Origin: Bacteroidota bacterium
Lineage (GTDB): Bacteria; Bacteroidota; Ignavibacteria; Ignavibacteriales; Melioribacteraceae
Assembly: GCA_018829205.1 (NCBI GenBank)
Contig: JAHJUE010000007.1
Span: 62,001-126,000, forward strand
Length of the DNA stretch: 64,000 bases
Direction: 5' to 3'
Position numbers and translations under genes: made by a program. Below are positions 1 through 64,000 of the stretch, piece by piece (the first letter of the stretch is position 1; the number at the start of each line of letters is the position of its first letter). The notes below the pieces were generated by a model. It had not been told where the DNA came from, searched no databases, and saw nothing but the letters and a program-made list of their open reading frames with translations.

Positions 1-1442
1 ATTACAATTTGATCTTTATTAAACCCAAGCTTCTTGTTTTTAAAATATTCCATTTGATTTGAGACCACACTCATACTAATAATTAGTACAATTGAAATTG
101 TAAACTGCGCAACTACCAATGTTGTTCTGAATAATGATCTGCCGGAACCTGGCTGACTGTTTCCCTTTAACACCGAAGATGGTTTAAAAGAAGAAAGCAG
201 AAATGCAGGGTAACTTCCCGAAATAAGTCCGACAAGCAAAGCTATTAAAAATATTCCGCCGACTGCCGCAAAATTTTGGGTATAATTAACAGCTAATTCT
301 TTACCAATAAAATTATTCAAGGCAGGCAACGCTGCTTCTAGCAATCCGATAGAAATTATAACCGCAAAAAATGTTATGAATAAGGATTCACCGATAAATT
401 GATAAACCAGCTGCTTTTTATAAGCGCCCAAAACTTTACGCATTCCAATTTCTTTTGCTCGTTTGGATGATTTTGCGGTGGCTAAATTCATAAAATTAAT
501 ACAAGCAATTAATAAAATAAAAACCGCAATAGCCGAGAACAAATATACATTAGTAATATCACCATTTTGTTCAAACTCTGAATTAAGATTTGAGTACAAA
601 TGGATGTCGGTTAAATTTTGCAGATGTAATAAATTTGTTTTACTCGGAGGCTGCGTTGGATCATGACCCGTATGTCTTTTAATAGCCGCGCCGTAATGTT
701 TATCAATAAAAGAAGGTATATTTATTTTCAGTTCTTCTTTTAATTTAGCGTTGCCCAATAGTAAATAAGTCGCGTAATTATTGCTGCTCCAGTTCGTTTC
801 AAAAAAGTCCCGGCCAAAAACATTGTACAAAGAAATAAGTGAGCCGAGATAATCAAATTTAAAGTGAGAATTGCGCGGTACATCTTCAAAAACACCTGTA
901 ACAAGCAAATCGGCCTGATCTTCGTAATTAATGGTTTTGCCAATCGGATTTTCATTTCCAAAAAGTTTTTTTGCCATGCTGTGTGAGATTACAACAGAGC
1001 CCGGCTCGGCCAAAGCTGTTTCTTTGTTGCCTTCAATCAATTTAAAATCGAATATTTTAAAAAAATCCTTTTCCGCCCAGTAAAATTTTTCTTCAATAAA
1101 AATCTTATTGTTATATTTTAATTTTGTGTTGTAGTCTGATAAAATTCTTACCATTCTTTCAATTGTTTGCGGATAATCATTAATTAAAAGGGTACCTATC
1201 GGCTGTGCAACTCTCGCGAGATGCAGGTTTGATTCACCATCCTGATTTAACCATTCGCGGGTAACTCTAACAATTCTGTCTTTTTTAGAATGAAATTGAT
1301 CGTAGCTAAGTTCATCTTGCACAAAAAGAAGAATGACTATGGCACACGCTATTCCAACCGCAAGACCGAGAATATTAATTAATGAGAATAGTTTATTTTT
1401 AAAGATGTTTCTGAATGCAATTTTAAAATAACTTTTTAACAT
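1..1442 (-). CDS. FtsX/MacB-type ABC transporter permease (3' end outside window)
   Basis: About 480 codons are open from an ATG at 1442 to the left edge, with no stop. The product starts MLKSYFKIAFRNIFKNK, then a first membrane helix near residues 18-40 (LINILGLAVGIACAIVILLF), a large extracytoplasmic MacB_PCD-like domain, and an FtsX block containing KEIGMRKVLGAYK near residue 330. This is the usual plan of the roughly 800-residue fused permeases common in Bacteroidota and Ignavibacteria, in which two FtsX halves share one chain. The ATPase partner is not in view. It lies 112 bases downstream of a second permease of the same family on the same strand, so the two are probably cotranscribed. 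Substrate is unknown; these proteins typically export small molecules or act as mechanotransmitters. Family assignment is firm. Confidence 0.9.
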   Translation of the reverse strand, partial: MLKSYFKIAFRNIFKNKLFSLINILGLAVGIACAIVILLFVQDELSYDQFHSKKDRIVRVTREWLNQDGESNLHLARVAQPIGTLLINDYPQTIERMVRILSDYNTKLKYNNKIFIEEKFYWAEKDFFKIFDFKLIEGNKETALAEPGSVVISHSMAKKLFGNENPIGKTINYEDQADLLVTGVFEDVPRNSHFKFDYLGSLISLYNVFGRDFFETNWSSNNYATYLLLGNAKLKEELKINIPSFIDKHYGAAIKRHTGHDPTQPPSKTNLLHLQNLTDIHLYSNLNSEFEQNGDITNVYLFSAIAVFILLIACINFMNLATAKSSKRAKEIGMRKVLGAYKKQLVYQFIGESLFITFFAVIISIGLLEAALPALNNFIGKELAVNYTQNFAAVGGIFLIALLVGLISGSYPAFLLSSFKPSSVLKGNSQPGSGRSLFRTTLVVAQFTISIVLIISMSVVSNQMEYFKNKKLGFNKDQIV

Positions 1443-1554
1443 AATTCACCAATAAAGGTTGCCGTTAGAAAATTAGACTTACATTGCTAAAAAAGGTTGT
1501 AGTATAAAGGAAAAAATAAATCCGGAGAATTTAATTAAAATTCCCCGAATATTT

Positions 1555-3981
1555 TTATTCATATTTTAGCGAATCCACAGGATTAGTAAGTGCCGCTTTT
1601 ATTGCCTGTGTACTAACCGTAACAATAGCAATCAATAGTGCGGCTATGCCCGATAAAAGGAATATCCAAATTCCGATTTCAGTTCTATAATAAAAATCCT
1701 CAAGCCATCTGGTCATTACATAATACGCAATGGGCCATGCTATTAAGTTTGAAATTATAATCCATTTTGTAAATTCTTTTGATAACAAAATAAGAATAGA
1801 AAATACCGAAGCGCCTAATGTTTTTCTAATTCCTATTTCTTTTGTTCTTTGTTCTGCTGTGTATGCCGCCAAACCTAATAAACCAAGGCACGCAATTAAA
1901 ACGGCAAGCACTGCAAAAGACGTAAACAGTTTTCCTGTTCTTTGTTCGCTGGAATATATGCGGGCAAAATCATCGTCAAAAAACGTATATTCAAATGCCT
2001 GCTGACCCGCGAAGTTTAACCACTTATTCTCAATGAAATTAATTGTTTCCTGAATATTATTCGCGGCGACTCTAACAGATACATATCTGCCGAAACCGCC
2101 GGCGCGCCAAAGATTTATTATAAGCGGTCTTATTTCATTGTGAAGAGTTTCAAAATTGAAATCCTTAACAATGCCAATTATTTTTGATGTACGTCCGTTA
2201 CCGTTATTTCCGCCGAATTGAAAAACTTCCTGTCCAAGAGGATCTCCTTTAATGCCTAATGTTTTTACGGCGGCTTCATTTAATACTATTCCCGTGGAAT
2301 CAGTTACTCTATTCTCAGAGTAATACCGGCCCTCCGACATTTCAATTTGAAATGTTTCGGCAAAATTAACATCAGCGGCAAGATTCCATATTAAAATCGG
2401 CGACTGCTCCGGCTGATCGGCCATTCTGTACGCAGTATTATTAAATGATAGTCCCATTACGTTATTCGAGTTTGATGCATTTATCACATTTGGATTTTTT
2501 TTGAGATCATTTATAAAATTGACAACTCTTATGCCTATATCATCTGTTTTATGAATAATTAATACTTGTTCTTTGTTGAATCCTAAGTTTTTGTTTTGAA
2601 TATATTGCAGCTGATTATAAATAATAATTGTTCCAACAATCAGAATTATAGAAATAGTAAACTGGAATATTACCAATCCGCTTCTTAAGAATGAACCCTT
2701 TGCCCCTCGTTTTAATTTACCGCTGAGCACCGCCACCGGCCTGAAAGAAGCTAAGAAAAATGCCGGATAACTTCCGGCCAGAACACCAATAAATACACTC
2801 AGCAACAACAGCAGTGGTAAAAAGTAAAAATTAGAAAATAAGTTTAGAGTAAGTGATTTTTGAGCAATATCGTTAAAGAAAGGAAGCAGTGCGTAAACAA
2901 TACCGATTGACAACATTACCGCTATAAAACTCATTATAACCGATTCCGAAAGGAATTGTTTTACTAATTGGCTGAATGTGGATCCTAAAGTTTTTCTAAT
3001 TCCTACTTCTTTCGCGCGGCCCGATGATCTTGCCGTTGAAAGATTCATAAAATTAATAATCGCAATAAATAAAATTCCCAAAGCGATAAGTGAAAAAATA
3101 TAAACATATGTAATATTACTGTTGGGTTCAATTTCGTTTTCTAAATTTGATTTTAAATGAATATCTTCAATTGGCTGGATCAGGTATTGGTAGCGCAGTC
3201 CCTGCTTATAATGTTCTTCAATAGGCATGCCTGTAAATTGAAGTATTTGGGGTCCGATATAATCAAGAAATTTTTTATTCATCCGGGTTTCAAATTCTTT
3301 TGGATCAATACCGCTCTGCAATACAAAATATGTGTAATAGTTGTTGCCAAGCCATATATTGTCATCGCCTCTCTGCTGTCCGGCGAGTGTGCCGAGAAAG
3401 TCAAAATGAAAATGTGAATTCTCAGGAAATTCTTTTACAACTCCGGTAACCTGTACATCAAGTCTATTATCAGAATTAATAAATTTACCAACTGGATCTT
3501 CATCGCCGAAATATTTTTTAGCCATCTTTTCGGTAATTACCATTGTGTTCGGCTGGTTAAGCGCGGTTTTAGCTTCTCCTTTTACAAATTCAAATGTTAA
3601 TACATCAAAAATTGTTGAATCACACCAAAATACTTTTTCTTCGCTGTAAACTTTATCACCGTAACGGAAAACTGGGAATCCGAAATTTATCATTCTTGCG
3701 GATGCTTTTACCTGCGGAAAATCTTTAACAAGTGCCTGTGCTAAAGGAGCCGGAGAAACCGCAGCTTTTAATTCATTATTGCTGATCCTGGAATCCAACG
3801 TTACCCTGTAAATGTTTTCCGAGTCTTTATGAAATTTGTCGAAGCTAAGTTCATCATTTACAAATAATAAAATTACAATGCAGCATGCTATTCCTATTGC
3901 TAAACCTGCAATATTTATAAATGAATAAGCTTTGTATTTTAATAGATTACGGAGAGCAATCTTAAAATGATTCTTTAACAT
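1555..3981 (-). CDS. FtsX/MacB-type ABC transporter permease
   Basis: An 808-residue protein. Residues 1-20 are a basic cytoplasmic start, followed by a first helix (SFINIAGLAIGIACCIVILLF) and a MacB_PCD-like periplasmic region to about 285. A first FtsX domain has three helices and the coupling motif VGIRKTLGSTFSQ. A second periplasmic region follows, then a second FtsX domain with EIGIRKTLGASVFS and three terminal helices. The paired RKTLG motifs mark the coupling helices that contact the ABC ATPase. The length is typical of the family. The ATG follows an AGGGG-type ribosome binding site (about 8 bases). No ATPase or membrane-fusion gene is adjacent, so it presumably uses an ATPase encoded elsewhere. 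Function beyond 'permease subunit' cannot be told. Confidence 0.92.
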   Translation of the reverse strand: MLKNHFKIALRNLLKYKAYSFINIAGLAIGIACCIVILLFVNDELSFDKFHKDSENIYRVTLDSRISNNELKAAVSPAPLAQALVKDFPQVKASARMINFGFPVFRYGDKVYSEEKVFWCDSTIFDVLTFEFVKGEAKTALNQPNTMVITEKMAKKYFGDEDPVGKFINSDNRLDVQVTGVVKEFPENSHFHFDFLGTLAGQQRGDDNIWLGNNYYTYFVLQSGIDPKEFETRMNKKFLDYIGPQILQFTGMPIEEHYKQGLRYQYLIQPIEDIHLKSNLENEIEPNSNITYVYIFSLIALGILFIAIINFMNLSTARSSGRAKEVGIRKTLGSTFSQLVKQFLSESVIMSFIAVMLSIGIVYALLPFFNDIAQKSLTLNLFSNFYFLPLLLLLSVFIGVLAGSYPAFFLASFRPVAVLSGKLKRGAKGSFLRSGLVIFQFTISIILIVGTIIIYNQLQYIQNKNLGFNKEQVLIIHKTDDIGIRVVNFINDLKKNPNVINASNSNNVMGLSFNNTAYRMADQPEQSPILIWNLAADVNFAETFQIEMSEGRYYSENRVTDSTGIVLNEAAVKTLGIKGDPLGQEVFQFGGNNGNGRTSKIIGIVKDFNFETLHNEIRPLIINLWRAGGFGRYVSVRVAANNIQETINFIENKWLNFAGQQAFEYTFFDDDFARIYSSEQRTGKLFTSFAVLAVLIACLGLLGLAAYTAEQRTKEIGIRKTLGASVFSILILLSKEFTKWIIISNLIAWPIAYYVMTRWLEDFYYRTEIGIWIFLLSGIAALLIAIVTVSTQAIKAALTNPVDSLKYE

Positions 3982-4457
3982 ATATACCCCTAGGTCCTGT
4001 TTTGCATTTGTCTTAAATAGACTAATAAATAGATAAGAATGTTACACAATTAGTAATTTTGACGTAAGTCAGATTAAAAGGTTTGAAAATGATATTTCTG
4101 TAAAATCTGAATAATTATATCAACTAATTTATTAAAGACTCTGTGCCTGAAAATTCTAAAATCTGTTTAGAAATGTTAAAAATATTGAAGATACGAGTAG
4201 GTTTGATAGAAAAACAAAAGAACTTGTAAATCTTTAACGGTTTGGGACACAACCAAAATAAAATATACTACACTTCACACAAAAATCTAAAAAAAAGCAT
4301 AACAAGAAATTACTTTTACAATGTTTAGTCTAAATCCATATGGCCGGACATCCAGTATTACAATCATAGTCGATGAATATTGATTCTTATAAATATGATT
4401 AGTTATGCATAAATATGAAATTATATTTTGATTTAACAAATCTCTTAATTTTTAAAC
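3982..4457. other. Intergenic region without a gene
   Basis: This AT-rich stretch separates the minus-strand permease genes from the plus-strand methionine leader. I see no ORF with coding character, no RNA fold I recognise and no strong repeat. It presumably carries the promoter of the permease pair, but I could not pick a convincing one. Confidence 0.5.
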
Positions 4458-4486
4458 TTGACATCCCATGTTTTTTATTTTATGTT
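4458..4486 (+). promoter_or_regulatory. Sigma-70-type promoter of the methionine operon leader
   Basis: A perfect -35 box TTGACA (4458-4463) is followed by a 17-base spacer and a -10 box TATGTT (4481-4486, four of six consensus bases). A start near 4492-4494 would give about 20 bases before the first ATG of the leader ORF. Position, spacing and orientation fit the leader and riboswitch downstream. Confidence 0.7.
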
Positions 4487-4512
4487 CAATCCCAATAAAA
4501 GAAATACTATTT

Positions 4513-4596
4513 ATGAAAATCCAAATAAAGAATACAAGCGGCAAATTAAACATGGCTATGTGCATGTGTTGTATGTGTAACATAGGGCCGCGGTAA
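4513..4596 (+). CDS. Met/Cys-rich leader peptide of the methionine operon
   Basis: A 27-codon ORF ends in MAMCMCCMCNIGPR. Residues 14-22 contain four Met and four Cys out of nine. An in-frame second ATG at 4552 would give just the 14-residue form. Neither ATG has a Shine-Dalgarno sequence. The stop codon (4594-4596) lies 27 bases before the terminator stem at 4623. In known amino-acid attenuators a ribosome stalls on codons for the scarce end product and changes the fold of a downstream terminator. Here the operon makes homocysteine by sulfhydrylation, so Met and Cys codons are what such a device would need. The position right behind a promoter supports a real leader; translation and mechanism are inferred. 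It could instead be chance, but eight Met/Cys codons in nine makes that unlikely. Confidence 0.72.
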   Translation: MKIQIKNTSGKLNMAMCMCCMCNIGPR

Positions 4597-4621
4597 ACTA
4601 TCTATAAAGTTAAGTTTAACA

Positions 4622-4655
4622 GAAGCCCTTCCAACCCAGAAGGGCTTTTTTTTTA
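4622..4655 (+). terminator. Intrinsic terminator (first attenuator of the met leader)
   Basis: A perfect 9-bp stem AAGCCCTTC (4623-4631) / GAAGGGCTT (4639-4647) with a 7-base loop runs into a tract of nine T's (4646-4654). It sits between the Met/Cys leader ORF and the SAM riboswitch. It would therefore stop transcription before the riboswitch unless leader translation changes the fold. Upstream bases TAAACT (4594-4599) and AGTTTA (4613-4618) can pair and might form part of a competing structure. Confidence 0.85.
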
Positions 4656-4679
4656 TAAGTTTTAAGTTCGTTGAAATAG

Positions 4680-4792
4680 AAGTCATCAAGAAAGGTGGAG
4701 GGATCAGGCCCTGTGATACCTTAGCAACCACTCAACATTGATTGAGAGAGGTGCTAATTCCTGCCCCGTAATTTACGGGGAAAGATGAGAAG
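4680..4792 (+). ncRNA. SAM-I (S-box) riboswitch aptamer
   Basis: The conserved S-box core is legible: ATCAAGAAAGGTGGAGGGA at 4685-4703, GGCCCTGTGATACC..AGCAACC around 4707-4728, and AGGTGCTAATTCCTGC at 4749-4764. P1 can form between TCATC (4683-4687) and GATGA (4784-4788). The P3 tip pairs CTCAA (4731-4735) with TTGAG (4742-4746). P4 is CCCCGTAA (4764-4771) with TTACGGGG (4773-4780). The aptamer binds S-adenosylmethionine; in this class binding promotes the downstream terminator and so shuts off methionine synthesis. It sits directly upstream of metY, as expected. Confidence 0.95.
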
Positions 4793-4802
4793 AAGTTATT
4801 TA

Positions 4803-6240
<1,438 letters not shown>

Positions 6241-6290
6241 ATAATTTTTTATTACATAAATAAACTTGCAATGTGCAAAGGAGCATAATC

Positions 6291-6818
6291 ATGGCTGACC
6301 AAAATAAATTAAAAGAAACTTTACTTAATACGGTTTTATCATTAAATAACAATCCGTCTTCGGGAAAAGTATATTTTAAAGCGGACACCGAATTGGTAGA
6401 CGGATTTATAACAAGATCGCAGATAAGACAATTCCATTTTACAGTAGATGAACCCAAACAGCTTGGCGGTACAGATACAGCACCAAATCCAGTTGAATAT
6501 GTTCTTGCCGCATTGGGTACATGCCAGGAAATTGTTTATAAAGCTTACGCTACCGTTCTGGATATTCCGCTCGATGCCGTAAAAGTAAGTGTAAGAGGCA
6601 GCCTTGATTTGCGGGGGTTATTCGGAGTAGATGAAAATGTAAAAGCAGGTTTTGATGAAATTATTTATGAAACTGTATTGGTTAGCAGCGCCGAACAAAG
6701 TAAATTACAGAAGCTAATTAATATAGTTGAGAAAAATTGCCCCGTGCTGGATACATTAACCCGGGCAGTTAGTGTTAAAGGCAGCGTAAAAATTAATAAT
6801 GTCGCCGCCGCGGCTTAA
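6291..6818 (+). CDS. OsmC/Ohr-like peroxiredoxin-fold protein
   Basis: 175 residues from the ATG at 6291, which is preceded by AAAGGAG; an in-frame GTG at 6273 precedes that ribosome binding site and is rejected. The protein has the OsmC-family layout, with the two signature cysteines at about C78 (GTCQEIVYKAY) and C150 (KNCPVLDTL) and the DGFITRSQIRQFHFTVDEP region before them. Known members reduce organic peroxides or act in sulfur chemistry. Its place between metY and metX, inside the SAM-regulated transcript, suggests a role tied to sulfur or thiol metabolism. That is inference; the substrate cannot be read from sequence. Confidence 0.88.
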   Translation: MADQNKLKETLLNTVLSLNNNPSSGKVYFKADTELVDGFITRSQIRQFHFTVDEPKQLGGTDTAPNPVEYVLAALGTCQEIVYKAYATVLDIPLDAVKVSVRGSLDLRGLFGVDENVKAGFDEIIYETVLVSSAEQSKLQKLINIVEKNCPVLDTLTRAVSVKGSVKINNVAAAA

Positions 6819-6836
6819 GATAATATTGAAGGAATT

Positions 6837-8000
6837 ATGCAGATAAAAAATTTAACGACTCTAACGGCAAAAACTAACTTCATTGATTTATTCAATGAAG
6901 TTAGTCCTTTAAATTTAGAATGCGGAATTAATTTACATAATATTAAAGCCGCATATCAAACATACGGCGAATTAAATTCGGAAGGATCAAATGCTGTATT
7001 GATATGCCACGCTCTAACAGGTAACGCTCACGCGGCCGGTTTTATTGAAGAAGAAGAGTATGATAACCAAAGCAGGCCGGATTTATTAAATAAATATTTA
7101 AAAATGTTTAAAGGCAAACCGGGCTGGTGGGATGATGTAATAGGACCCGGGAAAATATTTGACACAAATAAGTATTTTGTTATATGCTCGAACGTGCTGG
7201 GAAGCTGTTACGGCACTACAGGACCCGTAAGCATTAATCCGCAAAACAACAAACCATATCAAGCCGATTTTCCGAAAGTTACCGTTAGAGATATTGTGAA
7301 AGTTCAGAAGGAGCTTATTGATAAACTAGGCGTAAACAAAATTAAAACTATTTCCGGCGGCTCGCTTGGAGGCATGCAGGTATTGGAATGGGCTGTTATG
7401 TATCCTGAAATTGTCGAGTCAATTATACCAATAGCAACATCCGCAAGACACTCTGCCTGGGCAATAGGAATAGGAGAAATAGAACGGCAGGCTATTACAA
7501 ACGATCCGGAGTGGAAAAATGGGTACTACAAAAAACAGCCTGAAAAAGGACTCGCTCTTGCCCGAAAAATAGCAATGCTTACTTACAGAACAATGCCGTC
7601 AATGGAGGAAAAATTCGCGAGACAATTAACCGATCATAAAGATTTTTTTGACGATGAAAATAATTTTCAGATTAATAGTTACCTGGATTATCAAGGTGAT
7701 AAGCTTGTAAAAAGATTCGACGCCAATACTTACATTACTCTTGCAAACATTATGGATTATCACGACATAAGTTTTAACCGCGGGAATATTGACGATGTTT
7801 TAAAATCTATAAAAGCAAAAACACTTTCAATAGGCATTGATTCGGATCTTCTTTACCCGGTTGAAGAACAAAAATTTATTGCCGAAAAAATTACCAACGC
7901 AAAATATGCGGAGATAAAATCCATTCATGGACACGATGCTTTTTTAATTGAGTTTGAACAGTTGAATAAAATAATAACCCCTTTTCTTGCCGAATTATAA
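6837..8000 (+). CDS. metX: Homoserine O-acetyltransferase
   Basis: 387 residues with an alpha/beta-hydrolase fold. It transfers acetyl from acetyl-CoA to homoserine, making the substrate of metY. The nucleophile elbow is GGSLGGMQ with S176. The acidic residue lies in IGIDSDLLYP and the catalytic His in HGHDAFLIE near the C-terminus. The oxyanion region CHALTGNAHAAG and the block NVLGSCYGTTGP are typical of MetX. AAGGA precedes the ATG by 5 bases. Family members can be succinyl- or acetyl-specific; pairing with MetY favours acetyl. It ends convergent to thrC. Confidence 0.94.
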   Translation: MQIKNLTTLTAKTNFIDLFNEVSPLNLECGINLHNIKAAYQTYGELNSEGSNAVLICHALTGNAHAAGFIEEEEYDNQSRPDLLNKYLKMFKGKPGWWDDVIGPGKIFDTNKYFVICSNVLGSCYGTTGPVSINPQNNKPYQADFPKVTVRDIVKVQKELIDKLGVNKIKTISGGSLGGMQVLEWAVMYPEIVESIIPIATSARHSAWAIGIGEIERQAITNDPEWKNGYYKKQPEKGLALARKIAMLTYRTMPSMEEKFARQLTDHKDFFDDENNFQINSYLDYQGDKLVKRFDANTYITLANIMDYHDISFNRGNIDDVLKSIKAKTLSIGIDSDLLYPVEEQKFIAEKITNAKYAEIKSIHGHDAFLIEFEQLNKIITPFLAEL

Positions 8001-8070
8001 TAGACTATTTATAACTGACATTTATTTTACATCATAAGTAAATAGAGGTATGGTTTGAAATATTCTTTAT

Positions 8071-9366
8071 TTAATTGTCCATTAAATATTTTTTAAATTC
8101 ATCATAATTGTTAGATAGAGAGATGGATTGTTTCTCTTTATGAAAACACTCTTCAAGTCTTGCTGGAATTTCAACTTTTTTATTAATTGCGTTTTCTACA
8201 GTATCTAAAAATTTTGCGGGATGTGCGGTTTCTAAAACAATTGAATTTACTTCTTCGATATTTTTTTCACTTAAATAATTCTTTACTGCTAAATATCCCA
8301 CAGCACCGTGCGGGTCAATTATATAATTGTATTTTTCATAAACTTCTTTTATAGCATTTAGTGTTTCTTCATCGGAAAAAGAAGCTGAGTAAATATCATT
8401 CTTAATTTTATTATATGTGTTTTTATAAACGCTTAATATTCTTGCAAAGTTGCTCGGATTACCAACGTCCATTGCGTTTGACAATGTTTGCACTGAATCG
8501 CGAGGTTCAAATAAGGATGTATTAATGTATTTTGTAAATATATCGTTTTTGTTTGTGGCTGAAATAAATTTATCAATAGGCAGTCCCATCATCTTTGCAA
8601 AAAGCCCTGCTGTTAAATTGCCGAGATTACCCGAAGGCACACAAACAATCGTTTCTTTTCTTTTATCCTTTAATTGTTTGTACGCCTCAAAGTAATAAAA
8701 TATTTGAGGAAGAAGTCTGGCAATACTTATTGAGTTAGCCGATGAAAATTTTTTTCGTGATGTTAAATCTTTATCAACAAATGCGCTTTTCACCAAACGC
8801 TGACAGTCGTCAAACGTACCTTTAATTTCCAAAGCGGTTATGTTACCGCCCCATGTTGTTAACTGCTTTTCCTGTATCTCACTCACTTTTCCGCAGGGAT
8901 ACAGAAGAAAAACATTTATATTTTCTTTGCCGAAAAATCCGCCGGCAACCGCACTGCCGGTATCTCCGGAAGTCGCGACTAATATATTTAATTTTTCCTG
9001 ACTCAAATGTGAGATTATTTCGGCCATAAATCTCGCGCCGAAATCTTTAAATGCTAATGTCGGACCGTGAAATAATTCTAAAAGACTAAACTGGTCATTC
9101 AACTTAATCAGAGGCGCCGGAAAGTTTATTGCTCTATTTATTATACTACGCAGTTCTTCTTTATTTATTTCGCCTTCAATAAATTTTATAGCAATATCAA
9201 ATGCAATTTCTTGAAATGAATAATTTTCCAAATTTTTGAAAAAGGAAGGTTCAAACCGAGGAATGAATTCGGGCATAAACAATCCGCCGTCATCGGCTAA
9301 TCCTTTAATTACGGCTTCTTTAAATGTTACGAATTTATTTTCGTTGTTTGTGCTGTAGAATTTCAT
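8071..9366 (-). CDS. thrC: Threonine synthase
   Basis: 431 residues; PLP-dependent conversion of O-phosphohomoserine to threonine. The PLP lysine is K107 in ELFHGPTLAFKDFGARF, a diagnostic ThrC motif. VATSGDTGSAVAGGF is the substrate phosphate loop, and CVPSGNLGNLTAG follows. The N-terminus YSTNNENKFVTFKEAVIKGLADDGGLFMPE is typical of the shorter bacterial form. It is last in the thrA-asd-thrB-thrC unit, separated from thrB by 137 bases that hold a palindromic repeat. Confidence 0.95.
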   Translation of the reverse strand: MKFYSTNNENKFVTFKEAVIKGLADDGGLFMPEFIPRFEPSFFKNLENYSFQEIAFDIAIKFIEGEINKEELRSIINRAINFPAPLIKLNDQFSLLELFHGPTLAFKDFGARFMAEIISHLSQEKLNILVATSGDTGSAVAGGFFGKENINVFLLYPCGKVSEIQEKQLTTWGGNITALEIKGTFDDCQRLVKSAFVDKDLTSRKKFSSANSISIARLLPQIFYYFEAYKQLKDKRKETIVCVPSGNLGNLTAGLFAKMMGLPIDKFISATNKNDIFTKYINTSLFEPRDSVQTLSNAMDVGNPSNFARILSVYKNTYNKIKNDIYSASFSDEETLNAIKEVYEKYNYIIDPHGAVGYLAVKNYLSEKNIEEVNSIVLETAHPAKFLDTVENAINKKVEIPARLEECFHKEKQSISLSNNYDEFKKYLMDN

Positions 9367-9429
9367 CTGTTCGTTTAATTATAATTAAAACATAACATTA
9401 AATTTTTCTTTAATACATAAGCAAATTAC

Positions 9430-9496
9430 TTGTGCCTTAATGGTAAACAATGTTTGGATTCAAGAAATATATTGCCACAAAGGCTCAAAGGCACAA
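9430..9496. repeat. Dispersed palindromic repeat, copy 1
   Basis: The ends TTGTGCCTT (9430-9438) and AAGGCACAA (9488-9496) are perfect inverted repeats. The right part reads TTGCCACAAAGGCTCAAAGG, the complement of the GTGCCTTTGTGGC motif also seen near 48340 and 59480. It lies inside the thr operon between thrB and thrC. Confidence 0.65.
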
Positions 9497-9503
9497 TGAA
9501 AAC

Positions 9504-10436
9504 TTAAATAACTTTTGGGCCGGAAGCATTTACTTTTGAAACATAAACCTTGCTTCTCAAACCGTTTATTGACGCGGCATTTTTCATTGCGCTGCCAATA
9601 ATAGAAGCGGTTTTCAAATTATTACTGAATGCAAAAATTGCCGGACCGGAACCTGAAATACTGCAGGCTACTGCTCCTGAATTTAGAGCTGCTTTTTTAA
9701 TCTCATCAAAACCGGGAATTAACTTCGCTCTTCTGGGCTCGGCAACTTCATCGTGAACCGATCTCCCGATTAATTCAATATCGTTGGTTAATAATCCCGC
9801 AATCAATCCGCCTACATTTCCCCATTGAGTAACGGCTTTTTTAAGCGGAATATTTTTTGGCAATATTTTTCTTGCTTCGCTTGTTTTAATTTCTATCTGC
9901 GGATGTATTATTGTACAGAATAAATTCTTAGGCGCTTTTATGTTAATAATATCGACAGGGTTGTAACCTCTAATCAAAACAAATCCGCCGTATAAACATG
10001 GGGCAACGTTATCAGCGTGAATTGCTTTACTGGCTACCTCTTCTCCTTTTAAAGCGTAATTTAATAATTGTTTTTTAGATAATTTTAAATTCAGAAGTTT
10101 ATTTACCGCGAAAACTCCGGCCACAGCGCTTGCGGCGCTTGAACCTAATCCGCTGCCGAAACCAATTACTTTTTTGATTTTTATATCAAGCCCTACATCA
10201 AGATTTAAATCGTCTAAAATTTCTTTTACCGCTTTCCCGCAAGTATTTTTTTCAACATCCAATGGAAGTTTACCGTTATCGCCTAAAATTTTTGAGATCT
10301 TAATTTCTTTTTTATTTGTCAGCTTAACTGTTATTTCATCGCATATAATATCAACTGCGAAACCCATAACATCAAATCCGCAGCCTACATTTGAAACAGA
10401 TGCCGGGACCGCAACTTTAATAGATTTTAATTTCAT
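9504..10436 (-). CDS. thrB: Homoserine kinase (GHMP family)
   Basis: 310 residues. It phosphorylates homoserine with ATP to O-phosphohomoserine, the substrate of ThrC. The GHMP ATP-binding loop is GFGSGLGSSAASAVAG at residues 92-107. The N-terminus KVAVPASVSNVGCGFDVMGFAV matches motif 1, and ACSISGSGPAIFAF near the C-terminus is motif 3. Its ATG overlaps the asd stop by four bases (ATGA), indicating translational coupling. Confidence 0.95.
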   Translation of the reverse strand: MKLKSIKVAVPASVSNVGCGFDVMGFAVDIICDEITVKLTNKKEIKISKILGDNGKLPLDVEKNTCGKAVKEILDDLNLDVGLDIKIKKVIGFGSGLGSSAASAVAGVFAVNKLLNLKLSKKQLLNYALKGEEVASKAIHADNVAPCLYGGFVLIRGYNPVDIINIKAPKNLFCTIIHPQIEIKTSEARKILPKNIPLKKAVTQWGNVGGLIAGLLTNDIELIGRSVHDEVAEPRRAKLIPGFDEIKKAALNSGAVACSISGSGPAIFAFSNNLKTASIIGSAMKNAASINGLRSKVYVSKVNASGPKVI

Positions 10437-11488
10437 ATATATTTATCCAGATAGCCTTTGGCTTTTAGTAATTCCGCGATTAGTATTGTTCCTCCGGCGG
10501 CACCTCTAACGGTATTATGTGAAAGCACAACGAATTTGAAATCAAATAAATTATCTTCCCTTAATCGTCCCACGGAAACAGCCATTCCGTTTTCAAGATT
10601 TCTATGAATTTTTGGCTGAGGGAATCTGTCCTCTTCAAAATAATGAATCGGCTGTTTTGGCGCGAACGGCAAATTAAGTTGCTGAGCTTCGCTTCTAAAT
10701 TCATTAAGCGTTTTTATAATTTCATGTTTTGCTGCTTTCTTTTTTAAATTAATTTGTACGCATTCCAGATGTCCGTCATTAACAGCAACTCTGTTGCACT
10801 GAGCGCTTAATTTAATTTCAGCGAATTGAATTTTTTCTCCGTTAAGCTTTCCCAATATTTTCAACGGTTCGCTTTCCATTTTACCTTCTTCCCCTCCGAT
10901 AAACGGAATTGCGTTATCCAGAATATCCATGCTTGGAATTCCTGGATAACCTCCGCCGGATATTGCCTGCATTGTAACTACGTTTAACGACTCAATTCCA
11001 AATTTATCTTCAATTGGTTTTAATGCAAGAACCAATCCAATAGTAGAGCAATTCGGGTTGGTAATTATTGCTCCGCCGTTTGCAAATTTCTGTACTTTAA
11101 TTAATTCTAGGTGTTCTGGATTTACTTCGGGAATAACAAGCGGAACGTCTTCGGTGAAACGATGATTTCTAGCATTTGAAATTACAATATATCCGGAGTT
11201 TGCAAAGGACTGTTCTATTTCACCGGCAACATTCGCATCTAACGCGGAAAATATAATTTTAGATTCAAGATTCGCTATGCAGTCTTTTACAATCATTTCA
11301 GCATATTCATTTTTAAGCGGGGACTGCATAATCCAGTTGGCGGCTTCCTTATATTTTTTTCCTGCCGATCTTTCAGAAGCCGCTAATTCATGTATCTCAA
11401 ACCATGGATGATCGGATAACAATTCAATAAATTTTTGTCCGACGCTTCCTGTAGCGCCTAATATTCCAACTTTTATTTTATTATTCAT
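10433..11488 (-). CDS. asd: Aspartate-semialdehyde dehydrogenase
   Basis: 351 residues. It reduces aspartyl phosphate to aspartate semialdehyde with NADPH. The Rossmann glycine motif is GATGSVGQKF at residues 11-20. The catalytic cysteine is C147 in ITNPNCSTIGL, and AQCNRVAVNDGH and the late HNTVRGAAGG block match the fungal/archaeal-like Asd subfamily also found in FCB bacteria. One base separates it from thrA; it overlaps thrB by four bases. The set supplies homoserine for both threonine and methionine. Confidence 0.94.
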   Translation of the reverse strand: MNNKIKVGILGATGSVGQKFIELLSDHPWFEIHELAASERSAGKKYKEAANWIMQSPLKNEYAEMIVKDCIANLESKIIFSALDANVAGEIEQSFANSGYIVISNARNHRFTEDVPLVIPEVNPEHLELIKVQKFANGGAIITNPNCSTIGLVLALKPIEDKFGIESLNVVTMQAISGGGYPGIPSMDILDNAIPFIGGEEGKMESEPLKILGKLNGEKIQFAEIKLSAQCNRVAVNDGHLECVQINLKKKAAKHEIIKTLNEFRSEAQQLNLPFAPKQPIHYFEEDRFPQPKIHRNLENGMAVSVGRLREDNLFDFKFVVLSHNTVRGAAGGTILIAELLKAKGYLDKYI

Positions 11489-11489
11489 T

Positions 11490-13946
11490 TTAACCTGCCG
11501 GATTTGAAATTTTTAAAATATCTGACAATACTCCCGCGGCGGTATATCTTGCCCCAGCGCCTCTTCCGCTTAATGTTAGAGGTTTTATATTATTAAATTT
11601 TGTTGTAATGGATACGATATTATCATTGCCATTTAGTCCGTAAAAAGGATGTTCTTTCCCGATCTCTTCAATTCCAATTTTTGCTTTGCCGTTTTCATAC
11701 TTAGCAATATAACAAAGCACTTTCCCTTTTTTAGCTGCGGCGGTTTTTAGTTTTTCAAAATAATCGTCCGCAGTGAATAATTCGTTCATAAACTGGGCAA
11801 CAGATTTTTTACCTCTTAGTTTTTTCGGGATAAGATTTTCAACCTCAACATCCTTTAGCTCAAGCTGCGCTCCTGCTTCCCGCGCCAGTATTAGTAATTT
11901 TCGTGCTACATCAAGTCCGTTCAGATCATCTCGCGGATCCGGTTCAGTGAAGCCGGCTTCTTTTGCATATGCGACTATTTCACTAAACTTCTTATTTTCT
12001 TTTATGGAATTAAAAATATAGCTTAGGGTTCCGGATAAAACTCCTTCAATTTTTAAAATTTCATCGCCGGTTGCAAAAAGCTCTTTTATGTTTTTGATTA
12101 CCGGCATAGCCGAGCAGACATTTGTTTCATATAAAAATTTAACATTATTTCTTTTCGCAATATTGCGCAGCTTATTGTAATAGTTTATATCCCCAGAGTT
12201 TGCAATTTTATTCGGAGTAACAATCGAAAAATTAGATGAGAGAAATCCTTCATAATACGGAACCCAGTTGCTCCCTGCTGTAGCGTCAATTATAATTGTA
12301 TTGGGCAGATTCAGTTTCTTCATTTTATCGAAGTAACCTTGCTCATTTATTTTTGATCCGGAATTTTGAAGTAACTCTTTCCAATTATTTACGTTAATTC
12401 CTTTTTCATCGAACAGCATTTTTTTGCTGTTTCCTAATCCGACTAGTTTTAATCTTATGTTTAAACTTTTCTTTATATATTCGTCCTCATCAAGTATAAG
12501 TTTTAATAATTCACCTCCGACTAAACCCGGACCAACCAGAAACATATTAATTGTTTTGGGAACCTTTGTAAACAAACCGTCGTGAAGCACGTTAAGCGCT
12601 TTTTTCAACTGATCTTTTTCAATAACAAGTGAAATGTTTAATTCAGACGACCCCTGAGCAATCGCCACAATATTGATACCGTTACTTCCTAATGACTGAA
12701 CTACCTGGCCCGCGACTTTAGGAGTCTTTCTGAAGTCTTCACCCACGACTGCAATAATAGAATGGTTATCCTCAACAACAACTTCATTTATAATTTTATC
12801 TTTTATTTCATAATTAAATTCTTCCTCAATTGCTTTTTTTGCTTCGCTTCCGTACTGGGGATGAACAGCAATGCAGATAGTATGTTCCGAGGAACCCTGT
12901 GTAATTAATATTACGCTTATTTCCCTTTGCGCAAGCGAGCCGAATAGTCTTGATGAAATTCCCGGCACACCTATCATACCGCTTCCGGAAATCCGCAGTA
13001 GAGTAATATCATCAATTGAAGAAATTCCCTTTATATTAAATGGTACCGAAGGTTCTTTCTCTAATATTACTGTTCCTTTAAATGAGGGATTAAAAGTATT
13101 TTTGATTATAATTTTAACTTTCTTTTCAAGAGCCGGCTGCATTGTAGGCGGATATATAACCTTTGCGCCGAAGTGAGAAAGTTCCATAGCTTCTTCATAT
13201 GTAACGGCATTTATCGAATATGCGTTTTCTACTTTTCTTGGATCGGCAGTTAATATTCCGTCTACATCCGTCCATATTTCTATTGCGTCTACCTTTAACG
13301 CGGCACCCAGTATAGAAGCTGTAAAATCTGAACCGCCTCTTCCAAGCGTTGTTGTTTCACCTTCATTGTTTGATCCAATAAATCCGGTTACAACCTGAGT
13401 TTTGTTGTGTGATTTATAATAATTTTTAATTCTTCTGTTTGTTATAATAAAATCAACTCTTGCGCAGCTGAAATTGCTGTCGGTTTTAATAATACTCCGC
13501 GCGTCTAAAAAGTCACAGTCAATTCCTTTATGCTTCATTGCTTCAGAAATAATTACACATGAAAGTCTTTCGCCGAAACTCAGAATATTATCCATAGTTT
13601 TATTCGTAAGTTCCTTTAGAAGAAAAACTCCCTGTGCGTAATCCTGAAGATTATTAAATAATTCATCTACTCTTTGAATCAATAATTTATTCTTTGCCTG
13701 TGGAATTAACTCATTAACGGCATCAATATGTTTCAGTTTCAGATTTTCAATATCAGCGATATAACTGAAATCGCCAATAACTGCTTTTTTCCCCAATGAA
13801 ATTAGACTGTCGGTTACACCTTGAAATGCAGAAAAAACAACTGCTGTTAATTGTTTTTTTGCGGCATACTCATGAAGGATATCAATCACCTGCATAATTC
13901 TTTGAGGTGAGCCTACCGATGAACCGCCGAATTTTAGAAGTTTCAT
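11490..13946 (-). CDS. thrA: Bifunctional aspartokinase/homoserine dehydrogenase
   Basis: 818 residues, the usual length of the fused enzyme. Residues 1-290 form the aspartokinase domain (KFGGSSVGSPQRI at the start, GRGGSDFTASILGAAL and IWTDVDGILTADPR further on). Residues 300-455 hold ACT regulatory domains (SGSGMIGVPGISSRLF; SQGSSELNISLVIE-like block). From about 460 comes homoserine dehydrogenase with the nucleotide-binding MFLVGPGLVGGELL and the catalytic region LSGTLSYIFN...PDPRDDLNGLDVARKL. It feeds homoserine to thrB and metX. ACT domains suggest allosteric inhibition, probably by threonine (family knowledge). First gene of the operon. Confidence 0.95.
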   Translation of the reverse strand: MKLLKFGGSSVGSPQRIMQVIDILHEYAAKKQLTAVVFSAFQGVTDSLISLGKKAVIGDFSYIADIENLKLKHIDAVNELIPQAKNKLLIQRVDELFNNLQDYAQGVFLLKELTNKTMDNILSFGERLSCVIISEAMKHKGIDCDFLDARSIIKTDSNFSCARVDFIITNRRIKNYYKSHNKTQVVTGFIGSNNEGETTTLGRGGSDFTASILGAALKVDAIEIWTDVDGILTADPRKVENAYSINAVTYEEAMELSHFGAKVIYPPTMQPALEKKVKIIIKNTFNPSFKGTVILEKEPSVPFNIKGISSIDDITLLRISGSGMIGVPGISSRLFGSLAQREISVILITQGSSEHTICIAVHPQYGSEAKKAIEEEFNYEIKDKIINEVVVEDNHSIIAVVGEDFRKTPKVAGQVVQSLGSNGINIVAIAQGSSELNISLVIEKDQLKKALNVLHDGLFTKVPKTINMFLVGPGLVGGELLKLILDEDEYIKKSLNIRLKLVGLGNSKKMLFDEKGINVNNWKELLQNSGSKINEQGYFDKMKKLNLPNTIIIDATAGSNWVPYYEGFLSSNFSIVTPNKIANSGDINYYNKLRNIAKRNNVKFLYETNVCSAMPVIKNIKELFATGDEILKIEGVLSGTLSYIFNSIKENKKFSEIVAYAKEAGFTEPDPRDDLNGLDVARKLLILAREAGAQLELKDVEVENLIPKKLRGKKSVAQFMNELFTADDYFEKLKTAAAKKGKVLCYIAKYENGKAKIGIEEIGKEHPFYGLNGNDNIVSITTKFNNIKPLTLSGRGAGARYTAAGVLSDILKISNPAG

Positions 13947-13987
13947 TTTATAATTTCACACATTTATTAATTTTAAAATTAGTTGCA

Positions 13988-14016
13988 ATTATAACATATA
14001 ATGAATGAGTTAGCAA
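13988..14016 (-). promoter_or_regulatory. Sigma-70-type promoter of the thr operon
   Basis: On the minus strand TTGCTA (14016-14011) is followed by a 17-base spacer and a perfect -10 TATAAT (13993-13988). The implied 5' UTR is about 35 bases, too short for a leader-peptide attenuator. It is back to back with the ilv promoter. Confidence 0.65.
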
Positions 14017-14146
14017 GTTATTCTCAATATAAAGTCTAATTCCAACTAATATTCACACATTATTTTTAAAAACATGTATATATATTTATTAATATGAATA
14101 ATTTATTCGATTTGATTTTTTTTTAGGACATTTGATGTTTTTTGTG

Positions 14147-14175
14147 TTGACAAAAGGAACATGCCGCTTTATATT
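14147..14175 (+). promoter_or_regulatory. Sigma-70-type promoter of the ilv-leu operon
   Basis: A perfect -35 TTGACA (14147-14152), 17-base spacer, and -10 TATATT (14170-14175, five of six). The implied start near 14182 lies about 13 bases before the leader-peptide ATG at 14195. This also rules out the in-frame upstream ATGs at 14132 and 14135 as the leader start. Confidence 0.75.
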
Positions 14176-14194
14176 TGTTGCAATTCAAAAACAC

Positions 14195-14356
14195 ATGTAT
14201 AACACGAATAAAAATATTGCTGCTTTCATAAATTCATTAAATGATGAACAGAGCCGTGTTATATCTATTTCTATTAACCCTTCTTTAGATATTATCGCGA
14301 TTATTGGAATTATTATTATTCTGAGCCTGCTGGGTATTAATACCCTGGTGGGCTAA
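14195..14356 (+). CDS. Branched-chain amino acid leader peptide of the ilv operon
   Basis: 53 codons. The product starts MYNTNKNIAAFINSL and carries 14 Ile, 6 Leu and 2 Val. Residues 22-53 alone have 19 of 32 such codons, including IIAIIGIIIILSLLG. It starts about 13 bases after a consensus promoter, has no Shine-Dalgarno sequence, and ends 135 bases before ilvD. This matches the layout of ilv attenuators, in which the ribosome stalls when charged Ile, Leu or Val tRNA is scarce. The last codons contain a perfect palindrome GGGTATTAATACCC (14332-14345) inside a longer imperfect hairpin (14324-14354), so ribosome progress would directly melt it. No homologue was searched; the role is inferred from content and position. 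Confidence 0.8.
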   Translation: MYNTNKNIAAFINSLNDEQSRVISISINPSLDIIAIIGIIIILSLLGINTLVG

Positions 14357-14491
14357 AATAGTATATGTCGATTCCGATAAAATCATAAAATACATTCCAA
14401 TATTTACAATCTCAAAAAAAATTTTATAAACTCGGGGTCGACCTGAATCCGAATCGTTATATCTGAAAGAAGAAAAACTTTCGGGTAAAAT
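14357..14491 (+). promoter_or_regulatory. Leader-to-ilvD spacer with competing pairings, no U-tract terminator
   Basis: No GC stem followed by a T run is present, so the mechanism is not the textbook one. Just before the ilvD ATG, TTCGGGT (14480-14486) can pair with ACCTGAA (14441-14447), and CTTTCGG (14478-14484) with CTGAAAG (14463-14469). These two pairings exclude each other and cover the initiation region. CGATTC (14369-14374) can pair with GAATCG (14451-14456). Pairings were found by eye; no energies were computed. Confidence 0.4.
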
Positions 14492-16201
14492 ATGAGATCA
14501 GATTTAATTAAGTCCGGGTTTGATAAAGCTCCTCACAGAAGTCTTTTAAAAGCTACCGGCGTAATAAAAAGTGATGCCGATTTCAAAAAGCCGTTTATCG
14601 GAGTATGTAATTCATATATAGATTTAATTCCCGGTCACGTTCATTTGCAGGAATTTGGAAGAATAGTCAAAGAGGTAGTCCGTGAAGCAGGAGGAGTGCC
14701 GTTTGAGTTTAATACAATTGGAGTCGACGACGGTATTGCAATGGGACATATCGGAATGCGTTATTCGCTTGCGAGCAGAGAGTTAATTGCCGACAGTGTT
14801 GAAACAGTGACAGAAGCGCACCGATTAGATGGTTTGGTCTGCATCACAAATTGTGATAAAATTGTTCCCGGAATGTTGATGGCTGCTGCGAGAATAAATA
14901 TTCCTGTAATATTTATTTCGGGCGGACCTATGAAAGCAGGCAAAACTTCAACTGGAGAAAAGAGCGATCTAATATCTGTGTTTGAAGGTGTTGGAAAATT
15001 TCAAACAGGTGAAATTAATGAAACTCAGTTAAAAGAATTAGAAGATGTAAGCTGTCCTACCTGCGGATCATGTTCAGGAATGTTCACAGCTAATTCAATG
15101 AATTGTTTGATGGAAGCATTAGGATTAGCATTGCCGGGCAACGGCTCCATTCTTGCAGTTGATCCTAAACGTCATGAATTAGCAAGAAAAGCGGCGAAAC
15201 AAATTATATACCTAGTTGAAAATGATATTAAACCTTCCGATATAATCTCTAAACAATCTTTCCGGAATGCATTCGCTCTTGATATGGCAATGGGCGGAAG
15301 CACCAACACAATTTTACATTCGCTCGCAATTGCTCTCGAAGCCGGTTTCGAATTTGATTTACAAGAGCTTAATGAAATTGCAGAACGTACACCTTATATC
15401 TGTAAAGTTAGTCCTGCAACCTCCAAGGTGCATATGGAAGATGTTGATAGAGCTGGAGGTATTTCAGCGATCTTAAATGAATTATCAAAAACTGACGGAA
15501 TACTTGATTTATTATGTCCAACCGTCACAGGTAATACTCTTGGTGAAAATATAAAAGGATGTGAATCTAAAGATAGAGAAGTGATAAGATCTGTTGAAGA
15601 TCCGTATTCACCTGTCGGCGGACTCGCGGTATTGTTCGGTAATTTAGCCCCGGAAGGCTCTGTTGTTAAAACAGGCGCAGTAGCTCCTCAAATGCTTGTA
15701 CATAAAGGTCCGGCAAGAATTTATGAATCTCAGGAAAAAGCTTTGCTTGGAATTTATGCAAAAGAAGTTAAACCAGGAGATGTTGTAATTATTAGATACG
15801 AAGGTCCAAGCGGAGGACCCGGTATGCCCGAGATGTTAAGCCCTACAAGCGCAATAATGGGTATGGGCCTTGGTGATAAAGTAGCATTAATAACCGACGG
15901 AAGATTCTCCGGCGGAACACGCGGAGCGTGCATTGGACATGTATCGCCCGAAGCCGCGGCTTACGGTCCAATTGCCGCAGTAAAGGAAGGAGATATTATT
16001 TCAATAGATATCCCGAACAAAAGTTTAAATGTAGAGTTATCGGAAGAAGAAATTACTAGAAGATTAGATCTGCTGCCGCCGTTCGAACCTAAAATTACAA
16101 AAGGATATTTAGGAAGATATGCGCAGATGGTGACCTCGGCAAGCAAAGGTGCCGTGCTAAGTTTACAAAAACTAAAACAATATAGGAAGGAATTGTCATG
16201 A
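14492..16201 (+). CDS. ilvD: Dihydroxy-acid dehydratase
   Basis: 569 residues. It dehydrates 2,3-dihydroxyisovalerate and 2,3-dihydroxy-3-methylvalerate to the 2-oxo acids of valine and isoleucine. Iron-sulfur ligand regions are visible: [31 protein letters not shown] and [19 protein letters not shown]. The C-terminal signature [18 protein letters not shown] is intact. No good Shine-Dalgarno sequence precedes the ATG, unlike the later genes of the operon, which fits control of initiation by the leader. The last four bases overlap ilvB (ATGA). Confidence 0.96.
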
Positions 16202-17916
16202 GCAATGGAACAAAAAAATTATCCGGCGCGGACATATTTTTTGAATGTCTGAAACGGGAAGGAGTCGATACAATATTCGGATATCCCGGAGGGGCGGTTC
16301 TGAAATTATATGAAAAATTATATGATGTGGATTTTCTTGAGCATATCCTTGTTCGTCACGAACAAGGGGCAACCCACGCTGCCGAAGGTTACGCAAAAGC
16401 GACTGGTAAAGTCGGTGTCGTCCTCGTAACTTCAGGTCCCGGAGCAACAAATACAGTTACCGGTATTGCCGACGCATATATGGACAGCGTTCCAATTGTT
16501 GTATTTACCGGACAAGTTCCTTCGCATTTAATCGGCAACGATGCTTTTCAGGAAGCCGATATTGTCGGAATAACCAGGCCAATAACTAAACACAATTTTT
16601 TAGTACGTGATATAAATGAATTAGCAACAACAATTCGTAAAGCTTTTTATATTGCCTCAACGGGCAGACCGGGTCCGGTTGTTGTAGATTTACCGAAAGA
16701 TGTAATCGCTTCGGAATGTGAATTCTCATATCCAGACGATGTTGATATTAAAGGCTATAAACCGAAATACAAAGGGCATTATAACCAGATAAAAAAAGCA
16801 GCCGAAATAATCAGCAACGCAAAACGACCCCTACTATACGTTGGCGGAGGAGTTATTATGTCAGGCGGATCGCGCGAACTTGCTTTGTTCGCAAAAGAAA
16901 ATAATCTTCCTGTAACAATGACTCTTCAAGGACTGGGCGCATTCCCGGGAACCGACGAACAGTCACTTGGCATGCTCGGAATGCACGGTACTTACTGGGC
17001 TAATCAAGCAGTTAATAATTGCGATGTATTGGTTTCTCTCGGCGCCAGATTCGATGATAGAGTTACAGGAAAGGTAGATACTTTTGCAGTAAACGCATTT
17101 AAAATTCATGTTGATATTGATCCTACCTGTATCGATAAAAATATAGTTGTTGATCTCCCGATCGTAGGAGATGTTAAACACGTTTTAGCAGAACTTGCCG
17201 CTGAAATACAAAAAACTCCCGATGTAAAAGAGTGGTGGAATCAAATTAATGAATGGAAAGAAGAATGTCCTATGGCATATGAAGATGCCGACGGAAAATT
17301 GAGAACAGAATATGTTATTGAACAAATTTCAAAAAAGACAAAAGGTGAGGCCGTAATTGTAACTGATGTCGGGCAGCATCAAATGTGGACTGCCCAATAT
17401 TATCAGTTTAATCATCCGCGTTCTAACTTAACAAGCGGAGGGTTGGGTACTATGGGTTTTTCCGTGCCTGCTGCAATAGGTGCTTCGTTCGGAATTAAAG
17501 ACAGACCAATAATTTCAATTAGCGGCGACGGCGGATTCCAAATGAATATTCAGGAATTAATTACTGCCGTAGCTTATAAACTCCCGATAAAATTTATAAT
17601 TATAAATAACAGCTTCCTCGGAATGGTAAGGCAATGGCAGGAATTGTTTCACGCGGAAAAATATAGTTTTACCGATCTGAGCGCGAGCAACCCTGATTTT
17701 GTAAAAGTTGGACAGGCATTCGGAATCGAATCTTATTCAACAGATGATCCGAAAGAAGTTGATACGTTAATTGACAAAGCTATGTCAATTAACGACCGCC
17801 CTGTTCTTCTTGAATTTAAAGTAGTAAAAGAGAACATGGTTTTTCCGATGGTGCCGAGCGGCGCGTCTATTTCAGATATGATTGTTAAAAGATTAAACCC
17901 AAAGAGGATGATGTAA
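16198..17916 (+). CDS. ilvB: Acetolactate synthase, large (catalytic) subunit
   Basis: 572 residues; TPP- and FAD-dependent condensation of pyruvate with pyruvate or 2-oxobutyrate. The N-terminal TPP domain has [15 protein letters not shown] and the catalytic glutamate in [13 protein letters not shown]. The TPP-magnesium motif is [15 protein letters not shown]...[10 protein letters not shown]. The FAD-domain block ([28 protein letters not shown]) is typical of anabolic AHAS rather than catabolic ALS. It is translationally coupled to ilvD and is followed one base later by its regulatory subunit. Confidence 0.96.
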
Positions 17917-17917
17917 T

Positions 17918-18430
17918 ATGAAACACACAATTTCAGTTTTAGTGGAAAACAGGTTTGGGGCTTTTGACCGCGTTGCTACAATGTTCAGCGGCAAAGGCTT
18001 CAATATAAAAAGTATATCTATCGGTGAAACTGAATTTTCAGATGTTTCACGAATGACAATTGTTACCGATGGCGACGAACAAATACTTAATCAAGTCGTG
18101 AAACAGCTCAATAGATTAATTGATACTATTAAAGTTATTGATCTTTCCCATACAAATCATATTCAAAGAGAATTGGCTTTAATTAAAGTCGGACTCCAAA
18201 AAACAACAATGGAAGAAATAAAAAACATAACTGATATCTTCAGGGGAAAAATTGTCGATATAAATAATAAGTCGATGATGATTGAAGTTACCGGCCCCCC
18301 CGAAAAAATTGACGCGGCGGTAAACGTGCTTATGCCTTTCGGCATTAAAGAAATGGCTCGTTCCGGAACCGTTGCTTTAAACAGAGGCGAACAATTAAAT
18401 CAAAAAAACGAATTCGTACAAACTAATTGA
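17918..18430 (+). CDS. ilvN: Acetolactate synthase, small (regulatory) subunit
   Basis: 170 residues. An N-terminal ACT domain ([31 protein letters not shown]) occupies about residues 1-75, followed by the C-terminal ALS_ss domain with [22 protein letters not shown]. The length equals the 160-175-residue IlvH/IlvN class. It activates the large subunit and normally confers valine feedback inhibition. The start follows the ilvB stop by one base, with AAAGAGG inside the ilvB end serving as ribosome binding site. Confidence 0.95.
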
Positions 18431-18440
18431 GGTATATAAA

Positions 18441-19457
18441 ATGAAAGTTTATTATGACCAGGACTCATCACTGGAATCGCTGCAAAATAAAAAAATCGCA
18501 GTCCTCGGCTTTGGAAGTCAGGGACATGCTCATTCTCTAAATTTAAAAGAAAGCGGATTAAATGTTTGCGTAGGTTTAAGAAAAGACAGCGCCAGATGGC
18601 CTATAGCGGAAGCCGCGGGACTGCAGGTTAAAGAAGTTGATGAAGCGGCCGAATGGGCAGATGTAGTAATGGTGCTTCTCCCCGATCAGCATCAGAAAGC
18701 TGTTTATGAAAAATCCGTAGCTCCGCATCTTAAAGAAGGTGATACATTAGTATTCGCGCATGGTTTTAATATTCATTATAAATGGATTAACCCGCCTAAA
18801 AATGTTAACGTTATGATGATTGCGCCTAAAAGTCCGGGTCATCTTGTAAGAAGAACTTATCTTGAAGGCAACGGTGTTCCCTGTTTAATAGCTATTCATC
18901 AGGACTATACAGGCAATACTAAAGAAATGGCATTGGCATGGGCAAAAGGAATAGGCGGAACTACAGCAGGCGTTATTGAAACTACTTTTAAAGACGAAAC
19001 CGAAACTGATTTATTCGGCGAACAATCTGTCCTTTGCGGCGGTTCTGCTCAATTAATTAAAACCGGATTTGAAGTATTGACCGAAGCCGGATATCCGCCT
19101 GAACTGGCATATTTTGAATGTATGCACGAACTTAAACTTATAGTCGATCTCTATTATGAAGGAGGTCTTTCAAGAATGAACTATTCGGTAAGCGATACGG
19201 CTGAATACGGAGGATTAACAAGAGGAAGCAGGCTTATAACCGAAGAAACAAAAAAAGAAATGAAAAAAATTCTAACTGAAATTCAAGACGGAAGTTTTGC
19301 CGAAGAATGGCGAAAAGAAAACGAAGCCGGTCTTCCAAAATTAACTGAGTTAAGAAAAAAAGATAATGATCATATAATTGAGAAAGTAGGATCCAAATTA
19401 CGCGGAATGATGACCTGGCTGCTTAAGAAAAATGTTAAAGAAGAGGTTGGAGTATGA
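18441..19457 (+). CDS. ilvC: Ketol-acid reductoisomerase, class I
   Basis: 338 residues, the short class I form. It isomerises and reduces acetolactate and acetohydroxybutyrate with NAD(P)H and magnesium. The Rossmann motif is [19 protein letters not shown]. Metal ligands lie in the [17 protein letters not shown] block and the [18 protein letters not shown] helix. The cofactor loop reads [11 protein letters not shown]; its two serine/arginine-type positions suggest NADPH, but this is only a reading of a short loop. The stop overlaps leuB by four bases. Confidence 0.96.
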
Positions 19458-20551
19458 CAAAAAAAATCACATTGCTTCCCGGGGACGGTATTGGTCCGGA
19501 AGTAATTGAATCGGCTGTAAATGTTATAAAACATGTAGCAGAAAAATTCGGAATTCAATTTGAATTTGAAACCCGTTTAATCGGAGGAATATCCTATGAT
19601 ACTTACGGCACTCCTTTAACCGATGAAACCCTTCAGACATGTTATGATTCTGACGCCGTCCTGCTTGGAGCCGTGGGCGGTTATAAATGGGAAGAACTAC
19701 CTCATCATTTAAAACCAGAAGCAGCTCTCCTAAAACTTAGGAAATCATTAGGCTTGTTCGCAAATATCCGCCCGGCAAAAATTTATTCATCATTAGTTGA
19801 TTCTTCTTCTCTTAAAAAAGAAGTAATTAATGGAACTGACTTTGTTGTATTCCGCGAGCTGACTGGCGGAATTTATTTCGGAGAACCACGCGGTTACGAT
19901 AATGACAAAGGCTGGAACACAATGATTTATACCAGGCCTGAAATTGAAAGAATCGCAAAACTTGCATTCGAAACCGCGCAAAGAAGAAAAGGAACTCTTA
20001 CTTCAGTGGATAAAGCTAATGTTCTTGAAGTATCACAATTATGGAGAAAGGTTGTTGCCGAAACGGCAAAAAATTATCCTGATGTAGAGTTAAGCAATAT
20101 GTACGTGGATAATGCGGCTATGCAGATTGTTAAGGACCCGAAACAATTCGACGTAATTCTTACTTCAAACTTGTTCGGTGATATTTTAAGCGATATTTCA
20201 GGAATGATTACAGGAAGTTTAGGAATGCTTCCTTCTGCAAGCCTGGGAACCCGTTATTCATTGTACGAGCCGGTTCACGGCAGCGCGCCCGATATTGCCG
20301 GTAAAGGCATTGCTAATCCTATCGCCGCAATAGCTTCTGCCGCCATGATGTTTGAACATTCTTTCGAAATGGGAAAAGCTTCAGAATTAATTATTGAATC
20401 AATTGAAAAAGCTTTGAAGCAGGGATTAAGAACATCCGACATTGCACAAAAGGGCGATAAAGTTGTAACTACTCAGGATTTAACCAAAGCAATTATTGGC
20501 AATTTTGATTTAATATATAATGAACAAGCTTTAGGCGTATTTACTTTATAA
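19454..20551 (+). CDS. leuB: 3-Isopropylmalate dehydrogenase
   Basis: 365 residues. It oxidises 3-isopropylmalate to the leucine 2-oxo acid with NAD. It starts [35 protein letters not shown] is the substrate/metal block; [34 protein letters not shown] is the family signature; [18 protein letters not shown] is the NAD site. The aspartate two residues into VDNAAMQ is a conserved metal-site residue. It overlaps ilvC by four bases. Confidence 0.96.
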
Positions 20552-20574
20552 TTTCTTAAATGAGGATAACAAAA

Positions 20575-22155
20575 ATGGAAAATCAAGTTTTAATTTTTGA
20601 TACAACATTACGGGACGGCGAACAGTCGCCCGGGGCTTCATTAAATGTTTTTGAGAAATTGGAAATAGCCAGACAGCTTGAAAAACTGAACGTCGATATC
20701 ATCGAAGCGGGTTTCCCCGTTTCTTCACCTACACAATTTGAAGCTGTTAAAAGAATTGCCGGTGAGGTAGGAGTTATTATAGCTGCCCTTTCACGCGCTA
20801 AAGAGATAGATATTAAATCTGCATATGACGCAATTAAAAATGCTTCTAAAAAAAGAATACATACATTTTCCAGTACATCGGATTATCATATAATCGGGAA
20901 ATTCGGTCACGAGAGATACGGAAATTCTCTTGCCGAAAAAAGAAAAACCGTTCTGCAGATGTCCTATGATATGGTTAAATACGCTAAAACTTTTGTTGAT
21001 GATGTTGAGTTTTCAGCTGAAGATGCCGGAAGAACGGATATTGTTTATCTGGCCGAAGTGATTGAAGCCGCTATCGAAGCAGGTGCGACTACTGTAAATA
21101 TTCCCGATACAACTGGATACACCATGCCTTCAGAATTTGGAAATAAAATTGTAGAATTAAAGAAACGGGTTAAGAATATAAACAATGCAATTATAAGCGT
21201 TCACTGCCATAATGATTTAGGCTTGGCAGTCGCAAACTCTTTGGCCGGAGTAGAAAACGGCGCGCGCCAGGTTGAATGCACAATAAACGGAATCGGAGAA
21301 CGCGCCGGAAACGCATCACTTGAAGAATTTGTTATGGCCTTAAATGTGCGTAAAGATCTTTACAAATATTTTACGAATATAGATACAACCGAAATATTTA
21401 ATACAAGCCGCATGGTATCTGCATTTACAGGCGTTATTGTGCAGCCGAATAAAGCAATTGTTGGTGAAAACGCTTTCGCGCATGAATCCGGAATTCATCA
21501 GGATGGTATGTTAAAAAACCGCGAAACCTATGAGATTATGACTCCGGAAACTGTCGGCGTGAACAAAACTAAAATTGTTTTGGGCAGGCATTCAGGCAGA
21601 CACGGATTAAAATCACGTCTTGAAGAACTCGGTTATAATTTGAAAGAAGAAGAACTGCAGAAGGTATATGATGCTTTTACAAAACTTGCCGATAAAAAGA
21701 AAGAAGTTTTTGACGACGATTTACGGGTTTTAATGGGCGATGAAGTATTCCAGGAACAAGGTGCATACGAGCTGCTTACAATTCAGGTTAACGCGGGAAC
21801 TAATTCAATTCCCACGGCGACAGTTGTTATTAAAAACAAAGAAGTGCAGTATACCGACTCTGCAACCGGCGACGGCCCTGTCGATGCTTTATTTAACGCA
21901 ATTGACAGAGCCTTAAATTTCCAGCCCGCGGTAGAATCTTATCAAGTCCGCTCGGTTACATCGGGCAGAGAAGCCTTAGGTGAAGTGCTTGTTAGAATCA
22001 GATATAAAGATAATTCTTTTACAGGCCGCGGTGTTTCTACAGATATTATTGAAGCGAGCGCTAAAGCATATCTTCAGGCTATCAATCATCAGGAATTATT
22101 TATTATAGAACAGAATTCTATTACTCAGAATGAAACTGTAACCCAGGCAGTGTAA
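20575..22155 (+). CDS. leuA: 2-Isopropylmalate synthase
   Basis: 526 residues from the ATG at 20575. The in-frame ATG at 20560 is less likely because GAGGA (20563-20567) sits correctly for 20575. It condenses 2-oxoisovalerate with acetyl-CoA. The catalytic TIM barrel starts [16 protein letters not shown]; the metal-binding HxH lies in [38 protein letters not shown] links to the C-terminal LeuA allosteric dimer domain (about 390-510), so leucine inhibition is likely. It is distinct from the paralogue at 24203, which is citramalate synthase. Confidence 0.95.
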
Positions 22156-22169
22156 AAAGGAGAACATAA

Positions 22170-23468
22170 ATGGGAATGACCATAACTGAAAAAATACTTG
22201 CGAAAGCTTCCGGAAGAGACAAAGTAACTCCCGGAGAAAATATATGGCTTAATGTTGACGTACTTATGACTCACGATGTTTGCGGTCCGCCTACAATTGG
22301 AATTTGGAAAAAAGAATTCGGTGAAAAAGCGAAAATATGGGACAAGGAAAAATTAGTAATTTTCCCCGATCATTATATTTTTACCGCGAATAAGCATGCT
22401 AATAGAAATGTTGATATTCTCCGCGATTTCGCGAAAGAATATCAGGTCGATAATTATTATGATGTAGGCACAGAACGTTATAAGGGAGTATGCCACATTG
22501 CACTTGCCGAAGAAGGATATAATTTACCGGGTACTGTTTTATTTGGAACTGATTCTCATACTTGTACATCGGGCGCGTTTGGAATGTTTGCAACAGGCGT
22601 AGGAAATACAGATGCGGCATTTATTTTAGGCACCGGAAAAATTTGGGAAAAGGTACCTGAATCAATGAAATTTACCTTTCATGGAAAACTTCCCGAATAT
22701 TTAACCGCTAAGGATTTGATTCTTCAAATACTTGGCGATATTACAACCGACGGAGCCACATACCGTGCTATGGAGTTTGACGGCGAAGCCGTATTTGACT
22801 TATCCATGAACGAAAGGATGACACTTACAAACATGGCAATTGAAGCCGGAGGAATGAACGGTATAATAGCAGCCGACGCGGTTACGGAAGCTTACGTAAA
22901 AGAAAGATCGGCAAAACCTTTTGAAATATTCAATAGCGACAAAGAAGCTAAATACTTCAGCAAATATGAATATAATGTTAACGATCTAGAACCCCTTGTC
23001 GCTAAACCGCATAGTCCGGATAACCGGGACAAGGTACGAAATGTTCAGGGCACTAAATTAACAAAATGTTATATCGGTTCGTGTACCGGAGGGAAATTAA
23101 CAGATTTTCAACTTGCCGCTCCTATTCTTTTTTTAGGACAAGAAGTTAAGGTGCCTACATTCGTAGTACCCGCTTCAACTGAAATAGCAAAACAGCTTGA
23201 GATTGAAACGTATAAAGGAATTTCATTAAAACAGATATTTGAAAACGCCGGCTGTTTTATTGCTCAGTCATCCTGTGCGGCCTGTCTCGGCGGCCCAGAT
23301 GATACCGTAGGAAGAAGCATTGATCATGATGTGGTTATATCAACTACCAATAGAAATTTTCCCGGCAGAATGGGAAGTAAAAAATCTTCTGTTTACCTGG
23401 CATCCCCTTTAACTGTTGCTGCATCTGCTGTTACGGGTGTTATTACTGATCCAAGGGATATGTTATAA
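22170..23468 (+). CDS. leuC: 3-Isopropylmalate dehydratase, large subunit
   Basis: 432 residues of the aconitase family. With LeuD it isomerises 2- to 3-isopropylmalate. The [4Fe-4S] cysteines are visible in YIGSCTGGKLTDFQLA and in SSCAACLGGP. DSHTCTSGAFGMFATGVGNTD is the other active-site block. The length is nearer the 420-residue form usual in archaea and many non-proteobacteria than the 466-residue E. coli form. AAAGGAG precedes the ATG by 7 bases. Citraconate in the citramalate route to isoleucine can be handled by the same LeuCD (family knowledge). Confidence 0.94.
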   Translation: MGMTITEKILAKASGRDKVTPGENIWLNVDVLMTHDVCGPPTIGIWKKEFGEKAKIWDKEKLVIFPDHYIFTANKHANRNVDILRDFAKEYQVDNYYDVGTERYKGVCHIALAEEGYNLPGTVLFGTDSHTCTSGAFGMFATGVGNTDAAFILGTGKIWEKVPESMKFTFHGKLPEYLTAKDLILQILGDITTDGATYRAMEFDGEAVFDLSMNERMTLTNMAIEAGGMNGIIAADAVTEAYVKERSAKPFEIFNSDKEAKYFSKYEYNVNDLEPLVAKPHSPDNRDKVRNVQGTKLTKCYIGSCTGGKLTDFQLAAPILFLGQEVKVPTFVVPASTEIAKQLEIETYKGISLKQIFENAGCFIAQSSCAACLGGPDDTVGRSIDHDVVISTTNRNFPGRMGSKKSSVYLASPLTVAASAVTGVITDPRDML

Positions 23469-23474
23469 TTACTC

Positions 23475-23555
23475 TTGTCATTCCGGCATTCTTTTATGCC
23501 GGGATCTAAACTTTTGATTTATGAGATTCCCGTAAAAAACATACGGGAATGACAA
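23475..23555. repeat. Palindromic repeat element inside the leu operon
   Basis: The outer ends TTGTCATTCC (23475-23484) and GGAATGACAA (23546-23555) are perfect 10-base inverted repeats. Inside are two smaller hairpins, CCGGCAT/ATGCCGG and TTCCCGT/ACGGGAA. The TGTCATTCC...GGAATGACA style resembles REP/palindromic elements scattered in many bacterial genomes. It starts seven bases after the leuC stop and ends 22 bases before leuD. It lacks a T run, so it is not a clear terminator, but it could alter the leuC/leuD message ratio. Confidence 0.75.
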
Positions 23556-23576
23556 CACAGAAAATTAAGGAAAAAC

Positions 23577-24137
23577 ATGGAAAAAATAATTATGGGAAAA
23601 GCATTTGTGCTCGGTAATAATATTGATACTGATCAAATTATCCCGGCAGAACATTTAGTTTACAGTTTAACCGATGAAGAAGAATCAAAAAAATACGGGC
23701 ACTTTGCGTTATCTAGCGTGCCTATTAATGAGTCGGGTTTGCCTAACGGCGGTATACCCTTTATTGAAGGCGACAATTATACATCAGAGTTTAATATAAT
23801 TATAGGCGGATCAAATTTCGGATGCGGTTCATCCCGAGAACATGCCCCATTTGCCTTAATGAAAGCCGGAGTTAAAGCCGTGATTGCCGAATCGTATGCG
23901 AGAATATTTTATAGAAATTCCGTAGACGGCGGTTTTGTTGTTCCTTATGAAGCGGGTAAAATAAATGATAGAATTAAAACAGGCGACGAGCTTGAGATTA
24001 ATCTTGAAAATAATACGCTTAAAAACTTAACAACCGGCGAACAATTTAATTTAAAACCGCTTGGCGATGTTCTGCCAATTATTGAAAACGGCGGTTTATT
24101 TGAATACGCCCGAAAGACAGGCATGATTTCCTTCTAA
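23577..24137 (+). CDS. leuD: 3-Isopropylmalate dehydratase, small subunit
   Basis: 186 residues. The swivelling aconitase domain starts GKAFVLGNNIDTDQIIPAEHL, and GGSNFGCGSSREHAPFALMKAGVKAVIAESYARIFYRN is the family signature with the substrate-binding serine/arginine loop. AAGGA (23567-23571) supports the ATG at 23577 over the internal one at 23592. It partners LeuC, from which it is separated by an unusual palindromic repeat. Confidence 0.95.
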   Translation: MEKIIMGKAFVLGNNIDTDQIIPAEHLVYSLTDEEESKKYGHFALSSVPINESGLPNGGIPFIEGDNYTSEFNIIIGGSNFGCGSSREHAPFALMKAGVKAVIAESYARIFYRNSVDGGFVVPYEAGKINDRIKTGDELEINLENNTLKNLTTGEQFNLKPLGDVLPIIENGGLFEYARKTGMISF

Positions 24138-24139
24138 TA

Positions 24140-24173
24140 TATTTAATTCTTTTTCGTTAAACGGAATTAAATA
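24140..24173 (+). promoter_or_regulatory. Intercistronic hairpin between leuD and cimA
   Basis: TATTTAATTC (24140-24149) and GAATTAAATA (24164-24173) are perfect 10-base inverted arms, with CGTT/AACG able to stack inside the loop. No T tract follows, so it is more likely an mRNA stabiliser or processing signal than a terminator. Confidence 0.45.
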
Positions 24174-24202
24174 AGTATTAACAAAAACAAAAGGATATTA
24201 AA

Positions 24203-25798
24203 ATGAAAATAGAAATATTTGATACAACTTTAAGGGACGGCACACAGGGAGAAGGCGTGAATCTGTCAATTCAGGATAAACTCCTAATTACCCAAAAACT
24301 TGATGAGTTCGGAGTTGATATTATTGAAGGAGGATGGCCGGGAAGCAATCCTAAAGATGAAGAATACTTTCAGCGGGTTAAAGACCTAAATTTGAAGAAT
24401 ACTAAAATTTGCGCCTTCGGTTCAACGGCCAGGTTTCCGGATCAGATTGAGACTGATGTAAATCTAAATAAACTTATTCAAGCCGGTACGCCTTATGTTT
24501 CTATTTTCGGAAAAACTTGGAGATTCCACTCAGAAAAAAGTCTTGGATTAACAGATGATCAAAACTCGGAGTTAATTTTAAAATCGGTAAAATATTTAAA
24601 AGACAACGGCGTAAAAGTTATTTTTGACGCTGAACATTTTTTTGACGGGTATAAAGACGATTCTCAATTTGCAAAACGTATGTTATTAGCAGCCGAAGCA
24701 GGCGGAGCCGACTTAATAACATTGTGCGATACAAACGGCGGCTCACTGCCTCATGAAATTTCAGAAATAACTTCAGAGGTTATAAAAATAATAAAACTCC
24801 CAATCGGAATACATGCGCATAACGACGGGGAGTTGGGAGTAGCAAATTCACTTGCCGCCGTTGAAGCCGGAGCCGTGCATGTGCAGGGAACAATAAACGG
24901 ACTTGGCGAAAGATGCGGCAACGCGAATCTATGCAGCGTAATTCCAAACCTAATACTGAAACTTAAAAAAGAAACAGTGTCAAACATTAATCTTAAAAAT
25001 CTTTCCTCTGTTTCAAATTTTGTGTATGAATTGATGAACTTGGTCCCTAATTCAAGAGCCGCGTTTATTGGTAAATCGGCTTTCGCGCATAAAGGCGGAA
25101 TCCATGTAAGCTCTGTTTTAAAAGACAGCAGAATGTACGAACATATTGAACCGAAGATTGTAGGAAATCAGCAGCGTGTTGTTGTTTCCGATTTGGCCGG
25201 ACAAAGCAATATTAGATATAAAGCGAAAGAACTTGGAATTGAGCTTCCTGATAAAACTGAATTCAGCAAAAATTTTGTGAAGTTTTTAAAAGAACTTGAA
25301 TACGAAGGTTTCCAATTTGACGGAGCCGAAGCTTCTTTTGAACTGCTTCTTAGAAAAGATTTAAATGAGTTTAAACCTTACTTTGACGTAAACTACGCAA
25401 AAGTAAATGTTATGTTTGACGAATCTGGAAATGAATATTCGGAAGCCGTATTAAAAATTGAGGTCGACGGTAAAGTGGAACATACCGCTTCAGACGGTCA
25501 CGGTCCTGTTAATGCGCTTGACAAAGCTATGCGTAAAGCTTTAAACGCTTTTTATCCTGAATTATCTAAGCTGCATTTAATTGATTACAAAGTCCGCGTT
25601 CTTGGCGATAATGACGGAACCTCGGCGAGAGTTAGAGTTCTAGTTGAATCAAGCGATGGGGTTACTACTTGGTCGACTGTTGGCGTTTCGGAAAACATTA
25701 TTAAAGCTAGTCTGCAGGCATTAAGCGACAGTTATAATTACAAATTGTTTAAAAGTGTTGTTAAAAAAGAAACTGAATTAGCAGATCTATTAAAATAA
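24203..25798 (+). CDS. cimA: (R)-Citramalate synthase
   Basis: 531 residues. It condenses pyruvate with acetyl-CoA to citramalate, the first step of the threonine-independent route to 2-oxobutyrate and isoleucine. The barrel begins [21 protein letters not shown] and IIEGGWPGSNPKDEEYF, which separates the CimA group from LeuA (there GEQSPGASL and EAGFPVSS). IHAHNDGELGVANSLAAVEAGA carries the metal ligands, and a C-terminal LeuA dimer domain (about 395-525) offers allosteric control, probably by isoleucine. It closes the ilv-leu operon, and no ilvA is present, consistent with this route being used. Confidence 0.9.
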   Translation: MKIEIFDTTLRDGTQGEGVNLSIQDKLLITQKLDEFGVDIIEGGWPGSNPKDEEYFQRVKDLNLKNTKICAFGSTARFPDQIETDVNLNKLIQAGTPYVSIFGKTWRFHSEKSLGLTDDQNSELILKSVKYLKDNGVKVIFDAEHFFDGYKDDSQFAKRMLLAAEAGGADLITLCDTNGGSLPHEISEITSEVIKIIKLPIGIHAHNDGELGVANSLAAVEAGAVHVQGTINGLGERCGNANLCSVIPNLILKLKKETVSNINLKNLSSVSNFVYELMNLVPNSRAAFIGKSAFAHKGGIHVSSVLKDSRMYEHIEPKIVGNQQRVVVSDLAGQSNIRYKAKELGIELPDKTEFSKNFVKFLKELEYEGFQFDGAEASFELLLRKDLNEFKPYFDVNYAKVNVMFDESGNEYSEAVLKIEVDGKVEHTASDGHGPVNALDKAMRKALNAFYPELSKLHLIDYKVRVLGDNDGTSARVRVLVESSDGVTTWSTVGVSENIIKASLQALSDSYNYKLFKSVVKKETELADLLK

Positions 25799-25861
25799 TT
25801 TAGGTTTGTAAATTTGTTTTATGGAACCGTAAGTGTTTTCCGATTTATAAAACCTAAATTG
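25799..25861. repeat. Long-loop inverted repeat after cimA
   Basis: AATTTAGGTTT just after the cimA stop and AAACCTAAATT at the end of this stretch are perfect 11-base inverted arms separated by roughly 40 bases. No T run follows on the plus strand. It may be a weak end-of-operon structure. Confidence 0.4.
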
Positions 25862-25869
25862 AAAAATAC

Positions 25870-26457
25870 TTGAAAAAATTTATAAATAACTTTTACGGTT
25901 CATGGGCAAAATCTTTTGCTACGGCAGTATTACTCCATTTATTAATAGTGCTGCTTTTTTATAAAATCAATATTGATAGATTGGATGCTGGCAATGACGA
26001 TATTATTTACCTGAAGATCATTAATGCTGACAATTCAGATAATCAAAAAGGAAAGAAAAAATATTTTAACAAATACATAAATCCACAAGAAGAAAAATCA
26101 GTTTTAATTTCAGAAAAAAAACTTGTGGAAAAACCTATTGATGATTCTTCATTTTCTTCGAGTTCACCCGATTCTTATATTATTTCTAGAACTTTAAATG
26201 ATTCTTCCGCCGTAATTGATTCTTCTTTTTTAAGTAATCATGACTTTATTTCGTTAAAAACGATTATTCTAAATAAATTGAATATTTCTGAGTTTCCTGA
26301 GTCGGATTCCGCAAGAATGTCCGGAAACATTAAACGGCAGCTTTTGGATTATTACAAAATTTTATACCCTACTCCTCTATCAAAATTTAAGGATAGTCCT
26401 AAAGGCGGTGGAATGATTAGTATCCCAATTGACGATATCATCAATTTATTTAAGTGA
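25870..26457 (+). CDS. Membrane-anchored protein of unknown function
   Basis: 195 residues from a TTG start at 25870. Residues 1-14 are basic and aromatic, and residues 15-32 (SFATAVLLHLLIVLLFYK) form one membrane helix. The rest is polar and serine/aspartate-rich, with low-complexity SSFSSSSPDS near residue 95, and would lie in the periplasm. The layout of a short cytoplasmic tail, one helix and a disordered linker resembles TonB/TolA-type proteins, but I see no TonB C-terminal motif. No family is recognised. The start is uncertain because no strong ribosome binding site is present. Confidence 0.6.
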   Translation: MKKFINNFYGSWAKSFATAVLLHLLIVLLFYKINIDRLDAGNDDIIYLKIINADNSDNQKGKKKYFNKYINPQEEKSVLISEKKLVEKPIDDSSFSSSSPDSYIISRTLNDSSAVIDSSFLSNHDFISLKTIILNKLNISEFPESDSARMSGNIKRQLLDYYKILYPTPLSKFKDSPKGGGMISIPIDDIINLFK

Positions 26458-26588
26458 TTGTTATCAAGACTTCCAATAAACTTTAACTCAAAATAAATTG
26501 GAATTTCATAAATAAATAATATATCTTATTCGGACACGGACTCCTTGAATAAATGTTTTTGAAGTAATATAAAGGCAAGAAGAAAAGT

Positions 26589-27584
26589 ATGACTATAATA
26601 ACCGACTCGAAGAACCCAGAAATAAAAGAGAATGAATCTAAATCTGAAGTGCTTTTTTCACTTGAAAATAAAGTAAAAGAATTGATAGAACAACATCTCT
26701 ATAAAAGAAAATTATGGTTCGCAAGCGACTATCTGCCCGCGGACGAAAAAAATACCGAAGATAATGAAAGCGCAATTTTAAAACTTCGCGAAAGAGCGCG
26801 CTCTATTAAAGATAGCGCCAGAGTAGCATTAGGTCTGAATTTAATTACCGAAGAAGGGCTTCCACATTTTCATAGACTTCTCGCCAAATATTTAGGCGAC
26901 GATAGTTTCTGGTCCAAATGGAACAATATGTGGACTGCCGAAGAAGACCGTCACGGCTGTGTACTAAGAGATTATGTCCGCGACAGCCGTTTATTTAATT
27001 TCTCACGGCTTGAGCAAATGCAGTACGCCTACCTGGAAAAAGGTTTTTCGCCTGACTGGGATAAAGATCCTTACCGCGTATTTGTTTATACAACACTTCA
27101 GGAAAGGGCAACTCAATTTTCGCATAGAAATACGGGGCAATTTATTGGTGATGAAGAACCATTAATCAAAGGTATATTAACCAGTATAGCTGCAGATGAA
27201 GCAAAACATTTTAATTTTTATAGGAATATTTTTAAGGACATTCTTGAAATTGACCCTAACCGCGCTTTGGAATCCGCCGTTTCAATTATGCCTGCTATTG
27301 ATATGCCCGGTATCTCAATGCCGAACTTCAGAGAAATGGCTGATATTGTAAGACGTGTCGGGATTTACGGTCCGCGCGAGTATAAAAAAATTGTTGAAGA
27401 GGCAATAACTTTTTGGAAAATCGGGATTTTGCAGGGTTTAAACGAAAAAGGAAGAAAGGCACAGGAAAAAATTATGCAGATTCCTGAAAGACTCGAAAAA
27501 GTCGCTCAATATATTGAACAAAGATCGGCAAAAAAAACATTTTCGTTTGATCTGATTTATAATAGAATTTTAGTAATGGAATAA
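26589..27584 (+). CDS. Acyl-[acyl-carrier-protein] desaturase (di-iron)
   Basis: 331 residues of the soluble plant-type stearoyl-ACP desaturase family. It introduces a cis double bond in acyl-ACP using O2 and ferredoxin. The di-iron ligand helices are visible: WTAEEDRHGCVLRDYV (ExxH) and SIAADEAKHFNFY (ExxH), with further carboxylates in TLQERATQFSHRNTG. Length and order of motifs agree with bacterial DesA-type enzymes. It stands alone between an unknown membrane protein and a histidine kinase. It implies aerobic or microaerobic fatty-acid desaturation. Confidence 0.92.
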   Translation: MTIITDSKNPEIKENESKSEVLFSLENKVKELIEQHLYKRKLWFASDYLPADEKNTEDNESAILKLRERARSIKDSARVALGLNLITEEGLPHFHRLLAKYLGDDSFWSKWNNMWTAEEDRHGCVLRDYVRDSRLFNFSRLEQMQYAYLEKGFSPDWDKDPYRVFVYTTLQERATQFSHRNTGQFIGDEEPLIKGILTSIAADEAKHFNFYRNIFKDILEIDPNRALESAVSIMPAIDMPGISMPNFREMADIVRRVGIYGPREYKKIVEEAITFWKIGILQGLNEKGRKAQEKIMQIPERLEKVAQYIEQRSAKKTFSFDLIYNRILVME

Positions 27585-27710
27585 TATCTACTCATTTGGA
27601 ACTACTTTAAACTTACTAATTTTATATCCTGCTATAATTTTTATATTTTTTTTCGATTATTACTTATTCTAAAAAGATAAAACCAGCCTTTAATCAATTT
27701 TATTATTTAA

Positions 27711-29660
27711 ATGAATACTGTAAATAAAACAGAAAAAATATTATTAAGGGAAATAAAATCCCTAAAAGAAAAAAACGCAAAACTGGAAAAATTGATTGCC
27801 GAAAATCAATCTCTTCCGGACCTCCAGAAAAATTACATAAATGTTTTTAACAACGCACCAATCTCAATTTCAATAATTAATAGAAACGGCCGCACAGAAT
27901 TGCTTAATAAGATATTTATTAAGACTTTCGGTTATACATTAAAAGATATTCCCAATTCCGAAAGCTGGTTCAAAAAAGCTTACCCAAATAAATCTTACCG
28001 CGATAAAGTAAAAGCCTCCTGGGCAAGGGCAGTTAAATACAAAAATAATAATTCTTCCGACTTACGTTCGTTTAAAATTACATGCAAATCAGGTGTTACA
28101 AAAGATATAATTTTTAGGTTGGGCAATTTGGATTCTGAAAGAATGATTCTGTTGCTTGAAGATATTTCAAACAGAAATAAAATGGAAACCGCTTTAAATG
28201 AAAGTGAAGAAAGGTTTAAAAGTTTATTCGAAAACGCTACTGTTGGAATTTACCGTACAACCCCCGAAGGATTTGTATTGATGGCCAACCCGGCAATGCT
28301 TAGCATGCTGGGTTATAATTCGTTCAATGAAATTAAGAATTTAAATGTTGCATCAATAGGTTATGTTAACACGGCGGACAAAATAAACTTTCATAAATTA
28401 TTAAACAAATTTGGGGAAGTCAAAGGACTCGAATGCCAATGGTGGAAAAAAGACAAAACTAAAATTTACATTCGTGAAAGCGCGAAAGCCGTAAAAAATA
28501 AAAAAGGAGAAATTATATATTTTGAAGGTATTGTGGAAGATATTACAAGCAAGAAAAAAACTGAAACTGAATTACAAAAACATGAATTAAAATACCGCAC
28601 ATTATTTAATTTATCTCCCAGCGGGATTTTGTTGTCCGATCTAAAGGGAAATATTATTGCATCTAACCCGGCCTTTTGCAATTCGTTGGGTTATTCTCTC
28701 GAAGAAATTGTTAATAAAAATGTAAAAGTTATTTCCGCCCCCGAAAATATAAAAGATATTGAAAAGAATCTGATTCTGCTAAATGAAGGAAAAACTCTGA
28801 AACATACTGTTAAGGATGTTTCTAAAAACGGGGGATTCAGATACATGGAATTGCACGAAAAAAAAATCCCGATTAATGATTCAGAATACGGTATTCTAAC
28901 CGTTGCTAATGATATTACCGACAGAAAAAAGTTCGAAGAAGAATTAATTGTCGCAAAAGAAAACGCGGAAAAATCGGACAGATTAAAAACAGAGTTCCTT
29001 GCTCAAATATCTCATGAAATAAGAACACCTATTAATTCTATATTAAGCTTTACTTCCTATTTACATGATGAATTAAAAGATTCGCAAATAAATGAAATGG
29101 ACAATATATTCCAAATAATTCATAAAGCAGGAAACAGAATTACTAGAACTATTGATATGCTGCTTAATATGTCGCAGCTTCAGACCGGCACTTATGATCC
29201 CGTTCTAAAAGAAATTGACCTCTTCAAAAATGTTATTCAGCCAATTGCTTCCGGTTTCACCAGACTTGCAATTTCAAAGAATATTAAATTCATTATAGAT
29301 AATAAAGCCAAGAACGCTAAAACTTCCGGGGACGAATATACATTAAATCAAATTTTTGACAATCTGATTAATAACGCCTTCAAATACACTGTTGCGGGAA
29401 GAATAAGAATATCAGTCGGGAGAACCAGATCAAATAAATTATATGTTAAAGTTTCCGATACCGGCATTGGAATCTCAGAAGAATTTTTGTCCGATATATT
29501 TGAACCTTTCAGTCAGGAAGAACAGGGTTATACTAGAAAATTTGAAGGCAACGGACTTGGATTAGCTCTTGTTAAAAATTACTGCCAAATAAATAATGCT
29601 AAAATAAGTGTTAAAAGCAAAAAAGGAAAAGGAACAACATTTACAGTAACATTTAACTAG
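27711..29660 (+). CDS. Soluble PAS-domain sensor histidine kinase
   Basis: 649 residues. There is no signal peptide or membrane helix, so it is cytoplasmic. An N-terminal coiled coil (residues 1-40) is followed by three PAS domains at about 42-155, 165-285 and 290-405 (YINVFNNAPISISIINRNG, FKSLFENATVGIYRTTPEG, YRTLFNLSPSGILLSDLKG). HisKA follows with phospho-acceptor H435 in FLAQISHEIRTPINSIL, then HATPase_c with an N box (NQIFDNLINNAFKYT), VSDTGIGISEEF and GNGLGLALVKNY. No response regulator gene is adjacent. The ligand is unknown. Confidence 0.93.
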   Translation: MNTVNKTEKILLREIKSLKEKNAKLEKLIAENQSLPDLQKNYINVFNNAPISISIINRNGRTELLNKIFIKTFGYTLKDIPNSESWFKKAYPNKSYRDKVKASWARAVKYKNNNSSDLRSFKITCKSGVTKDIIFRLGNLDSERMILLLEDISNRNKMETALNESEERFKSLFENATVGIYRTTPEGFVLMANPAMLSMLGYNSFNEIKNLNVASIGYVNTADKINFHKLLNKFGEVKGLECQWWKKDKTKIYIRESAKAVKNKKGEIIYFEGIVEDITSKKKTETELQKHELKYRTLFNLSPSGILLSDLKGNIIASNPAFCNSLGYSLEEIVNKNVKVISAPENIKDIEKNLILLNEGKTLKHTVKDVSKNGGFRYMELHEKKIPINDSEYGILTVANDITDRKKFEEELIVAKENAEKSDRLKTEFLAQISHEIRTPINSILSFTSYLHDELKDSQINEMDNIFQIIHKAGNRITRTIDMLLNMSQLQTGTYDPVLKEIDLFKNVIQPIASGFTRLAISKNIKFIIDNKAKNAKTSGDEYTLNQIFDNLINNAFKYTVAGRIRISVGRTRSNKLYVKVSDTGIGISEEFLSDIFEPFSQEEQGYTRKFEGNGLGLALVKNYCQINNAKISVKSKKGKGTTFTVTFN

Positions 29661-29753
29661 ACTATTAGTAAATTCCTACCGAAACATTTTCTTTATTACT
29701 ATTGTAAAATTCACAAAATCTTAAACCCGATAAACTTAGAATAAATTATTCTT

Positions 29754-30584
29754 ATGAAAACACTATTTATAATTTATCTGTTTTTGTTAATTTCAATTAA
29801 CGGTGCAAAAGAAAAAGTGAACCGCATAGATGCCGAATTAATCACGGATGCAAAATCTATACAGCCGGGCAAAGATTTTTATGTGGCTTTAAAATTGGCC
29901 GCCCCTCCGGATTGGCATACATACTGGAGAAATCCGGGCGATTCGGGACTTCCAACATCGATAAAATGGGATCTTCCCGATGGATTTAAACACGGAGAAA
30001 TTGAATGGCCTGCTCCTCATCTTTTTATTGTTGAGGGAATAGCGAATTATGGTTATGAAAAAGAAGAATTGCTGCTAGTAAAAATTACTCCGCCAGAAAT
30101 ATTAAAACCGAATGAAAATGTTGTATTAAAAGCCGAAGCAAACTGGCTTGCTTGCAGGGTTGAGTGTGTACCCGAATCCAAAAGTTTAAGTTTAAAACTT
30201 CCTGTAAAATTTGAAACACCGGAGACTGACAAAAATATTTCAGAAGCATTTAATGCGGCAAGAAAAAAGATGCCGCTTAAAAATATCCCAATTAGTTTTA
30301 AAGCATCGCTAAATGAAAACTCTGTTATTATTACAGGCGAAAGCAATTTGTTAAATATGAAGGATTTAAACAATATAAGATTTTTCCCAAACCAAAGCGG
30401 TTATTATAATAATTCATCCAAACAAATATTATTTAAAAATAAAAATTATTTTACTCTTCAGGTTTTTTTCGATGATTTTAAAATCGGAATCCCAGAAAAT
30501 GTAAACGGAGTAATATATAACGAAAATGGTTGGAATAAAGATCAAAGAAAATCAATTGAGATAAATGTAAATCTTTCTGAATAA
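29754..30584 (+). CDS. Secreted DsbD-alpha/ScsB N-terminal-domain protein
   Basis: 276 residues with a signal peptide (MKTLFIIYLFLLISINGA). The body matches the N-terminal domain of DsbD/ScsB: PPDWHTYWRNPGDSGLPTSIKW is its hallmark, and WLACRVECVPES holds the cysteine pair that normally accepts electrons from the membrane domain. The transmembrane and C-terminal thioredoxin parts of DsbD are absent here. It is therefore a stand-alone periplasmic domain. It is followed by a secreted thioredoxin-fold protein 24 bases downstream, suggesting a two-gene redox unit. Confidence 0.85.
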   Translation: MKTLFIIYLFLLISINGAKEKVNRIDAELITDAKSIQPGKDFYVALKLAAPPDWHTYWRNPGDSGLPTSIKWDLPDGFKHGEIEWPAPHLFIVEGIANYGYEKEELLLVKITPPEILKPNENVVLKAEANWLACRVECVPESKSLSLKLPVKFETPETDKNISEAFNAARKKMPLKNIPISFKASLNENSVIITGESNLLNMKDLNNIRFFPNQSGYYNNSSKQILFKNKNYFTLQVFFDDFKIGIPENVNGVIYNENGWNKDQRKSIEINVNLSE

Positions 30585-30608
30585 ATTATATAAAAAAAAG
30601 GAGGCATT

Positions 30609-31220
30609 ATGACCCGCGTTAGAACAAAAGTTGTATTATTTTTTCTATTTCTTTTTTTAATAAATATAAACGCATCTGATAAAGCTGAAGTCGGAAAAGC
30701 AGCTCCTGATTTTAATCTTACCGGATCCGACGGTCAATACTACGCCCTTTCAAACTATAAAGACAAATTTATTGTTTTGGAATGGAATAATTTTGATTGT
30801 CCTTTTGTGAAAAAACATTACGATAGTAAAAACATGCAGACTCTTCAGAAAAAATACACCGATAAAGGAGTAATTTGGCTGACAATTAATTCTTCAGCAA
30901 AAGGCAAGCAAGGATTCTATCCGCCCTATAAACTGAATAATAAAATTAAAGAATACGAAGCTAATATTACCGGCTATTTATTGGATAACGGAGGAACGGT
31001 CGGCAAAAAGTACGGCGCTAAAACAACTCCGCATATGTATGTTATAAATCCCGAAGGCATTTTAATATATGCCGGCGGGATTGACGACATACCTTCCACG
31101 GACATTGATGATATAAAAAAAGCTAAAAATTATGTGTCAGCAGCTCTGGACGCAGCAATGGAAGGCAAACCCGTTGAAGTAAAAACCTCGCAGCCTTACG
31201 GTTGTTCGGTTAAATATTAA
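30609..31220 (+). CDS. Secreted thioredoxin-fold (peroxiredoxin-like) protein
   Basis: 203 residues: signal peptide (residues 1-23), then an AhpC/TSA-Redoxin domain beginning APDFNLTGSDGQYYALSNYKD. The active site reads WNNFDCPFVKKHY, with a single cysteine followed by PF, typical of the PRX-like2 group and lacking the CxxC of thioredoxins. TTPHMYVINPEGILIYAGGIDD contains the cis-proline. AAGGAGG precedes the ATG by 5 bases. It probably acts on periplasmic thiols or peroxides with the DsbD-alpha-like neighbour as electron donor; that pairing is inferred from proximity. Confidence 0.87.
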   Translation: MTRVRTKVVLFFLFLFLININASDKAEVGKAAPDFNLTGSDGQYYALSNYKDKFIVLEWNNFDCPFVKKHYDSKNMQTLQKKYTDKGVIWLTINSSAKGKQGFYPPYKLNNKIKEYEANITGYLLDNGGTVGKKYGAKTTPHMYVINPEGILIYAGGIDDIPSTDIDDIKKAKNYVSAALDAAMEGKPVEVKTSQPYGCSVKY

Positions 31221-31241
31221 TTTCACTGATATTTTTTTTCT

Positions 31242-31280
31242 AAACGCCGGTATATATTAATTTATCGGCGTTTTTATTTT
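31242..31280 (+). terminator. Intrinsic terminator after the redox pair
   Basis: AAACGCCG (31242-31249) pairs with CGGCGTTT (31266-31273), followed by a T-rich tail. It lies 21 bases after the redoxin stop. Confidence 0.8.
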
Positions 31281-31324
31281 AAAAAAAATTATATTGTTAT
31301 AAAATATTTTAAGGAAAAATAATT

Positions 31325-31681
31325 GTGATAAAAAATTTAAGTAATTTTGAAAAAGAAAAAATAAGCGGCGGCATAAATACTTATAAACAAGTGCTGATAG
31401 GACCGGATATAGCACCTAATTTTGCAATGCGTAAATTTATAATTGAACCCGGCGGCTTTATGCCTCTTCATTCAAATACAGTTGAACATGAACAATTAGT
31501 TTTGAACGGCAAAGCCGAAGTAATTATCGGCGAGAATAAATATGAAGTAAAAAAAGATGACGTTGTTTATATTCCTGCGGGAATAAACCATTCATATAAA
31601 ACTATTGGCAACGAATCATTTGAATTTATATGCATTGTTCCCAACAAAGAAGATAAAATTATAATCGCCGAAAATGTTTAA
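31325..31681 (+). CDS. Small cupin-domain protein
   Basis: 118 residues from a GTG preceded by AAGGA. A single cupin_2 barrel: PGGFMPLHSNTVEHEQLVLNGKAEVIIGE is motif 1 and YIPAGINHSYKTIGNE is motif 2. The histidines and glutamate (H..EHE, H) suit a metal site. Such proteins can be isomerases, dioxygenases or ligand sensors; none can be chosen here. The last eight bases overlap the next ORF. Confidence 0.85.
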   Translation: MIKNLSNFEKEKISGGINTYKQVLIGPDIAPNFAMRKFIIEPGGFMPLHSNTVEHEQLVLNGKAEVIIGENKYEVKKDDVVYIPAGINHSYKTIGNESFEFICIVPNKEDKIIIAENV

Positions 31682-31982
31682 CAATTACGTAAACATTTAT
31701 GATATTTATAGATTAACTGAGAAGATCCGGCAAGGAGATCTGTTTAAAATTCTTTCTCGTTTTATTCCTCAAAAAGATTCACTAAAAATCGCAAAGGCCT
31801 GGCAGCATAACGATAATCCGCCTAAAAACTGGTGGGATATTCCACAAGTTCAAAAAAGATGGAATTTACTTGTTACCGGACAGGAATCAATTTCAATACA
31901 TAATTACACGGCAAAAAAATACCTCACTCGAATTGTGTTTTCTCACGCACCAGGTTTCAGATTTTATACTTTACTAAAATAA
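31674..31982 (+). pseudogene. Probable truncated class I SAM-methyltransferase N-terminus
   Basis: 102 residues. The segment IAKAWQHNDNPPKNWWDIPQVQKRWNLLVTG followed by a tyrosine/lysine-rich stretch resembles the N-terminal leader of a group of class I methyltransferases, as I recall them. No glycine-rich SAM-binding motif (GxGxG) follows: the frame ends after RIVFSHAPGFRFYTLLK, 14 bases from the stop of the opposite permease gene. It therefore looks like a 5' remnant whose catalytic part was lost. The alternative is a genuine small protein coupled to the cupin gene. The family call is moderate and should be searched. Confidence 0.45.
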
Positions 31983-31996
31983 CCTAAAGCGTATAT

Positions 31997-34537
31997 TTAT
32001 TCACACTTCAAATTATCAACTGGATTTCTATTTGCGGCTTTAACAACCTGTATGCCGATTGTTAATGCAGCGGTACCTAAGGCTATAACGCCCGCCAATA
32101 AAAATATTTCCCAATCTATACTTGTATGAAACGCAAAACTCTGCACCCAGCCGCTCATAAAATAATAAGCGATCGGAGCCGCTATTAAATTTGCGACAAG
32201 AATTAGTTTTATAAAATCCTTTGATAATCCGGATACAATCCCCGAAATATTCGCCCCTAATACTTTTCTTATCGCTATTTCTTTTCTTTTTTCTTCTGCC
32301 ATAAAAGATGCGAGTCCAAGCAAACCAAGGCATGAAATAAATATCGCGAGTATTGTAAAATACTTAAGAAGGTTTGCCAAATGTTCTTCAGATTTATATT
32401 GTTTGTTAAAATCCTCATCTAAAAAATTATAGTCGAAAATAAAGTTAGGTGAGAATCTACTTAATGTTTTTTCAATGTAAGCAATTGAAGAAGCAATGTT
32501 TAACGAATTAATCTTTACAAAAAGATTTCGTTTATTGGTGTTGCTGTAAATCATAAAAGCCGCAGGCTGAATTTCATCGTGAAGTGAATTGCTATTAAAA
32601 TCTTGAAGCACTCCTATTATTTTTCCTTCTTTTTTCCACATTGAAAATCTTTTACCGACAGGATCATCAAATCCCGTGATTTTTAAGGCTGTTTCATTTA
32701 TAATGTAATTTGTTGAATCGCTTTGAAGATCCTGCATGAACATCCTTCCCATTTTCAGTTTCATTCCGAACATTTCGAAATAATCCAAATCGACGCACAC
32801 AAAATTCATAATTTTATAATCTTCTTGCGGACGCCCTTCCCACCAGAATGGGTTAAAACTGTTTATGTTAAGAGGTATATTATTTGCCGCACTTACTTGA
32901 TATACATTTTTTTCTTTTAACAATTCTTTTTTTACGGTGTCGTATTTGTTTATTAATATTTCATCTAAAGTTACCCTTAGAATGTGCTCGCGATTATAAC
33001 CCACATCCTTTGTTCTTATATACTGCATTTGTTTTAGTATAACCGAAGTTGAAATTATTAGAACTACAGCTGCGGAAAACTGGAATACAATTAATATTCT
33101 CCTAAATGTATGTCTGCCGCTTCCTTTTATAACACTATTCTTTAATACCTGAACCGGGCGAAAAGAAGATAAGTACAAAGCCGGGTATGTTCCGGAAATG
33201 ATACCGGTAAAAAGAGCTATTAGAAATAAACCAATTACTATTTCGCTGTTATTAATAAAATTCAAAACTAATTCTTTTTCGGCTAATTCGTTAAATATGG
33301 GAAGAAACAAATAAACGATAACTATAGCAATAGCCAATGCAAGAAAAGCAAGCACTATTGATTCACCGAAAAATTGTTTAATTATATCTCCCCTTTGTGC
33401 CCCTATAACTTTTCTCATCCCAATTTCTTTTGCTCGCTGAGAAGACTTAGCCGTTGTTAGATTCATAAAATTAATACAAGCTATAAGCAAAACAATAACT
33501 GCAATTCCGGAAAATATATAAATGTAAACTACTGGATCGGTTCCGCTTAAAGAGTATAAATAAATTTTATTAAAAGGCTGAAGTCCGACGGTTATATTTA
33601 GGTTAAATCTTTTATCGTACTTGATAATAGTTCCGGAAATTTTTTTCTCAACTTCATTTATATTGATGCCTGATTTAAGTAAAACATACGAAGGTCCGTC
33701 AAACGACCAGCCGTTCATTCTCGCTTCTCCGACAATAATTTCGGGCCTAATTAAAAAACTAAACTTCATATGAGAATTGGGAGGAACGTTTTCTAGAATC
33801 CCCGTAACAATTAGATCAATATTGTTACCAATTGTTATGGTTTTGCCCAACGGATCATCTGCGCCGAAATATTTAACGGCCATTTCTTCCGTAATTAAAA
33901 CCGAATTAATATTTGACAAAGCTGATTCTTTGTTCCCTTTAATAAACGGGAAAGTAAACATGTCTAAAAAATCCTCGTCAACCATTACTCCTGTTTCGTA
34001 AAACTTATTTTCTTTATAACGAACATTATAAGTTCCTGTTATAAAACGCGTACCTTTTAAAAACTCGGGAAAATCTTTTTTTAAGGTTTGAGCGAGCGCC
34101 CACGGACTTGAACTGCCGTTTCTTTCTCCGTCTGATACTACAAGCCTGTAAATATTTTCGCCGTTTACATGAAACTTGTCATAACTAATTTCGTCCTGTA
34201 CCCACAGAAGAATTAAAACACAGCATGCCATTCCAAGAGCCAGACCAAAAATATTAATAAATGAAAATACTTTATGCCTTTTAATATTTCTTATAGCAAT
34301 TTTAAAATAATTCTGAAACATAATTATCCCCCATGCGATCATGTTTTTAATGCAGACAGGTATTGTTAATAAGGTTTGTTTCCAGTACCAGGTTCTTGCT
34401 TTGAATATTCCAATTTCTTTTTGTTTAATTATAAAATCTTCTTCAAGATCTCCGAGTTTTTCCAAAAGTTCTTTCCCGAACAAGAAACGGCTCAGCAGCC
34501 AAACTGCAAATTCTGGAGTAGTCTTATTGGATTTCAT
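31997..34537 (-). CDS. FtsX/MacB-type permease with PadR-associated N-terminal prefix
   Basis: 846 residues. Residues 1-70 (PEFAVWLLSRFLFGKELLEKLGDLEEDFIIKQKEIG..KARTWYWKQTL) form the prefix domain found on permeases encoded beside PadR regulators. The standard plan follows: first helix SFINIFGLALGMACCVLILLWVQ, MacB_PCD-like region, FtsX block with EIGMRKVIGAQRGDI, second periplasmic region, and second FtsX block with EIAIRKVLGANISG. It starts 4 bases after the padR stop, so the two are one operon. It is a paralogue of the two permeases at the left end, which lack the prefix. Confidence 0.93.
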   Translation of the reverse strand: MKSNKTTPEFAVWLLSRFLFGKELLEKLGDLEEDFIIKQKEIGIFKARTWYWKQTLLTIPVCIKNMIAWGIIMFQNYFKIAIRNIKRHKVFSFINIFGLALGMACCVLILLWVQDEISYDKFHVNGENIYRLVVSDGERNGSSSPWALAQTLKKDFPEFLKGTRFITGTYNVRYKENKFYETGVMVDEDFLDMFTFPFIKGNKESALSNINSVLITEEMAVKYFGADDPLGKTITIGNNIDLIVTGILENVPPNSHMKFSFLIRPEIIVGEARMNGWSFDGPSYVLLKSGININEVEKKISGTIIKYDKRFNLNITVGLQPFNKIYLYSLSGTDPVVYIYIFSGIAVIVLLIACINFMNLTTAKSSQRAKEIGMRKVIGAQRGDIIKQFFGESIVLAFLALAIAIVIVYLFLPIFNELAEKELVLNFINNSEIVIGLFLIALFTGIISGTYPALYLSSFRPVQVLKNSVIKGSGRHTFRRILIVFQFSAAVVLIISTSVILKQMQYIRTKDVGYNREHILRVTLDEILINKYDTVKKELLKEKNVYQVSAANNIPLNINSFNPFWWEGRPQEDYKIMNFVCVDLDYFEMFGMKLKMGRMFMQDLQSDSTNYIINETALKITGFDDPVGKRFSMWKKEGKIIGVLQDFNSNSLHDEIQPAAFMIYSNTNKRNLFVKINSLNIASSIAYIEKTLSRFSPNFIFDYNFLDEDFNKQYKSEEHLANLLKYFTILAIFISCLGLLGLASFMAEEKRKEIAIRKVLGANISGIVSGLSKDFIKLILVANLIAAPIAYYFMSGWVQSFAFHTSIDWEIFLLAGVIALGTAALTIGIQVVKAANRNPVDNLKCE

Positions 34538-34541
34538 AATT

Positions 34542-34868
34542 TTATATTTCTCCGAATGCTGTATCTTCTAAATCAATTTGAATATTTTTATTTACTTCCT
34601 GAATTTCTTTAAGTCCTAATATCCCGTCCTTAGTTATTTCGTAGAGAATTTTTCTCCGTCCCCCTCTTTCCGGAGTCGGCTCCCCCTCAATTTTTCTTAC
34701 ATATTCTTTTTGAGTTAATTTATTAAGAGGATCGTAAATTTTAGCGAATGACCATTCCTCGCCTGTAATTTTTTTTATGTAGTCGCGGATAGTTATACCG
34801 TATGCATTACCTTTCAGAATAATTACCGCAGTCAAAATTATTTCTTCGGTTCTTGTTAAAAGCGGCAT
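34542..34868 (-). CDS. PadR-family transcriptional regulator
   Basis: 108 residues: a winged helix spanning nearly the whole protein (LLTRTEEIILTAVIILKGNAYGITIRDYIKKITGEEWSFAKIYDPLNKLTQKEYVRK), then the wing and a short C-terminal dimerisation helix. The GRRKILYEITKDGILGL wing is typical of PadR. ATG follows AAAGGAG. It precedes the permease gene by 4 bases and is itself preceded by a perfect 15-base palindrome, indicating autoregulation of the pair. Confidence 0.92.
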   Translation of the reverse strand: MPLLTRTEEIILTAVIILKGNAYGITIRDYIKKITGEEWSFAKIYDPLNKLTQKEYVRKIEGEPTPERGGRRKILYEITKDGILGLKEIQEVNKNIQIDLEDTAFGEI

Positions 34869-34893
34869 TTTCGCTCCTTTCAGTTGTTATTTC

Positions 34894-34908
34894 TATCGGA
34901 TTCCGATA
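34894..34908. promoter_or_regulatory. Probable PadR operator palindrome
   Basis: TATCGGA (34894-34900), a central T, and TCCGATA (34902-34908) make a perfect 7-1-7 palindrome. It is centred 33 bases upstream of the padR ATG, where promoter and transcription start would lie. PadR dimers bind such short dyads (family knowledge). No second copy was noticed in the window. Confidence 0.6.
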
Positions 34909-35062
34909 CTAATGTTTATGACGTATGGATAAAAAGAAAAGTTGTAAAGAATTTATTGTTTATTTAAAATATTTCATGCTATTTGTAATTAGTATCAATT
35001 TCTTAATATTTTTTAACCAAAAAAATGTAATTTCAGTTGGTTATTATTCTAAGAGGACGGAA

Positions 35063-35515
35063 ATGAGAAATAAAATTAAATTAGGGATAATCGTTTTTGC
35101 AGTTTTGATTTTTGTTATTCAGTTTGTGCCTGTTGAGCGCGATAACCCGGAATTTAATGCGGCGGGTGAAATTCAAGCGACCGTTGATGTAAAAACTATT
35201 CTGAAATCTTCTTGTTATGATTGTCATTCAAATGAAACTGTCTGGCCTTTATATAGTTATATTGCGCCTGTTTCATGGCTTGTTGCAAATGATGTTAAAG
35301 AAGGACGCAGGGAATTAAATTTTTCTGAGTGGAATACTTATGAACAAAAAAAGAAGAACAAAAAAGCGGAAGAGATCAAAGAAGAAATATTAGAGGGTAA
35401 AATGCCGATGCCTATTTATACGTATATTCACCAAGATGCGAAACTTACAGATTTACAAAAATCAATTTTAATTGATTGGTTTTCATCAATCAATTTAAAC
35501 GCGGCAGCCGAATAA
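35063..35515 (+). CDS. Membrane-anchored heme-binding-domain protein (CxxCH)
   Basis: 150 residues from the ATG at 35063, chosen because AGAGGA lies 6 bases upstream and an N-terminal helix then starts at residue 5 (KLGIIVFAVLIFVIQFVP). A 46-residue in-frame extension to 34925 is unlikely. CYDCH at residues 51-55 is a c-type heme attachment motif. The surrounding SSCYDCHSNETVWPLYSYIAPVSWLVANDVKEGR matches the haem-bd family common in Bacteroidota. It would face the periplasm. Partners are not visible. Confidence 0.87.
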   Translation: MRNKIKLGIIVFAVLIFVIQFVPVERDNPEFNAAGEIQATVDVKTILKSSCYDCHSNETVWPLYSYIAPVSWLVANDVKEGRRELNFSEWNTYEQKKKNKKAEEIKEEILEGKMPMPIYTYIHQDAKLTDLQKSILIDWFSSINLNAAAE

Positions 35516-35523
35516 AGTTTATT

Positions 35524-36680
35524 CTATAAATTTTTTAAAATTTCTTTTTTATGTTCGTTAAGATGAGGCGGACGTTTCATATTTTTTTTATTAAAATTAT
35601 CGCTAATATTAAAACTTATTGAGTTTACCCCCTTAATAATTCTTCCATTTTTAAGCTTGCGTTCAATAACCAACTTTTTTGCCTCATCTATTTCAAATAC
35701 CTCTTTTATATTTCTTACCGTACCAGCGGGCACATTTGCTTTTTCCAACCTTTTAATTATTTCATGAGCATTTAACTTTATTATTTTTTTTTAAGAATTG
35801 CTTTTAATTCTTCATTATTCTTTACTCTTAAATGGTTCCATGAAAACCTTTCGTCTTTTGCAAGGTCGGGAATGTTTAAAGCCTCGCAAAGATATATAAA
35901 ATGTTTTTCGGTACCAGCGGCTATAACAATTTCTTTGCCGTCTTTTGTTTTAAAGACTGTTCCGTATGGCGAAATATTTGGATGATCGGAGCCTTTTCTT
36001 TCCGGAATTACTCCGGCGTTCAAATAATTTGCAGCTTGGTTTATTAATGAAGCTACTCCGCTCTTAAATAGAGATGAACTTATAAACGAACCTTTACCTG
36101 TGTGATTTCTTTTCATTAATGCCAGCAGCACAGCTTCCTTAACCTGATGCGCCAGTAATACATCAATTAGTGCCACTGGCATTTTTATTGGATCTGTTTC
36201 AGGCGTTCCATTAATTTTCATAAATCCTGTTTCTGCCTGCAGTATGGCATCGAAACCCGGACGTTTATCCTTTTCCCCGAATGCGGTAATCTGAACATAA
36301 ATTAATTTCGGATTTTCTTTCGACAGCGACTTATAATCGAGAGCGTATTTTTTCTCATCTCCGGGCAAGAAATTCTGAATAAATATATCTGATTTTAAAA
36401 TAATTTTTTTCGCTGTTGCTTTTCCAATATCGGTTTTTAAATCCAGCGCAATGGATTTTTTTCCCCAGTTGACACTCGAAAAATAAGCTGATATATCATC
36501 CTCCATGTTTTCGGAATTAAGTTTCCATCCCCGTGTTACATCGCCGTTAGTTGAAGGGTTTTCAATTTTAATAACTTCGGCCCCTAGTTCCGCGAAAAAC
36601 ATTCCAACTGCCGGACCGGCAAGCACAGATGCACATTCAACAACAACTAAGTCACTAAAATAATTTTTAAGAAAACTCAT
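35524..36680 (-). pseudogene. CaiB/family III CoA-transferase, frameshifted at an A9 run
   Basis: Two reading frames together make one full-length protein of about 385 residues. The first part (36680 to 35781) has VVVECASVLAGPAVGMFFAELGAEVIKIENP at the start and RPGFDAILQAETGF in the active-site region. It ends at LKAILKKK and a stop. The second (from about 35790 down to 35524) continues KLNAHEIIKRLEKANVPAGTVRNI to a normal C-terminus. The break is exactly at nine A's on the coding strand (35784-35792); one additional A restores the frame. It is therefore a recent frameshift, a sequencing or assembly error, or a slippage site. Substrate unknown. Confidence 0.85.
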
Positions 36681-36824
36681 AATTAGAAAACCTTATGAAA
36701 AATATCTCTATTTAATTTACATACGGAAAATAATTACCATAAATGAATTTATATTATTTTATTATATAAATTTATAAAAATAATTTCGAACAATATGATT
36801 TTCCGTGTCTTTTAAATTCTATTA

Positions 36825-37439
36825 TTATTTTTTAGAATTTATATATTCCAATGGATTTAGCCACCCAAATTTTGTCGGATGTAATCTAGTGTAACCAGCC
36901 ATCCACCTATCATCTTCTCCGCTGGGGAAATCGGAAATTTTTCCTTTTCTTACTGAGAAATGTAAATGAGGAGTCCAATAAATATACTGTCCGCTGCCAT
37001 CAATTGGTCCGCTGCCATCTTCATCATCATCTGCAACATAAGCGATTACTAGTCCGCTCTTAACTTTCTCACCTGTTGAAACTTTCCCTCTTTTTGTACT
37101 TAAGTGTCCATACAATGAATAAACCGAATCTTCTTCATGATCGATTGTTATTAACCAGCCGTAACCTCCCATTGAACCTGAATAGCTAACAGTTCCGTCT
37201 GCCATTGATTTAACCGGAGTACCTGCTGATGCAAAAACATCATCTGCGCAATGATATTTATAATCAAAACCTGGATTTGCCTCTGCAAAACCTTGAAACA
37301 CTGTATAATTATCAACCGGGAATTCCGTTTTTGAAATAAATTCGTGATCGTCATTTGTATCAACAATTTGATTAGTATTTTCTTCAGGGCTGCTGCACCC
37401 TGTAATAAATAGTAAAAAACATAGCAAGATAATCTTCAT
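36825..37439 (-). CDS. M23 (LytM) metallopeptidase lipoprotein
   Basis: 204 residues from the ATG at 37439, supported by GGGGGA just upstream; an in-frame ATG at 37466 is rejected. A lipoprotein signal ends LLFITGC with C15 as lipidated cysteine. The M23 domain spans about residues 40-195: zinc ligands in YHCADD (HxxxD) and in HLHFSV (HxH), and AGTPVKSMADGTVSYSG...LYGHLS is the usual scaffold. All catalytic positions appear present. It would cleave peptidoglycan cross-bridges at the envelope. Confidence 0.9.
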   Translation of the reverse strand: MKIILLCFLLFITGCSSPEENTNQIVDTNDDHEFISKTEFPVDNYTVFQGFAEANPGFDYKYHCADDVFASAGTPVKSMADGTVSYSGSMGGYGWLITIDHEEDSVYSLYGHLSTKRGKVSTGEKVKSGLVIAYVADDDEDGSGPIDGSGQYIYWTPHLHFSVRKGKISDFPSGEDDRWMAGYTRLHPTKFGWLNPLEYINSKK

Positions 37440-37748
37440 AATTCCCCCTTCAAATAATGGGACCAATTATCACAATATTATTATATAAATAAAAGCTACA
37501 AATTTTTCTCCACTAAATTGATATTTCTATTTTAAATAGCTTTTCAAGTAGAAATTATCGATCTAACAATTCAATAACTATTATATCTTTTTAATATTAT
37601 TAGGATGTGTCTCACTATATAAAACTTATCATCATGTATTTAGATAAATCAAAAAAAAGAATAATTTATGAGCATTATTCAAATATTTAAGCGATTGACA
37701 ACTCATTTTTACATAAGTAACTTGTAAGAAATATTATAAGGATTAGGG
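37440..37748. promoter_or_regulatory. Divergent intergenic region with a candidate promoter
   Basis: This 309-base AT-rich gap between the M23 gene and the DDAH-like gene contains no ORF of coding character. TTGACA at 37695-37700, a 17-base spacer and a weak -10 TAACTT (37718-37723) could drive the DDAH-like gene at 37749. Confidence 0.4.
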
Positions 37749-38510
37749 ATGTTTACAAATGCTATTGTCCGCATACCTTGCGAAAACATTATAAATGGTT
37801 TAACAACTTCGAGTCTTGGTATACCCAATTACGAGAAGGCACTGCTTCAGCATCAAGATTATATAAACGCACTAAAAAAGTGCGGTTTAGAAGTAATAAT
37901 TCTTCCGGCTGATAATAATTTTCCCGACTCAACCTTTGTTGAAGATACAGCTCTTCTAACAAAACACTGTGCTATCATTTCGAATCCCGGGGCGTATTCG
38001 CGGAAAGGTGAAGTAAAAGAAGTAAAAAATGTTTTAAAAGAGTTTTTCGAAATCGTTGAAGAAATAAATGATCCCGGTACTGTTGAACCCGGAGATATAA
38101 TGGCCGTCGGCTCACATTATTATATCGGACTTTCCAAAAGAACAAATGAATCCGGCGCGGCGCAAATAATTTCTATTTTGAGAAAATACGGCATGACAGG
38201 CAGTACAATTAAGTTAAAAGAAATGCTTCATTTAAAAACAGGCGTTGCTTATTTGGAAAACAATAATCTTGTAGCCTGCGGTGAATTCATAAATAAACCT
38301 GAGTTTCAAAAATTTAATATTATCGAAATAGATGACGACGAAAGCTACGCGGCAAATTGTATTTGGGTAAACGGAACAGTTATTATTCCTAAGGGATATC
38401 CAAAATCAAAAGCGTCAATTCAAGATGCCGGTTACGGAATTCGTGAAGTCGATACATCGGAGTTTAAAAAAATTGACGGCGGTTTAAGCTGCTTATCTTT
38501 GAGGTTTTAA
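37749..38510 (+). CDS. Dimethylarginine dimethylaminohydrolase-like amidinotransferase-fold enzyme
   Basis: 253 residues of the DDAH/arginine-deiminase superfamily. Catalytic landmarks are FPDSTFVEDTALL (substrate-binding acidic loop), EMLHLKTGVAYL (catalytic His) and the C-terminal GGLSCLSLRF with nucleophile C248. Length and motif order match DDAH, which releases citrulline and dimethylamine from methylarginine. Bacterial homologues may use other guanidines. It is followed 20 bases later by an MFS transporter on the same strand. Confidence 0.88.
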   Translation: MFTNAIVRIPCENIINGLTTSSLGIPNYEKALLQHQDYINALKKCGLEVIILPADNNFPDSTFVEDTALLTKHCAIISNPGAYSRKGEVKEVKNVLKEFFEIVEEINDPGTVEPGDIMAVGSHYYIGLSKRTNESGAAQIISILRKYGMTGSTIKLKEMLHLKTGVAYLENNNLVACGEFINKPEFQKFNIIEIDDDESYAANCIWVNGTVIIPKGYPKSKASIQDAGYGIREVDTSEFKKIDGGLSCLSLRF

Positions 38511-38530
38511 TCTATTACCTAAAATAAATT

Positions 38531-39883
38531 TTGCAAAATATTGCCGTGACTATAAAAGACATAAAAGAAAAAAGCCGATTAAATTTAAGAACAGTTCTGA
38601 GGGCTCTTAAATATAAAAATTACCGTCTATTTTTCGGCGGACAAATTATTTCACTTACGGGAACCTGGATGCAGCAAGTTGCCGTAAGCTGGCTTGTATA
38701 CCGTTTAACTAATGACGCTTTTCTTCTTGGCGTTGTCGGATTCTCAAGTCAAATTCCGACCTTCCTGATTTCCCCGTTTGCCGGGGTAATTGCAGATAGA
38801 ATAAGCCGCCATAGAATAATTATTGCTACGCAAATACTATCACTTCTGCAGGCGCTTGCTTTGGTGTTTTTGTATTACGGAGGAGATATTAATGTATGGC
38901 ATGTGATTGTTCTAAATTCTTTTCTTGGTTTTATTAATGGATTTGATATTCCTGTACGTCAGGCTTTTGTGATTGAAATGGTTGAGAATAAAGAAGATCT
39001 GGGAAATGCAATCGCCTTGAATTCTATGATGTTTAACTCCGCAAGATTGATTGGCCCTTCAGCCGCCGGATTGCTGATTGCATCATTAGGTGAGGGTTTA
39101 TGTTTTTTGATAAACGCGTTAAGTTATATCGCAGTAATCACAGCACTTGTCTCTATGAAAATTAATTTTGTTAAAAACGAGAAAAAACAAAGACGGATAA
39201 TAAAAGAATTAAAGGAAGGTTTTGTTTATACATGGAAGTTTACTCCTATTAAAGTATTATTAATGCTTGTTGGACTTGTCAGTTTAACAGGCATGCCTTA
39301 TGTGGTTTTGATGCCTATTTTCGCGCGTGATATTCTTGGAGGAGGTTCTGATACTCTTGGATTTTTACTTGGGGCAGTTGGAGTCGGAGCTTTAATCGGC
39401 GCCGTATTTCTGGCTTCAAGGAAAACAGTAATCGGGCTTGGTAAGGTTATTAGGAATACAACTGTTTTATTCGGCATAGTTTTGATTTTGTTTTCTTTGT
39501 CAAAACATTTTATTCTTTCGCAAATACTGATGGTCGGAGCGGGATTTTCGGTTATGGTGCAAATGTCTTCCTGCAATACAATAATTCAAACTCTTGTGGA
39601 TGATGATAAACGAGGCCGTGTAATGAGTTTTTATACTATGGCATTTATGGGAACCATGCCCTTGGGAAGTTTAATAGCAGGAAGTTTCGCCAGTAAAATT
39701 GGGGCTCCACTTACTTTAATTATCGGGGGATTATTCTGTCTTATGGGCGCTTTATTCTTTGCTTACTATCTACCTTCATTAAGAAAAATAATTAGACCTA
39801 TTTATATAAAGATGGGAATTCTACGTGAGGTTGCTAACGGAATACAAAGCGCAACCAGCATGAGGGTGCCGCCTCAAAGCTAA
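38531..39883 (+). CDS. MFS transporter (EntS-like MFS_3)
   Basis: Up to 450 residues. The start is uncertain: a TTG at 38531 or a GTG at 38546, neither with a clear ribosome binding site. The protein begins ALKYKNYRLFFGGQIISLTGTWMQQVAVSWLVYRLT, the signature of the MFS_3/enterobactin-exporter-like family, with about 11-12 membrane helices and the loop motif GVIADRISRHR between helices 2 and 3. The substrate is unknown. Its stop is immediately next to the sdaA stop on the other strand. Confidence 0.88.
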   Translation: MQNIAVTIKDIKEKSRLNLRTVLRALKYKNYRLFFGGQIISLTGTWMQQVAVSWLVYRLTNDAFLLGVVGFSSQIPTFLISPFAGVIADRISRHRIIIATQILSLLQALALVFLYYGGDINVWHVIVLNSFLGFINGFDIPVRQAFVIEMVENKEDLGNAIALNSMMFNSARLIGPSAAGLLIASLGEGLCFLINALSYIAVITALVSMKINFVKNEKKQRRIIKELKEGFVYTWKFTPIKVLLMLVGLVSLTGMPYVVLMPIFARDILGGGSDTLGFLLGAVGVGALIGAVFLASRKTVIGLGKVIRNTTVLFGIVLILFSLSKHFILSQILMVGAGFSVMVQMSSCNTIIQTLVDDDKRGRVMSFYTMAFMGTMPLGSLIAGSFASKIGAPLTLIIGGLFCLMGALFFAYYLPSLRKIIRPIYIKMGILREVANGIQSATSMRVPPQS

Positions 39884-41107
39884 TTAATTTTTAAGATCCG
39901 GATTTAACCCTACAAATTTTTTATGATACAGCTGTGCCAGTCCCCCTTTCGATGTTTCCCGATAAGAGCTATGAAGACTTTTCCCGGTTTCCAAAAGAAC
40001 TTCCACAACATCATCGAAAGATATTTTATGAACTCCGTCGGACAGCAACGCGAATGTAGAGCAATCAATTGCTCTATTTGCCGCGTGAGCATTTCTTTCA
40101 ATGCACGGTATTTGAACCAATCCCAACACAGGATCGCATGTTAATCCCAGATGATGCTCCAACCCCATTTCGGCGGCGTATTCAATTTGTCTTGGCGAAC
40201 CGCCGTTAAGCTGGCATGCAGCTGCGGCGGCCATTGCGCATCCTGTTCCGACTTCACCCTGGCATCCAACCATCGCACCCGAAATCGACCCGTTATGTTT
40301 TACTATATTTCCGAATAAACCTGCAGTAGCTAATGCATATAAAATATCAATTTCGGAAACATCGTTATTAGATTTTAATAAATGATATAAAACCGCAGGT
40401 ACCGAACCGCACGCTCCGCATGTTGGAGCGGTAACAATTTCTCCTCCGGAAGCATTTTCTTCTGAAACCGCATAAGCGTAAGCAGTTAATAGCGCATCAT
40501 TTAAAACAGCGGATGAAAGATTTTTGCTTTTTTGAAAATACGTTCTCGCTTTCCTAGGAAGTCCGAGCTCACCGGGAAGGGCCCCTTTATTATTCAAACC
40601 TCTTTCAATTGAGCCTTTCATTACATTCCAAACCTCTTTAAGATAATCCCATATTTCTTTGCCTTCACATTCTTCTACATATTCCCAATAATCTTTTCCG
40701 GATTTCAAACAGTAATTTAAGATTTCATCTATTGTTTTAAGATTATAAATATCTTCTGAGGCTTCATCATCCGAAAGACTGCCTCCGCCAGTGCTGAATG
40801 TCTGATGTTTTCCGATTATATTTCCGTTTTCATCAATTGCGGAAAATTCCATACCGTTGGGATGAATAGGCAATTCATCATCAGGCTTCCAAATTATTTC
40901 CAGTTCCTTGGGGGCAAAAGCTTTTCGTATTTCATCATCTGTTAAATGTCCTTTGCCTGTAGCGGCCAAACTACTATACAAAGTAATCTGAAATGATTTG
41001 CAGTTTGGATATTTAGCGGCGAACCTTACTGCCGCCCTTCTCGGCGCCATAGTATGACTGCTTGACGGACCTGTCCCGATCCTATATAGTTCCTTTAAAG
41101 ATTTCAT
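39884..41107 (-). CDS. sdaA: L-serine dehydratase, single-chain iron-sulfur type
   Basis: 407 residues. It deaminates L-serine to pyruvate with a [4Fe-4S] cluster. The beta-domain is N-terminal (SLKELYRIGTGPSSSHTMAPRRAA). The alpha-domain holds the cluster cysteines in TAPTCGACGSVPAVLYHLL and CDPVLGLVQIPCIERNAHAANRAIDC, plus GAMVGCQGEVGTGCAMAAAA. The length is somewhat shorter than the 455-residue E. coli enzyme, with a reduced beta-domain. Pyruvate produced could feed the ilv/cimA pathway, though no co-regulation is visible. Confidence 0.92.
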   Translation of the reverse strand: MKSLKELYRIGTGPSSSHTMAPRRAAVRFAAKYPNCKSFQITLYSSLAATGKGHLTDDEIRKAFAPKELEIIWKPDDELPIHPNGMEFSAIDENGNIIGKHQTFSTGGGSLSDDEASEDIYNLKTIDEILNYCLKSGKDYWEYVEECEGKEIWDYLKEVWNVMKGSIERGLNNKGALPGELGLPRKARTYFQKSKNLSSAVLNDALLTAYAYAVSEENASGGEIVTAPTCGACGSVPAVLYHLLKSNNDVSEIDILYALATAGLFGNIVKHNGSISGAMVGCQGEVGTGCAMAAAAACQLNGGSPRQIEYAAEMGLEHHLGLTCDPVLGLVQIPCIERNAHAANRAIDCSTFALLSDGVHKISFDDVVEVLLETGKSLHSSYRETSKGGLAQLYHKKFVGLNPDLKN

Positions 41108-41185
41108 TGCCGCCTATTTATTAAATCGCTTAGTACAATTTATGGAAACGATTATTAATTAACGCCGGTAATATGAATAAATTAT

Positions 41186-41653
41186 CTACCAAATATTAAA
41201 CGCTTTCCTTATAAAAATTAATTGTCCGGTGTGATAAGAATTATGATTTGCCAATAATAATATTTCTCTAAAAATGGTATAATCTTTGGCGTGAGGAATT
41301 GAAGCGAAAAATTGAGTGTTCTCATTATTTATAATTTTAATAAACTCGGAAAAATCAGCTTTAAAGTTTAAAATAGATTCTTCCCACATTTCAAATGTTG
41401 CTGATATTTCTTTAGGCCAATATTCTACTGGAAATTCTAATTCCTGATATTCGGGATTACGAATAAATTCAAGGATATCCCATTGAGCAATTCTCATATG
41501 TTCAATTATTTGCCAGGGCGAATGATCAATTCCAACAACTTTTTTATTAATAAAATTGTATGGAAAATTTTCGACCGCTTGTTCAAAAGTTGCGTGAGCG
41601 TTTTTTCCGTACATCAAATTAAAAAGTTCATCTCTGATTATTTTATTATCCAT
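41186..41653 (-). CDS. DinB-family protein
   Basis: 155 residues forming a four-helix DinB-like bundle. Metal-ligand histidines are plausible in PWQIIEHMRIAQWDILEF and near the C-terminus in LLANHNSYHTGQLIFIRKAF. The family includes thiol-dependent metalloenzymes (bacillithiol or mycothiol transferases) and proteins of unknown role. No adjacent gene clarifies it. Confidence 0.85.
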   Translation of the reverse strand: MDNKIIRDELFNLMYGKNAHATFEQAVENFPYNFINKKVVGIDHSPWQIIEHMRIAQWDILEFIRNPEYQELEFPVEYWPKEISATFEMWEESILNFKADFSEFIKIINNENTQFFASIPHAKDYTIFREILLLANHNSYHTGQLIFIRKAFNIW

Positions 41654-41717
41654 TTTATTGATCCAATGTTTGATTTAATTAAAACATTTTCTTCAAAAAA
41701 ATTTACGCCTTTAAATT

Positions 41718-42791
41718 TTAATAGTCGGTATAACCTTGCGCACCGGTTGTATAGAAAGTTTTTTTATCCCATTCGTTTAATGCCGAGTTAAGTTTAAATC
41801 TTTTAGGCAAATCCGGATTCGAAATAAAAAGTTTCCCGAATGCTACTAAATCAGCAAATCCATCACTAATAATTTGATTGCCTGATATTTTATTAAATTC
41901 ATTATTAATCATTACTGTCCCTTTAAAAAGGGGCCGGAAATGCCGGGCAATATTGTTTACGGCAAACGGAACATTTGTTACATCCGTAAATGGTTCCGAT
42001 AAGTGAAGATAGGCAAGATCGTAATCATTAAGCCGTTTAACAATATATTCAAATGTTGGGATTGTTTCTTCGTCAATAGTAATTCCGCTGAAACCGTGCG
42101 CCGAAGGATTTAATCTCAGTCCAATTTTTTGTTCCGGAATTACGGTTTTAATTTCATCAATAACTTCAAATAAAATTCTAGCGCGGTTTATAATGGAACC
42201 GCCGTATTCATCACTTCTTGTATTGGAGCATTTATTAAAAAACTGGTGAAACAAATATCCGTTTGAAGAATGAATCTCAATTCCGTCAAAGCCCGCCTCA
42301 ACAGCGTTTTTTGCCGCCGACTTAAAATCATTAATTGTTTGTTTTATTTCTTCTACACTCATTTCTTTAGGTGTTACTGTTTCTTTCTTTCCTTCGTATG
42401 TTCTAATAATTGTATTCGGGTTTATAGCTGAAGGCGCGAGCGGAAGATCGCCGTTATGAAAATCGGGATGAGAAATTCTTCCAACATGCCAAAGCTGAAT
42501 AAAAATTTTACCGCCATTTTTATGAACCCCCTCTGTTACTTTTTTCCATCCATTTATTTGCGATTGAGTATAAATGCCGGGAGTGTTTATATAACCAACT
42601 GCTCTTGATGAAACTTGAGAACCTTCTGTAATAATTAATCCGGCAGAAGCTCTTTGACTATAGTATTCCGCATGTAATTCGGTGGGTGCTTTTTCAATAT
42701 TATCGGCTCTGTTTCTAGTAAGCGGAGCCATAACAATTCTATTTTTTAATAGAATCCCATTTAAATTATACTCAGTCAATAATGGCTGCAT
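41718..42791 (-). CDS. Old yellow enzyme-family alkene reductase
   Basis: 357 residues from the ATG at 42791 (GAGA upstream; a TTG at 42803 is less likely). An FMN TIM barrel: LKNRIVMAPLTRNRAD at the start, QLWHVGRISHPDF, the catalytic HSSNGYLFHQFFNKCSNTRSDEYGGS block with the paired active-site residues, and FVAFGKLFISNPDLPKRF-like phosphate-binding end (here LVAFGKLFISNPDLP). It reduces activated C=C bonds with NAD(P)H, in the NemA/XenA/OPR group. Physiological substrate unknown. Confidence 0.92.
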   Translation of the reverse strand: MQPLLTEYNLNGILLKNRIVMAPLTRNRADNIEKAPTELHAEYYSQRASAGLIITEGSQVSSRAVGYINTPGIYTQSQINGWKKVTEGVHKNGGKIFIQLWHVGRISHPDFHNGDLPLAPSAINPNTIIRTYEGKKETVTPKEMSVEEIKQTINDFKSAAKNAVEAGFDGIEIHSSNGYLFHQFFNKCSNTRSDEYGGSIINRARILFEVIDEIKTVIPEQKIGLRLNPSAHGFSGITIDEETIPTFEYIVKRLNDYDLAYLHLSEPFTDVTNVPFAVNNIARHFRPLFKGTVMINNEFNKISGNQIISDGFADLVAFGKLFISNPDLPKRFKLNSALNEWDKKTFYTTGAQGYTDY

Positions 42792-42858
42792 TACTATTCT
42801 CAATATTATTTTATATAATTAATTTGTTTAATTGTTCATCATTTTTTATAAGCTGAAT

Positions 42859-43632
42859 TTATATTTTTATTTCAATTCCTATTGGACAATGATCTGACCC
42901 CATAACTTCGGGAAGGGTAAAAGCATTAGTTAAATTATTTTTAAGGTTTTCCGACACATAAAAATAATCAATTCTCCAGCCCACATTTCTTTCTCTGGCT
43001 CGCGATATTACGTCCCACCAAGTATATATTTCACCCTTATCATTAAACAATCTTAAAGTATCTTTATAACCGTCGGCTAAAAATCCGTCAATCCATGCCC
43101 TTTCTTCAGGTAAGAATCCCGATATTTTTGAATTTTCTTTGGGTCTGGCCAAATCAATTTCTTTATGCGCCGTATTAACATCGCCGCAAATAATTAATTT
43201 CTTACCTTCTGATTTTAATTTATTGGCATAATTCTGAAATGCTTCATAAAATCCCATTTTGTAATCGAGCCTTTCTTTTGACTGTTTTCCGTTGGGATAA
43301 TAAATATTTATTAAGGTGAATTCTTTATACTCGGCTATTAGTATTCGTCCTTCACTGTCATATTTTTCTACGCCGAAACCTCTTTTAATGTTTATTGGTT
43401 TTTCTTTTGTATAAACAGCCGTCCCGCTGTATCCTTTCTTTACACCCTGACAAAAATATGCATGGTAGCCTGGCACTTCGGTTAATTCTTTTGGCAATTG
43501 TTCTTCCCATGCCTTTGTTTCCTGAATACATAAAATATCGGGATCGGCGTCTTTGAACCATTCTAAAAATCCTTTTTTTAATACTGCGCGAATTCCGTTT
43601 ACGTTCCATGAAATAAGTTTAAGTTTTTTCAT
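42859..43632 (-). CDS. xth: Exodeoxyribonuclease III
   Basis: 257 residues from the ATG at 43632, which follows GGGGAGA; an upstream in-frame ATG at 43659 is rejected. EEP nuclease fold with KLISWNVNGIRAVLKKGF (Asn), CIQETKAW (metal Glu), CGDVNTAHKEIDLA (Asp/Asn), and GSDHCPIGIEI (Asp-His) at the end. It cleaves DNA 5' of abasic sites in base excision repair. It is divergent from the AlkD/AlkC-like gene 105 bases away, which makes abasic sites, so the two may be functionally linked. Confidence 0.94.
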   Translation of the reverse strand: MKKLKLISWNVNGIRAVLKKGFLEWFKDADPDILCIQETKAWEEQLPKELTEVPGYHAYFCQGVKKGYSGTAVYTKEKPINIKRGFGVEKYDSEGRILIAEYKEFTLINIYYPNGKQSKERLDYKMGFYEAFQNYANKLKSEGKKLIICGDVNTAHKEIDLARPKENSKISGFLPEERAWIDGFLADGYKDTLRLFNDKGEIYTWWDVISRARERNVGWRIDYFYVSENLKNNLTNAFTLPEVMGSDHCPIGIEIKI

Positions 43633-43737
43633 ATTTATCTCCCCATTTTCTAATTGCATTACTAATAATGAACAGTATAATTTATAAAAAATATATTAAT
43701 TTACAGCCGTGATTTTTTAACAAAAATAATTAAACAG

Positions 43738-44826
43738 ATGGCAGAACCATTTAAGAACAGCTATAATAAAGAACTAATTGACCGAATAGCAAAAGCGGTA
43801 AAAATTGAACACAAAAATTTTGATACAAAACTTTTTAACGAAACAGTAATTAATAACGCTTGGGAATCGAAAGAATTAAAGGAAAGAATGAGACACATTG
43901 CTGTTTCATTAAATACAGTTCTTGATCTACCATTTCTTGAATCGTTAAATATATTAACAAAGATTGCGAATAAATTTAACGGCTGGGCTGTTATAACTTT
44001 TATTGATTTTGTAGAAGTTTACGGACTTGAGTACTATAATGAATCGGTAAAAGCGCTCGGATATTTGACTCAATTTTCGAGTTCCGAATTTGCAGTCCGT
44101 CCTTTTATAATTAAATACCCCGATAAAATGATGGCTCAAATGCTTAAATGGTCGAAGGACAAAAATCATCATTTGCGGAGATTATCAAGTGAAGGCTGCC
44201 GCCCGAGACTACCGTGGGCAATGGCGTTGCCGGATTTCAAAAAAGATCCGTCTCCGATTATTCCAATTTTGGAAAATTTGAAAGATGATGAATCGGAGTA
44301 TGTTAGAAAGAGTGTAGCGAATAATCTAAATGATATTTCTAAGGATAACCCATGTCTTATTTTGGACATAATTAGAGATTGGAAAGGTAAAAGTAAAAAT
44401 ACCGATTGGATTTTAAAACACGGAAGCCGTACGCTTTTAAAACAAGGGAATCATGAAGCGCTTGAAATTTTCGGTGTTCCGTCAAAAATAAATATGGATG
44501 TTTTAAATTTGCGTGTTCATAAAAACAAAATTAGAATCGGCGAAAACAACGAATTTTCTTTTGTTATACATTCAAAAGAAAAAAATAGTATAAAATTACG
44601 GTTGGAATATTTTATTTATTATGTGAAATCAAACGGGTCACTTTCAAAAAAGATTTTTAAAATTAGCGAAACTAATTATGCCCCGAACGAAAGACGGGAA
44701 ATACTTAGAAAAATTTCGTTCGCCGACAATTCGATACGTAAACATTACCCCGGCGAACACAAAATTTCAGTTGTCTGTAACGGAGTTGAAAAATCTTCTT
44801 CTTCATTTTTATTATTAAAAAGGTAA
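43738..44826 (+). CDS. DNA alkylation repair glycosylase (AlkC/AlkD-like)
   Basis: 362 residues, alpha-helical HEAT-like repeats over about residues 40-250. The motif NHHLRRLSSEGCRPRLPWAMALPDFKKDP and DDESEYVRKSVANNLNDISKDNP are characteristic of the AlkC/AlkD group, which excises N3- and N7-alkylpurines. Residues about 260-362 form a beta-rich extension (VHKNKIRIGENNEFSFVIHSKE...) as seen in AlkC. Divergent neighbour xth would process the resulting abasic site. Confidence 0.85.
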   Translation: MAEPFKNSYNKELIDRIAKAVKIEHKNFDTKLFNETVINNAWESKELKERMRHIAVSLNTVLDLPFLESLNILTKIANKFNGWAVITFIDFVEVYGLEYYNESVKALGYLTQFSSSEFAVRPFIIKYPDKMMAQMLKWSKDKNHHLRRLSSEGCRPRLPWAMALPDFKKDPSPIIPILENLKDDESEYVRKSVANNLNDISKDNPCLILDIIRDWKGKSKNTDWILKHGSRTLLKQGNHEALEIFGVPSKINMDVLNLRVHKNKIRIGENNEFSFVIHSKEKNSIKLRLEYFIYYVKSNGSLSKKIFKISETNYAPNERREILRKISFADNSIRKHYPGEHKISVVCNGVEKSSSSFLLLKR

Positions 44827-44847
44827 GCAAAGAGATTGTATTATTTT

Positions 44848-45807
44848 TTAGCCGATTCTTTTAAAAAATCGATTTAATTTATCTGCTAACTTAACAAACA
44901 AATTTGCTGGTTTCTTTTTTTCGGAAATTATAAAATTATATAATACATTTGAAAATTCCGGCGTTCTTAAATAGCCGAAAGATTTATGCGGGTTTTTTAC
45001 TCCATTGTATTCATAATTATTTTTAACGATTATATCCGTTACTTTTGTGCCTTTTTTATTTGGCAAATAATCATCTGCTAATTGATAATTAATTGCGACT
45101 TTATCATCAAGGTCTGAAAAATTATACCAGTAATTTTCCACAGCTTCAGGGACAATTAATTTTTTGTTTTTAAATCCTAACTTATTAAACTCAGCCGCTG
45201 CTTTACTTATTACATAAGGCTGCCCTAACGGCGAGCCGAAAGTAGTTAAAGTATCTAATTGTATTTTGTTTGATAGCAGCATTAATGCATCATACGCAAT
45301 AATTGAGCCCATAGAATGACAAACTAAAAAGATATTATCATTTCTATGTTTTAAAAGTACTTTTATTACCTTTTCTCTTACTATATCTTTAAATTCTTTT
45401 CTGCTTTTTACAGCATTGTTTTTATTTGAGGCATAATATATTTCAAGATCTCTGAAGTTTCTGTGAACATAAGAATCGAAAAGAAAAGAATAGTTTAATG
45501 TCAGGTCATCATTTAAAAATATTTTATCGGTTCCCATTTCTAGTATATCAAGAAAAATTTTTCTTATAGCGCTGGGATTAGCAACCGGTGTTTTTACACC
45601 GACAGTATATTTTTCATCAATACTATTTTCACATATTGGTTTTTCATACAGAACATCTGCCCAATAGATCATCTTAAAATCAAATTCAACTTCTTCTTTC
45701 CCTATACCCGTCAGCCCCTCATTTATTGCAGATTTCCACCAGCTTTCCAAAATTTCAGGAGAGACCTTATTTCCCAATCCATGTATGCCAATAATTATAT
45801 TGGACAT
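44848..45807 (-). CDS. Alpha/beta-hydrolase-like protein
   Basis: 319 residues without signal peptide. IIIGIHGLGNK gives the HG oxyanion motif and FLVCHSMGSIIAYDAL carries a serine nucleophile (CHSMG, a variant of GxSxG with Cys in the first glycine position). A late PHKSFGYL histidine could complete the triad. Lipase or esterase activity is possible; the substrate is unknown. It converges on the AlkC/AlkD-like gene with 21 bases between. Confidence 0.72.
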   Translation of the reverse strand: MSNIIIGIHGLGNKVSPEILESWWKSAINEGLTGIGKEEVEFDFKMIYWADVLYEKPICENSIDEKYTVGVKTPVANPSAIRKIFLDILEMGTDKIFLNDDLTLNYSFLFDSYVHRNFRDLEIYYASNKNNAVKSRKEFKDIVREKVIKVLLKHRNDNIFLVCHSMGSIIAYDALMLLSNKIQLDTLTTFGSPLGQPYVISKAAAEFNKLGFKNKKLIVPEAVENYWYNFSDLDDKVAINYQLADDYLPNKKGTKVTDIIVKNNYEYNGVKNPHKSFGYLRTPEFSNVLYNFIISEKKKPANLFVKLADKLNRFFKRIG

Positions 45808-45999
45808 AATTCTGTAATTCCTTTACACTTATATTGCTAACTTAAAATAAGACATCGCTCACTTAATTTCATTCAATTTATTAAAATAACAGTGTAATTA
45901 TATTTAGTATTAAATACTTATTGTAAAATTGTATCCCAAAATGCTAAACATTTGCACGGCAATTACGATTATAAAATCAACATTAAACCCGGAGTAAAT

Positions 46000-46296
46000 A
46001 TGTTAATTCAAAATTGCTGGCAGGTAAAAAAATGCGGGCGCGAACCGGGCGGAATTAAGTCTGCTGAATTAGGTGTCTGTCCAGCCGCAACTGAATCAAG
46101 AACAAACGGAATAAATGATGGCAAAAACGGCGGAAGATCTTGCTGGGCTTTGGCGGGTACAATGTGCGGAGGAAAAATTCAAGGATCATTTGCCTCAAAA
46201 TTATCAAACTGTTTAAATTGCGATTTTTTCAAATTAGTTCAAGTTGAACAGGGAAAAACATTAATCTCTACAAAAGAAATCCTAAAATTAGTTTAG
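46000..46296 (+). CDS. Stand-alone two-CW domain protein (cysteine-rich)
   Basis: 98 residues from the ATG at 46000 (GGAG at 45991-45994); an upstream in-frame start at 45952 lacks a ribosome binding site. It has the paired Cys-Trp pattern NCWQVKKCGREPGG...GVCPAA...NGGRSCWALAGTMC and SNCLNCDFF. Eight cysteines in about 75 residues imply a metal or redox centre. Elsewhere this domain is often fused to signalling modules; here it is alone. Role unknown. Confidence 0.8.
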   Translation: MLIQNCWQVKKCGREPGGIKSAELGVCPAATESRTNGINDGKNGGRSCWALAGTMCGGKIQGSFASKLSNCLNCDFFKLVQVEQGKTLISTKEILKLV

Positions 46297-46482
46297 TACT
46301 TGAATGTTCAATAATAGATATTATCATCATAGTTTCCTCAAAGAAATCTGTTAGTTCCCTAGATTTAATTCCTTATCTTTAGTGTTGTAATAATTTTGGT
46401 TAAACTCAGGATAAATTATCTTGACTACAAATTATTCTTTTAGTTATTTGGGCGTTTTATTTTTTAAAGAAATGGAGATTTA

Positions 46483-48291
46483 GTGAAAGAAATTAGAAAC
46501 ATCGCAATAATTGCTCACGTTGATCATGGTAAAACTACACTTGTTGATGAGTTATTGAAACAATGTTCGGTATTTAGAAAAAATCAGGTTGTAAGAGAAA
46601 GATTTCTTGATTCAAACGACCTTGAACGTGAAAGAGGCATTACAATCCTTGCAAAAAATATTAGTATCCCTTATAAGGATTCAAAAATAAATTTAATTGA
46701 TACTCCGGGTCATGCCGATTTCGGCGGAGAAGTAGAGCGCGTATTAAAAATGGCCGACGGCGTTCTTTTGCTTGTAGATGCTTTTGAGGGACCAATGCCT
46801 CAAACAAGGTTTGTACTTGAAAAAGCTTTAGCGCTTGGATTAAAACCGATTGTTGTAATAAATAAAATTGACAGACCCGATAACCGTCCCGAAGAAGTAT
46901 TGGACGAAATATATGATTTATTTATTGATCTTGAAGCCGAAGAACACCAGCTTGATTTCCCTGTTGTATATGCTAGCGGAAGAAACGGATGGGCGGTAAA
47001 AGACTTAAACGATGAAAGAACAAATTTAGTCCCTCTTCTGGAATCAATTCTTAATGATCTGCCTTCACCTAAAGTTGAACCTGGTTCTACACAAATTCAA
47101 ATTACATCAATGGACTATAATGATTATGTTGGCAGAATTGGTGTCGGAAGAGTTTTTAGAGGAACTCTGAATAAAAACAATAAACTTAGCATTATAAAAA
47201 GAAACGGCAACATCCATGATGTAAGCTTAAAACAGATATTTATTTTTGACGGACTTAATAGAGTGGAAGTTGAAGAAGTTCCATGCGGCGATATTTGCGC
47301 AATAGTTGGAATTTCAGATATTGATATTGGAGATACAATTGCCGACGCGGATAATCCTGAACCAATGCCTTTAATTGCTATTGACGAACCGACAATAAGC
47401 ATGACATTCACAGTTAACAACTCTCCGTTTTACGGTAAAGAAGGAAAGCTTGTAACATCGCGTCAAATTAGAGACCGTTTATATAAAGAACTTGAACACA
47501 ATGTTGCGCTTCGTGTACAGGATACAAGCACACCTGATTCATATAAAGTTTCCGGAAGAGGTATTCTTCATTTATCTATTTTAATTGAAAATATGAGACG
47601 AGAAGGCTTCGAACTACAGATTCGTGAACCAAAAGTTATATATAAAGAAATTGACGGTAAAAAAGCCGAGCCAATTGAAAAGCTCGTAGTTGACGTACCG
47701 GCCGAATCAGCAGGCAAAGTTATTGAGCTTGTAGGTCAACGTCGCGGCGAAATGATGAAAATGGAAACAAAAGGAAGTCTGCAGAAACTCGAGTTCCATA
47801 TTCCTTCACGTGGAATTATGGGTTTAAGAAATAAAATTTTGACCGCTACTGCCGGCGAAGGAATTATGCATCACCGTTTTTATCAATATGAGTTTTTCAA
47901 AGGCTCAATAGGCAAAACCAAAAACGGCGCTTTAATATCTATGGCCGACGGTACTGCAACGGCCTATGCAATTGATTCGCTTCAGGACAGAGGTAAATTC
48001 TTTATTGAACCGGGTGAGAATGTTTATAAAGGACAGATATTAGGCGAACATACAAAAGAAATGGATATCGAAGTAAATGTTCAGCGCGCAAAGAAATTAT
48101 CAAACATGCGATCCTCCGGAGCCGACAAAGCAGTAAAAATTGTACCGGCTGTTAAATTTACTTTGGAAGAAGCACTTGAATATATAGTTGATGACGAAAT
48201 GGTGGAGATTACTCCTTTATCAATTCGTATGAGAAAATTATATCTTGATGCTAATGATAGAAAAAGATTTAATTTGGGCAAACAGACTTAA
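46483..48291 (+). CDS. typA: Ribosome-associated GTPase TypA/BipA
   Basis: 602 residues, GTG start preceded by GGAG. G domain: AHVDHGKTTLVDELL (G1), RGITI (G2), DTPGHADFGGEVERVL (G3), NKIDRPDNRPEEV (G4). EF-G-like domains III and V follow, then the BipA-specific C-terminal domain (IGKTKNGALISMADGTATAYAIDSLQDRG). It assists 50S assembly and translation under stress. Length and motifs are standard. Confidence 0.97.
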   Translation: MKEIRNIAIIAHVDHGKTTLVDELLKQCSVFRKNQVVRERFLDSNDLERERGITILAKNISIPYKDSKINLIDTPGHADFGGEVERVLKMADGVLLLVDAFEGPMPQTRFVLEKALALGLKPIVVINKIDRPDNRPEEVLDEIYDLFIDLEAEEHQLDFPVVYASGRNGWAVKDLNDERTNLVPLLESILNDLPSPKVEPGSTQIQITSMDYNDYVGRIGVGRVFRGTLNKNNKLSIIKRNGNIHDVSLKQIFIFDGLNRVEVEEVPCGDICAIVGISDIDIGDTIADADNPEPMPLIAIDEPTISMTFTVNNSPFYGKEGKLVTSRQIRDRLYKELEHNVALRVQDTSTPDSYKVSGRGILHLSILIENMRREGFELQIREPKVIYKEIDGKKAEPIEKLVVDVPAESAGKVIELVGQRRGEMMKMETKGSLQKLEFHIPSRGIMGLRNKILTATAGEGIMHHRFYQYEFFKGSIGKTKNGALISMADGTATAYAIDSLQDRGKFFIEPGENVYKGQILGEHTKEMDIEVNVQRAKKLSNMRSSGADKAVKIVPAVKFTLEEALEYIVDDEMVEITPLSIRMRKLYLDANDRKRFNLGKQT

Positions 48292-48304
48292 CAATAGTTT
48301 ATTT

Positions 48305-48447
48305 AGAGACTGTCTTAAAAGTATTTATTTTGTGTCTTAGTGCCTTTGTGGCAAAAAAAAAGATTTGATTAACAAAACAAATTTTTAACATTAACCGCAA
48401 AATCCGAAAGTCACGAAAGATCACAAAGTACTTTTGATACAGTCTCT
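48305..48447. repeat. Dispersed palindromic repeat, copy 2
   Basis: Ends AGAGACTGT (48305-48313) and ACAGTCTCT (48439-48447) are perfect inverted repeats. Inside, TGTGTCTTAGTGCCTTTGTG and a complementary AC-rich right arm repeat the motif of the copies near 9430 and 59476. It lies between convergent typA and the nucleotidyltransferase gene. Confidence 0.65.
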
Positions 48448-48452
48448 TTTTT

Positions 48453-49040
48453 TTACCATTCCAATATCTTCAACATAGGCCAGCATTTTTCCCATCTTTT
48501 AGTTTTATTTTCATAAATCTCTTTTGTTATTTGGACCTTGTTGGGTTTAACGACCATATTAAATATATCGTTCAGTCCGAATGTCGAATAATATAAAAAT
48601 TTGCCGTTTGTAATTTTCACACCTATGCAGGTAGCTGTTGTAGGCCATGTATTTATTGCGTCATTAATATTTTCGTAAGAATTAATTGAATATCCAAAAT
48701 GTTCTTCATACCATAAATGAACCCTAGCCTGGTTTTTTATGTCAAGTTTAACCGGCAAATCTTTAAACACATTATTAATTTTTTGGATTGTCTTATTTTC
48801 GGAATTAAAACTTAAATCGCTTCTATCAAAATATACAACGTCGTAATCATTTATATTTTTGTTTAAATCATATCCGTGCAAATAATTCCATATTGTCTGA
48901 GCGATACACCCGGCTCCCAAATACCAGTCGGGTAAATTAATTTTTTTTATTCTTTGAAGAATTTCTTTTATCAAATAATTTGACAAAATAATCTCTTCAA
49001 AATATAAGTCGTAATTTTCACAAAGTGCTTTCGAATTCAT
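48453..49040 (-). CDS. Nucleotidyltransferase-fold protein (NTP_transf_6-like)
   Basis: 195 residues. WYLGAGCIAQTIWNYLHGYD and INDYDVVYFDRSD give the G-x-nucleotidyltransferase helix-turn and the DxD-type acidic pair of this family, which is usually encoded as a stand-alone protein of unknown substrate. TGATG joins its start to the stop of the preceding peptidase gene, so the genes are translationally coupled. Function unknown. Confidence 0.8.
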   Translation of the reverse strand: MNSKALCENYDLYFEEIILSNYLIKEILQRIKKINLPDWYLGAGCIAQTIWNYLHGYDLNKNINDYDVVYFDRSDLSFNSENKTIQKINNVFKDLPVKLDIKNQARVHLWYEEHFGYSINSYENINDAINTWPTTATCIGVKITNGKFLYYSTFGLNDIFNMVVKPNKVQITKEIYENKTKRWEKCWPMLKILEW

Positions 49041-49822
49041 CAGTTTATTTTATTTTCTACTTCTTCAATAACTTTGGTAAGTTCTTTGCCGTAAATATTC
49101 AAAGCATTTTTATAACTTTGATTTTCAATTAAGCGGATCAGTTTATCTTTGCCGAATTTCTGATTTAATAATTTAATTACTTCCGCGCCCAAAAAATAAT
49201 ATACATAATCAGAGTAAATATAATCGTTTTCCCATGCTTTTATTAAGGATATTTTCTCATTCGGTTTTTTAAAACCTGGTCCGCCGTAAACTGAACGGTT
49301 ATTTAAATCAAAATATGTTGCAATACCCTCATTAATAAATTTTGTCTTAATACCTGTGCTGCCAGGCAAATAATATGTTAATAAATGAGTCATTTCATGT
49401 CCAATCGATTCAGCTGCATGCACATGAACTAAACAAAGTTCAGGAAGTGCAAAACTTAAAACGCCTATTCCAAATTTTTCCGCTTCATACGAATAATTCC
49501 AGACAAAATAATTAAATTTTTGAGGCAGACTTGTTTCAAGAAATGAATTTAATTTTGCATAGGCCTGTTCATGATTATTAATAAATTGATCTTTGTTCTT
49601 TACTATTGAATTTGACGGGAAATGGAAGATAAAATGTTTGCTGTCCACCATTATCCAATCATTAAAAAATTTATCTTTCCCGTTAAAGAGCGGATTGTCG
49701 GCATAAATAATTTTTCTCTGTTCTTGATTTTGTGTTTCTTGGTAAGAGGTTCCGCCCTTGTCTTTTTCGGTAAAAGTGTTGTTTAGTATTATGATAAGTA
49801 GTATAGAAAATAAAATGTTCAT
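49040..49822 (-). CDS. Secreted zinc metallopeptidase, MA-clan
   Basis: 260 residues with an N-terminal hydrophobic signal (NILFSILLIIILNNTF). The zinc motif is SIGHEMTHLLTYYLPG (HExxH), followed by FINEGIATYFDL, in which the glutamate is the third ligand of the gluzincin type. The rest is unremarkable. It sits between a hydrolase-like lipoprotein gene (2 bases away) and the nucleotidyltransferase gene in one operon. Substrate unknown. Confidence 0.82.
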   Translation of the reverse strand: MNILFSILLIIILNNTFTEKDKGGTSYQETQNQEQRKIIYADNPLFNGKDKFFNDWIMVDSKHFIFHFPSNSIVKNKDQFINNHEQAYAKLNSFLETSLPQKFNYFVWNYSYEAEKFGIGVLSFALPELCLVHVHAAESIGHEMTHLLTYYLPGSTGIKTKFINEGIATYFDLNNRSVYGGPGFKKPNEKISLIKAWENDYIYSDYVYYFLGAEVIKLLNQKFGKDKLIRLIENQSYKNALNIYGKELTKVIEEVENKIN

Positions 49823-49824
49823 TT

Positions 49825-50571
49825 TTATTTTTCATCTTTCATAAAAAAGTATTGAACAATTTTTCTAATTTCAATGTGCTTGTTTTCGGGAAATCCTTTA
49901 TATACATTAAAATATATTGTATGCTGTGTAAGGATTCCGTTTTTTATCATAAGTTTTAGCGCGTCGTTTGCGTCGTCCTTAATATCTGTTTCAAATTCGC
50001 CGGCTGTAATATAAAATTTACTTCTTTTCAAAAATTCAATTGATCCGGTTTTATAATAATCTGGAAGATTAGAACTTATCGCGGCAACACCTTTAAAAAC
50101 CTGCGGATATTTATAACCAAGCTCATAGGCAAGAGTTCCCCCGTTATAAAATCCGCCGACAAATATTCTATCGAAGTTTAAATTAATTTTAGAAGCCGCT
50201 TCATCCATGCCGGATAAAATCATGATATCGGCATCTTCATGCCAAATTGTTCCTGATGAATCTTTATCATGTGAAACCGGGGTTAACAGCACCACACCTA
50301 AACTATCTGTAGCCGGTTTCCAAATTTTGTGTGTTTCTTCCGGGGTAATCATCTCCCCGTTTATCACTACAAAAAGCGGATATTTATTTAAAGGATTATA
50401 ATTCAATGGAACAGATAAAATAAAATCTGAATGCACAACCTTTCCTTCGAAACTAGTATACTTAAAATCAAATTTACTCTGCGTGCCTGGAATTATTTGT
50501 TCAAATTTTTTTTCTGAACAGCCGTAAAAAACAATTAAAGTAAAAAATATTAATCCGATTCTAAAATTCAT
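49825..50571 (-). CDS. Alpha/beta-hydrolase-like lipoprotein lacking the usual nucleophile
   Basis: 248 residues from the ATG at 50571 (GAGAG upstream). A lipoprotein signal ends LIVFYGC with C18. The fold follows feruloyl-esterase/PHB-depolymerase-like proteins (YPLFVVINGEMITPEETHKIW; VLLTPVSHDKDSSGTIWHEDADI). The nucleophile elbow reads VGGFYNGGTLAYELGYKYP: where GGFSMGG is usual, the serine is replaced by tyrosine. A late HIEIR supplies a possible histidine. It may be a binding protein rather than an enzyme. First gene of a three-gene minus-strand operon. Confidence 0.75.
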   Translation of the reverse strand: MNFRIGLIFFTLIVFYGCSEKKFEQIIPGTQSKFDFKYTSFEGKVVHSDFILSVPLNYNPLNKYPLFVVINGEMITPEETHKIWKPATDSLGVVLLTPVSHDKDSSGTIWHEDADIMILSGMDEAASKINLNFDRIFVGGFYNGGTLAYELGYKYPQVFKGVAAISSNLPDYYKTGSIEFLKRSKFYITAGEFETDIKDDANDALKLMIKNGILTQHTIYFNVYKGFPENKHIEIRKIVQYFFMKDEK

Positions 50572-50767
50572 ATACGCTCTCAAAATAATTGATAAAATAG
50601 ATAAATTACTTTTTAAAACCTCTAAAAATCTAAATCAAGTCCTTACCAAACGGACAGTACCTTAAATAAATGATAAATGCGGTATTAACCCATCGGCAGA
50701 GACGACAAAATTAGTAATACTCCCTATTATTAGGCCTAAATTTTAAACTCTATTGGAGAACTGTATA

Positions 50768-53056
50768 ATGTTAAAAAAAGCTGTATTAATTTTTCTATCA
50801 CTTTGTTTTACACTAAACGCAAATCCTCAAAATCCTAAAGGAAATATAAAAGGAAAGATTGTTGATTTAGAAACACAAACACCATTAATTGGAGTAAATA
50901 TATTAATTAACGGAACCGCAACCGGTACTTCGACAAACGAAACCGGAGAATATTTATTTGAGAATCTGACAGCAGGAACTTATGCGATTACTTTCAGTTA
51001 TCTCGGCTACGAAAGATTAACCAAAACAGATATAATTGTAAAACCTGACAGAACAATATTTATAAATATTGAACTAAAATCTTCTTCTCTCGAAATCCAA
51101 AACATTATTGTAGAAAGCGGGTATTTCTCCGCAATAGAAAACAAACCGATAAGCACTGTAAATTTTTCTGCCGAAGAAATCCGCCGCGCGCCCGGTTCGG
51201 CCGGCGATGTAAGCAGAATATTATTCGGTTTGCCGTCGCTCGCAAAAGTAAACGACCAGTATAATAGTCTCATTGTCCGCGGAGGAAGTCCAGTAGAGAA
51301 CAGTTTTTATCTGGATAATATTGAAATCCCAAATATTAATCATTTCCCGGTACAAGGATCTTCGGATGGACCAATCGGGTTGTTAAATGTAGATTTTATT
51401 GAGGATGTAAATTTTTATAGCGGCGGATTTACTCCAATTTACGGCGATAAACTTTCTTCAATTATGGAAATTGAATACCGTGAAGGGAATAAAGATAAAT
51501 TCGCCCCGCAGATTAATTTGAGTCTTGCCGGATTCGGCGGATCTGTTGAAGGTCCGGTCGGAACCGCAGGCAATTATATGCTGTCGATTAATAAAAGTTA
51601 TTTGGATTTAATTTTAAATGAAGATGAAACCGGCGGAGCAATGCCTAATTACGGTGATCTGCAGGGTAAACTCGTTTATAACATTAATGATAGAAATAAA
51701 ATCAGCATTCTTAATTTAATGTCGGTCGACCAAATTAATCTAAAATATGAAAACGCTATTGAAACAAACGTAACAAATGTGTACGGTAAAACTGACGGGA
51801 TTACAAATACCGCGGGAATTAATTGGCGGTATATTTGGGAAGGCGGCGGTTATTCGAATACATCTATAGCGCATACTTTTACAAAATACAACCGCGAATA
51901 TTTTGAAACAAAATCTAAAAATCTTTTAACAAATAATCGATCTGTAGAAAACTCTATTAAAATCAGAAATGTTAATTATTATAAACTGAATAAACAAAAC
52001 AGCATAGAGTTTGGAGTAGAAGGAAGCGCTTTTATTAATAAGTTTGATTACGTGTTTGAAAGCTGGCAGGATAATTACGGAAATATTACTCCGCGTCTCG
52101 AAGTTAATAATGATATGAACAGTTATAAGTTTGGAATTTTTGGAGTTGAACATTTACAGCTAAATGAAAATCTAAAATTAACATTCGGCGCAAGAGCGGA
52201 TTATTATGAAATATCTGATAATATTAATTTTTCTCCGCGCCTTTCTTTTTCTTATGATATAAATAACACAACAACATTTAGCGGAAGCGCGGGAATATTT
52301 TACCAGGATATCCCTAACTATATTTTATCGCAAAGCAATGAATTCAATAAACTAAAAACGCCTAAATCTTATCATTATATTCTGGGCATTAGCAGAAAAT
52401 TGGGTGAGTCAACTAGATTTTCAATAGAAGCTTACTATAAAAATTATGAGAACTTCCCTATCGATCCGGCGCAGCCTAATTTATTTTTGTTCGATCAGGT
52501 TACTCAGCTCGGCTTATTTTTAAATCACGATAAACTTATTGATAACGGCAAAGGAATTTCAAAAGGAATTGAAATATTACTGCAGAAAAAATTAGCCTCG
52601 GATTTTTACGGAATGGCGGCTGCATCTATTTCAAAAGCACGGTACACCGATTTAAACGGAAACTGGTATGACAGAATTTACGATAATCGATTTAATTTTA
52701 CTCTTGAGGGCGGCTATGTTCCGAATGATGAATGGGAATTTTCATTAAGATGGATTTATGCAGGGGGCGCGCCTTATACACCTTTTGATTATGAGGCGTC
52801 TGCAGAAAATAAAAAAGGAATTTATGATTTAACCAGAACCAACAGTGAACGGCTTCCTGATTATCATTCATTAAATTTAAGAGCGGACAAACGATTTTAT
52901 TTTGAAGGTTCAAATTTGATAATTTATTTAAGCGTGTGGAATGTTTACGGCAGGGAAAACATTGCGCAATATGTTTGGAATGAAATAGAAAATAAACCCG
53001 ACGAACAATTGCAATGGAGCACCTTGCCTGTACTTGGTATCGAGTTCGAGTTCTAA
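50768..53056 (+). CDS. TonB-dependent outer-membrane receptor
   Basis: 762 residues from the ATG at 50768 (GGAG upstream). Signal peptide MLKKAVLIFLSLCFTLNANPQ; carboxypeptidase-D-regulatory-like domain at about 25-110 (GNIKGKIVDLETQTPLIGVNILINGTATGTSTNETGEYLF); plug domain 115-230 (SAEEIRRAPGSAGDVSRILFGLPSL...NSLIVRGGSPVENSFYLDNIEIPN); beta-barrel to the end with terminal aromatic residue (VLGIEFEF). No SusD gene follows, so it is not a classic Sus pair. Substrate unknown. A divergent-tail AraC regulator gene lies downstream on the other strand. Confidence 0.92.
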   Translation: MLKKAVLIFLSLCFTLNANPQNPKGNIKGKIVDLETQTPLIGVNILINGTATGTSTNETGEYLFENLTAGTYAITFSYLGYERLTKTDIIVKPDRTIFINIELKSSSLEIQNIIVESGYFSAIENKPISTVNFSAEEIRRAPGSAGDVSRILFGLPSLAKVNDQYNSLIVRGGSPVENSFYLDNIEIPNINHFPVQGSSDGPIGLLNVDFIEDVNFYSGGFTPIYGDKLSSIMEIEYREGNKDKFAPQINLSLAGFGGSVEGPVGTAGNYMLSINKSYLDLILNEDETGGAMPNYGDLQGKLVYNINDRNKISILNLMSVDQINLKYENAIETNVTNVYGKTDGITNTAGINWRYIWEGGGYSNTSIAHTFTKYNREYFETKSKNLLTNNRSVENSIKIRNVNYYKLNKQNSIEFGVEGSAFINKFDYVFESWQDNYGNITPRLEVNNDMNSYKFGIFGVEHLQLNENLKLTFGARADYYEISDNINFSPRLSFSYDINNTTTFSGSAGIFYQDIPNYILSQSNEFNKLKTPKSYHYILGISRKLGESTRFSIEAYYKNYENFPIDPAQPNLFLFDQVTQLGLFLNHDKLIDNGKGISKGIEILLQKKLASDFYGMAAASISKARYTDLNGNWYDRIYDNRFNFTLEGGYVPNDEWEFSLRWIYAGGAPYTPFDYEASAENKKGIYDLTRTNSERLPDYHSLNLRADKRFYFEGSNLIIYLSVWNVYGRENIAQYVWNEIENKPDEQLQWSTLPVLGIEFEF

Positions 53057-53135
53057 TCTCCCATTAACCGTTTCTCCCTCTCATAATTTCGCAAACATAA
53101 GCGGGAGAAAAGGAAATTAGGAAAAAAGGAGAACA

Positions 53136-54287
53136 TTAATTCCTCAATTCCTCACGATACTGTGCAGGTGTCTGATTACAGAATTTTTTAAATGCTGAAT
53201 AAAAAGCCGACTTAGAACTGAAACCGGCATCGTAGCCCAAAGCTAAAATGCTGAAGCTCATATTCTTATCCTGTTCTATAAGTTTTTTTACTTCTTCAAC
53301 CCTGTAATTATTAATGAAGTCGTAGAAGTTTTGGTTTAGTTTAGTATTAATAATTTCGGATAAGTTATGACTTGATATTCCCAGCATAGATGAAAGATCT
53401 GATAGATTAATTTTATTGTCGACGTACGGTTTTTTATCATGCATCAAATTTAACAGTTTCTTTAAGTATTCGTCGGCAGTTTCACTACTCAAACCCGATT
53501 TTTTATAAGAAGTTGATTTTAATTCCTCACTTTTTGTATCGGAAGAAAAATTCGCTGTTTCAATTAATAATTTTACTTCGGGTTGTCTTAAACTTTTATA
53601 ACCGATAGAATAAATAAAAATTGAAATCGCAATATAAATAAGCATGTTGGCTTGAAACTGTTCGCCGTATAAAAAATTCAAAACATAAGATAAAATTACG
53701 ATGCCCCATATTATGGTAGTTGCAACAATCAAAAATGCAAGCCACCGCAAGTTAATTTGATCTACGTTGCTGTATGACTGCTTAAGTTTCGCATTAAAGT
53801 TTTTTGCTTCCAAATATGTAAGTACTACATAAATTACACCGTGGAAAGGAATCATATTGCCAATTAGTTTTAAATGCCATGATATATTAATATCATTTAC
53901 AACATTTAATTTAAACTCCGGACTTTCGAAAAAGAAAAAAAAGATTCCGTAAATATTAATAATAATGAACGGCAGATAATGAAGCCAGTATCTTTTTTTG
54001 AAGCCATCTTTTTTATGCCCGAGTATCAGCGTATAAAGATAAATCGACGGTCCGTATAAATATGGGAATGGCTGAGTTATGCCTATTATTTCCGGAAAAA
54101 TTTTATAATATCCGCCAACATAATGTATGCCCATTAAAAGATCAATTGAAAAGGCAATCATAGTAAAAGCAAGCAGACGGTTGGCTATTATATTTTCCTT
54201 TTTCTTAAAAAGAAAAACGGACAATAGAATTCCCTGTCCGGCACCAAGTATAAAAATGTATTCTATTATATGTGAAAACTGGAGCAT
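53136..54287 (-). CDS. AraC-family regulator with membrane-embedded N-terminus
   Basis: 383 residues. Residues 1-240 contain about seven hydrophobic helices (HIIEYIFILGAGQGILLSVFLF onward), and residues 285-383 form the AraC DNA-binding domain (INLSDLSSMLGISSHNLSEIINTKLNQNFYDFINNYRVEEVKKLI...ILALGYDAGFSSKSAFYSAFKKFCNQTPAQYR). This membrane-anchored architecture is common in Bacteroidota and relatives. It converges with the TonB receptor gene. Signal unknown. Confidence 0.9.
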   Translation of the reverse strand: MLQFSHIIEYIFILGAGQGILLSVFLFKKKENIIANRLLAFTMIAFSIDLLMGIHYVGGYYKIFPEIIGITQPFPYLYGPSIYLYTLILGHKKDGFKKRYWLHYLPFIIINIYGIFFFFFESPEFKLNVVNDINISWHLKLIGNMIPFHGVIYVVLTYLEAKNFNAKLKQSYSNVDQINLRWLAFLIVATTIIWGIVILSYVLNFLYGEQFQANMLIYIAISIFIYSIGYKSLRQPEVKLLIETANFSSDTKSEELKSTSYKKSGLSSETADEYLKKLLNLMHDKKPYVDNKINLSDLSSMLGISSHNLSEIINTKLNQNFYDFINNYRVEEVKKLIEQDKNMSFSILALGYDAGFSSKSAFYSAFKKFCNQTPAQYREELRN

Positions 54288-54398
54288 ACTCGTTAAATTA
54301 TTTAAAATATTGATGGAAAATACTAATTATATTTATCCTGTTATAGAAAATTATTATTATAAAAAATTACATTGTTAAATTAAAATTAAAGGCATAAA

Positions 54399-55049
54399 AT
54401 GTTTATAGGTCATTTCGGAGCCGGATTCGCCGGTAAAAAAATTACACATAAACCTTCGTTGGGCACTTTGTTTTTAGCCGCTCAGTTTATTGATTTAATC
54501 TGGCCGGTACTATTGTTGCTGGGAATTGAACGTGTTGAAATAGACCCCGGCAACACTGCTTTAACTCCGCTTAATTTTATTCATTATCCTGTTTCGCACA
54601 GTTTATTTGGAGTTTTAATTTGGGGAATTCTTTTCGGTATCATTTATTATTTGATTAAAAAAGATTTAAAATCGTCAATCGTACTTGGAATTTTAGTTCT
54701 AAGTCATTGGATTCTGGATTTGTTTGTTCACCGCCCCGATTTGCCTTTGATACCTTTGAATGAACTTAAGGTGGGAATGGGTTTGTGGAATCAACCATTT
54801 ATAAGTATTGTTTTCGAGTTAATAATCTTTTCGGCCGGAATATATTTTTATATAAAATCCACAGAAGCGAAAAACAAAACAGGTAATTATTCTTTAGTCG
54901 GATTAATAATATTTCTTCTTCTGATTTTCATTTCAAACCTATTCGGGCCGCCGCCGCCCTCTGTAGAAGCGATTGCAGTACTAGGAAATCTTCAATGGCT
55001 GATTGTACTTTGGGGATATTGGATTGATAGAAATAGAGATGTTTTATAA
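54399..55049 (+). CDS. Multi-pass membrane protein, YdjM-like metal-dependent hydrolase family
   Basis: 216 residues with about five membrane helices. The N-terminus MFIGHFGAGFAGKKI and the histidine-rich HYPVSHSLFGVLIWG and LSHWILDLFVHRPDLP are typical of the LexA-binding/inner-membrane metal-dependent hydrolase-like (YdjM/DUF457) group, in which buried His and Asp residues suggest a metal site. Activity is unproven in general. A strong bidirectional hairpin follows. Confidence 0.78.
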   Translation: MFIGHFGAGFAGKKITHKPSLGTLFLAAQFIDLIWPVLLLLGIERVEIDPGNTALTPLNFIHYPVSHSLFGVLIWGILFGIIYYLIKKDLKSSIVLGILVLSHWILDLFVHRPDLPLIPLNELKVGMGLWNQPFISIVFELIIFSAGIYFYIKSTEAKNKTGNYSLVGLIIFLLLIFISNLFGPPPPSVEAIAVLGNLQWLIVLWGYWIDRNRDVL

Positions 55050-55064
55050 AAAATTATTTGTTAC

Positions 55065-55097
55065 AAAAGCCCGATTTCTTAAAGAGATCGGGCTTTT
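55065..55097. terminator. Bidirectional terminator hairpin
   Basis: AAAAGCCCGAT (55065-55075) and ATCGGGCTTTT (55087-55097) form a perfect 11-bp stem that ends in T's on both strands. It lies between convergent genes. Confidence 0.8.
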
Positions 55098-55139
55098 AAT
55101 TGCCAGGTTTTTCTCACTTTTAACTTATTGCATCTAACT

Positions 55140-57140
55140 CTATTTAATCAGCATCATTTTCTTTGATTGACTAAAAGAAGGTGTATTAATAGTATAAAAA
55201 TAAATTCCGCTAGAAAGATTTGCTGCATTAAAACTTATATTATAACTTCCGGCAGGTTTTACATCGTTAACTAAAGTTTTTATTTCTCTTCCAAGCATGT
55301 CATATATTTTTAATTTAACATTGCTTTGTTCCGGAAGTTGATAACTTATAATTGTATTCGGGTTAAAAGGATTAGGATAGTTTTGCGATAGAGAAAAATC
55401 AGAGGGCAAACTATTAATTGATTTTACATTAGTAGGATTGCCCGTCAAACTAAGTTTTGCAATAAATGAATTTCTTGAACCTTCTTCCGCAGTTAGAGTA
55501 GTTCCATTCAAAAACAATTGGTTATTAAAATCTCCGCCTAAAATAAGTTCACCACCGTTTGTATTACTGTACGATAATGATAAAGGATTATTGGTAACCG
55601 GTACTTGTTTATTCCTTTCAGGTTCAGTCGGATTCCTAATTTGACTCACTCCCCCGTAACCATTATCGTCTAGTCTTTTTGTCCACAGATATTTACCCGA
55701 TGAATCATACGAGGCAATAAACATATCAACGTATGTATCACTCGTAAGTTTAACTTCGTTATCCGACGACTCACTTCCAAAAACAACCGAAGAAACAAAA
55801 GAACCGAATACAAAACTATTACCAACTTCATCAACGGCAATTTTATTGCTCATAGAAAATACTTCATCTCCAAACCTTCTTGCCCATAAAGCGTTGCCGT
55901 TAAAATCATATTTAGCTAAGTAACCGTCTCCGTAACTTCCTGTAGCTGTTAATTCAATGTTTGACCCCGCAAATGTTGCTGTACCTTTAAACGACCCGGC
56001 GACAAAAATATTGCCAAGTGTATCAGCAGCTATATCTTCACCAAGAATTCTCTCATCACCCCCGATTAAATCCGCCCACAGACAATTTCCGTTTACATCA
56101 AACTTTGCTATGAAAGTATCGTTTTGTTCATTCACATTTGTAAGAATTGTTTCAGGCGATGTCGGGAATGAAATATTTCCTTGCCCCATATATCCGAGAG
56201 CGTTTATATAGCCGTAAATATCAAGAGCAAGTGAAATTACACCATCATGATTTTCTGTTCCTAATATTTCACCCCACACTGTCGATCCGTTATCCGGATT
56301 AAGTGCCGCTAAGAAAAAATCTCCATCTTCTTCAAGTCCAACATTCTCACCTAAAAAATTAGCTCCGGAAAATTTCCCGCCAATATAAGGAAGGTCTTGA
56401 GCATCAAGTACTACACTGGTAACAGCATTTATGCCGCTGTTAAGAGTTGTTGCTTCTGCAGGACTTCCGCTGTTGCCCCCTTTTGCCCAATTCAATTGCC
56501 CCTCAGAATCATATTTTGCTATAAATAGTTCAAAGTTTGCGAGTGTGGTATCATTGCTTGATAAATTTGCAGCGGCAAGGTTATTTTCATCAAGAAAAGT
56601 AAGTGTACTTACAAAGGCTCCTCCCACATAAGAGTTGCCGGCCTTATCCACGGTAATTGTCAGTCCTCCATCTATTGAAAGGCTGTCTAATATTGAACTG
56701 TTTCCTTTAGCATGCCGAACCCACAAGCAATTTCCGGCAGCGTCGTACTTCGCTGTAAAAACATCTATATAACTTGAGCTAATTAATGTTGTTGCAACAG
56801 GAAGAGTATTAAAACTAAGAGAATCTGAAAACCCGCCGGTAATATAAATATTTCCGGCACCGTCCCTTACGCTTTCGCTAATTTGGGTTAATCCACTTCC
56901 TTCCAGCTTAAATGCATTTTGAAAAACCGGGTCTTCTTCAAGATTCAATAAATCATAATTATTACTTTTTAATAAATTAGACTTTATTGCGTTTATAGAG
57001 ACATTATTAGTTGGCGGATAAGGGGGGTACCCCGGCCCATTAACCGGAGGAGGGGATGCAGCCATAATATTAATATTACTTATTAAAAATAGTGTTATAA
57101 ATAAGAATGTTGAAATGTTTTTTTTATTTATTTTATTCAT
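55140..57140 (-). CDS. Type IX-secreted protein with SBBP-like repeats
   Basis: 666 residues. A signal peptide (residues 1-28) is followed by a proline-rich linker (PPPVNGPGYPPYPPTNN). Residues about 75-560 hold some nine SBBP-like beta repeats built around 'AKYDxxGNxLWAxxxGG' and 'GNIFVAGSF/GNSYVGGAF', probably beta-propeller. A T9SS type A C-terminal sorting domain follows at about 585-666 (NYPNPFNPNTIISYQLPEQ; KIYDMLGREIKTLV; SSGIYFYTI). It is exported by T9SS and cell-surface attached or released. No T9SS machinery genes are in the window. Confidence 0.92.
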   Translation of the reverse strand: MNKINKKNISTFLFITLFLISNINIMAASPPPVNGPGYPPYPPTNNVSINAIKSNLLKSNNYDLLNLEEDPVFQNAFKLEGSGLTQISESVRDGAGNIYITGGFSDSLSFNTLPVATTLISSSYIDVFTAKYDAAGNCLWVRHAKGNSSILDSLSIDGGLTITVDKAGNSYVGGAFVSTLTFLDENNLAAANLSSNDTTLANFELFIAKYDSEGQLNWAKGGNSGSPAEATTLNSGINAVTSVVLDAQDLPYIGGKFSGANFLGENVGLEEDGDFFLAALNPDNGSTVWGEILGTENHDGVISLALDIYGYINALGYMGQGNISFPTSPETILTNVNEQNDTFIAKFDVNGNCLWADLIGGDERILGEDIAADTLGNIFVAGSFKGTATFAGSNIELTATGSYGDGYLAKYDFNGNALWARRFGDEVFSMSNKIAVDEVGNSFVFGSFVSSVVFGSESSDNEVKLTSDTYVDMFIASYDSSGKYLWTKRLDDNGYGGVSQIRNPTEPERNKQVPVTNNPLSLSYSNTNGGELILGGDFNNQLFLNGTTLTAEEGSRNSFIAKLSLTGNPTNVKSINSLPSDFSLSQNYPNPFNPNTIISYQLPEQSNVKLKIYDMLGREIKTLVNDVKPAGSYNISFNAANLSSGIYFYTINTPSFSQSKKMMLIK

Positions 57141-57284
57141 GTTGACCTCAGCTTTTTTGTGCTTTGATTTAATAATTTCATTGCGAATAAAATTTCTAAT
57201 TCAACTTAATATGGAAAGTTAAGCAAGTAGCTCCACTAATTTAGGGTTTCAGAAATACCGTTTATTTAGATCATCCCAAAATTA

Positions 57285-58928
57285 TTATCTCTTTTTAGAG
57301 GAAGCCTTTATTGAATGCTCATTTTTATATAAATAATAAATAAAAGTCACAAGTGCTGTTAACATACACGCCATAGAGAAATATCCCGGATATAACATAT
57401 ATATAGTTTTAGCGTTAGATAATTTTACTTTTTCCGTCGAATAATTTTCTTCCCACCAATCAATTTTTCCATAAACATTTCCATATAAATCCGTAAAGAA
57501 AGTATAACCCGTGTTTCCGCACTTAGCGATTGCCCTTCTTGTTTCAATACTTCTTAATATCGTAAAGCCTTCAATTTCATGCGCGGTTATAGTTTTACCA
57601 AACCAACCTTCGTTTGTAATAAACGCCAAAAATTCAGCGCCGCTGTTTGCAGATTCAACTATTGTTTCCGGGTATAAAATGTCCCAACAGATCGCTGGCG
57701 AAACTTTAACTCTTGATTCATTTTTATCGGCAAACAATAAATTTTTAGGGCCAACTCCTTTGCTCCAGTTTGCGCCGCCCCCAAAATCTAAAGCAAGGTT
57801 TGAAAGAATTGGGAAATTATCCGCATAGGGAACCGACTCAGTGAAAGGCATTAGGTTGTTTTTTTTATACGTCTTTATGTTTAATGATTCAAATCCAGGC
57901 TCTCTTCCAACAGCCGCAAGCTGAGGAGTAATCATTAAAGCGCAATTGTAAAGTTCATATTTTCTATTTAAGTATTTGGGAAGAGGCGGAATTGTTCTCG
58001 GGTCATTATAAAATTTCACATCATTAGTACCTGTCAAAAGAGAAGTGTCCCATTTTTTCACCGAATCAAAAACTTTATTCCTTATTTTCTCTTCGTGTAA
58101 AATCACATAAGGGACAGCTGCTTCGGGCCAAACAATTAAATCAGGTTTTTTGTGCCGTATTAATGAATCAGTAAGATTAATTGTTTTTTTTACTGCGGCT
58201 TCTTTTTCAGTCTCACCCCACTTTTTCTTAGGGTCAATATTCGGTTGAATTAAACTTACAGTAATTTCACTTCCACTTTCAAATTTACTTGAATTAAAAA
58301 CATAAAAGGAATATATAAGCGGGATAGAAAACATCAGCAGTATTACGGAAATATATTTTACAAAATATATTTTAATTGTCTTGTAGTTTTTTGAGAACCA
58401 ATCATCAATAGCAAAAAATATAAATACATTTAGGAAAACTAACCAGAATGTAATTGCTCCGCTCCCGAAAATATCAATAAATTGAATCAGCCATGTGTAA
58501 GGAGCTTGTGAAACAGCGATTGAAAGTATTGCTACCGAGAATTTTGATTGAAGAAAAAAGTATTCCCAGGCAGTCCATATAAACGGAAGTAGTATAAGAG
58601 ATTTTCTCCATCCTATTTTCTTTTGAAAAAAATAAAGGGAAAGAACCGGAATACAAAAGTGAAGCGCACCGATAAATAGAATAACTATTCCCCCAAAAAA
58701 GAAAGCATCAAAAAAAGAATAGATTGTTAAAAAGAAAAAAACAAGGAAAGCTAAATACGTAGATAAAAAATACAGTTTAAAATTATTTGCGTTTTTTAAA
58801 GCAAATAATAAAGGCACTAACCCAACCCATGCTAAAAACTCCAAATTACCGTTAGGAATAAACCCGCTTGCAAATGCCATTAAAACTCCGGTTAAGAGTA
58901 ATAGCAGTAAATTCTGATGTTTTTTCAT
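57285..58928 (-). CDS. lnt: Apolipoprotein N-acyltransferase
   Basis: 547 residues. About six N-terminal membrane helices (residues 5-210) include GLVPLLFAL near the start. A periplasmic carbon-nitrogen hydrolase domain spans about 225-490, followed by a final helix. The Glu-Lys-Cys triad is readable as VWPEAAVPYV (E), a lysine in the YKKNNLMPFTESVPY region and SPAICWDILYPE (C). It N-acylates lipoproteins, of which at least two are encoded in this window (M23 peptidase and hydrolase-like lipoprotein). Confidence 0.92.
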   Translation of the reverse strand: MKKHQNLLLLLLTGVLMAFASGFIPNGNLEFLAWVGLVPLLFALKNANNFKLYFLSTYLAFLVFFFLTIYSFFDAFFFGGIVILFIGALHFCIPVLSLYFFQKKIGWRKSLILLPFIWTAWEYFFLQSKFSVAILSIAVSQAPYTWLIQFIDIFGSGAITFWLVFLNVFIFFAIDDWFSKNYKTIKIYFVKYISVILLMFSIPLIYSFYVFNSSKFESGSEITVSLIQPNIDPKKKWGETEKEAAVKKTINLTDSLIRHKKPDLIVWPEAAVPYVILHEEKIRNKVFDSVKKWDTSLLTGTNDVKFYNDPRTIPPLPKYLNRKYELYNCALMITPQLAAVGREPGFESLNIKTYKKNNLMPFTESVPYADNFPILSNLALDFGGGANWSKGVGPKNLLFADKNESRVKVSPAICWDILYPETIVESANSGAEFLAFITNEGWFGKTITAHEIEGFTILRSIETRRAIAKCGNTGYTFFTDLYGNVYGKIDWWEENYSTEKVKLSNAKTIYMLYPGYFSMACMLTALVTFIYYLYKNEHSIKASSKKR

Positions 58929-59117
58929 TAATTATTTTCTGTAAGAAAATTATACTTGATGGTTATTATCCCCACTTCATTTTTGGAAAAATAATATAAT
59001 AAAATAAGACAAGTTGTACACTTATTTTTTATTCTATTTTTTACTCAATGTTTCATTTAATTATATTGTGTAAACAAATTATAAAAAACTTTAATTTGAA
59101 GACTAACAGGTTATTTT

Positions 59118-59465
59118 ATGCACATAGTAAACACAAAAAATTCTGAGCATTATAACTGGGGAAACAAATGCGACGGCTGGCATCTTTTAAAAAACGATAA
59201 CTTAAGTGTAATCCAGGAAAAAGTTCCGCCGGGCTGCTTTGAAGTAAAACATTATCATAACTTTGCACATCAGTTTTTTTATGTAATAAAAGGAACCGCG
59301 ACAATTGAAATTGATAATGAAATTTTCTCTTTATATTCTTTTGAAGGAATTGAGGTAAAGCCGGGACAGATTCATCAGTTAAGAAATGAAACCATGGATG
59401 ATTTAGAATTTATTGTTGTATCATCGCCTAAAAGTCATGGTGATAAAGTTATTGTCGAAAATTAA
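59118..59465 (+). CDS. Small cupin-domain protein
   Basis: 115 residues. A single cupin barrel: PPGCFEVKHYHNFAHQFFYVIKGTATIEID (motif 1, with three histidines) and GIEVKPGQIHQLRNET (motif 2, His). The opening WGNKCDGWHLLKNDNLSVIQE is typical of a small cupin group often annotated as sugar-isomerase-like. Substrate unknown. It is a distant paralogue of the cupin at 31325. Confidence 0.85.
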   Translation: MHIVNTKNSEHYNWGNKCDGWHLLKNDNLSVIQEKVPPGCFEVKHYHNFAHQFFYVIKGTATIEIDNEIFSLYSFEGIEVKPGQIHQLRNETMDDLEFIVVSSPKSHGDKVIVEN

Positions 59466-59475
59466 CGTTGCGGCT

Positions 59476-59536
59476 CTTGGTGTCTTCGTGCCTTGTGGCA
59501 ATAATAATTCAGCCACGAAGGCACAAAGTCACTAAG
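59476..59536. repeat. Dispersed palindromic repeat, copy 3
   Basis: CTTGGTGTCTTCGTGCCTTG at the left is answered by GCCACGAAGGCACAAAGTCA and CTAAG at the right as an imperfect inverted repeat around a short AT loop. It shares the GTGCCTT(T)GTGGC core with the copies near 9430 and 48340. It lies between convergent cupin and bacterioferritin genes. Confidence 0.7.
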
Positions 59537-59544
59537 ATTTAAAT

Positions 59545-60042
59545 TTATGCTTGCGGATTTCCCGCGGCTCTGCTTTTGCTTCTTTCAATTGATTGAAGCG
59601 CCAAATAATTTTCTCCGAATTTTGCCATATTGTCAAGTTCCTGATCGTACTGATCGAAGTGAGTTTCTTCTTCCTGCACTAATTCTTCAAACAATTTTTT
59701 AGAAACGGAATCTGCATTTGCGCTGCATTCATTTGCCCAAACATTATATTCGCGCGCGCTTTCTTCTTCCATACCGGCAGCCATTTTTAACATTTCTTTT
59801 ACATCACGGATTTGTTTTACTTCTGCTTTAACTCCCATTTCAACGTCGCCTTTCAGGAACAATATGCGTTCAGCTAATCTTTCAACATGCATCATTTCCT
59901 GCACTGCAGTTTTTTTAAATAGCATAGCTAATAAATCGTATCCCTGATCATCGCAATGAAAGTGAAAATACATATACTGGTGCACCGCGTGCAATTCATC
60001 GGCAACCGCCTTATTCAACAATTCAATACTTTTTTCGTGCAT
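59545..60042 (-). CDS. bfr: Bacterioferritin-like ferritin
   Basis: 165 residues of ferritin-like four-helix fold. Di-iron ligands are visible in NKAVADELHAVHQYMYFHFH, AVQEMMHVERLAERILFLKGD (ExxH) and ELVQEEETHFDQYDQELD (ExxxH), in the spacing of bacterioferritins. The C-terminal AGNPQA tail is short. It stores iron or detoxifies peroxide. The ATG follows AAGGAG. Heme binding cannot be judged. Confidence 0.88.
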   Translation of the reverse strand: MHEKSIELLNKAVADELHAVHQYMYFHFHCDDQGYDLLAMLFKKTAVQEMMHVERLAERILFLKGDVEMGVKAEVKQIRDVKEMLKMAAGMEEESAREYNVWANECSANADSVSKKLFEELVQEEETHFDQYDQELDNMAKFGENYLALQSIERSKSRAAGNPQA

Positions 60043-60128
60043 TATTTTAACTCCTTTTTACAATATTTATTTACAAGTTGAATGTTAAAAATACAAAATC
60101 ATTATTACTTTATAAAGTTATTAAATAC

Positions 60129-61202
60129 CTATTGCTGCTGCGGCTTAAACATAATTCCTGAATTATTTCTTAAATTTTCGGGCCACGGCTCAATCTCATA
60201 TTTCTTATCCAATATCCATGATTTATAGGCGGGGTAATCTAAATTATTAACATTTTTTTTACGAATTATAACGCTGTAATGAACCATTAAGTTTCCGCAT
60301 TTATTATAATCCCATTCTCTGATTTTTCTTCTATATAATTGTGTGAAAAAACCTCCGCGGGAATTGTGCATAAATCCTTCCGTATCCGGATTTATTTCCA
60401 CCTTATGATTTTTATAAATTCTCAAACCTTTTTCAACCGCTTCATTTACAATCCATATTAAGGGGATATCCGAAAGCTGCTGTTCTTTATACCCTCCCCC
60501 CACATCTGTATGCATTCCTAAAAACCAGACTTGTTTCATTGTTTGATATTCTTTTATTTCCTTATTCCAAATTTTCGGATGGAATGTTAAACGTTCATCA
60601 TCTATAGCCAAAGCATGTCGCGCATGTTCAACACTTTCACTTAAATCCAAATTGTGGTAAGTGTGATGAAAGAATGGAATTTGATCAATTAAAATATCAA
60701 AAAATTTAATCGGAAGTCCTAATGCGGCAACAGTATCCCAAACGCCTATGAATTTTATTTTTGTCCACATTGTATGGTTTATGCTAATAAATTCTTCGGC
60801 TTTTTGTTTTCTCTTTTTATCGTTATTAATTTTATAAATTGAATATGCGCGTTTAATTAGTTCAGGACGCGATTGTGGAAGGATCCCGAATAAATGAATA
60901 AACCCCGAAAGACTTCGCACAGTAGTAGCTCCGCGGCTGAATCCGAATAAATAAATTTGATCGCCCGCTTCATAATTATCAAAAATAAACTCATAACAAT
61001 CGCATATGTTTTTCTTTATTCCCATACCGCTGATATTGCCCGTAACTTTACGCCAGCCTGTACCAAGCCCCCGGTCGTAAAACGAAATTTGATTAGGCGT
61101 ACGATCTTCGATCATATTAAAAAGTTTATAAACATTTGTATTATACTTTTTTCCGCCTTCCTGCCCTGTTCCGTCGGAAAAGATTATTATATTTTTTGAC
61201 AT
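60129..61202 (-). CDS. DUF2235 alpha/beta-hydrolase domain protein
   Basis: 357 residues. The start KNIIIFSDGTGQEGGKKYNTNVYKLF and the nucleophile elbow YLFGFSRGATTVRSLSGFI (GFSRG) are hallmarks of DUF2235, the family that includes Tle1 phospholipase effectors of type VI secretion. WDTVAALGLP and QVWFLGMHTDVGGGY match the catalytic Asp and His regions. No VgrG, immunity or T6SS genes are near, and there is no signal peptide, so a cytoplasmic hydrolase of unknown substrate is as likely as a toxin. Confidence 0.87.
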   Translation of the reverse strand: MSKNIIIFSDGTGQEGGKKYNTNVYKLFNMIEDRTPNQISFYDRGLGTGWRKVTGNISGMGIKKNICDCYEFIFDNYEAGDQIYLFGFSRGATTVRSLSGFIHLFGILPQSRPELIKRAYSIYKINNDKKRKQKAEEFISINHTMWTKIKFIGVWDTVAALGLPIKFFDILIDQIPFFHHTYHNLDLSESVEHARHALAIDDERLTFHPKIWNKEIKEYQTMKQVWFLGMHTDVGGGYKEQQLSDIPLIWIVNEAVEKGLRIYKNHKVEINPDTEGFMHNSRGGFFTQLYRRKIREWDYNKCGNLMVHYSVIIRKKNVNNLDYPAYKSWILDKKYEIEPWPENLRNNSGIMFKPQQQ

Positions 61203-61351
61203 ATTATAAACCCATTAAAAATTGATTAATATTACAAATTCATATTTAAAGAACAACGTGTTTTTTTTATATTAAAAACGTGTTGCGGAAAACTGATTTA
61301 ATATTAATAAATGCCTAATTCTTTAATATCGCTTATTATTTAGAGGAAGGG

Positions 61352-62887
61352 ATGAATAAATTATTATTTTTTCTTTTGATATTTTCTTTCTTTACAAAAT
61401 CATATTCTCAGAAAAAAGACGATTTTGTATTTCACGAATCAACAATTTCCGAGATTCACAATGCTTATAAAAACGGAACCCTTACCGCGGTTGAGCTAAC
61501 GCAATATTATTTAAAACAAATTGAAAAATATGATCAGTCAACAAGACTTAACTCAATAACCGTTATTAATCCCAATGCATTAAGCAGAGCCGAAGAACTT
61601 GATAAAGAGTATCGTCAAACCGGAAAATTAAGAAAGCTTCATGGAATTCCCATTTTAGTTAAAGATAATTTCGACACTTTTGACATGCAGACAGCCGGCG
61701 GTTCATTAGCGCTTAAGGGATCAATTCCTCCGGATGACGCTTTCCAAATAAAAAAACTTCGAGAAGCCGGGGCTATTATAATCGCAAAAACTAATATGGC
61801 AGAATGGGCATTCAGTAATGTTGTAACCGTAAGTTCAATTTCTGGAATTACAAGAAACCCTTATGATTTGTCTCGTGTGCCGGCAGGATCAAGCGGAGGA
61901 ACAGCGGCAGGAGTTTCAGCTAATTTTGCGGTTTTGGGAATGGGGACAGATACAGGCAATTCGATTAGAGGACCTGCCTCTCATAACGGTCTTGTAGGAA
62001 TCCGTTCGACTATTGGATTAACAAGTCGTGACGGTATAATTCCTTTGTTTTTAAGAAATGATATCGGCGGACCTCTGGCCCGAACCGTTGAAGACGCCGT
62101 TCGGGTCCTTGAAGTTATTGCAGGTTACGATCCTGCTGATCCGGTTACACAATTATGCAAGGGAAAAGTACCCAAAAGCTATACTCAATTCTTACAAAAA
62201 GACGGATTGAAAGGCGCGCGTATTGCGGTTTTCAGAAGGTATATTGATACTGATTCTATTGACCCGCAGGTAAAAGAGATTACTCTTAATGCTATAAAAA
62301 ATATTAAGGAACAAGGCGCAGAGATTATTGATTCTTTTGATATTCCAAATTACGAAGTACTTACGGAAAATATTTGGTGCAGCACTTTTCAATATGATTT
62401 AAATAATTATCTCATATCTCTCGGTGATAAGGCACCTTATAAATCCTTAAAAGAAATTTATGAATCAGGTTTATTCCTTCCATATATAAAAGAATCTATG
62501 GAATATGAATTAGAATACACATCCCCGCCCGAAGAAAGAGAAAATCCATGCGGCGATATTTACAGTACAGAAAAGAACATAAAATTCATTGAAGCTGTTT
62601 TAAATGAAATGAATAGATATAATATTGACGCAATTATTTACCCGACATGGAGCAATCAGCCGAGAAAGATAGGAGATATGGAAAGTCCCGACGGAGATAA
62701 CAGTCAAATACTTTCGCCCCATACCGGTTTCCCGGCTATAACAGTTCCGTCAGGTTATACACAAGAAGGAATGCCAGTCGGTTTAACTTTTTTAGGCCGG
62801 GCATTCAGCGAACCTGAATTAATTAAATTTGTTTATTCATTTGAGCAGGCAACAAAACATAGAAAAGCTCCGGGTTTGTTCCCTTAA
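61352..62887 (+). CDS. Secreted amidase-signature hydrolase
   Basis: 511 residues with a signal peptide ([19 protein letters not shown]). Amidase signature: the catalytic lysine in [12 protein letters not shown], the cis-serine in [34 protein letters not shown], and the nucleophilic serine in that same NSIRGP stretch. Length and motifs resemble peptide amidases and related periplasmic enzymes rather than GatA. GAGGAAGGG precedes the ATG. Substrate unknown. Confidence 0.9.
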
Positions 62888-62995
62888 TTAGGATAAGCCG
62901 GTTAAAAGATTTTTCATAGTTTCATTTAACTACATGAAATTATATTTATTTTTTCAGGCAGATTTGTCAACAAGAGATATTGAGGAAACACAATA

Positions 62996-63026
62996 AATAA
63001 ACCGTCGGAAATTAAGACGGTTTATT
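62996..63026. terminator. Bidirectional terminator hairpin
   Basis: AATAAACCGTC (62996-63006) and GACGGTTTATT (63016-63026) form a perfect 11-bp stem with a 9-base loop and a T-rich tail on the plus strand. It sits between convergent genes. Confidence 0.8.
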
Positions 63027-63042
63027 ATTCTTTACAAAAAAA

Positions 63043-63657
63043 TTACTTTAATTTGTCCGGAGCCGTGTTATTTCTTTTTTTACCCAAAGTTTTAGGAACG
63101 CTAGAAGCGGGCGCAAGAGATTTCATTCTAATTACATCGTCTCTGCTTATTTTAAATCCATTTTTAGATTCATTTAATTCGACACTCTCATTAGATTTTA
63201 ATTTCAAACTTGTAATAGAAGAATCTGATATAGAAAATGATTTGAAGTTTTCGTCAAATTTTGCTGCGGCCGCATCGCCATAAATATAATTAAGAACAGA
63301 GGCTTCGAATTTCTGGCTGCTGAAATAAGTTACAACCGCTAAACCTTTATTAGTCCAATTATCTTTTACGTTTGCGAGGCTTACAAAATTAAAATCGGAA
63401 CCGTTTTTAAAATTATAGAATACTTTATCATAATTACAGATCATCATTCCGTTTTTAACTTCGGCGTTTAAAAACCTTAGCACAGGATGAAAGTTTTCCC
63501 CGGCATTTAAACTTTCTTTTACATCAGAATTAAACTCGTATTCGAGCATACAGGGGCAGTTAATTTCTTTATCTGAATTATTATCGCTTTGCGAATAAAT
63601 ATAATCGTTAGATAAAAACATTGTCGCGAGTATTATTAATATCGATATGGATTTCAT
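63043..63657 (-). CDS. Secreted protein of unknown function
   Basis: 204 residues from the ATG at 63657 (AAGGAGA directly upstream; an in-frame ATG at 63711 is rejected). Signal peptide KSISILIILATMFLSNDYIYSQ. The mature part is acidic with a CPC pair at the start (EINCPCMLEYEFN) and ends in a basic tail (KTLGKKRNNTAPDKLK). No family recognised. A strong convergent terminator lies just past its stop. Confidence 0.75.
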   Translation of the reverse strand: MKSISILIILATMFLSNDYIYSQSDNNSDKEINCPCMLEYEFNSDVKESLNAGENFHPVLRFLNAEVKNGMMICNYDKVFYNFKNGSDFNFVSLANVKDNWTNKGLAVVTYFSSQKFEASVLNYIYGDAAAAKFDENFKSFSISDSSITSLKLKSNESVELNESKNGFKISRDDVIRMKSLAPASSVPKTLGKKRNNTAPDKLK

Positions 63658-63794
63658 ATCTTCTCCTTTTATTATAAATATACTAGAAATAACTGCCATT
63701 AGATTTTTCATTAAGAAGCCGGCAAGGGTAAGAAAAAAAGAATAGAAATTATGTGGTAAGAATTTGTATATACTAGTTACGGTAATAAAAGCAG

Positions 63795-63827
63795 AATAGC
63801 CATATTATTTTTCATAATACGGCTATT
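63795..63827 (-). terminator. Terminator-like hairpin of the right-edge gene
   Basis: AATAGCC (63795-63801) and GGCTATT (63821-63827), extended by TATTA/TAATA past one mismatch, form a stem 18 bases beyond the stop of the partial minus-strand gene. A moderately T-rich tail follows on that strand. Confidence 0.6.
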
Positions 63828-63845
63828 TAACCTAAAAAGAGCAAA

Positions 63846-64000
63846 TTATAATTTCGGTTTCCATAAACCGTTCCGGAATACCATTTTTATATCAGCCAAA
63901 ACTTCTTTATCAATCATAAGTTTTTCACCTGCCGATAAATTTACTTTTTCTACATTTGAGATTCTTAAATCATAATTTTCCCATCCCATAAAACTTATAA
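63846..64000 (-). CDS. C-terminal end of a CDS cut by the window edge (unidentified)
   Basis: The minus strand is open from the right edge to a TAA at 63846, giving about 51 residues ending ADIKMVFRNGLWKPKL. The ending 'advKMVFRNG' recalls the last strand of amidohydrolase-family proteins, but the stretch is too short to assign. A terminator-like hairpin follows the stop, which supports a real gene end. Confidence 0.6.
   Translation of the reverse strand, partial: ISFMGWENYDLRISNVEKVNLSAGEKLMIDKEVLADIKMVFRNGLWKPKL

Follow-up and report, generated by a model that had tools for sequence, protein, structure and literature searches.

In its textbook form, attenuation of an amino acid operon acts by terminating transcription; in the leader-peptide attenuators of the enteric ilv and leu operons, the last element is an intrinsic terminator that includes a U-run. 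In translational attenuators of the erm type, a stalled ribosome frees a masked Shine-Dalgarno (SD) sequence, and the signal is an antibiotic. T-boxes read tRNA directly. In the passages of PMC10272879 that concern branched-chain amino acid genes, the upstream ORF of Corynebacterium ilvBNC (ilvB-II motif) is described as having a terminator, and the ilvB-OMG and ilvB motifs are given as further suspected upstream ORFs. The sections of PMC1262725 on actinobacterial leaders describe the LEU element, in which a run of leucine codons pairs with the SD of leuA, as well as terminator-less cys leaders of Mycobacterium and ileS T-boxes that sequester the SD. Leader-peptide attenuation of amino acid operons also receives a one-sentence mention in the relevant part of a flavobacterial transcriptome paper (PMC9723704).

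The element discussed here precedes ilvD in the window, i.e. the whole stretch of 64,000 nucleotides that was analysed. At gathering scores, Rfam, T-box included, gave no match at the leader region, and a known Rfam family was rejected for the element on this ground; relaxing the threshold to E 10 brought up four unrelated families, of which the best had E 0.61. No published description of the element was recognised in the literature on ilvD and amino acid leaders, Bacteroidetes, Chloroflexi, Ignavibacteria and translational attenuation, of which few subscription papers were covered.

Operon, promoter and leader ORF

The branched-chain amino acid operon ilvD-ilvB-ilvN-ilvC-leuB-leuA-leuC-leuD-cimA occupies positions 14492-25798. 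The features up to and including its genes are as follows.

14147-14177, + strand: promoter TTGACA-17-TATATT(TG), with TTGACA at 14147-14152, a 17-nt spacer and TATATT at 14170-14175 (11 of 12 consensus matches)
14195-14356, + strand: leader ORF of 53 codons (ATG 14195, TAA 14356) with an Ile/Leu-rich C-terminus, near-leaderless and without SD
14321-14355, + strand: hairpin at the end of the leader ORF, flanked by segments 1 and 2 and including the palindrome at 14332-14345
14492-16201, + strand: ilvD, first gene of the operon (TIGR00110, above cut-off)
16198-25798, + strand: ilvB, ilvN, ilvC, leuB, leuA, leuC, leuD and cimA (NCBIfam; leuC and leuD above the cut-offs of subfamily models only)

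A gene for a fused aspartokinase/homoserine dehydrogenase is divergent from the operon, and inspection by eye of seven short minus-strand ORFs revealed no Thr-rich leader before it. A threonine deaminase candidate scores 297 bits against TIGR01127 (cut-off 379), covering positions 1-291 of 380; contig C9 ends about 500 bases away from it. Matches to ilvD were obtained in 43 of 79 genomes of the family and 74 of 147 of the order, or in 34/56 and 61/109, respectively, of the more complete ones. The genomes that lack a match, about half, may reflect auxotrophy or assembly gaps.

The leader peptide, MYNTNKNIAAFINSLNDEQSRVISISINPSLDIIAIIGIIIILSLLGINTLVG, contains 14 Ile, 6 Leu and 2 Val. Its ATG lies 19 nt after the -10 hexamer and thus about 13 nt after the inferred transcription start near 14182. 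Given this short distance and the missing SD, the 5' end of the mRNA is probably very close to the leader. A scan of window positions 1-20000 placed the promoter among the top two promoter-like sites. A first-pass annotation of the same DNA had reported an Ile-rich ORF of 53 codons before ilvD, a near-perfect promoter about 13 bases ahead of it and a perfect palindrome in the last leader codons; a letter-by-letter check agrees on each point, the palindrome GGGTATTAATACCC near the 3' end of the leader being exact.

For comparison, ilvD upstream regions were gathered from the family, the order and the class, in addition to contigs of named genomes. Among named records, the closest hits of the window were Melioribacter-like and other Ignavibacteria ones. 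The same annotation had pointed to conservation of the ORF across relatives as a check, and the leader is indeed present in 64 of 68 same-type ilvD loci from whole genomes (30/30 for L001-L030, 34/38 for L111-L148), no leader being found in the remaining four (L125, L138, L139, L146). Measured from the first start after the promoter, the leader ORFs mostly comprise 46-59 codons; they are rich in Ile, Leu and Val, and mostly stop 96-138 nt 5' of ilvD. Their N-terminal sequences vary widely; the C-terminal part is strongly hydrophobic, a character that is conserved. A loose promoter pattern, TTGNNN-15..19-TANNNT, precedes the leader in all 77 loci scored, the best match being taken in each; TTGACA is exact in 69 of them and the spacing is 17 in 66.

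Of 63 related loci, which were selected because they have a leader, 61 contain upstream of ilvD an ORF of 30-90 codons in which a stretch of 12 residues includes nine or more Ile, Leu or Val; among dinucleotide shuffles, the number is 12 of 1890. Within the window, 6 of 321 comparable short ORFs reach this value, the leader among them; hence it is conservation, and not composition alone, that singles out the leader. The arrangement is that of a ribosome-mediated leader-peptide attenuator, with an ORF carrying a run of product codons behind a promoter and ahead of the biosynthetic operon. Codon usage in the leader tails differs from that of the window's operon: Leu is encoded by CTA in 169 of 356 cases, a codon rare in the operon genes (18 of 303), and Ile by ATA in 35 of 471 versus 83 of 280. 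The window's own leader tail uses the Leu codon CTG. Sensing would become sharper through rare Leu codons in the leader, although CTA also fits the pairings described below.

Records named Calditrichia, KSB1, Neomarinimicrobiota and Chloroflexota carry similar leaders ahead of ilvD. Five Neomarinimicrobiota leaders (L046, L055, L057, L061, L071) share a conserved INLLILVIIGLAVQIA-like tail, which in some Neomarinimicrobiota leaders is followed by a GGTAGG...CCTACC-like pair. Many Chloroflexota ilvD genes (L074-L110) have their own conserved leader, e.g., LSLIVVLLAVLIIKDLFSVRMATVRVK, plus an intrinsic terminator.

A switch of three segments

Side-by-side reading of the upstream regions allowed three segments to be recognised, to which a weak fourth can be added.

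14306-14311, + strand: segment 1, GGAATT, in-frame Gly-Ile codons, pairing with segment 2
14367-14377, + strand: segment 2, GTCGATTCCGA, just 3' of the leader stop
14432-14442, + strand: segment 3, TCGGGGTCGAC, pairing with segment 2 (duplex about -18 kcal/mol)
14449-14452, + strand: segment 4, CCGA, pairing weakly with 14432-14435 to form the 3:4 hairpin

Segments 1, 2 and 3 constitute the core switch. The helices 1:2 and 2:3 share segment 2, are therefore mutually exclusive, and covary. This is the strongest conserved feature of the element, and it was missed in the first-pass account of the pairings. With one of the two exclusive helices formed partly by leader codons, the switch has the form expected of a ribosome-mediated attenuator.

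Pairing statistics were calculated for loci in which a leader was found (at least eight Ile, Leu or Val in 12 residues), namely 71 distinct loci, 63 of them of the window's type. L038 and L141 were left out of the swap tests, the test of the P4 hairpin and the helix count for 14441-14447/14480-14486, leaving 61 loci. Alignment A1 holds 57 and A2 50 of the 63 loci, and A3 holds 16 of 17 class-level loci. In 22 loci (L149-L170), ilvD is divergent or shows weak similarity; of these, the 11 with a recognised leader were used (L150, L151 and nine class-level loci), and the Neomarinimicrobiota leaders L046, L055, L057, L061, L063, L065 and L071 entered the terminator count only.

Across the 63 loci, segment 1 is, with few exceptions, a Gly-Ile codon pair 12-21 codons from the leader end (in frame 0 in 59), segment 2 starts 3-9 nt past the leader stop, and segment 3 ends 37-72 nt 5' of ilvD, or 147 nt in L038. 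Helix 1:2 forms all six pairs in 47 of 63 loci and helix 2:3 at least eight of ten in 60 of 63, in both cases with an arm search that itself favoured pairing. When the pairing energies of a locus's own segments were compared with those of swapped segments, z was -7.5 for 1:2 and -9.1 for 2:3 in the 61 loci, and -3.1 and -8.0 in 11 divergent representatives; the 3:4 hairpin gave -3.4 and -2.6. Kinship among loci is ignored in all of these values. On alignment A1 (57 loci), 86.6% of the cells of 2:3 are paired and 10 of 13 pairs are changed on both sides, and 0 of 500 shuffles reach either value. For 1:2 on the same alignment, 90.4% of the cells are paired with a covariation score of 0.140 versus 0.087 (0/500 shuffles), and three of eight pairs are changed on both sides, a count that 90 of 500 shuffles also attain. 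Covariation is clearest at the synonymous third position of the Gly codon, which mostly tracks segment 2 (GGG/CCC, GGA/TCC, GGT/ACC): in 57 loci, the combination is GC in 44, AU in five, UA in one and unpaired in seven. The alignment tests likewise take no account of kinship, and one clade (L014, L015, L020-L022) has mismatches within the 1:2 helix.

Segment 2 also pairs better with the SD/start region of its own ilvD than with that of other species (z -4.0 in 61 loci, -3.1 in 11 representatives), for which no sensible model is at hand and which is possibly caused by relatedness. Swap tests in the same two sets gave no clear result for pairings of the loop with the SD, of segment 1 with the SD, or of the segment 3 flank with the P4 arm.

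Terminator-like sites between leader and ilvD are rare in this lineage

A search for terminator-like sites in positions 13900-14600 returned none, the shuffle mean being 0.4, and an intrinsic terminator was rejected for this genome. The 3:4 hairpin thus does not form the T-tract terminator of a classical transcription attenuator of the enteric ilv/leu type. That no GC hairpin with a T tract precedes ilvD had been noted at the outset, and this turns out to hold lineage-wide and not for this genome alone. Among the 63 loci of the window's type, a loose terminator pattern is matched past the leader stop in four (L005, L007, L010, L135), each time on the 3:4 hairpin; the corresponding shuffle rate is 2.1% without the leader tail, and 5.7% and 6.3% with it (two runs).

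Two leaders found before a divergent ilvD in the same order (L150, L151) each have a strong terminator. Terminator matches occur in 6 of 17 class-level loci, four of them inside the leader ORF and two (L147, L156) at segment 3, where a hairpin is followed by a T-rich stretch. The Neomarinimicrobiota leaders show two matches in seven, one of these past the leader stop. In a set of 28 leaders, all Chloroflexota bar L100, which is not named so and is a weak match, a terminator-like site is present in 27 (shuffles 12-13%) and after the leader stop in 26 (shuffles 5%).

Elsewhere in the window, a SAM riboswitch (4680-4791), followed by a terminator hairpin with nine T (both within 4680-4860), lies ahead of a frame with ATG 4907. 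The organism therefore has ordinary T-tract terminators.

The start region of ilvD

In the window, the initiation region of ilvD is enclosed in a further hairpin.

14461-14486, + strand: hairpin P4, ATCTGAAAG / CTTTCGGGT, masking the ilvD initiation region (-10.2 kcal/mol)

P4 is the strongest local fold among 47 gene starts of the window, for which the median is -2.0 kcal/mol, and the ilvD start ranks fourth among them by opening cost. The own-versus-swapped comparison gives z -5.4 in the 26 loci that keep the 5' arm, the window included, and a weak -1.9 in the other 35. The SD, a weak CGGGT, in line with the earlier remark that no clear SD is present, thus lies within a conserved hairpin, as in SD-sequestering systems. 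Pairing of a switch segment with the SD, as seen in the class-level relatives described below, is unsupported in the window's type: z for segment 3 with the SD is -0.1 across 61 loci, with weak support in the 11 representatives (z -2.3). Two pairings at the ilvD start had been named in the first-pass annotation. Both are possible, but only one is supported, that of 14463-14469 (CTGAAAG) with 14478-14484 (CTTTCGG), which belongs to P4. The other, of 14441-14447 (ACCTGAA) with 14480-14486 (TTCGGGT), is not conserved, since helices of at least six pairs occur in 7 of 61 loci versus 7% of shuffles. Pairing of the 3' end of segment 3 with the SD was accordingly rejected as a conserved feature of the window's type (z -0.1; 7/61), though it is possible in this genome.

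Folding calculations gave no uniform link between the switch and the start. The SD core is barely more paired than controls (0.59 versus 0.52). The effect of segment 2 on the opening cost lacks a common sign, with 18 of 63 loci gaining and 22 of 63 losing more than 0.5 kcal/mol; in this genome, the gain is 6.3 kcal/mol. With a ribosome imitated by a mask, opening the window's ilvD start costs 8.4-12.6 kcal/mol for a stall at Ile and 8.8-12.0 kcal/mol for a ribosome at the stop, which is no clear difference; the lowest cost in equilibrium folding, 2.0-6.0 kcal/mol, is that of the RNA without a ribosome. Equilibrium folding with imitated ribosomes thus showed no consistent coupling of P4 to the switch in this genome.

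Class-level relatives

In 17 loci of other families within the class, segments 2 and 3 read GCCAGAGG...CCTCTGGC or nearly so, and the leaders are quite different. These relatives keep the same architecture with its letters replaced. Own-versus-swapped z values are -3.5 for the leader with segment 2, -3.7 for segments 2 and 3, and -2.5 for segment 3 with the SD; against shuffled sequences, they are -7.3, -19.8 and -7.2. Segment 3 pairs with the ilvD SD at -12.3 kcal/mol, compared with -11.1 for swapped and -7.9 for shuffled partners. With segment 2 removed, the cost of opening the ilvD start rises by 1.6-10.4 kcal/mol in 16 of the 17 loci. Judged by its sequence, this layout has the anatomy of a translational attenuator, and because segment 3 pairs with the SD of ilvD, the output in these relatives is probably translation initiation.

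Copies at other genes

With a cut-off of E 0.01, R1, a covariance model of helix 2:3 of the window's type, finds matches in 71 of the 146 genomes from the order. By position, the match is at ilvD in 54 of these 71 genomes; as the model was built from loci including these, most matches at ilvD were expected, and those elsewhere were not. The window's own genome has a single match, at ilvD (E 1.2e-6). In 10 of the 17 other genomes, ilvB follows a few hundred bases 3' (L171, L173, L176, L177, L181, L183, L188, L229, L231, L233), and in G141 the element is directly 5' of an apparent ilvB start at a contig end (L228). The matches in G007, G116 and G121 (L230, L227, L234) look like chance, and the loci in G091 and G097 fell outside the locus reading. 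A second model of the class type, R2, matches 25 of 294 genomes.

Other copies precede related genes. Element and leader occur before leuB-leuA (L225) and before the gene for the glutamate synthase large subunit (L207, L224), in L226 without a convincing leader; in L232, leader, element, the first ilvD codons and a stop are followed by glutamate synthase. The glutamate synthase (gltB) assignments are based on fragment matches below the model cut-off. In L223, the element precedes cimA, with a leader less rich in Ile and Leu, and class-level variant copies precede cimA and gltB. No obvious target follows the copies in L221 and L222. The relatedness of the targets supports a role in branched-chain metabolism.

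The copies before ilvB have an additional component. In genus g40 and one g53 genome of the order (among L171-L191, L229, L231 and L233), the element is followed by an ORF of 45-67 codons, which is not ilvD, and then by ilvB. This short ORF has an ilvD-like start (V/MRS) in 9 of 10 loci and, as judged by eye, keeps the SD and the P4 arms (TCTGA...TCAGAGG) in 8 of 10. Its end is rich in Ile and Leu in about half of the loci (L173, L176, L177, L231, L233). A helix over its stop is present in six loci with paired changes between them, GCATCTAAG/CTTAGATGC, with variants in L183, L188 and L233; none was clear in L181, L229 and L231, L171 not being counted. The short ORF may represent a second leader derived from an ilvD start.

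Proposed mechanism and alternatives

The element is interpreted, with somewhat better than even confidence, as a ribosome-mediated attenuator of a branched-chain amino acid operon that works without an intrinsic terminator. The first-pass description of an Ile-rich leader before an ilv-leu-cimA operon, lacking the textbook terminator of the enteric leaders, is supported across the lineage. Transcription would start a few bases 5' of the leader ATG, and a ribosome would translate the leader. From the sequence, we infer the stalling, the direction of control and the output in this genome as follows. When charged Ile (or Leu) tRNA is scarce, the ribosome would stall in the Ile run just past segment 1 and cover it, leaving segment 2 free for segment 3; helix 2:3 would represent the on state. 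When amino acids are plentiful, the ribosome would reach the stop, cover the start of segment 2 and leave, upon which 1:2 would form. Segment 3 would then be free for other partners, which is the predicted off state. In the class-level relatives, this other partner would be the SD of ilvD. In this genome, segment 3 could pair with segment 4 or the start region, with the ilvD start held in P4. Attenuation at the level of translation, which the first-pass annotation had suggested beside an action through Rho, is well supported in the class-level relatives but only inferred for this genome, where these relatives and the lack of a terminator make translation the most likely output.

The main rival to a translational output is Rho-dependent termination by the same switch, which is considered unlikely. 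With the leader translated and the ilvD start closed, naked RNA would admit Rho, and helix 2:3 or translation of ilvD would protect the RNA between leader and ilvD. The lack of a T-tract terminator in this genome is compatible with such an output, the loop of 2:3 is very poor in G (4.7%), and the short ORF of g40, mostly with an ilvD-like start and kept before ilvB, would suit polarity control. However, Rho sites are expected in C-rich stretches, whereas this loop is A-rich with only 14% C, and the pairing of segment 3 with the SD in the relatives favours translation.

Somewhat more doubtful still is the idea that, in the same switch, the 3:4 hairpin is a transcription terminator with a poor T-tract or none. 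It would account for the recurrence of a short hairpin at this place (e.g., TTCGGG-loop-CCCGAA; z -3.4), and both the four terminator-like matches in 63 loci (2.1% of shuffles) and the class-level loci L147 and L156 have their match at the position of 3:4. On the other hand, 59 of 63 loci lack such a site, the 3:4 hairpin of the window is weak (duplex about -6 kcal/mol) with no T-tract after it, and ordinary T-tract terminators are used by the window's SAM riboswitch and the relatives L150 and L151. That the short ORF is expressed for itself as a small hydrophobic peptide, the hairpins being incidental, would fit its conserved hydrophobic C-terminus but is highly improbable, as the N-terminal sequences differ widely, the third bases of the Gly codons track an intergenic segment, and the element is found upstream of several branched-chain metabolism genes.

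If the attenuator acts on translation, its sensing half, the stalling leader, would be separable from its output half, and a lineage with ordinary terminators would have chosen otherwise for this operon. A translational output is directly testable through the contrast within one class and with the Chloroflexota, and the covariance models make the element searchable in many uncultured genomes. A broader reading, given slightly less than an even chance, is that of an undescribed multi-phylum class of amino-acid-sensing translational attenuators, in which the architecture is kept and the sequence replaced. As a module, it would have spread to ilvD, ilvB, leuB, cimA and glutamate synthase, and one genus would possess a two-stage cascade, where a decayed ilvD start, equipped with a 2:3 helix of its own, acts as second leader under the control of the first.

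Comparison with known systems

The element shares with the enteric ilv and leu attenuators and with Corynebacterium ilvBNC, as far as the latter is described in the passages mentioned above (PMC10272879), a leader rich in Ile, Leu and Val, alternative hairpins and an expected induction upon starvation. In contrast to these, it has no terminator here, and few are found in its relatives. The Chloroflexota leaders likewise are Ile/Leu/Val-rich and stand immediately before a related ilvD, but have a terminator-like site (27/28 in the set above, L100 included), and their peptide and RNA sequences differ.

On the translational reading, the window's element would share with the erm type the freeing of a masked SD, whereas its signal would be a shortage of charged tRNA. 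Like the SD-sequestering ileS T-boxes, as portrayed in the sections of PMC1262725 cited above, it would combine an Ile signal and a sequestered SD with the lack of a terminator; unlike it, those T-boxes need no leader ORF, and no T-box match is found here. The LEU element and the cys leaders of Mycobacterium resemble it in having a leader ORF without a terminator. They concern other genes and involve a pseudoknot with a base stem, and the same sections make no mention of a three-segment 1:2/2:3 switch (PMC1262725).
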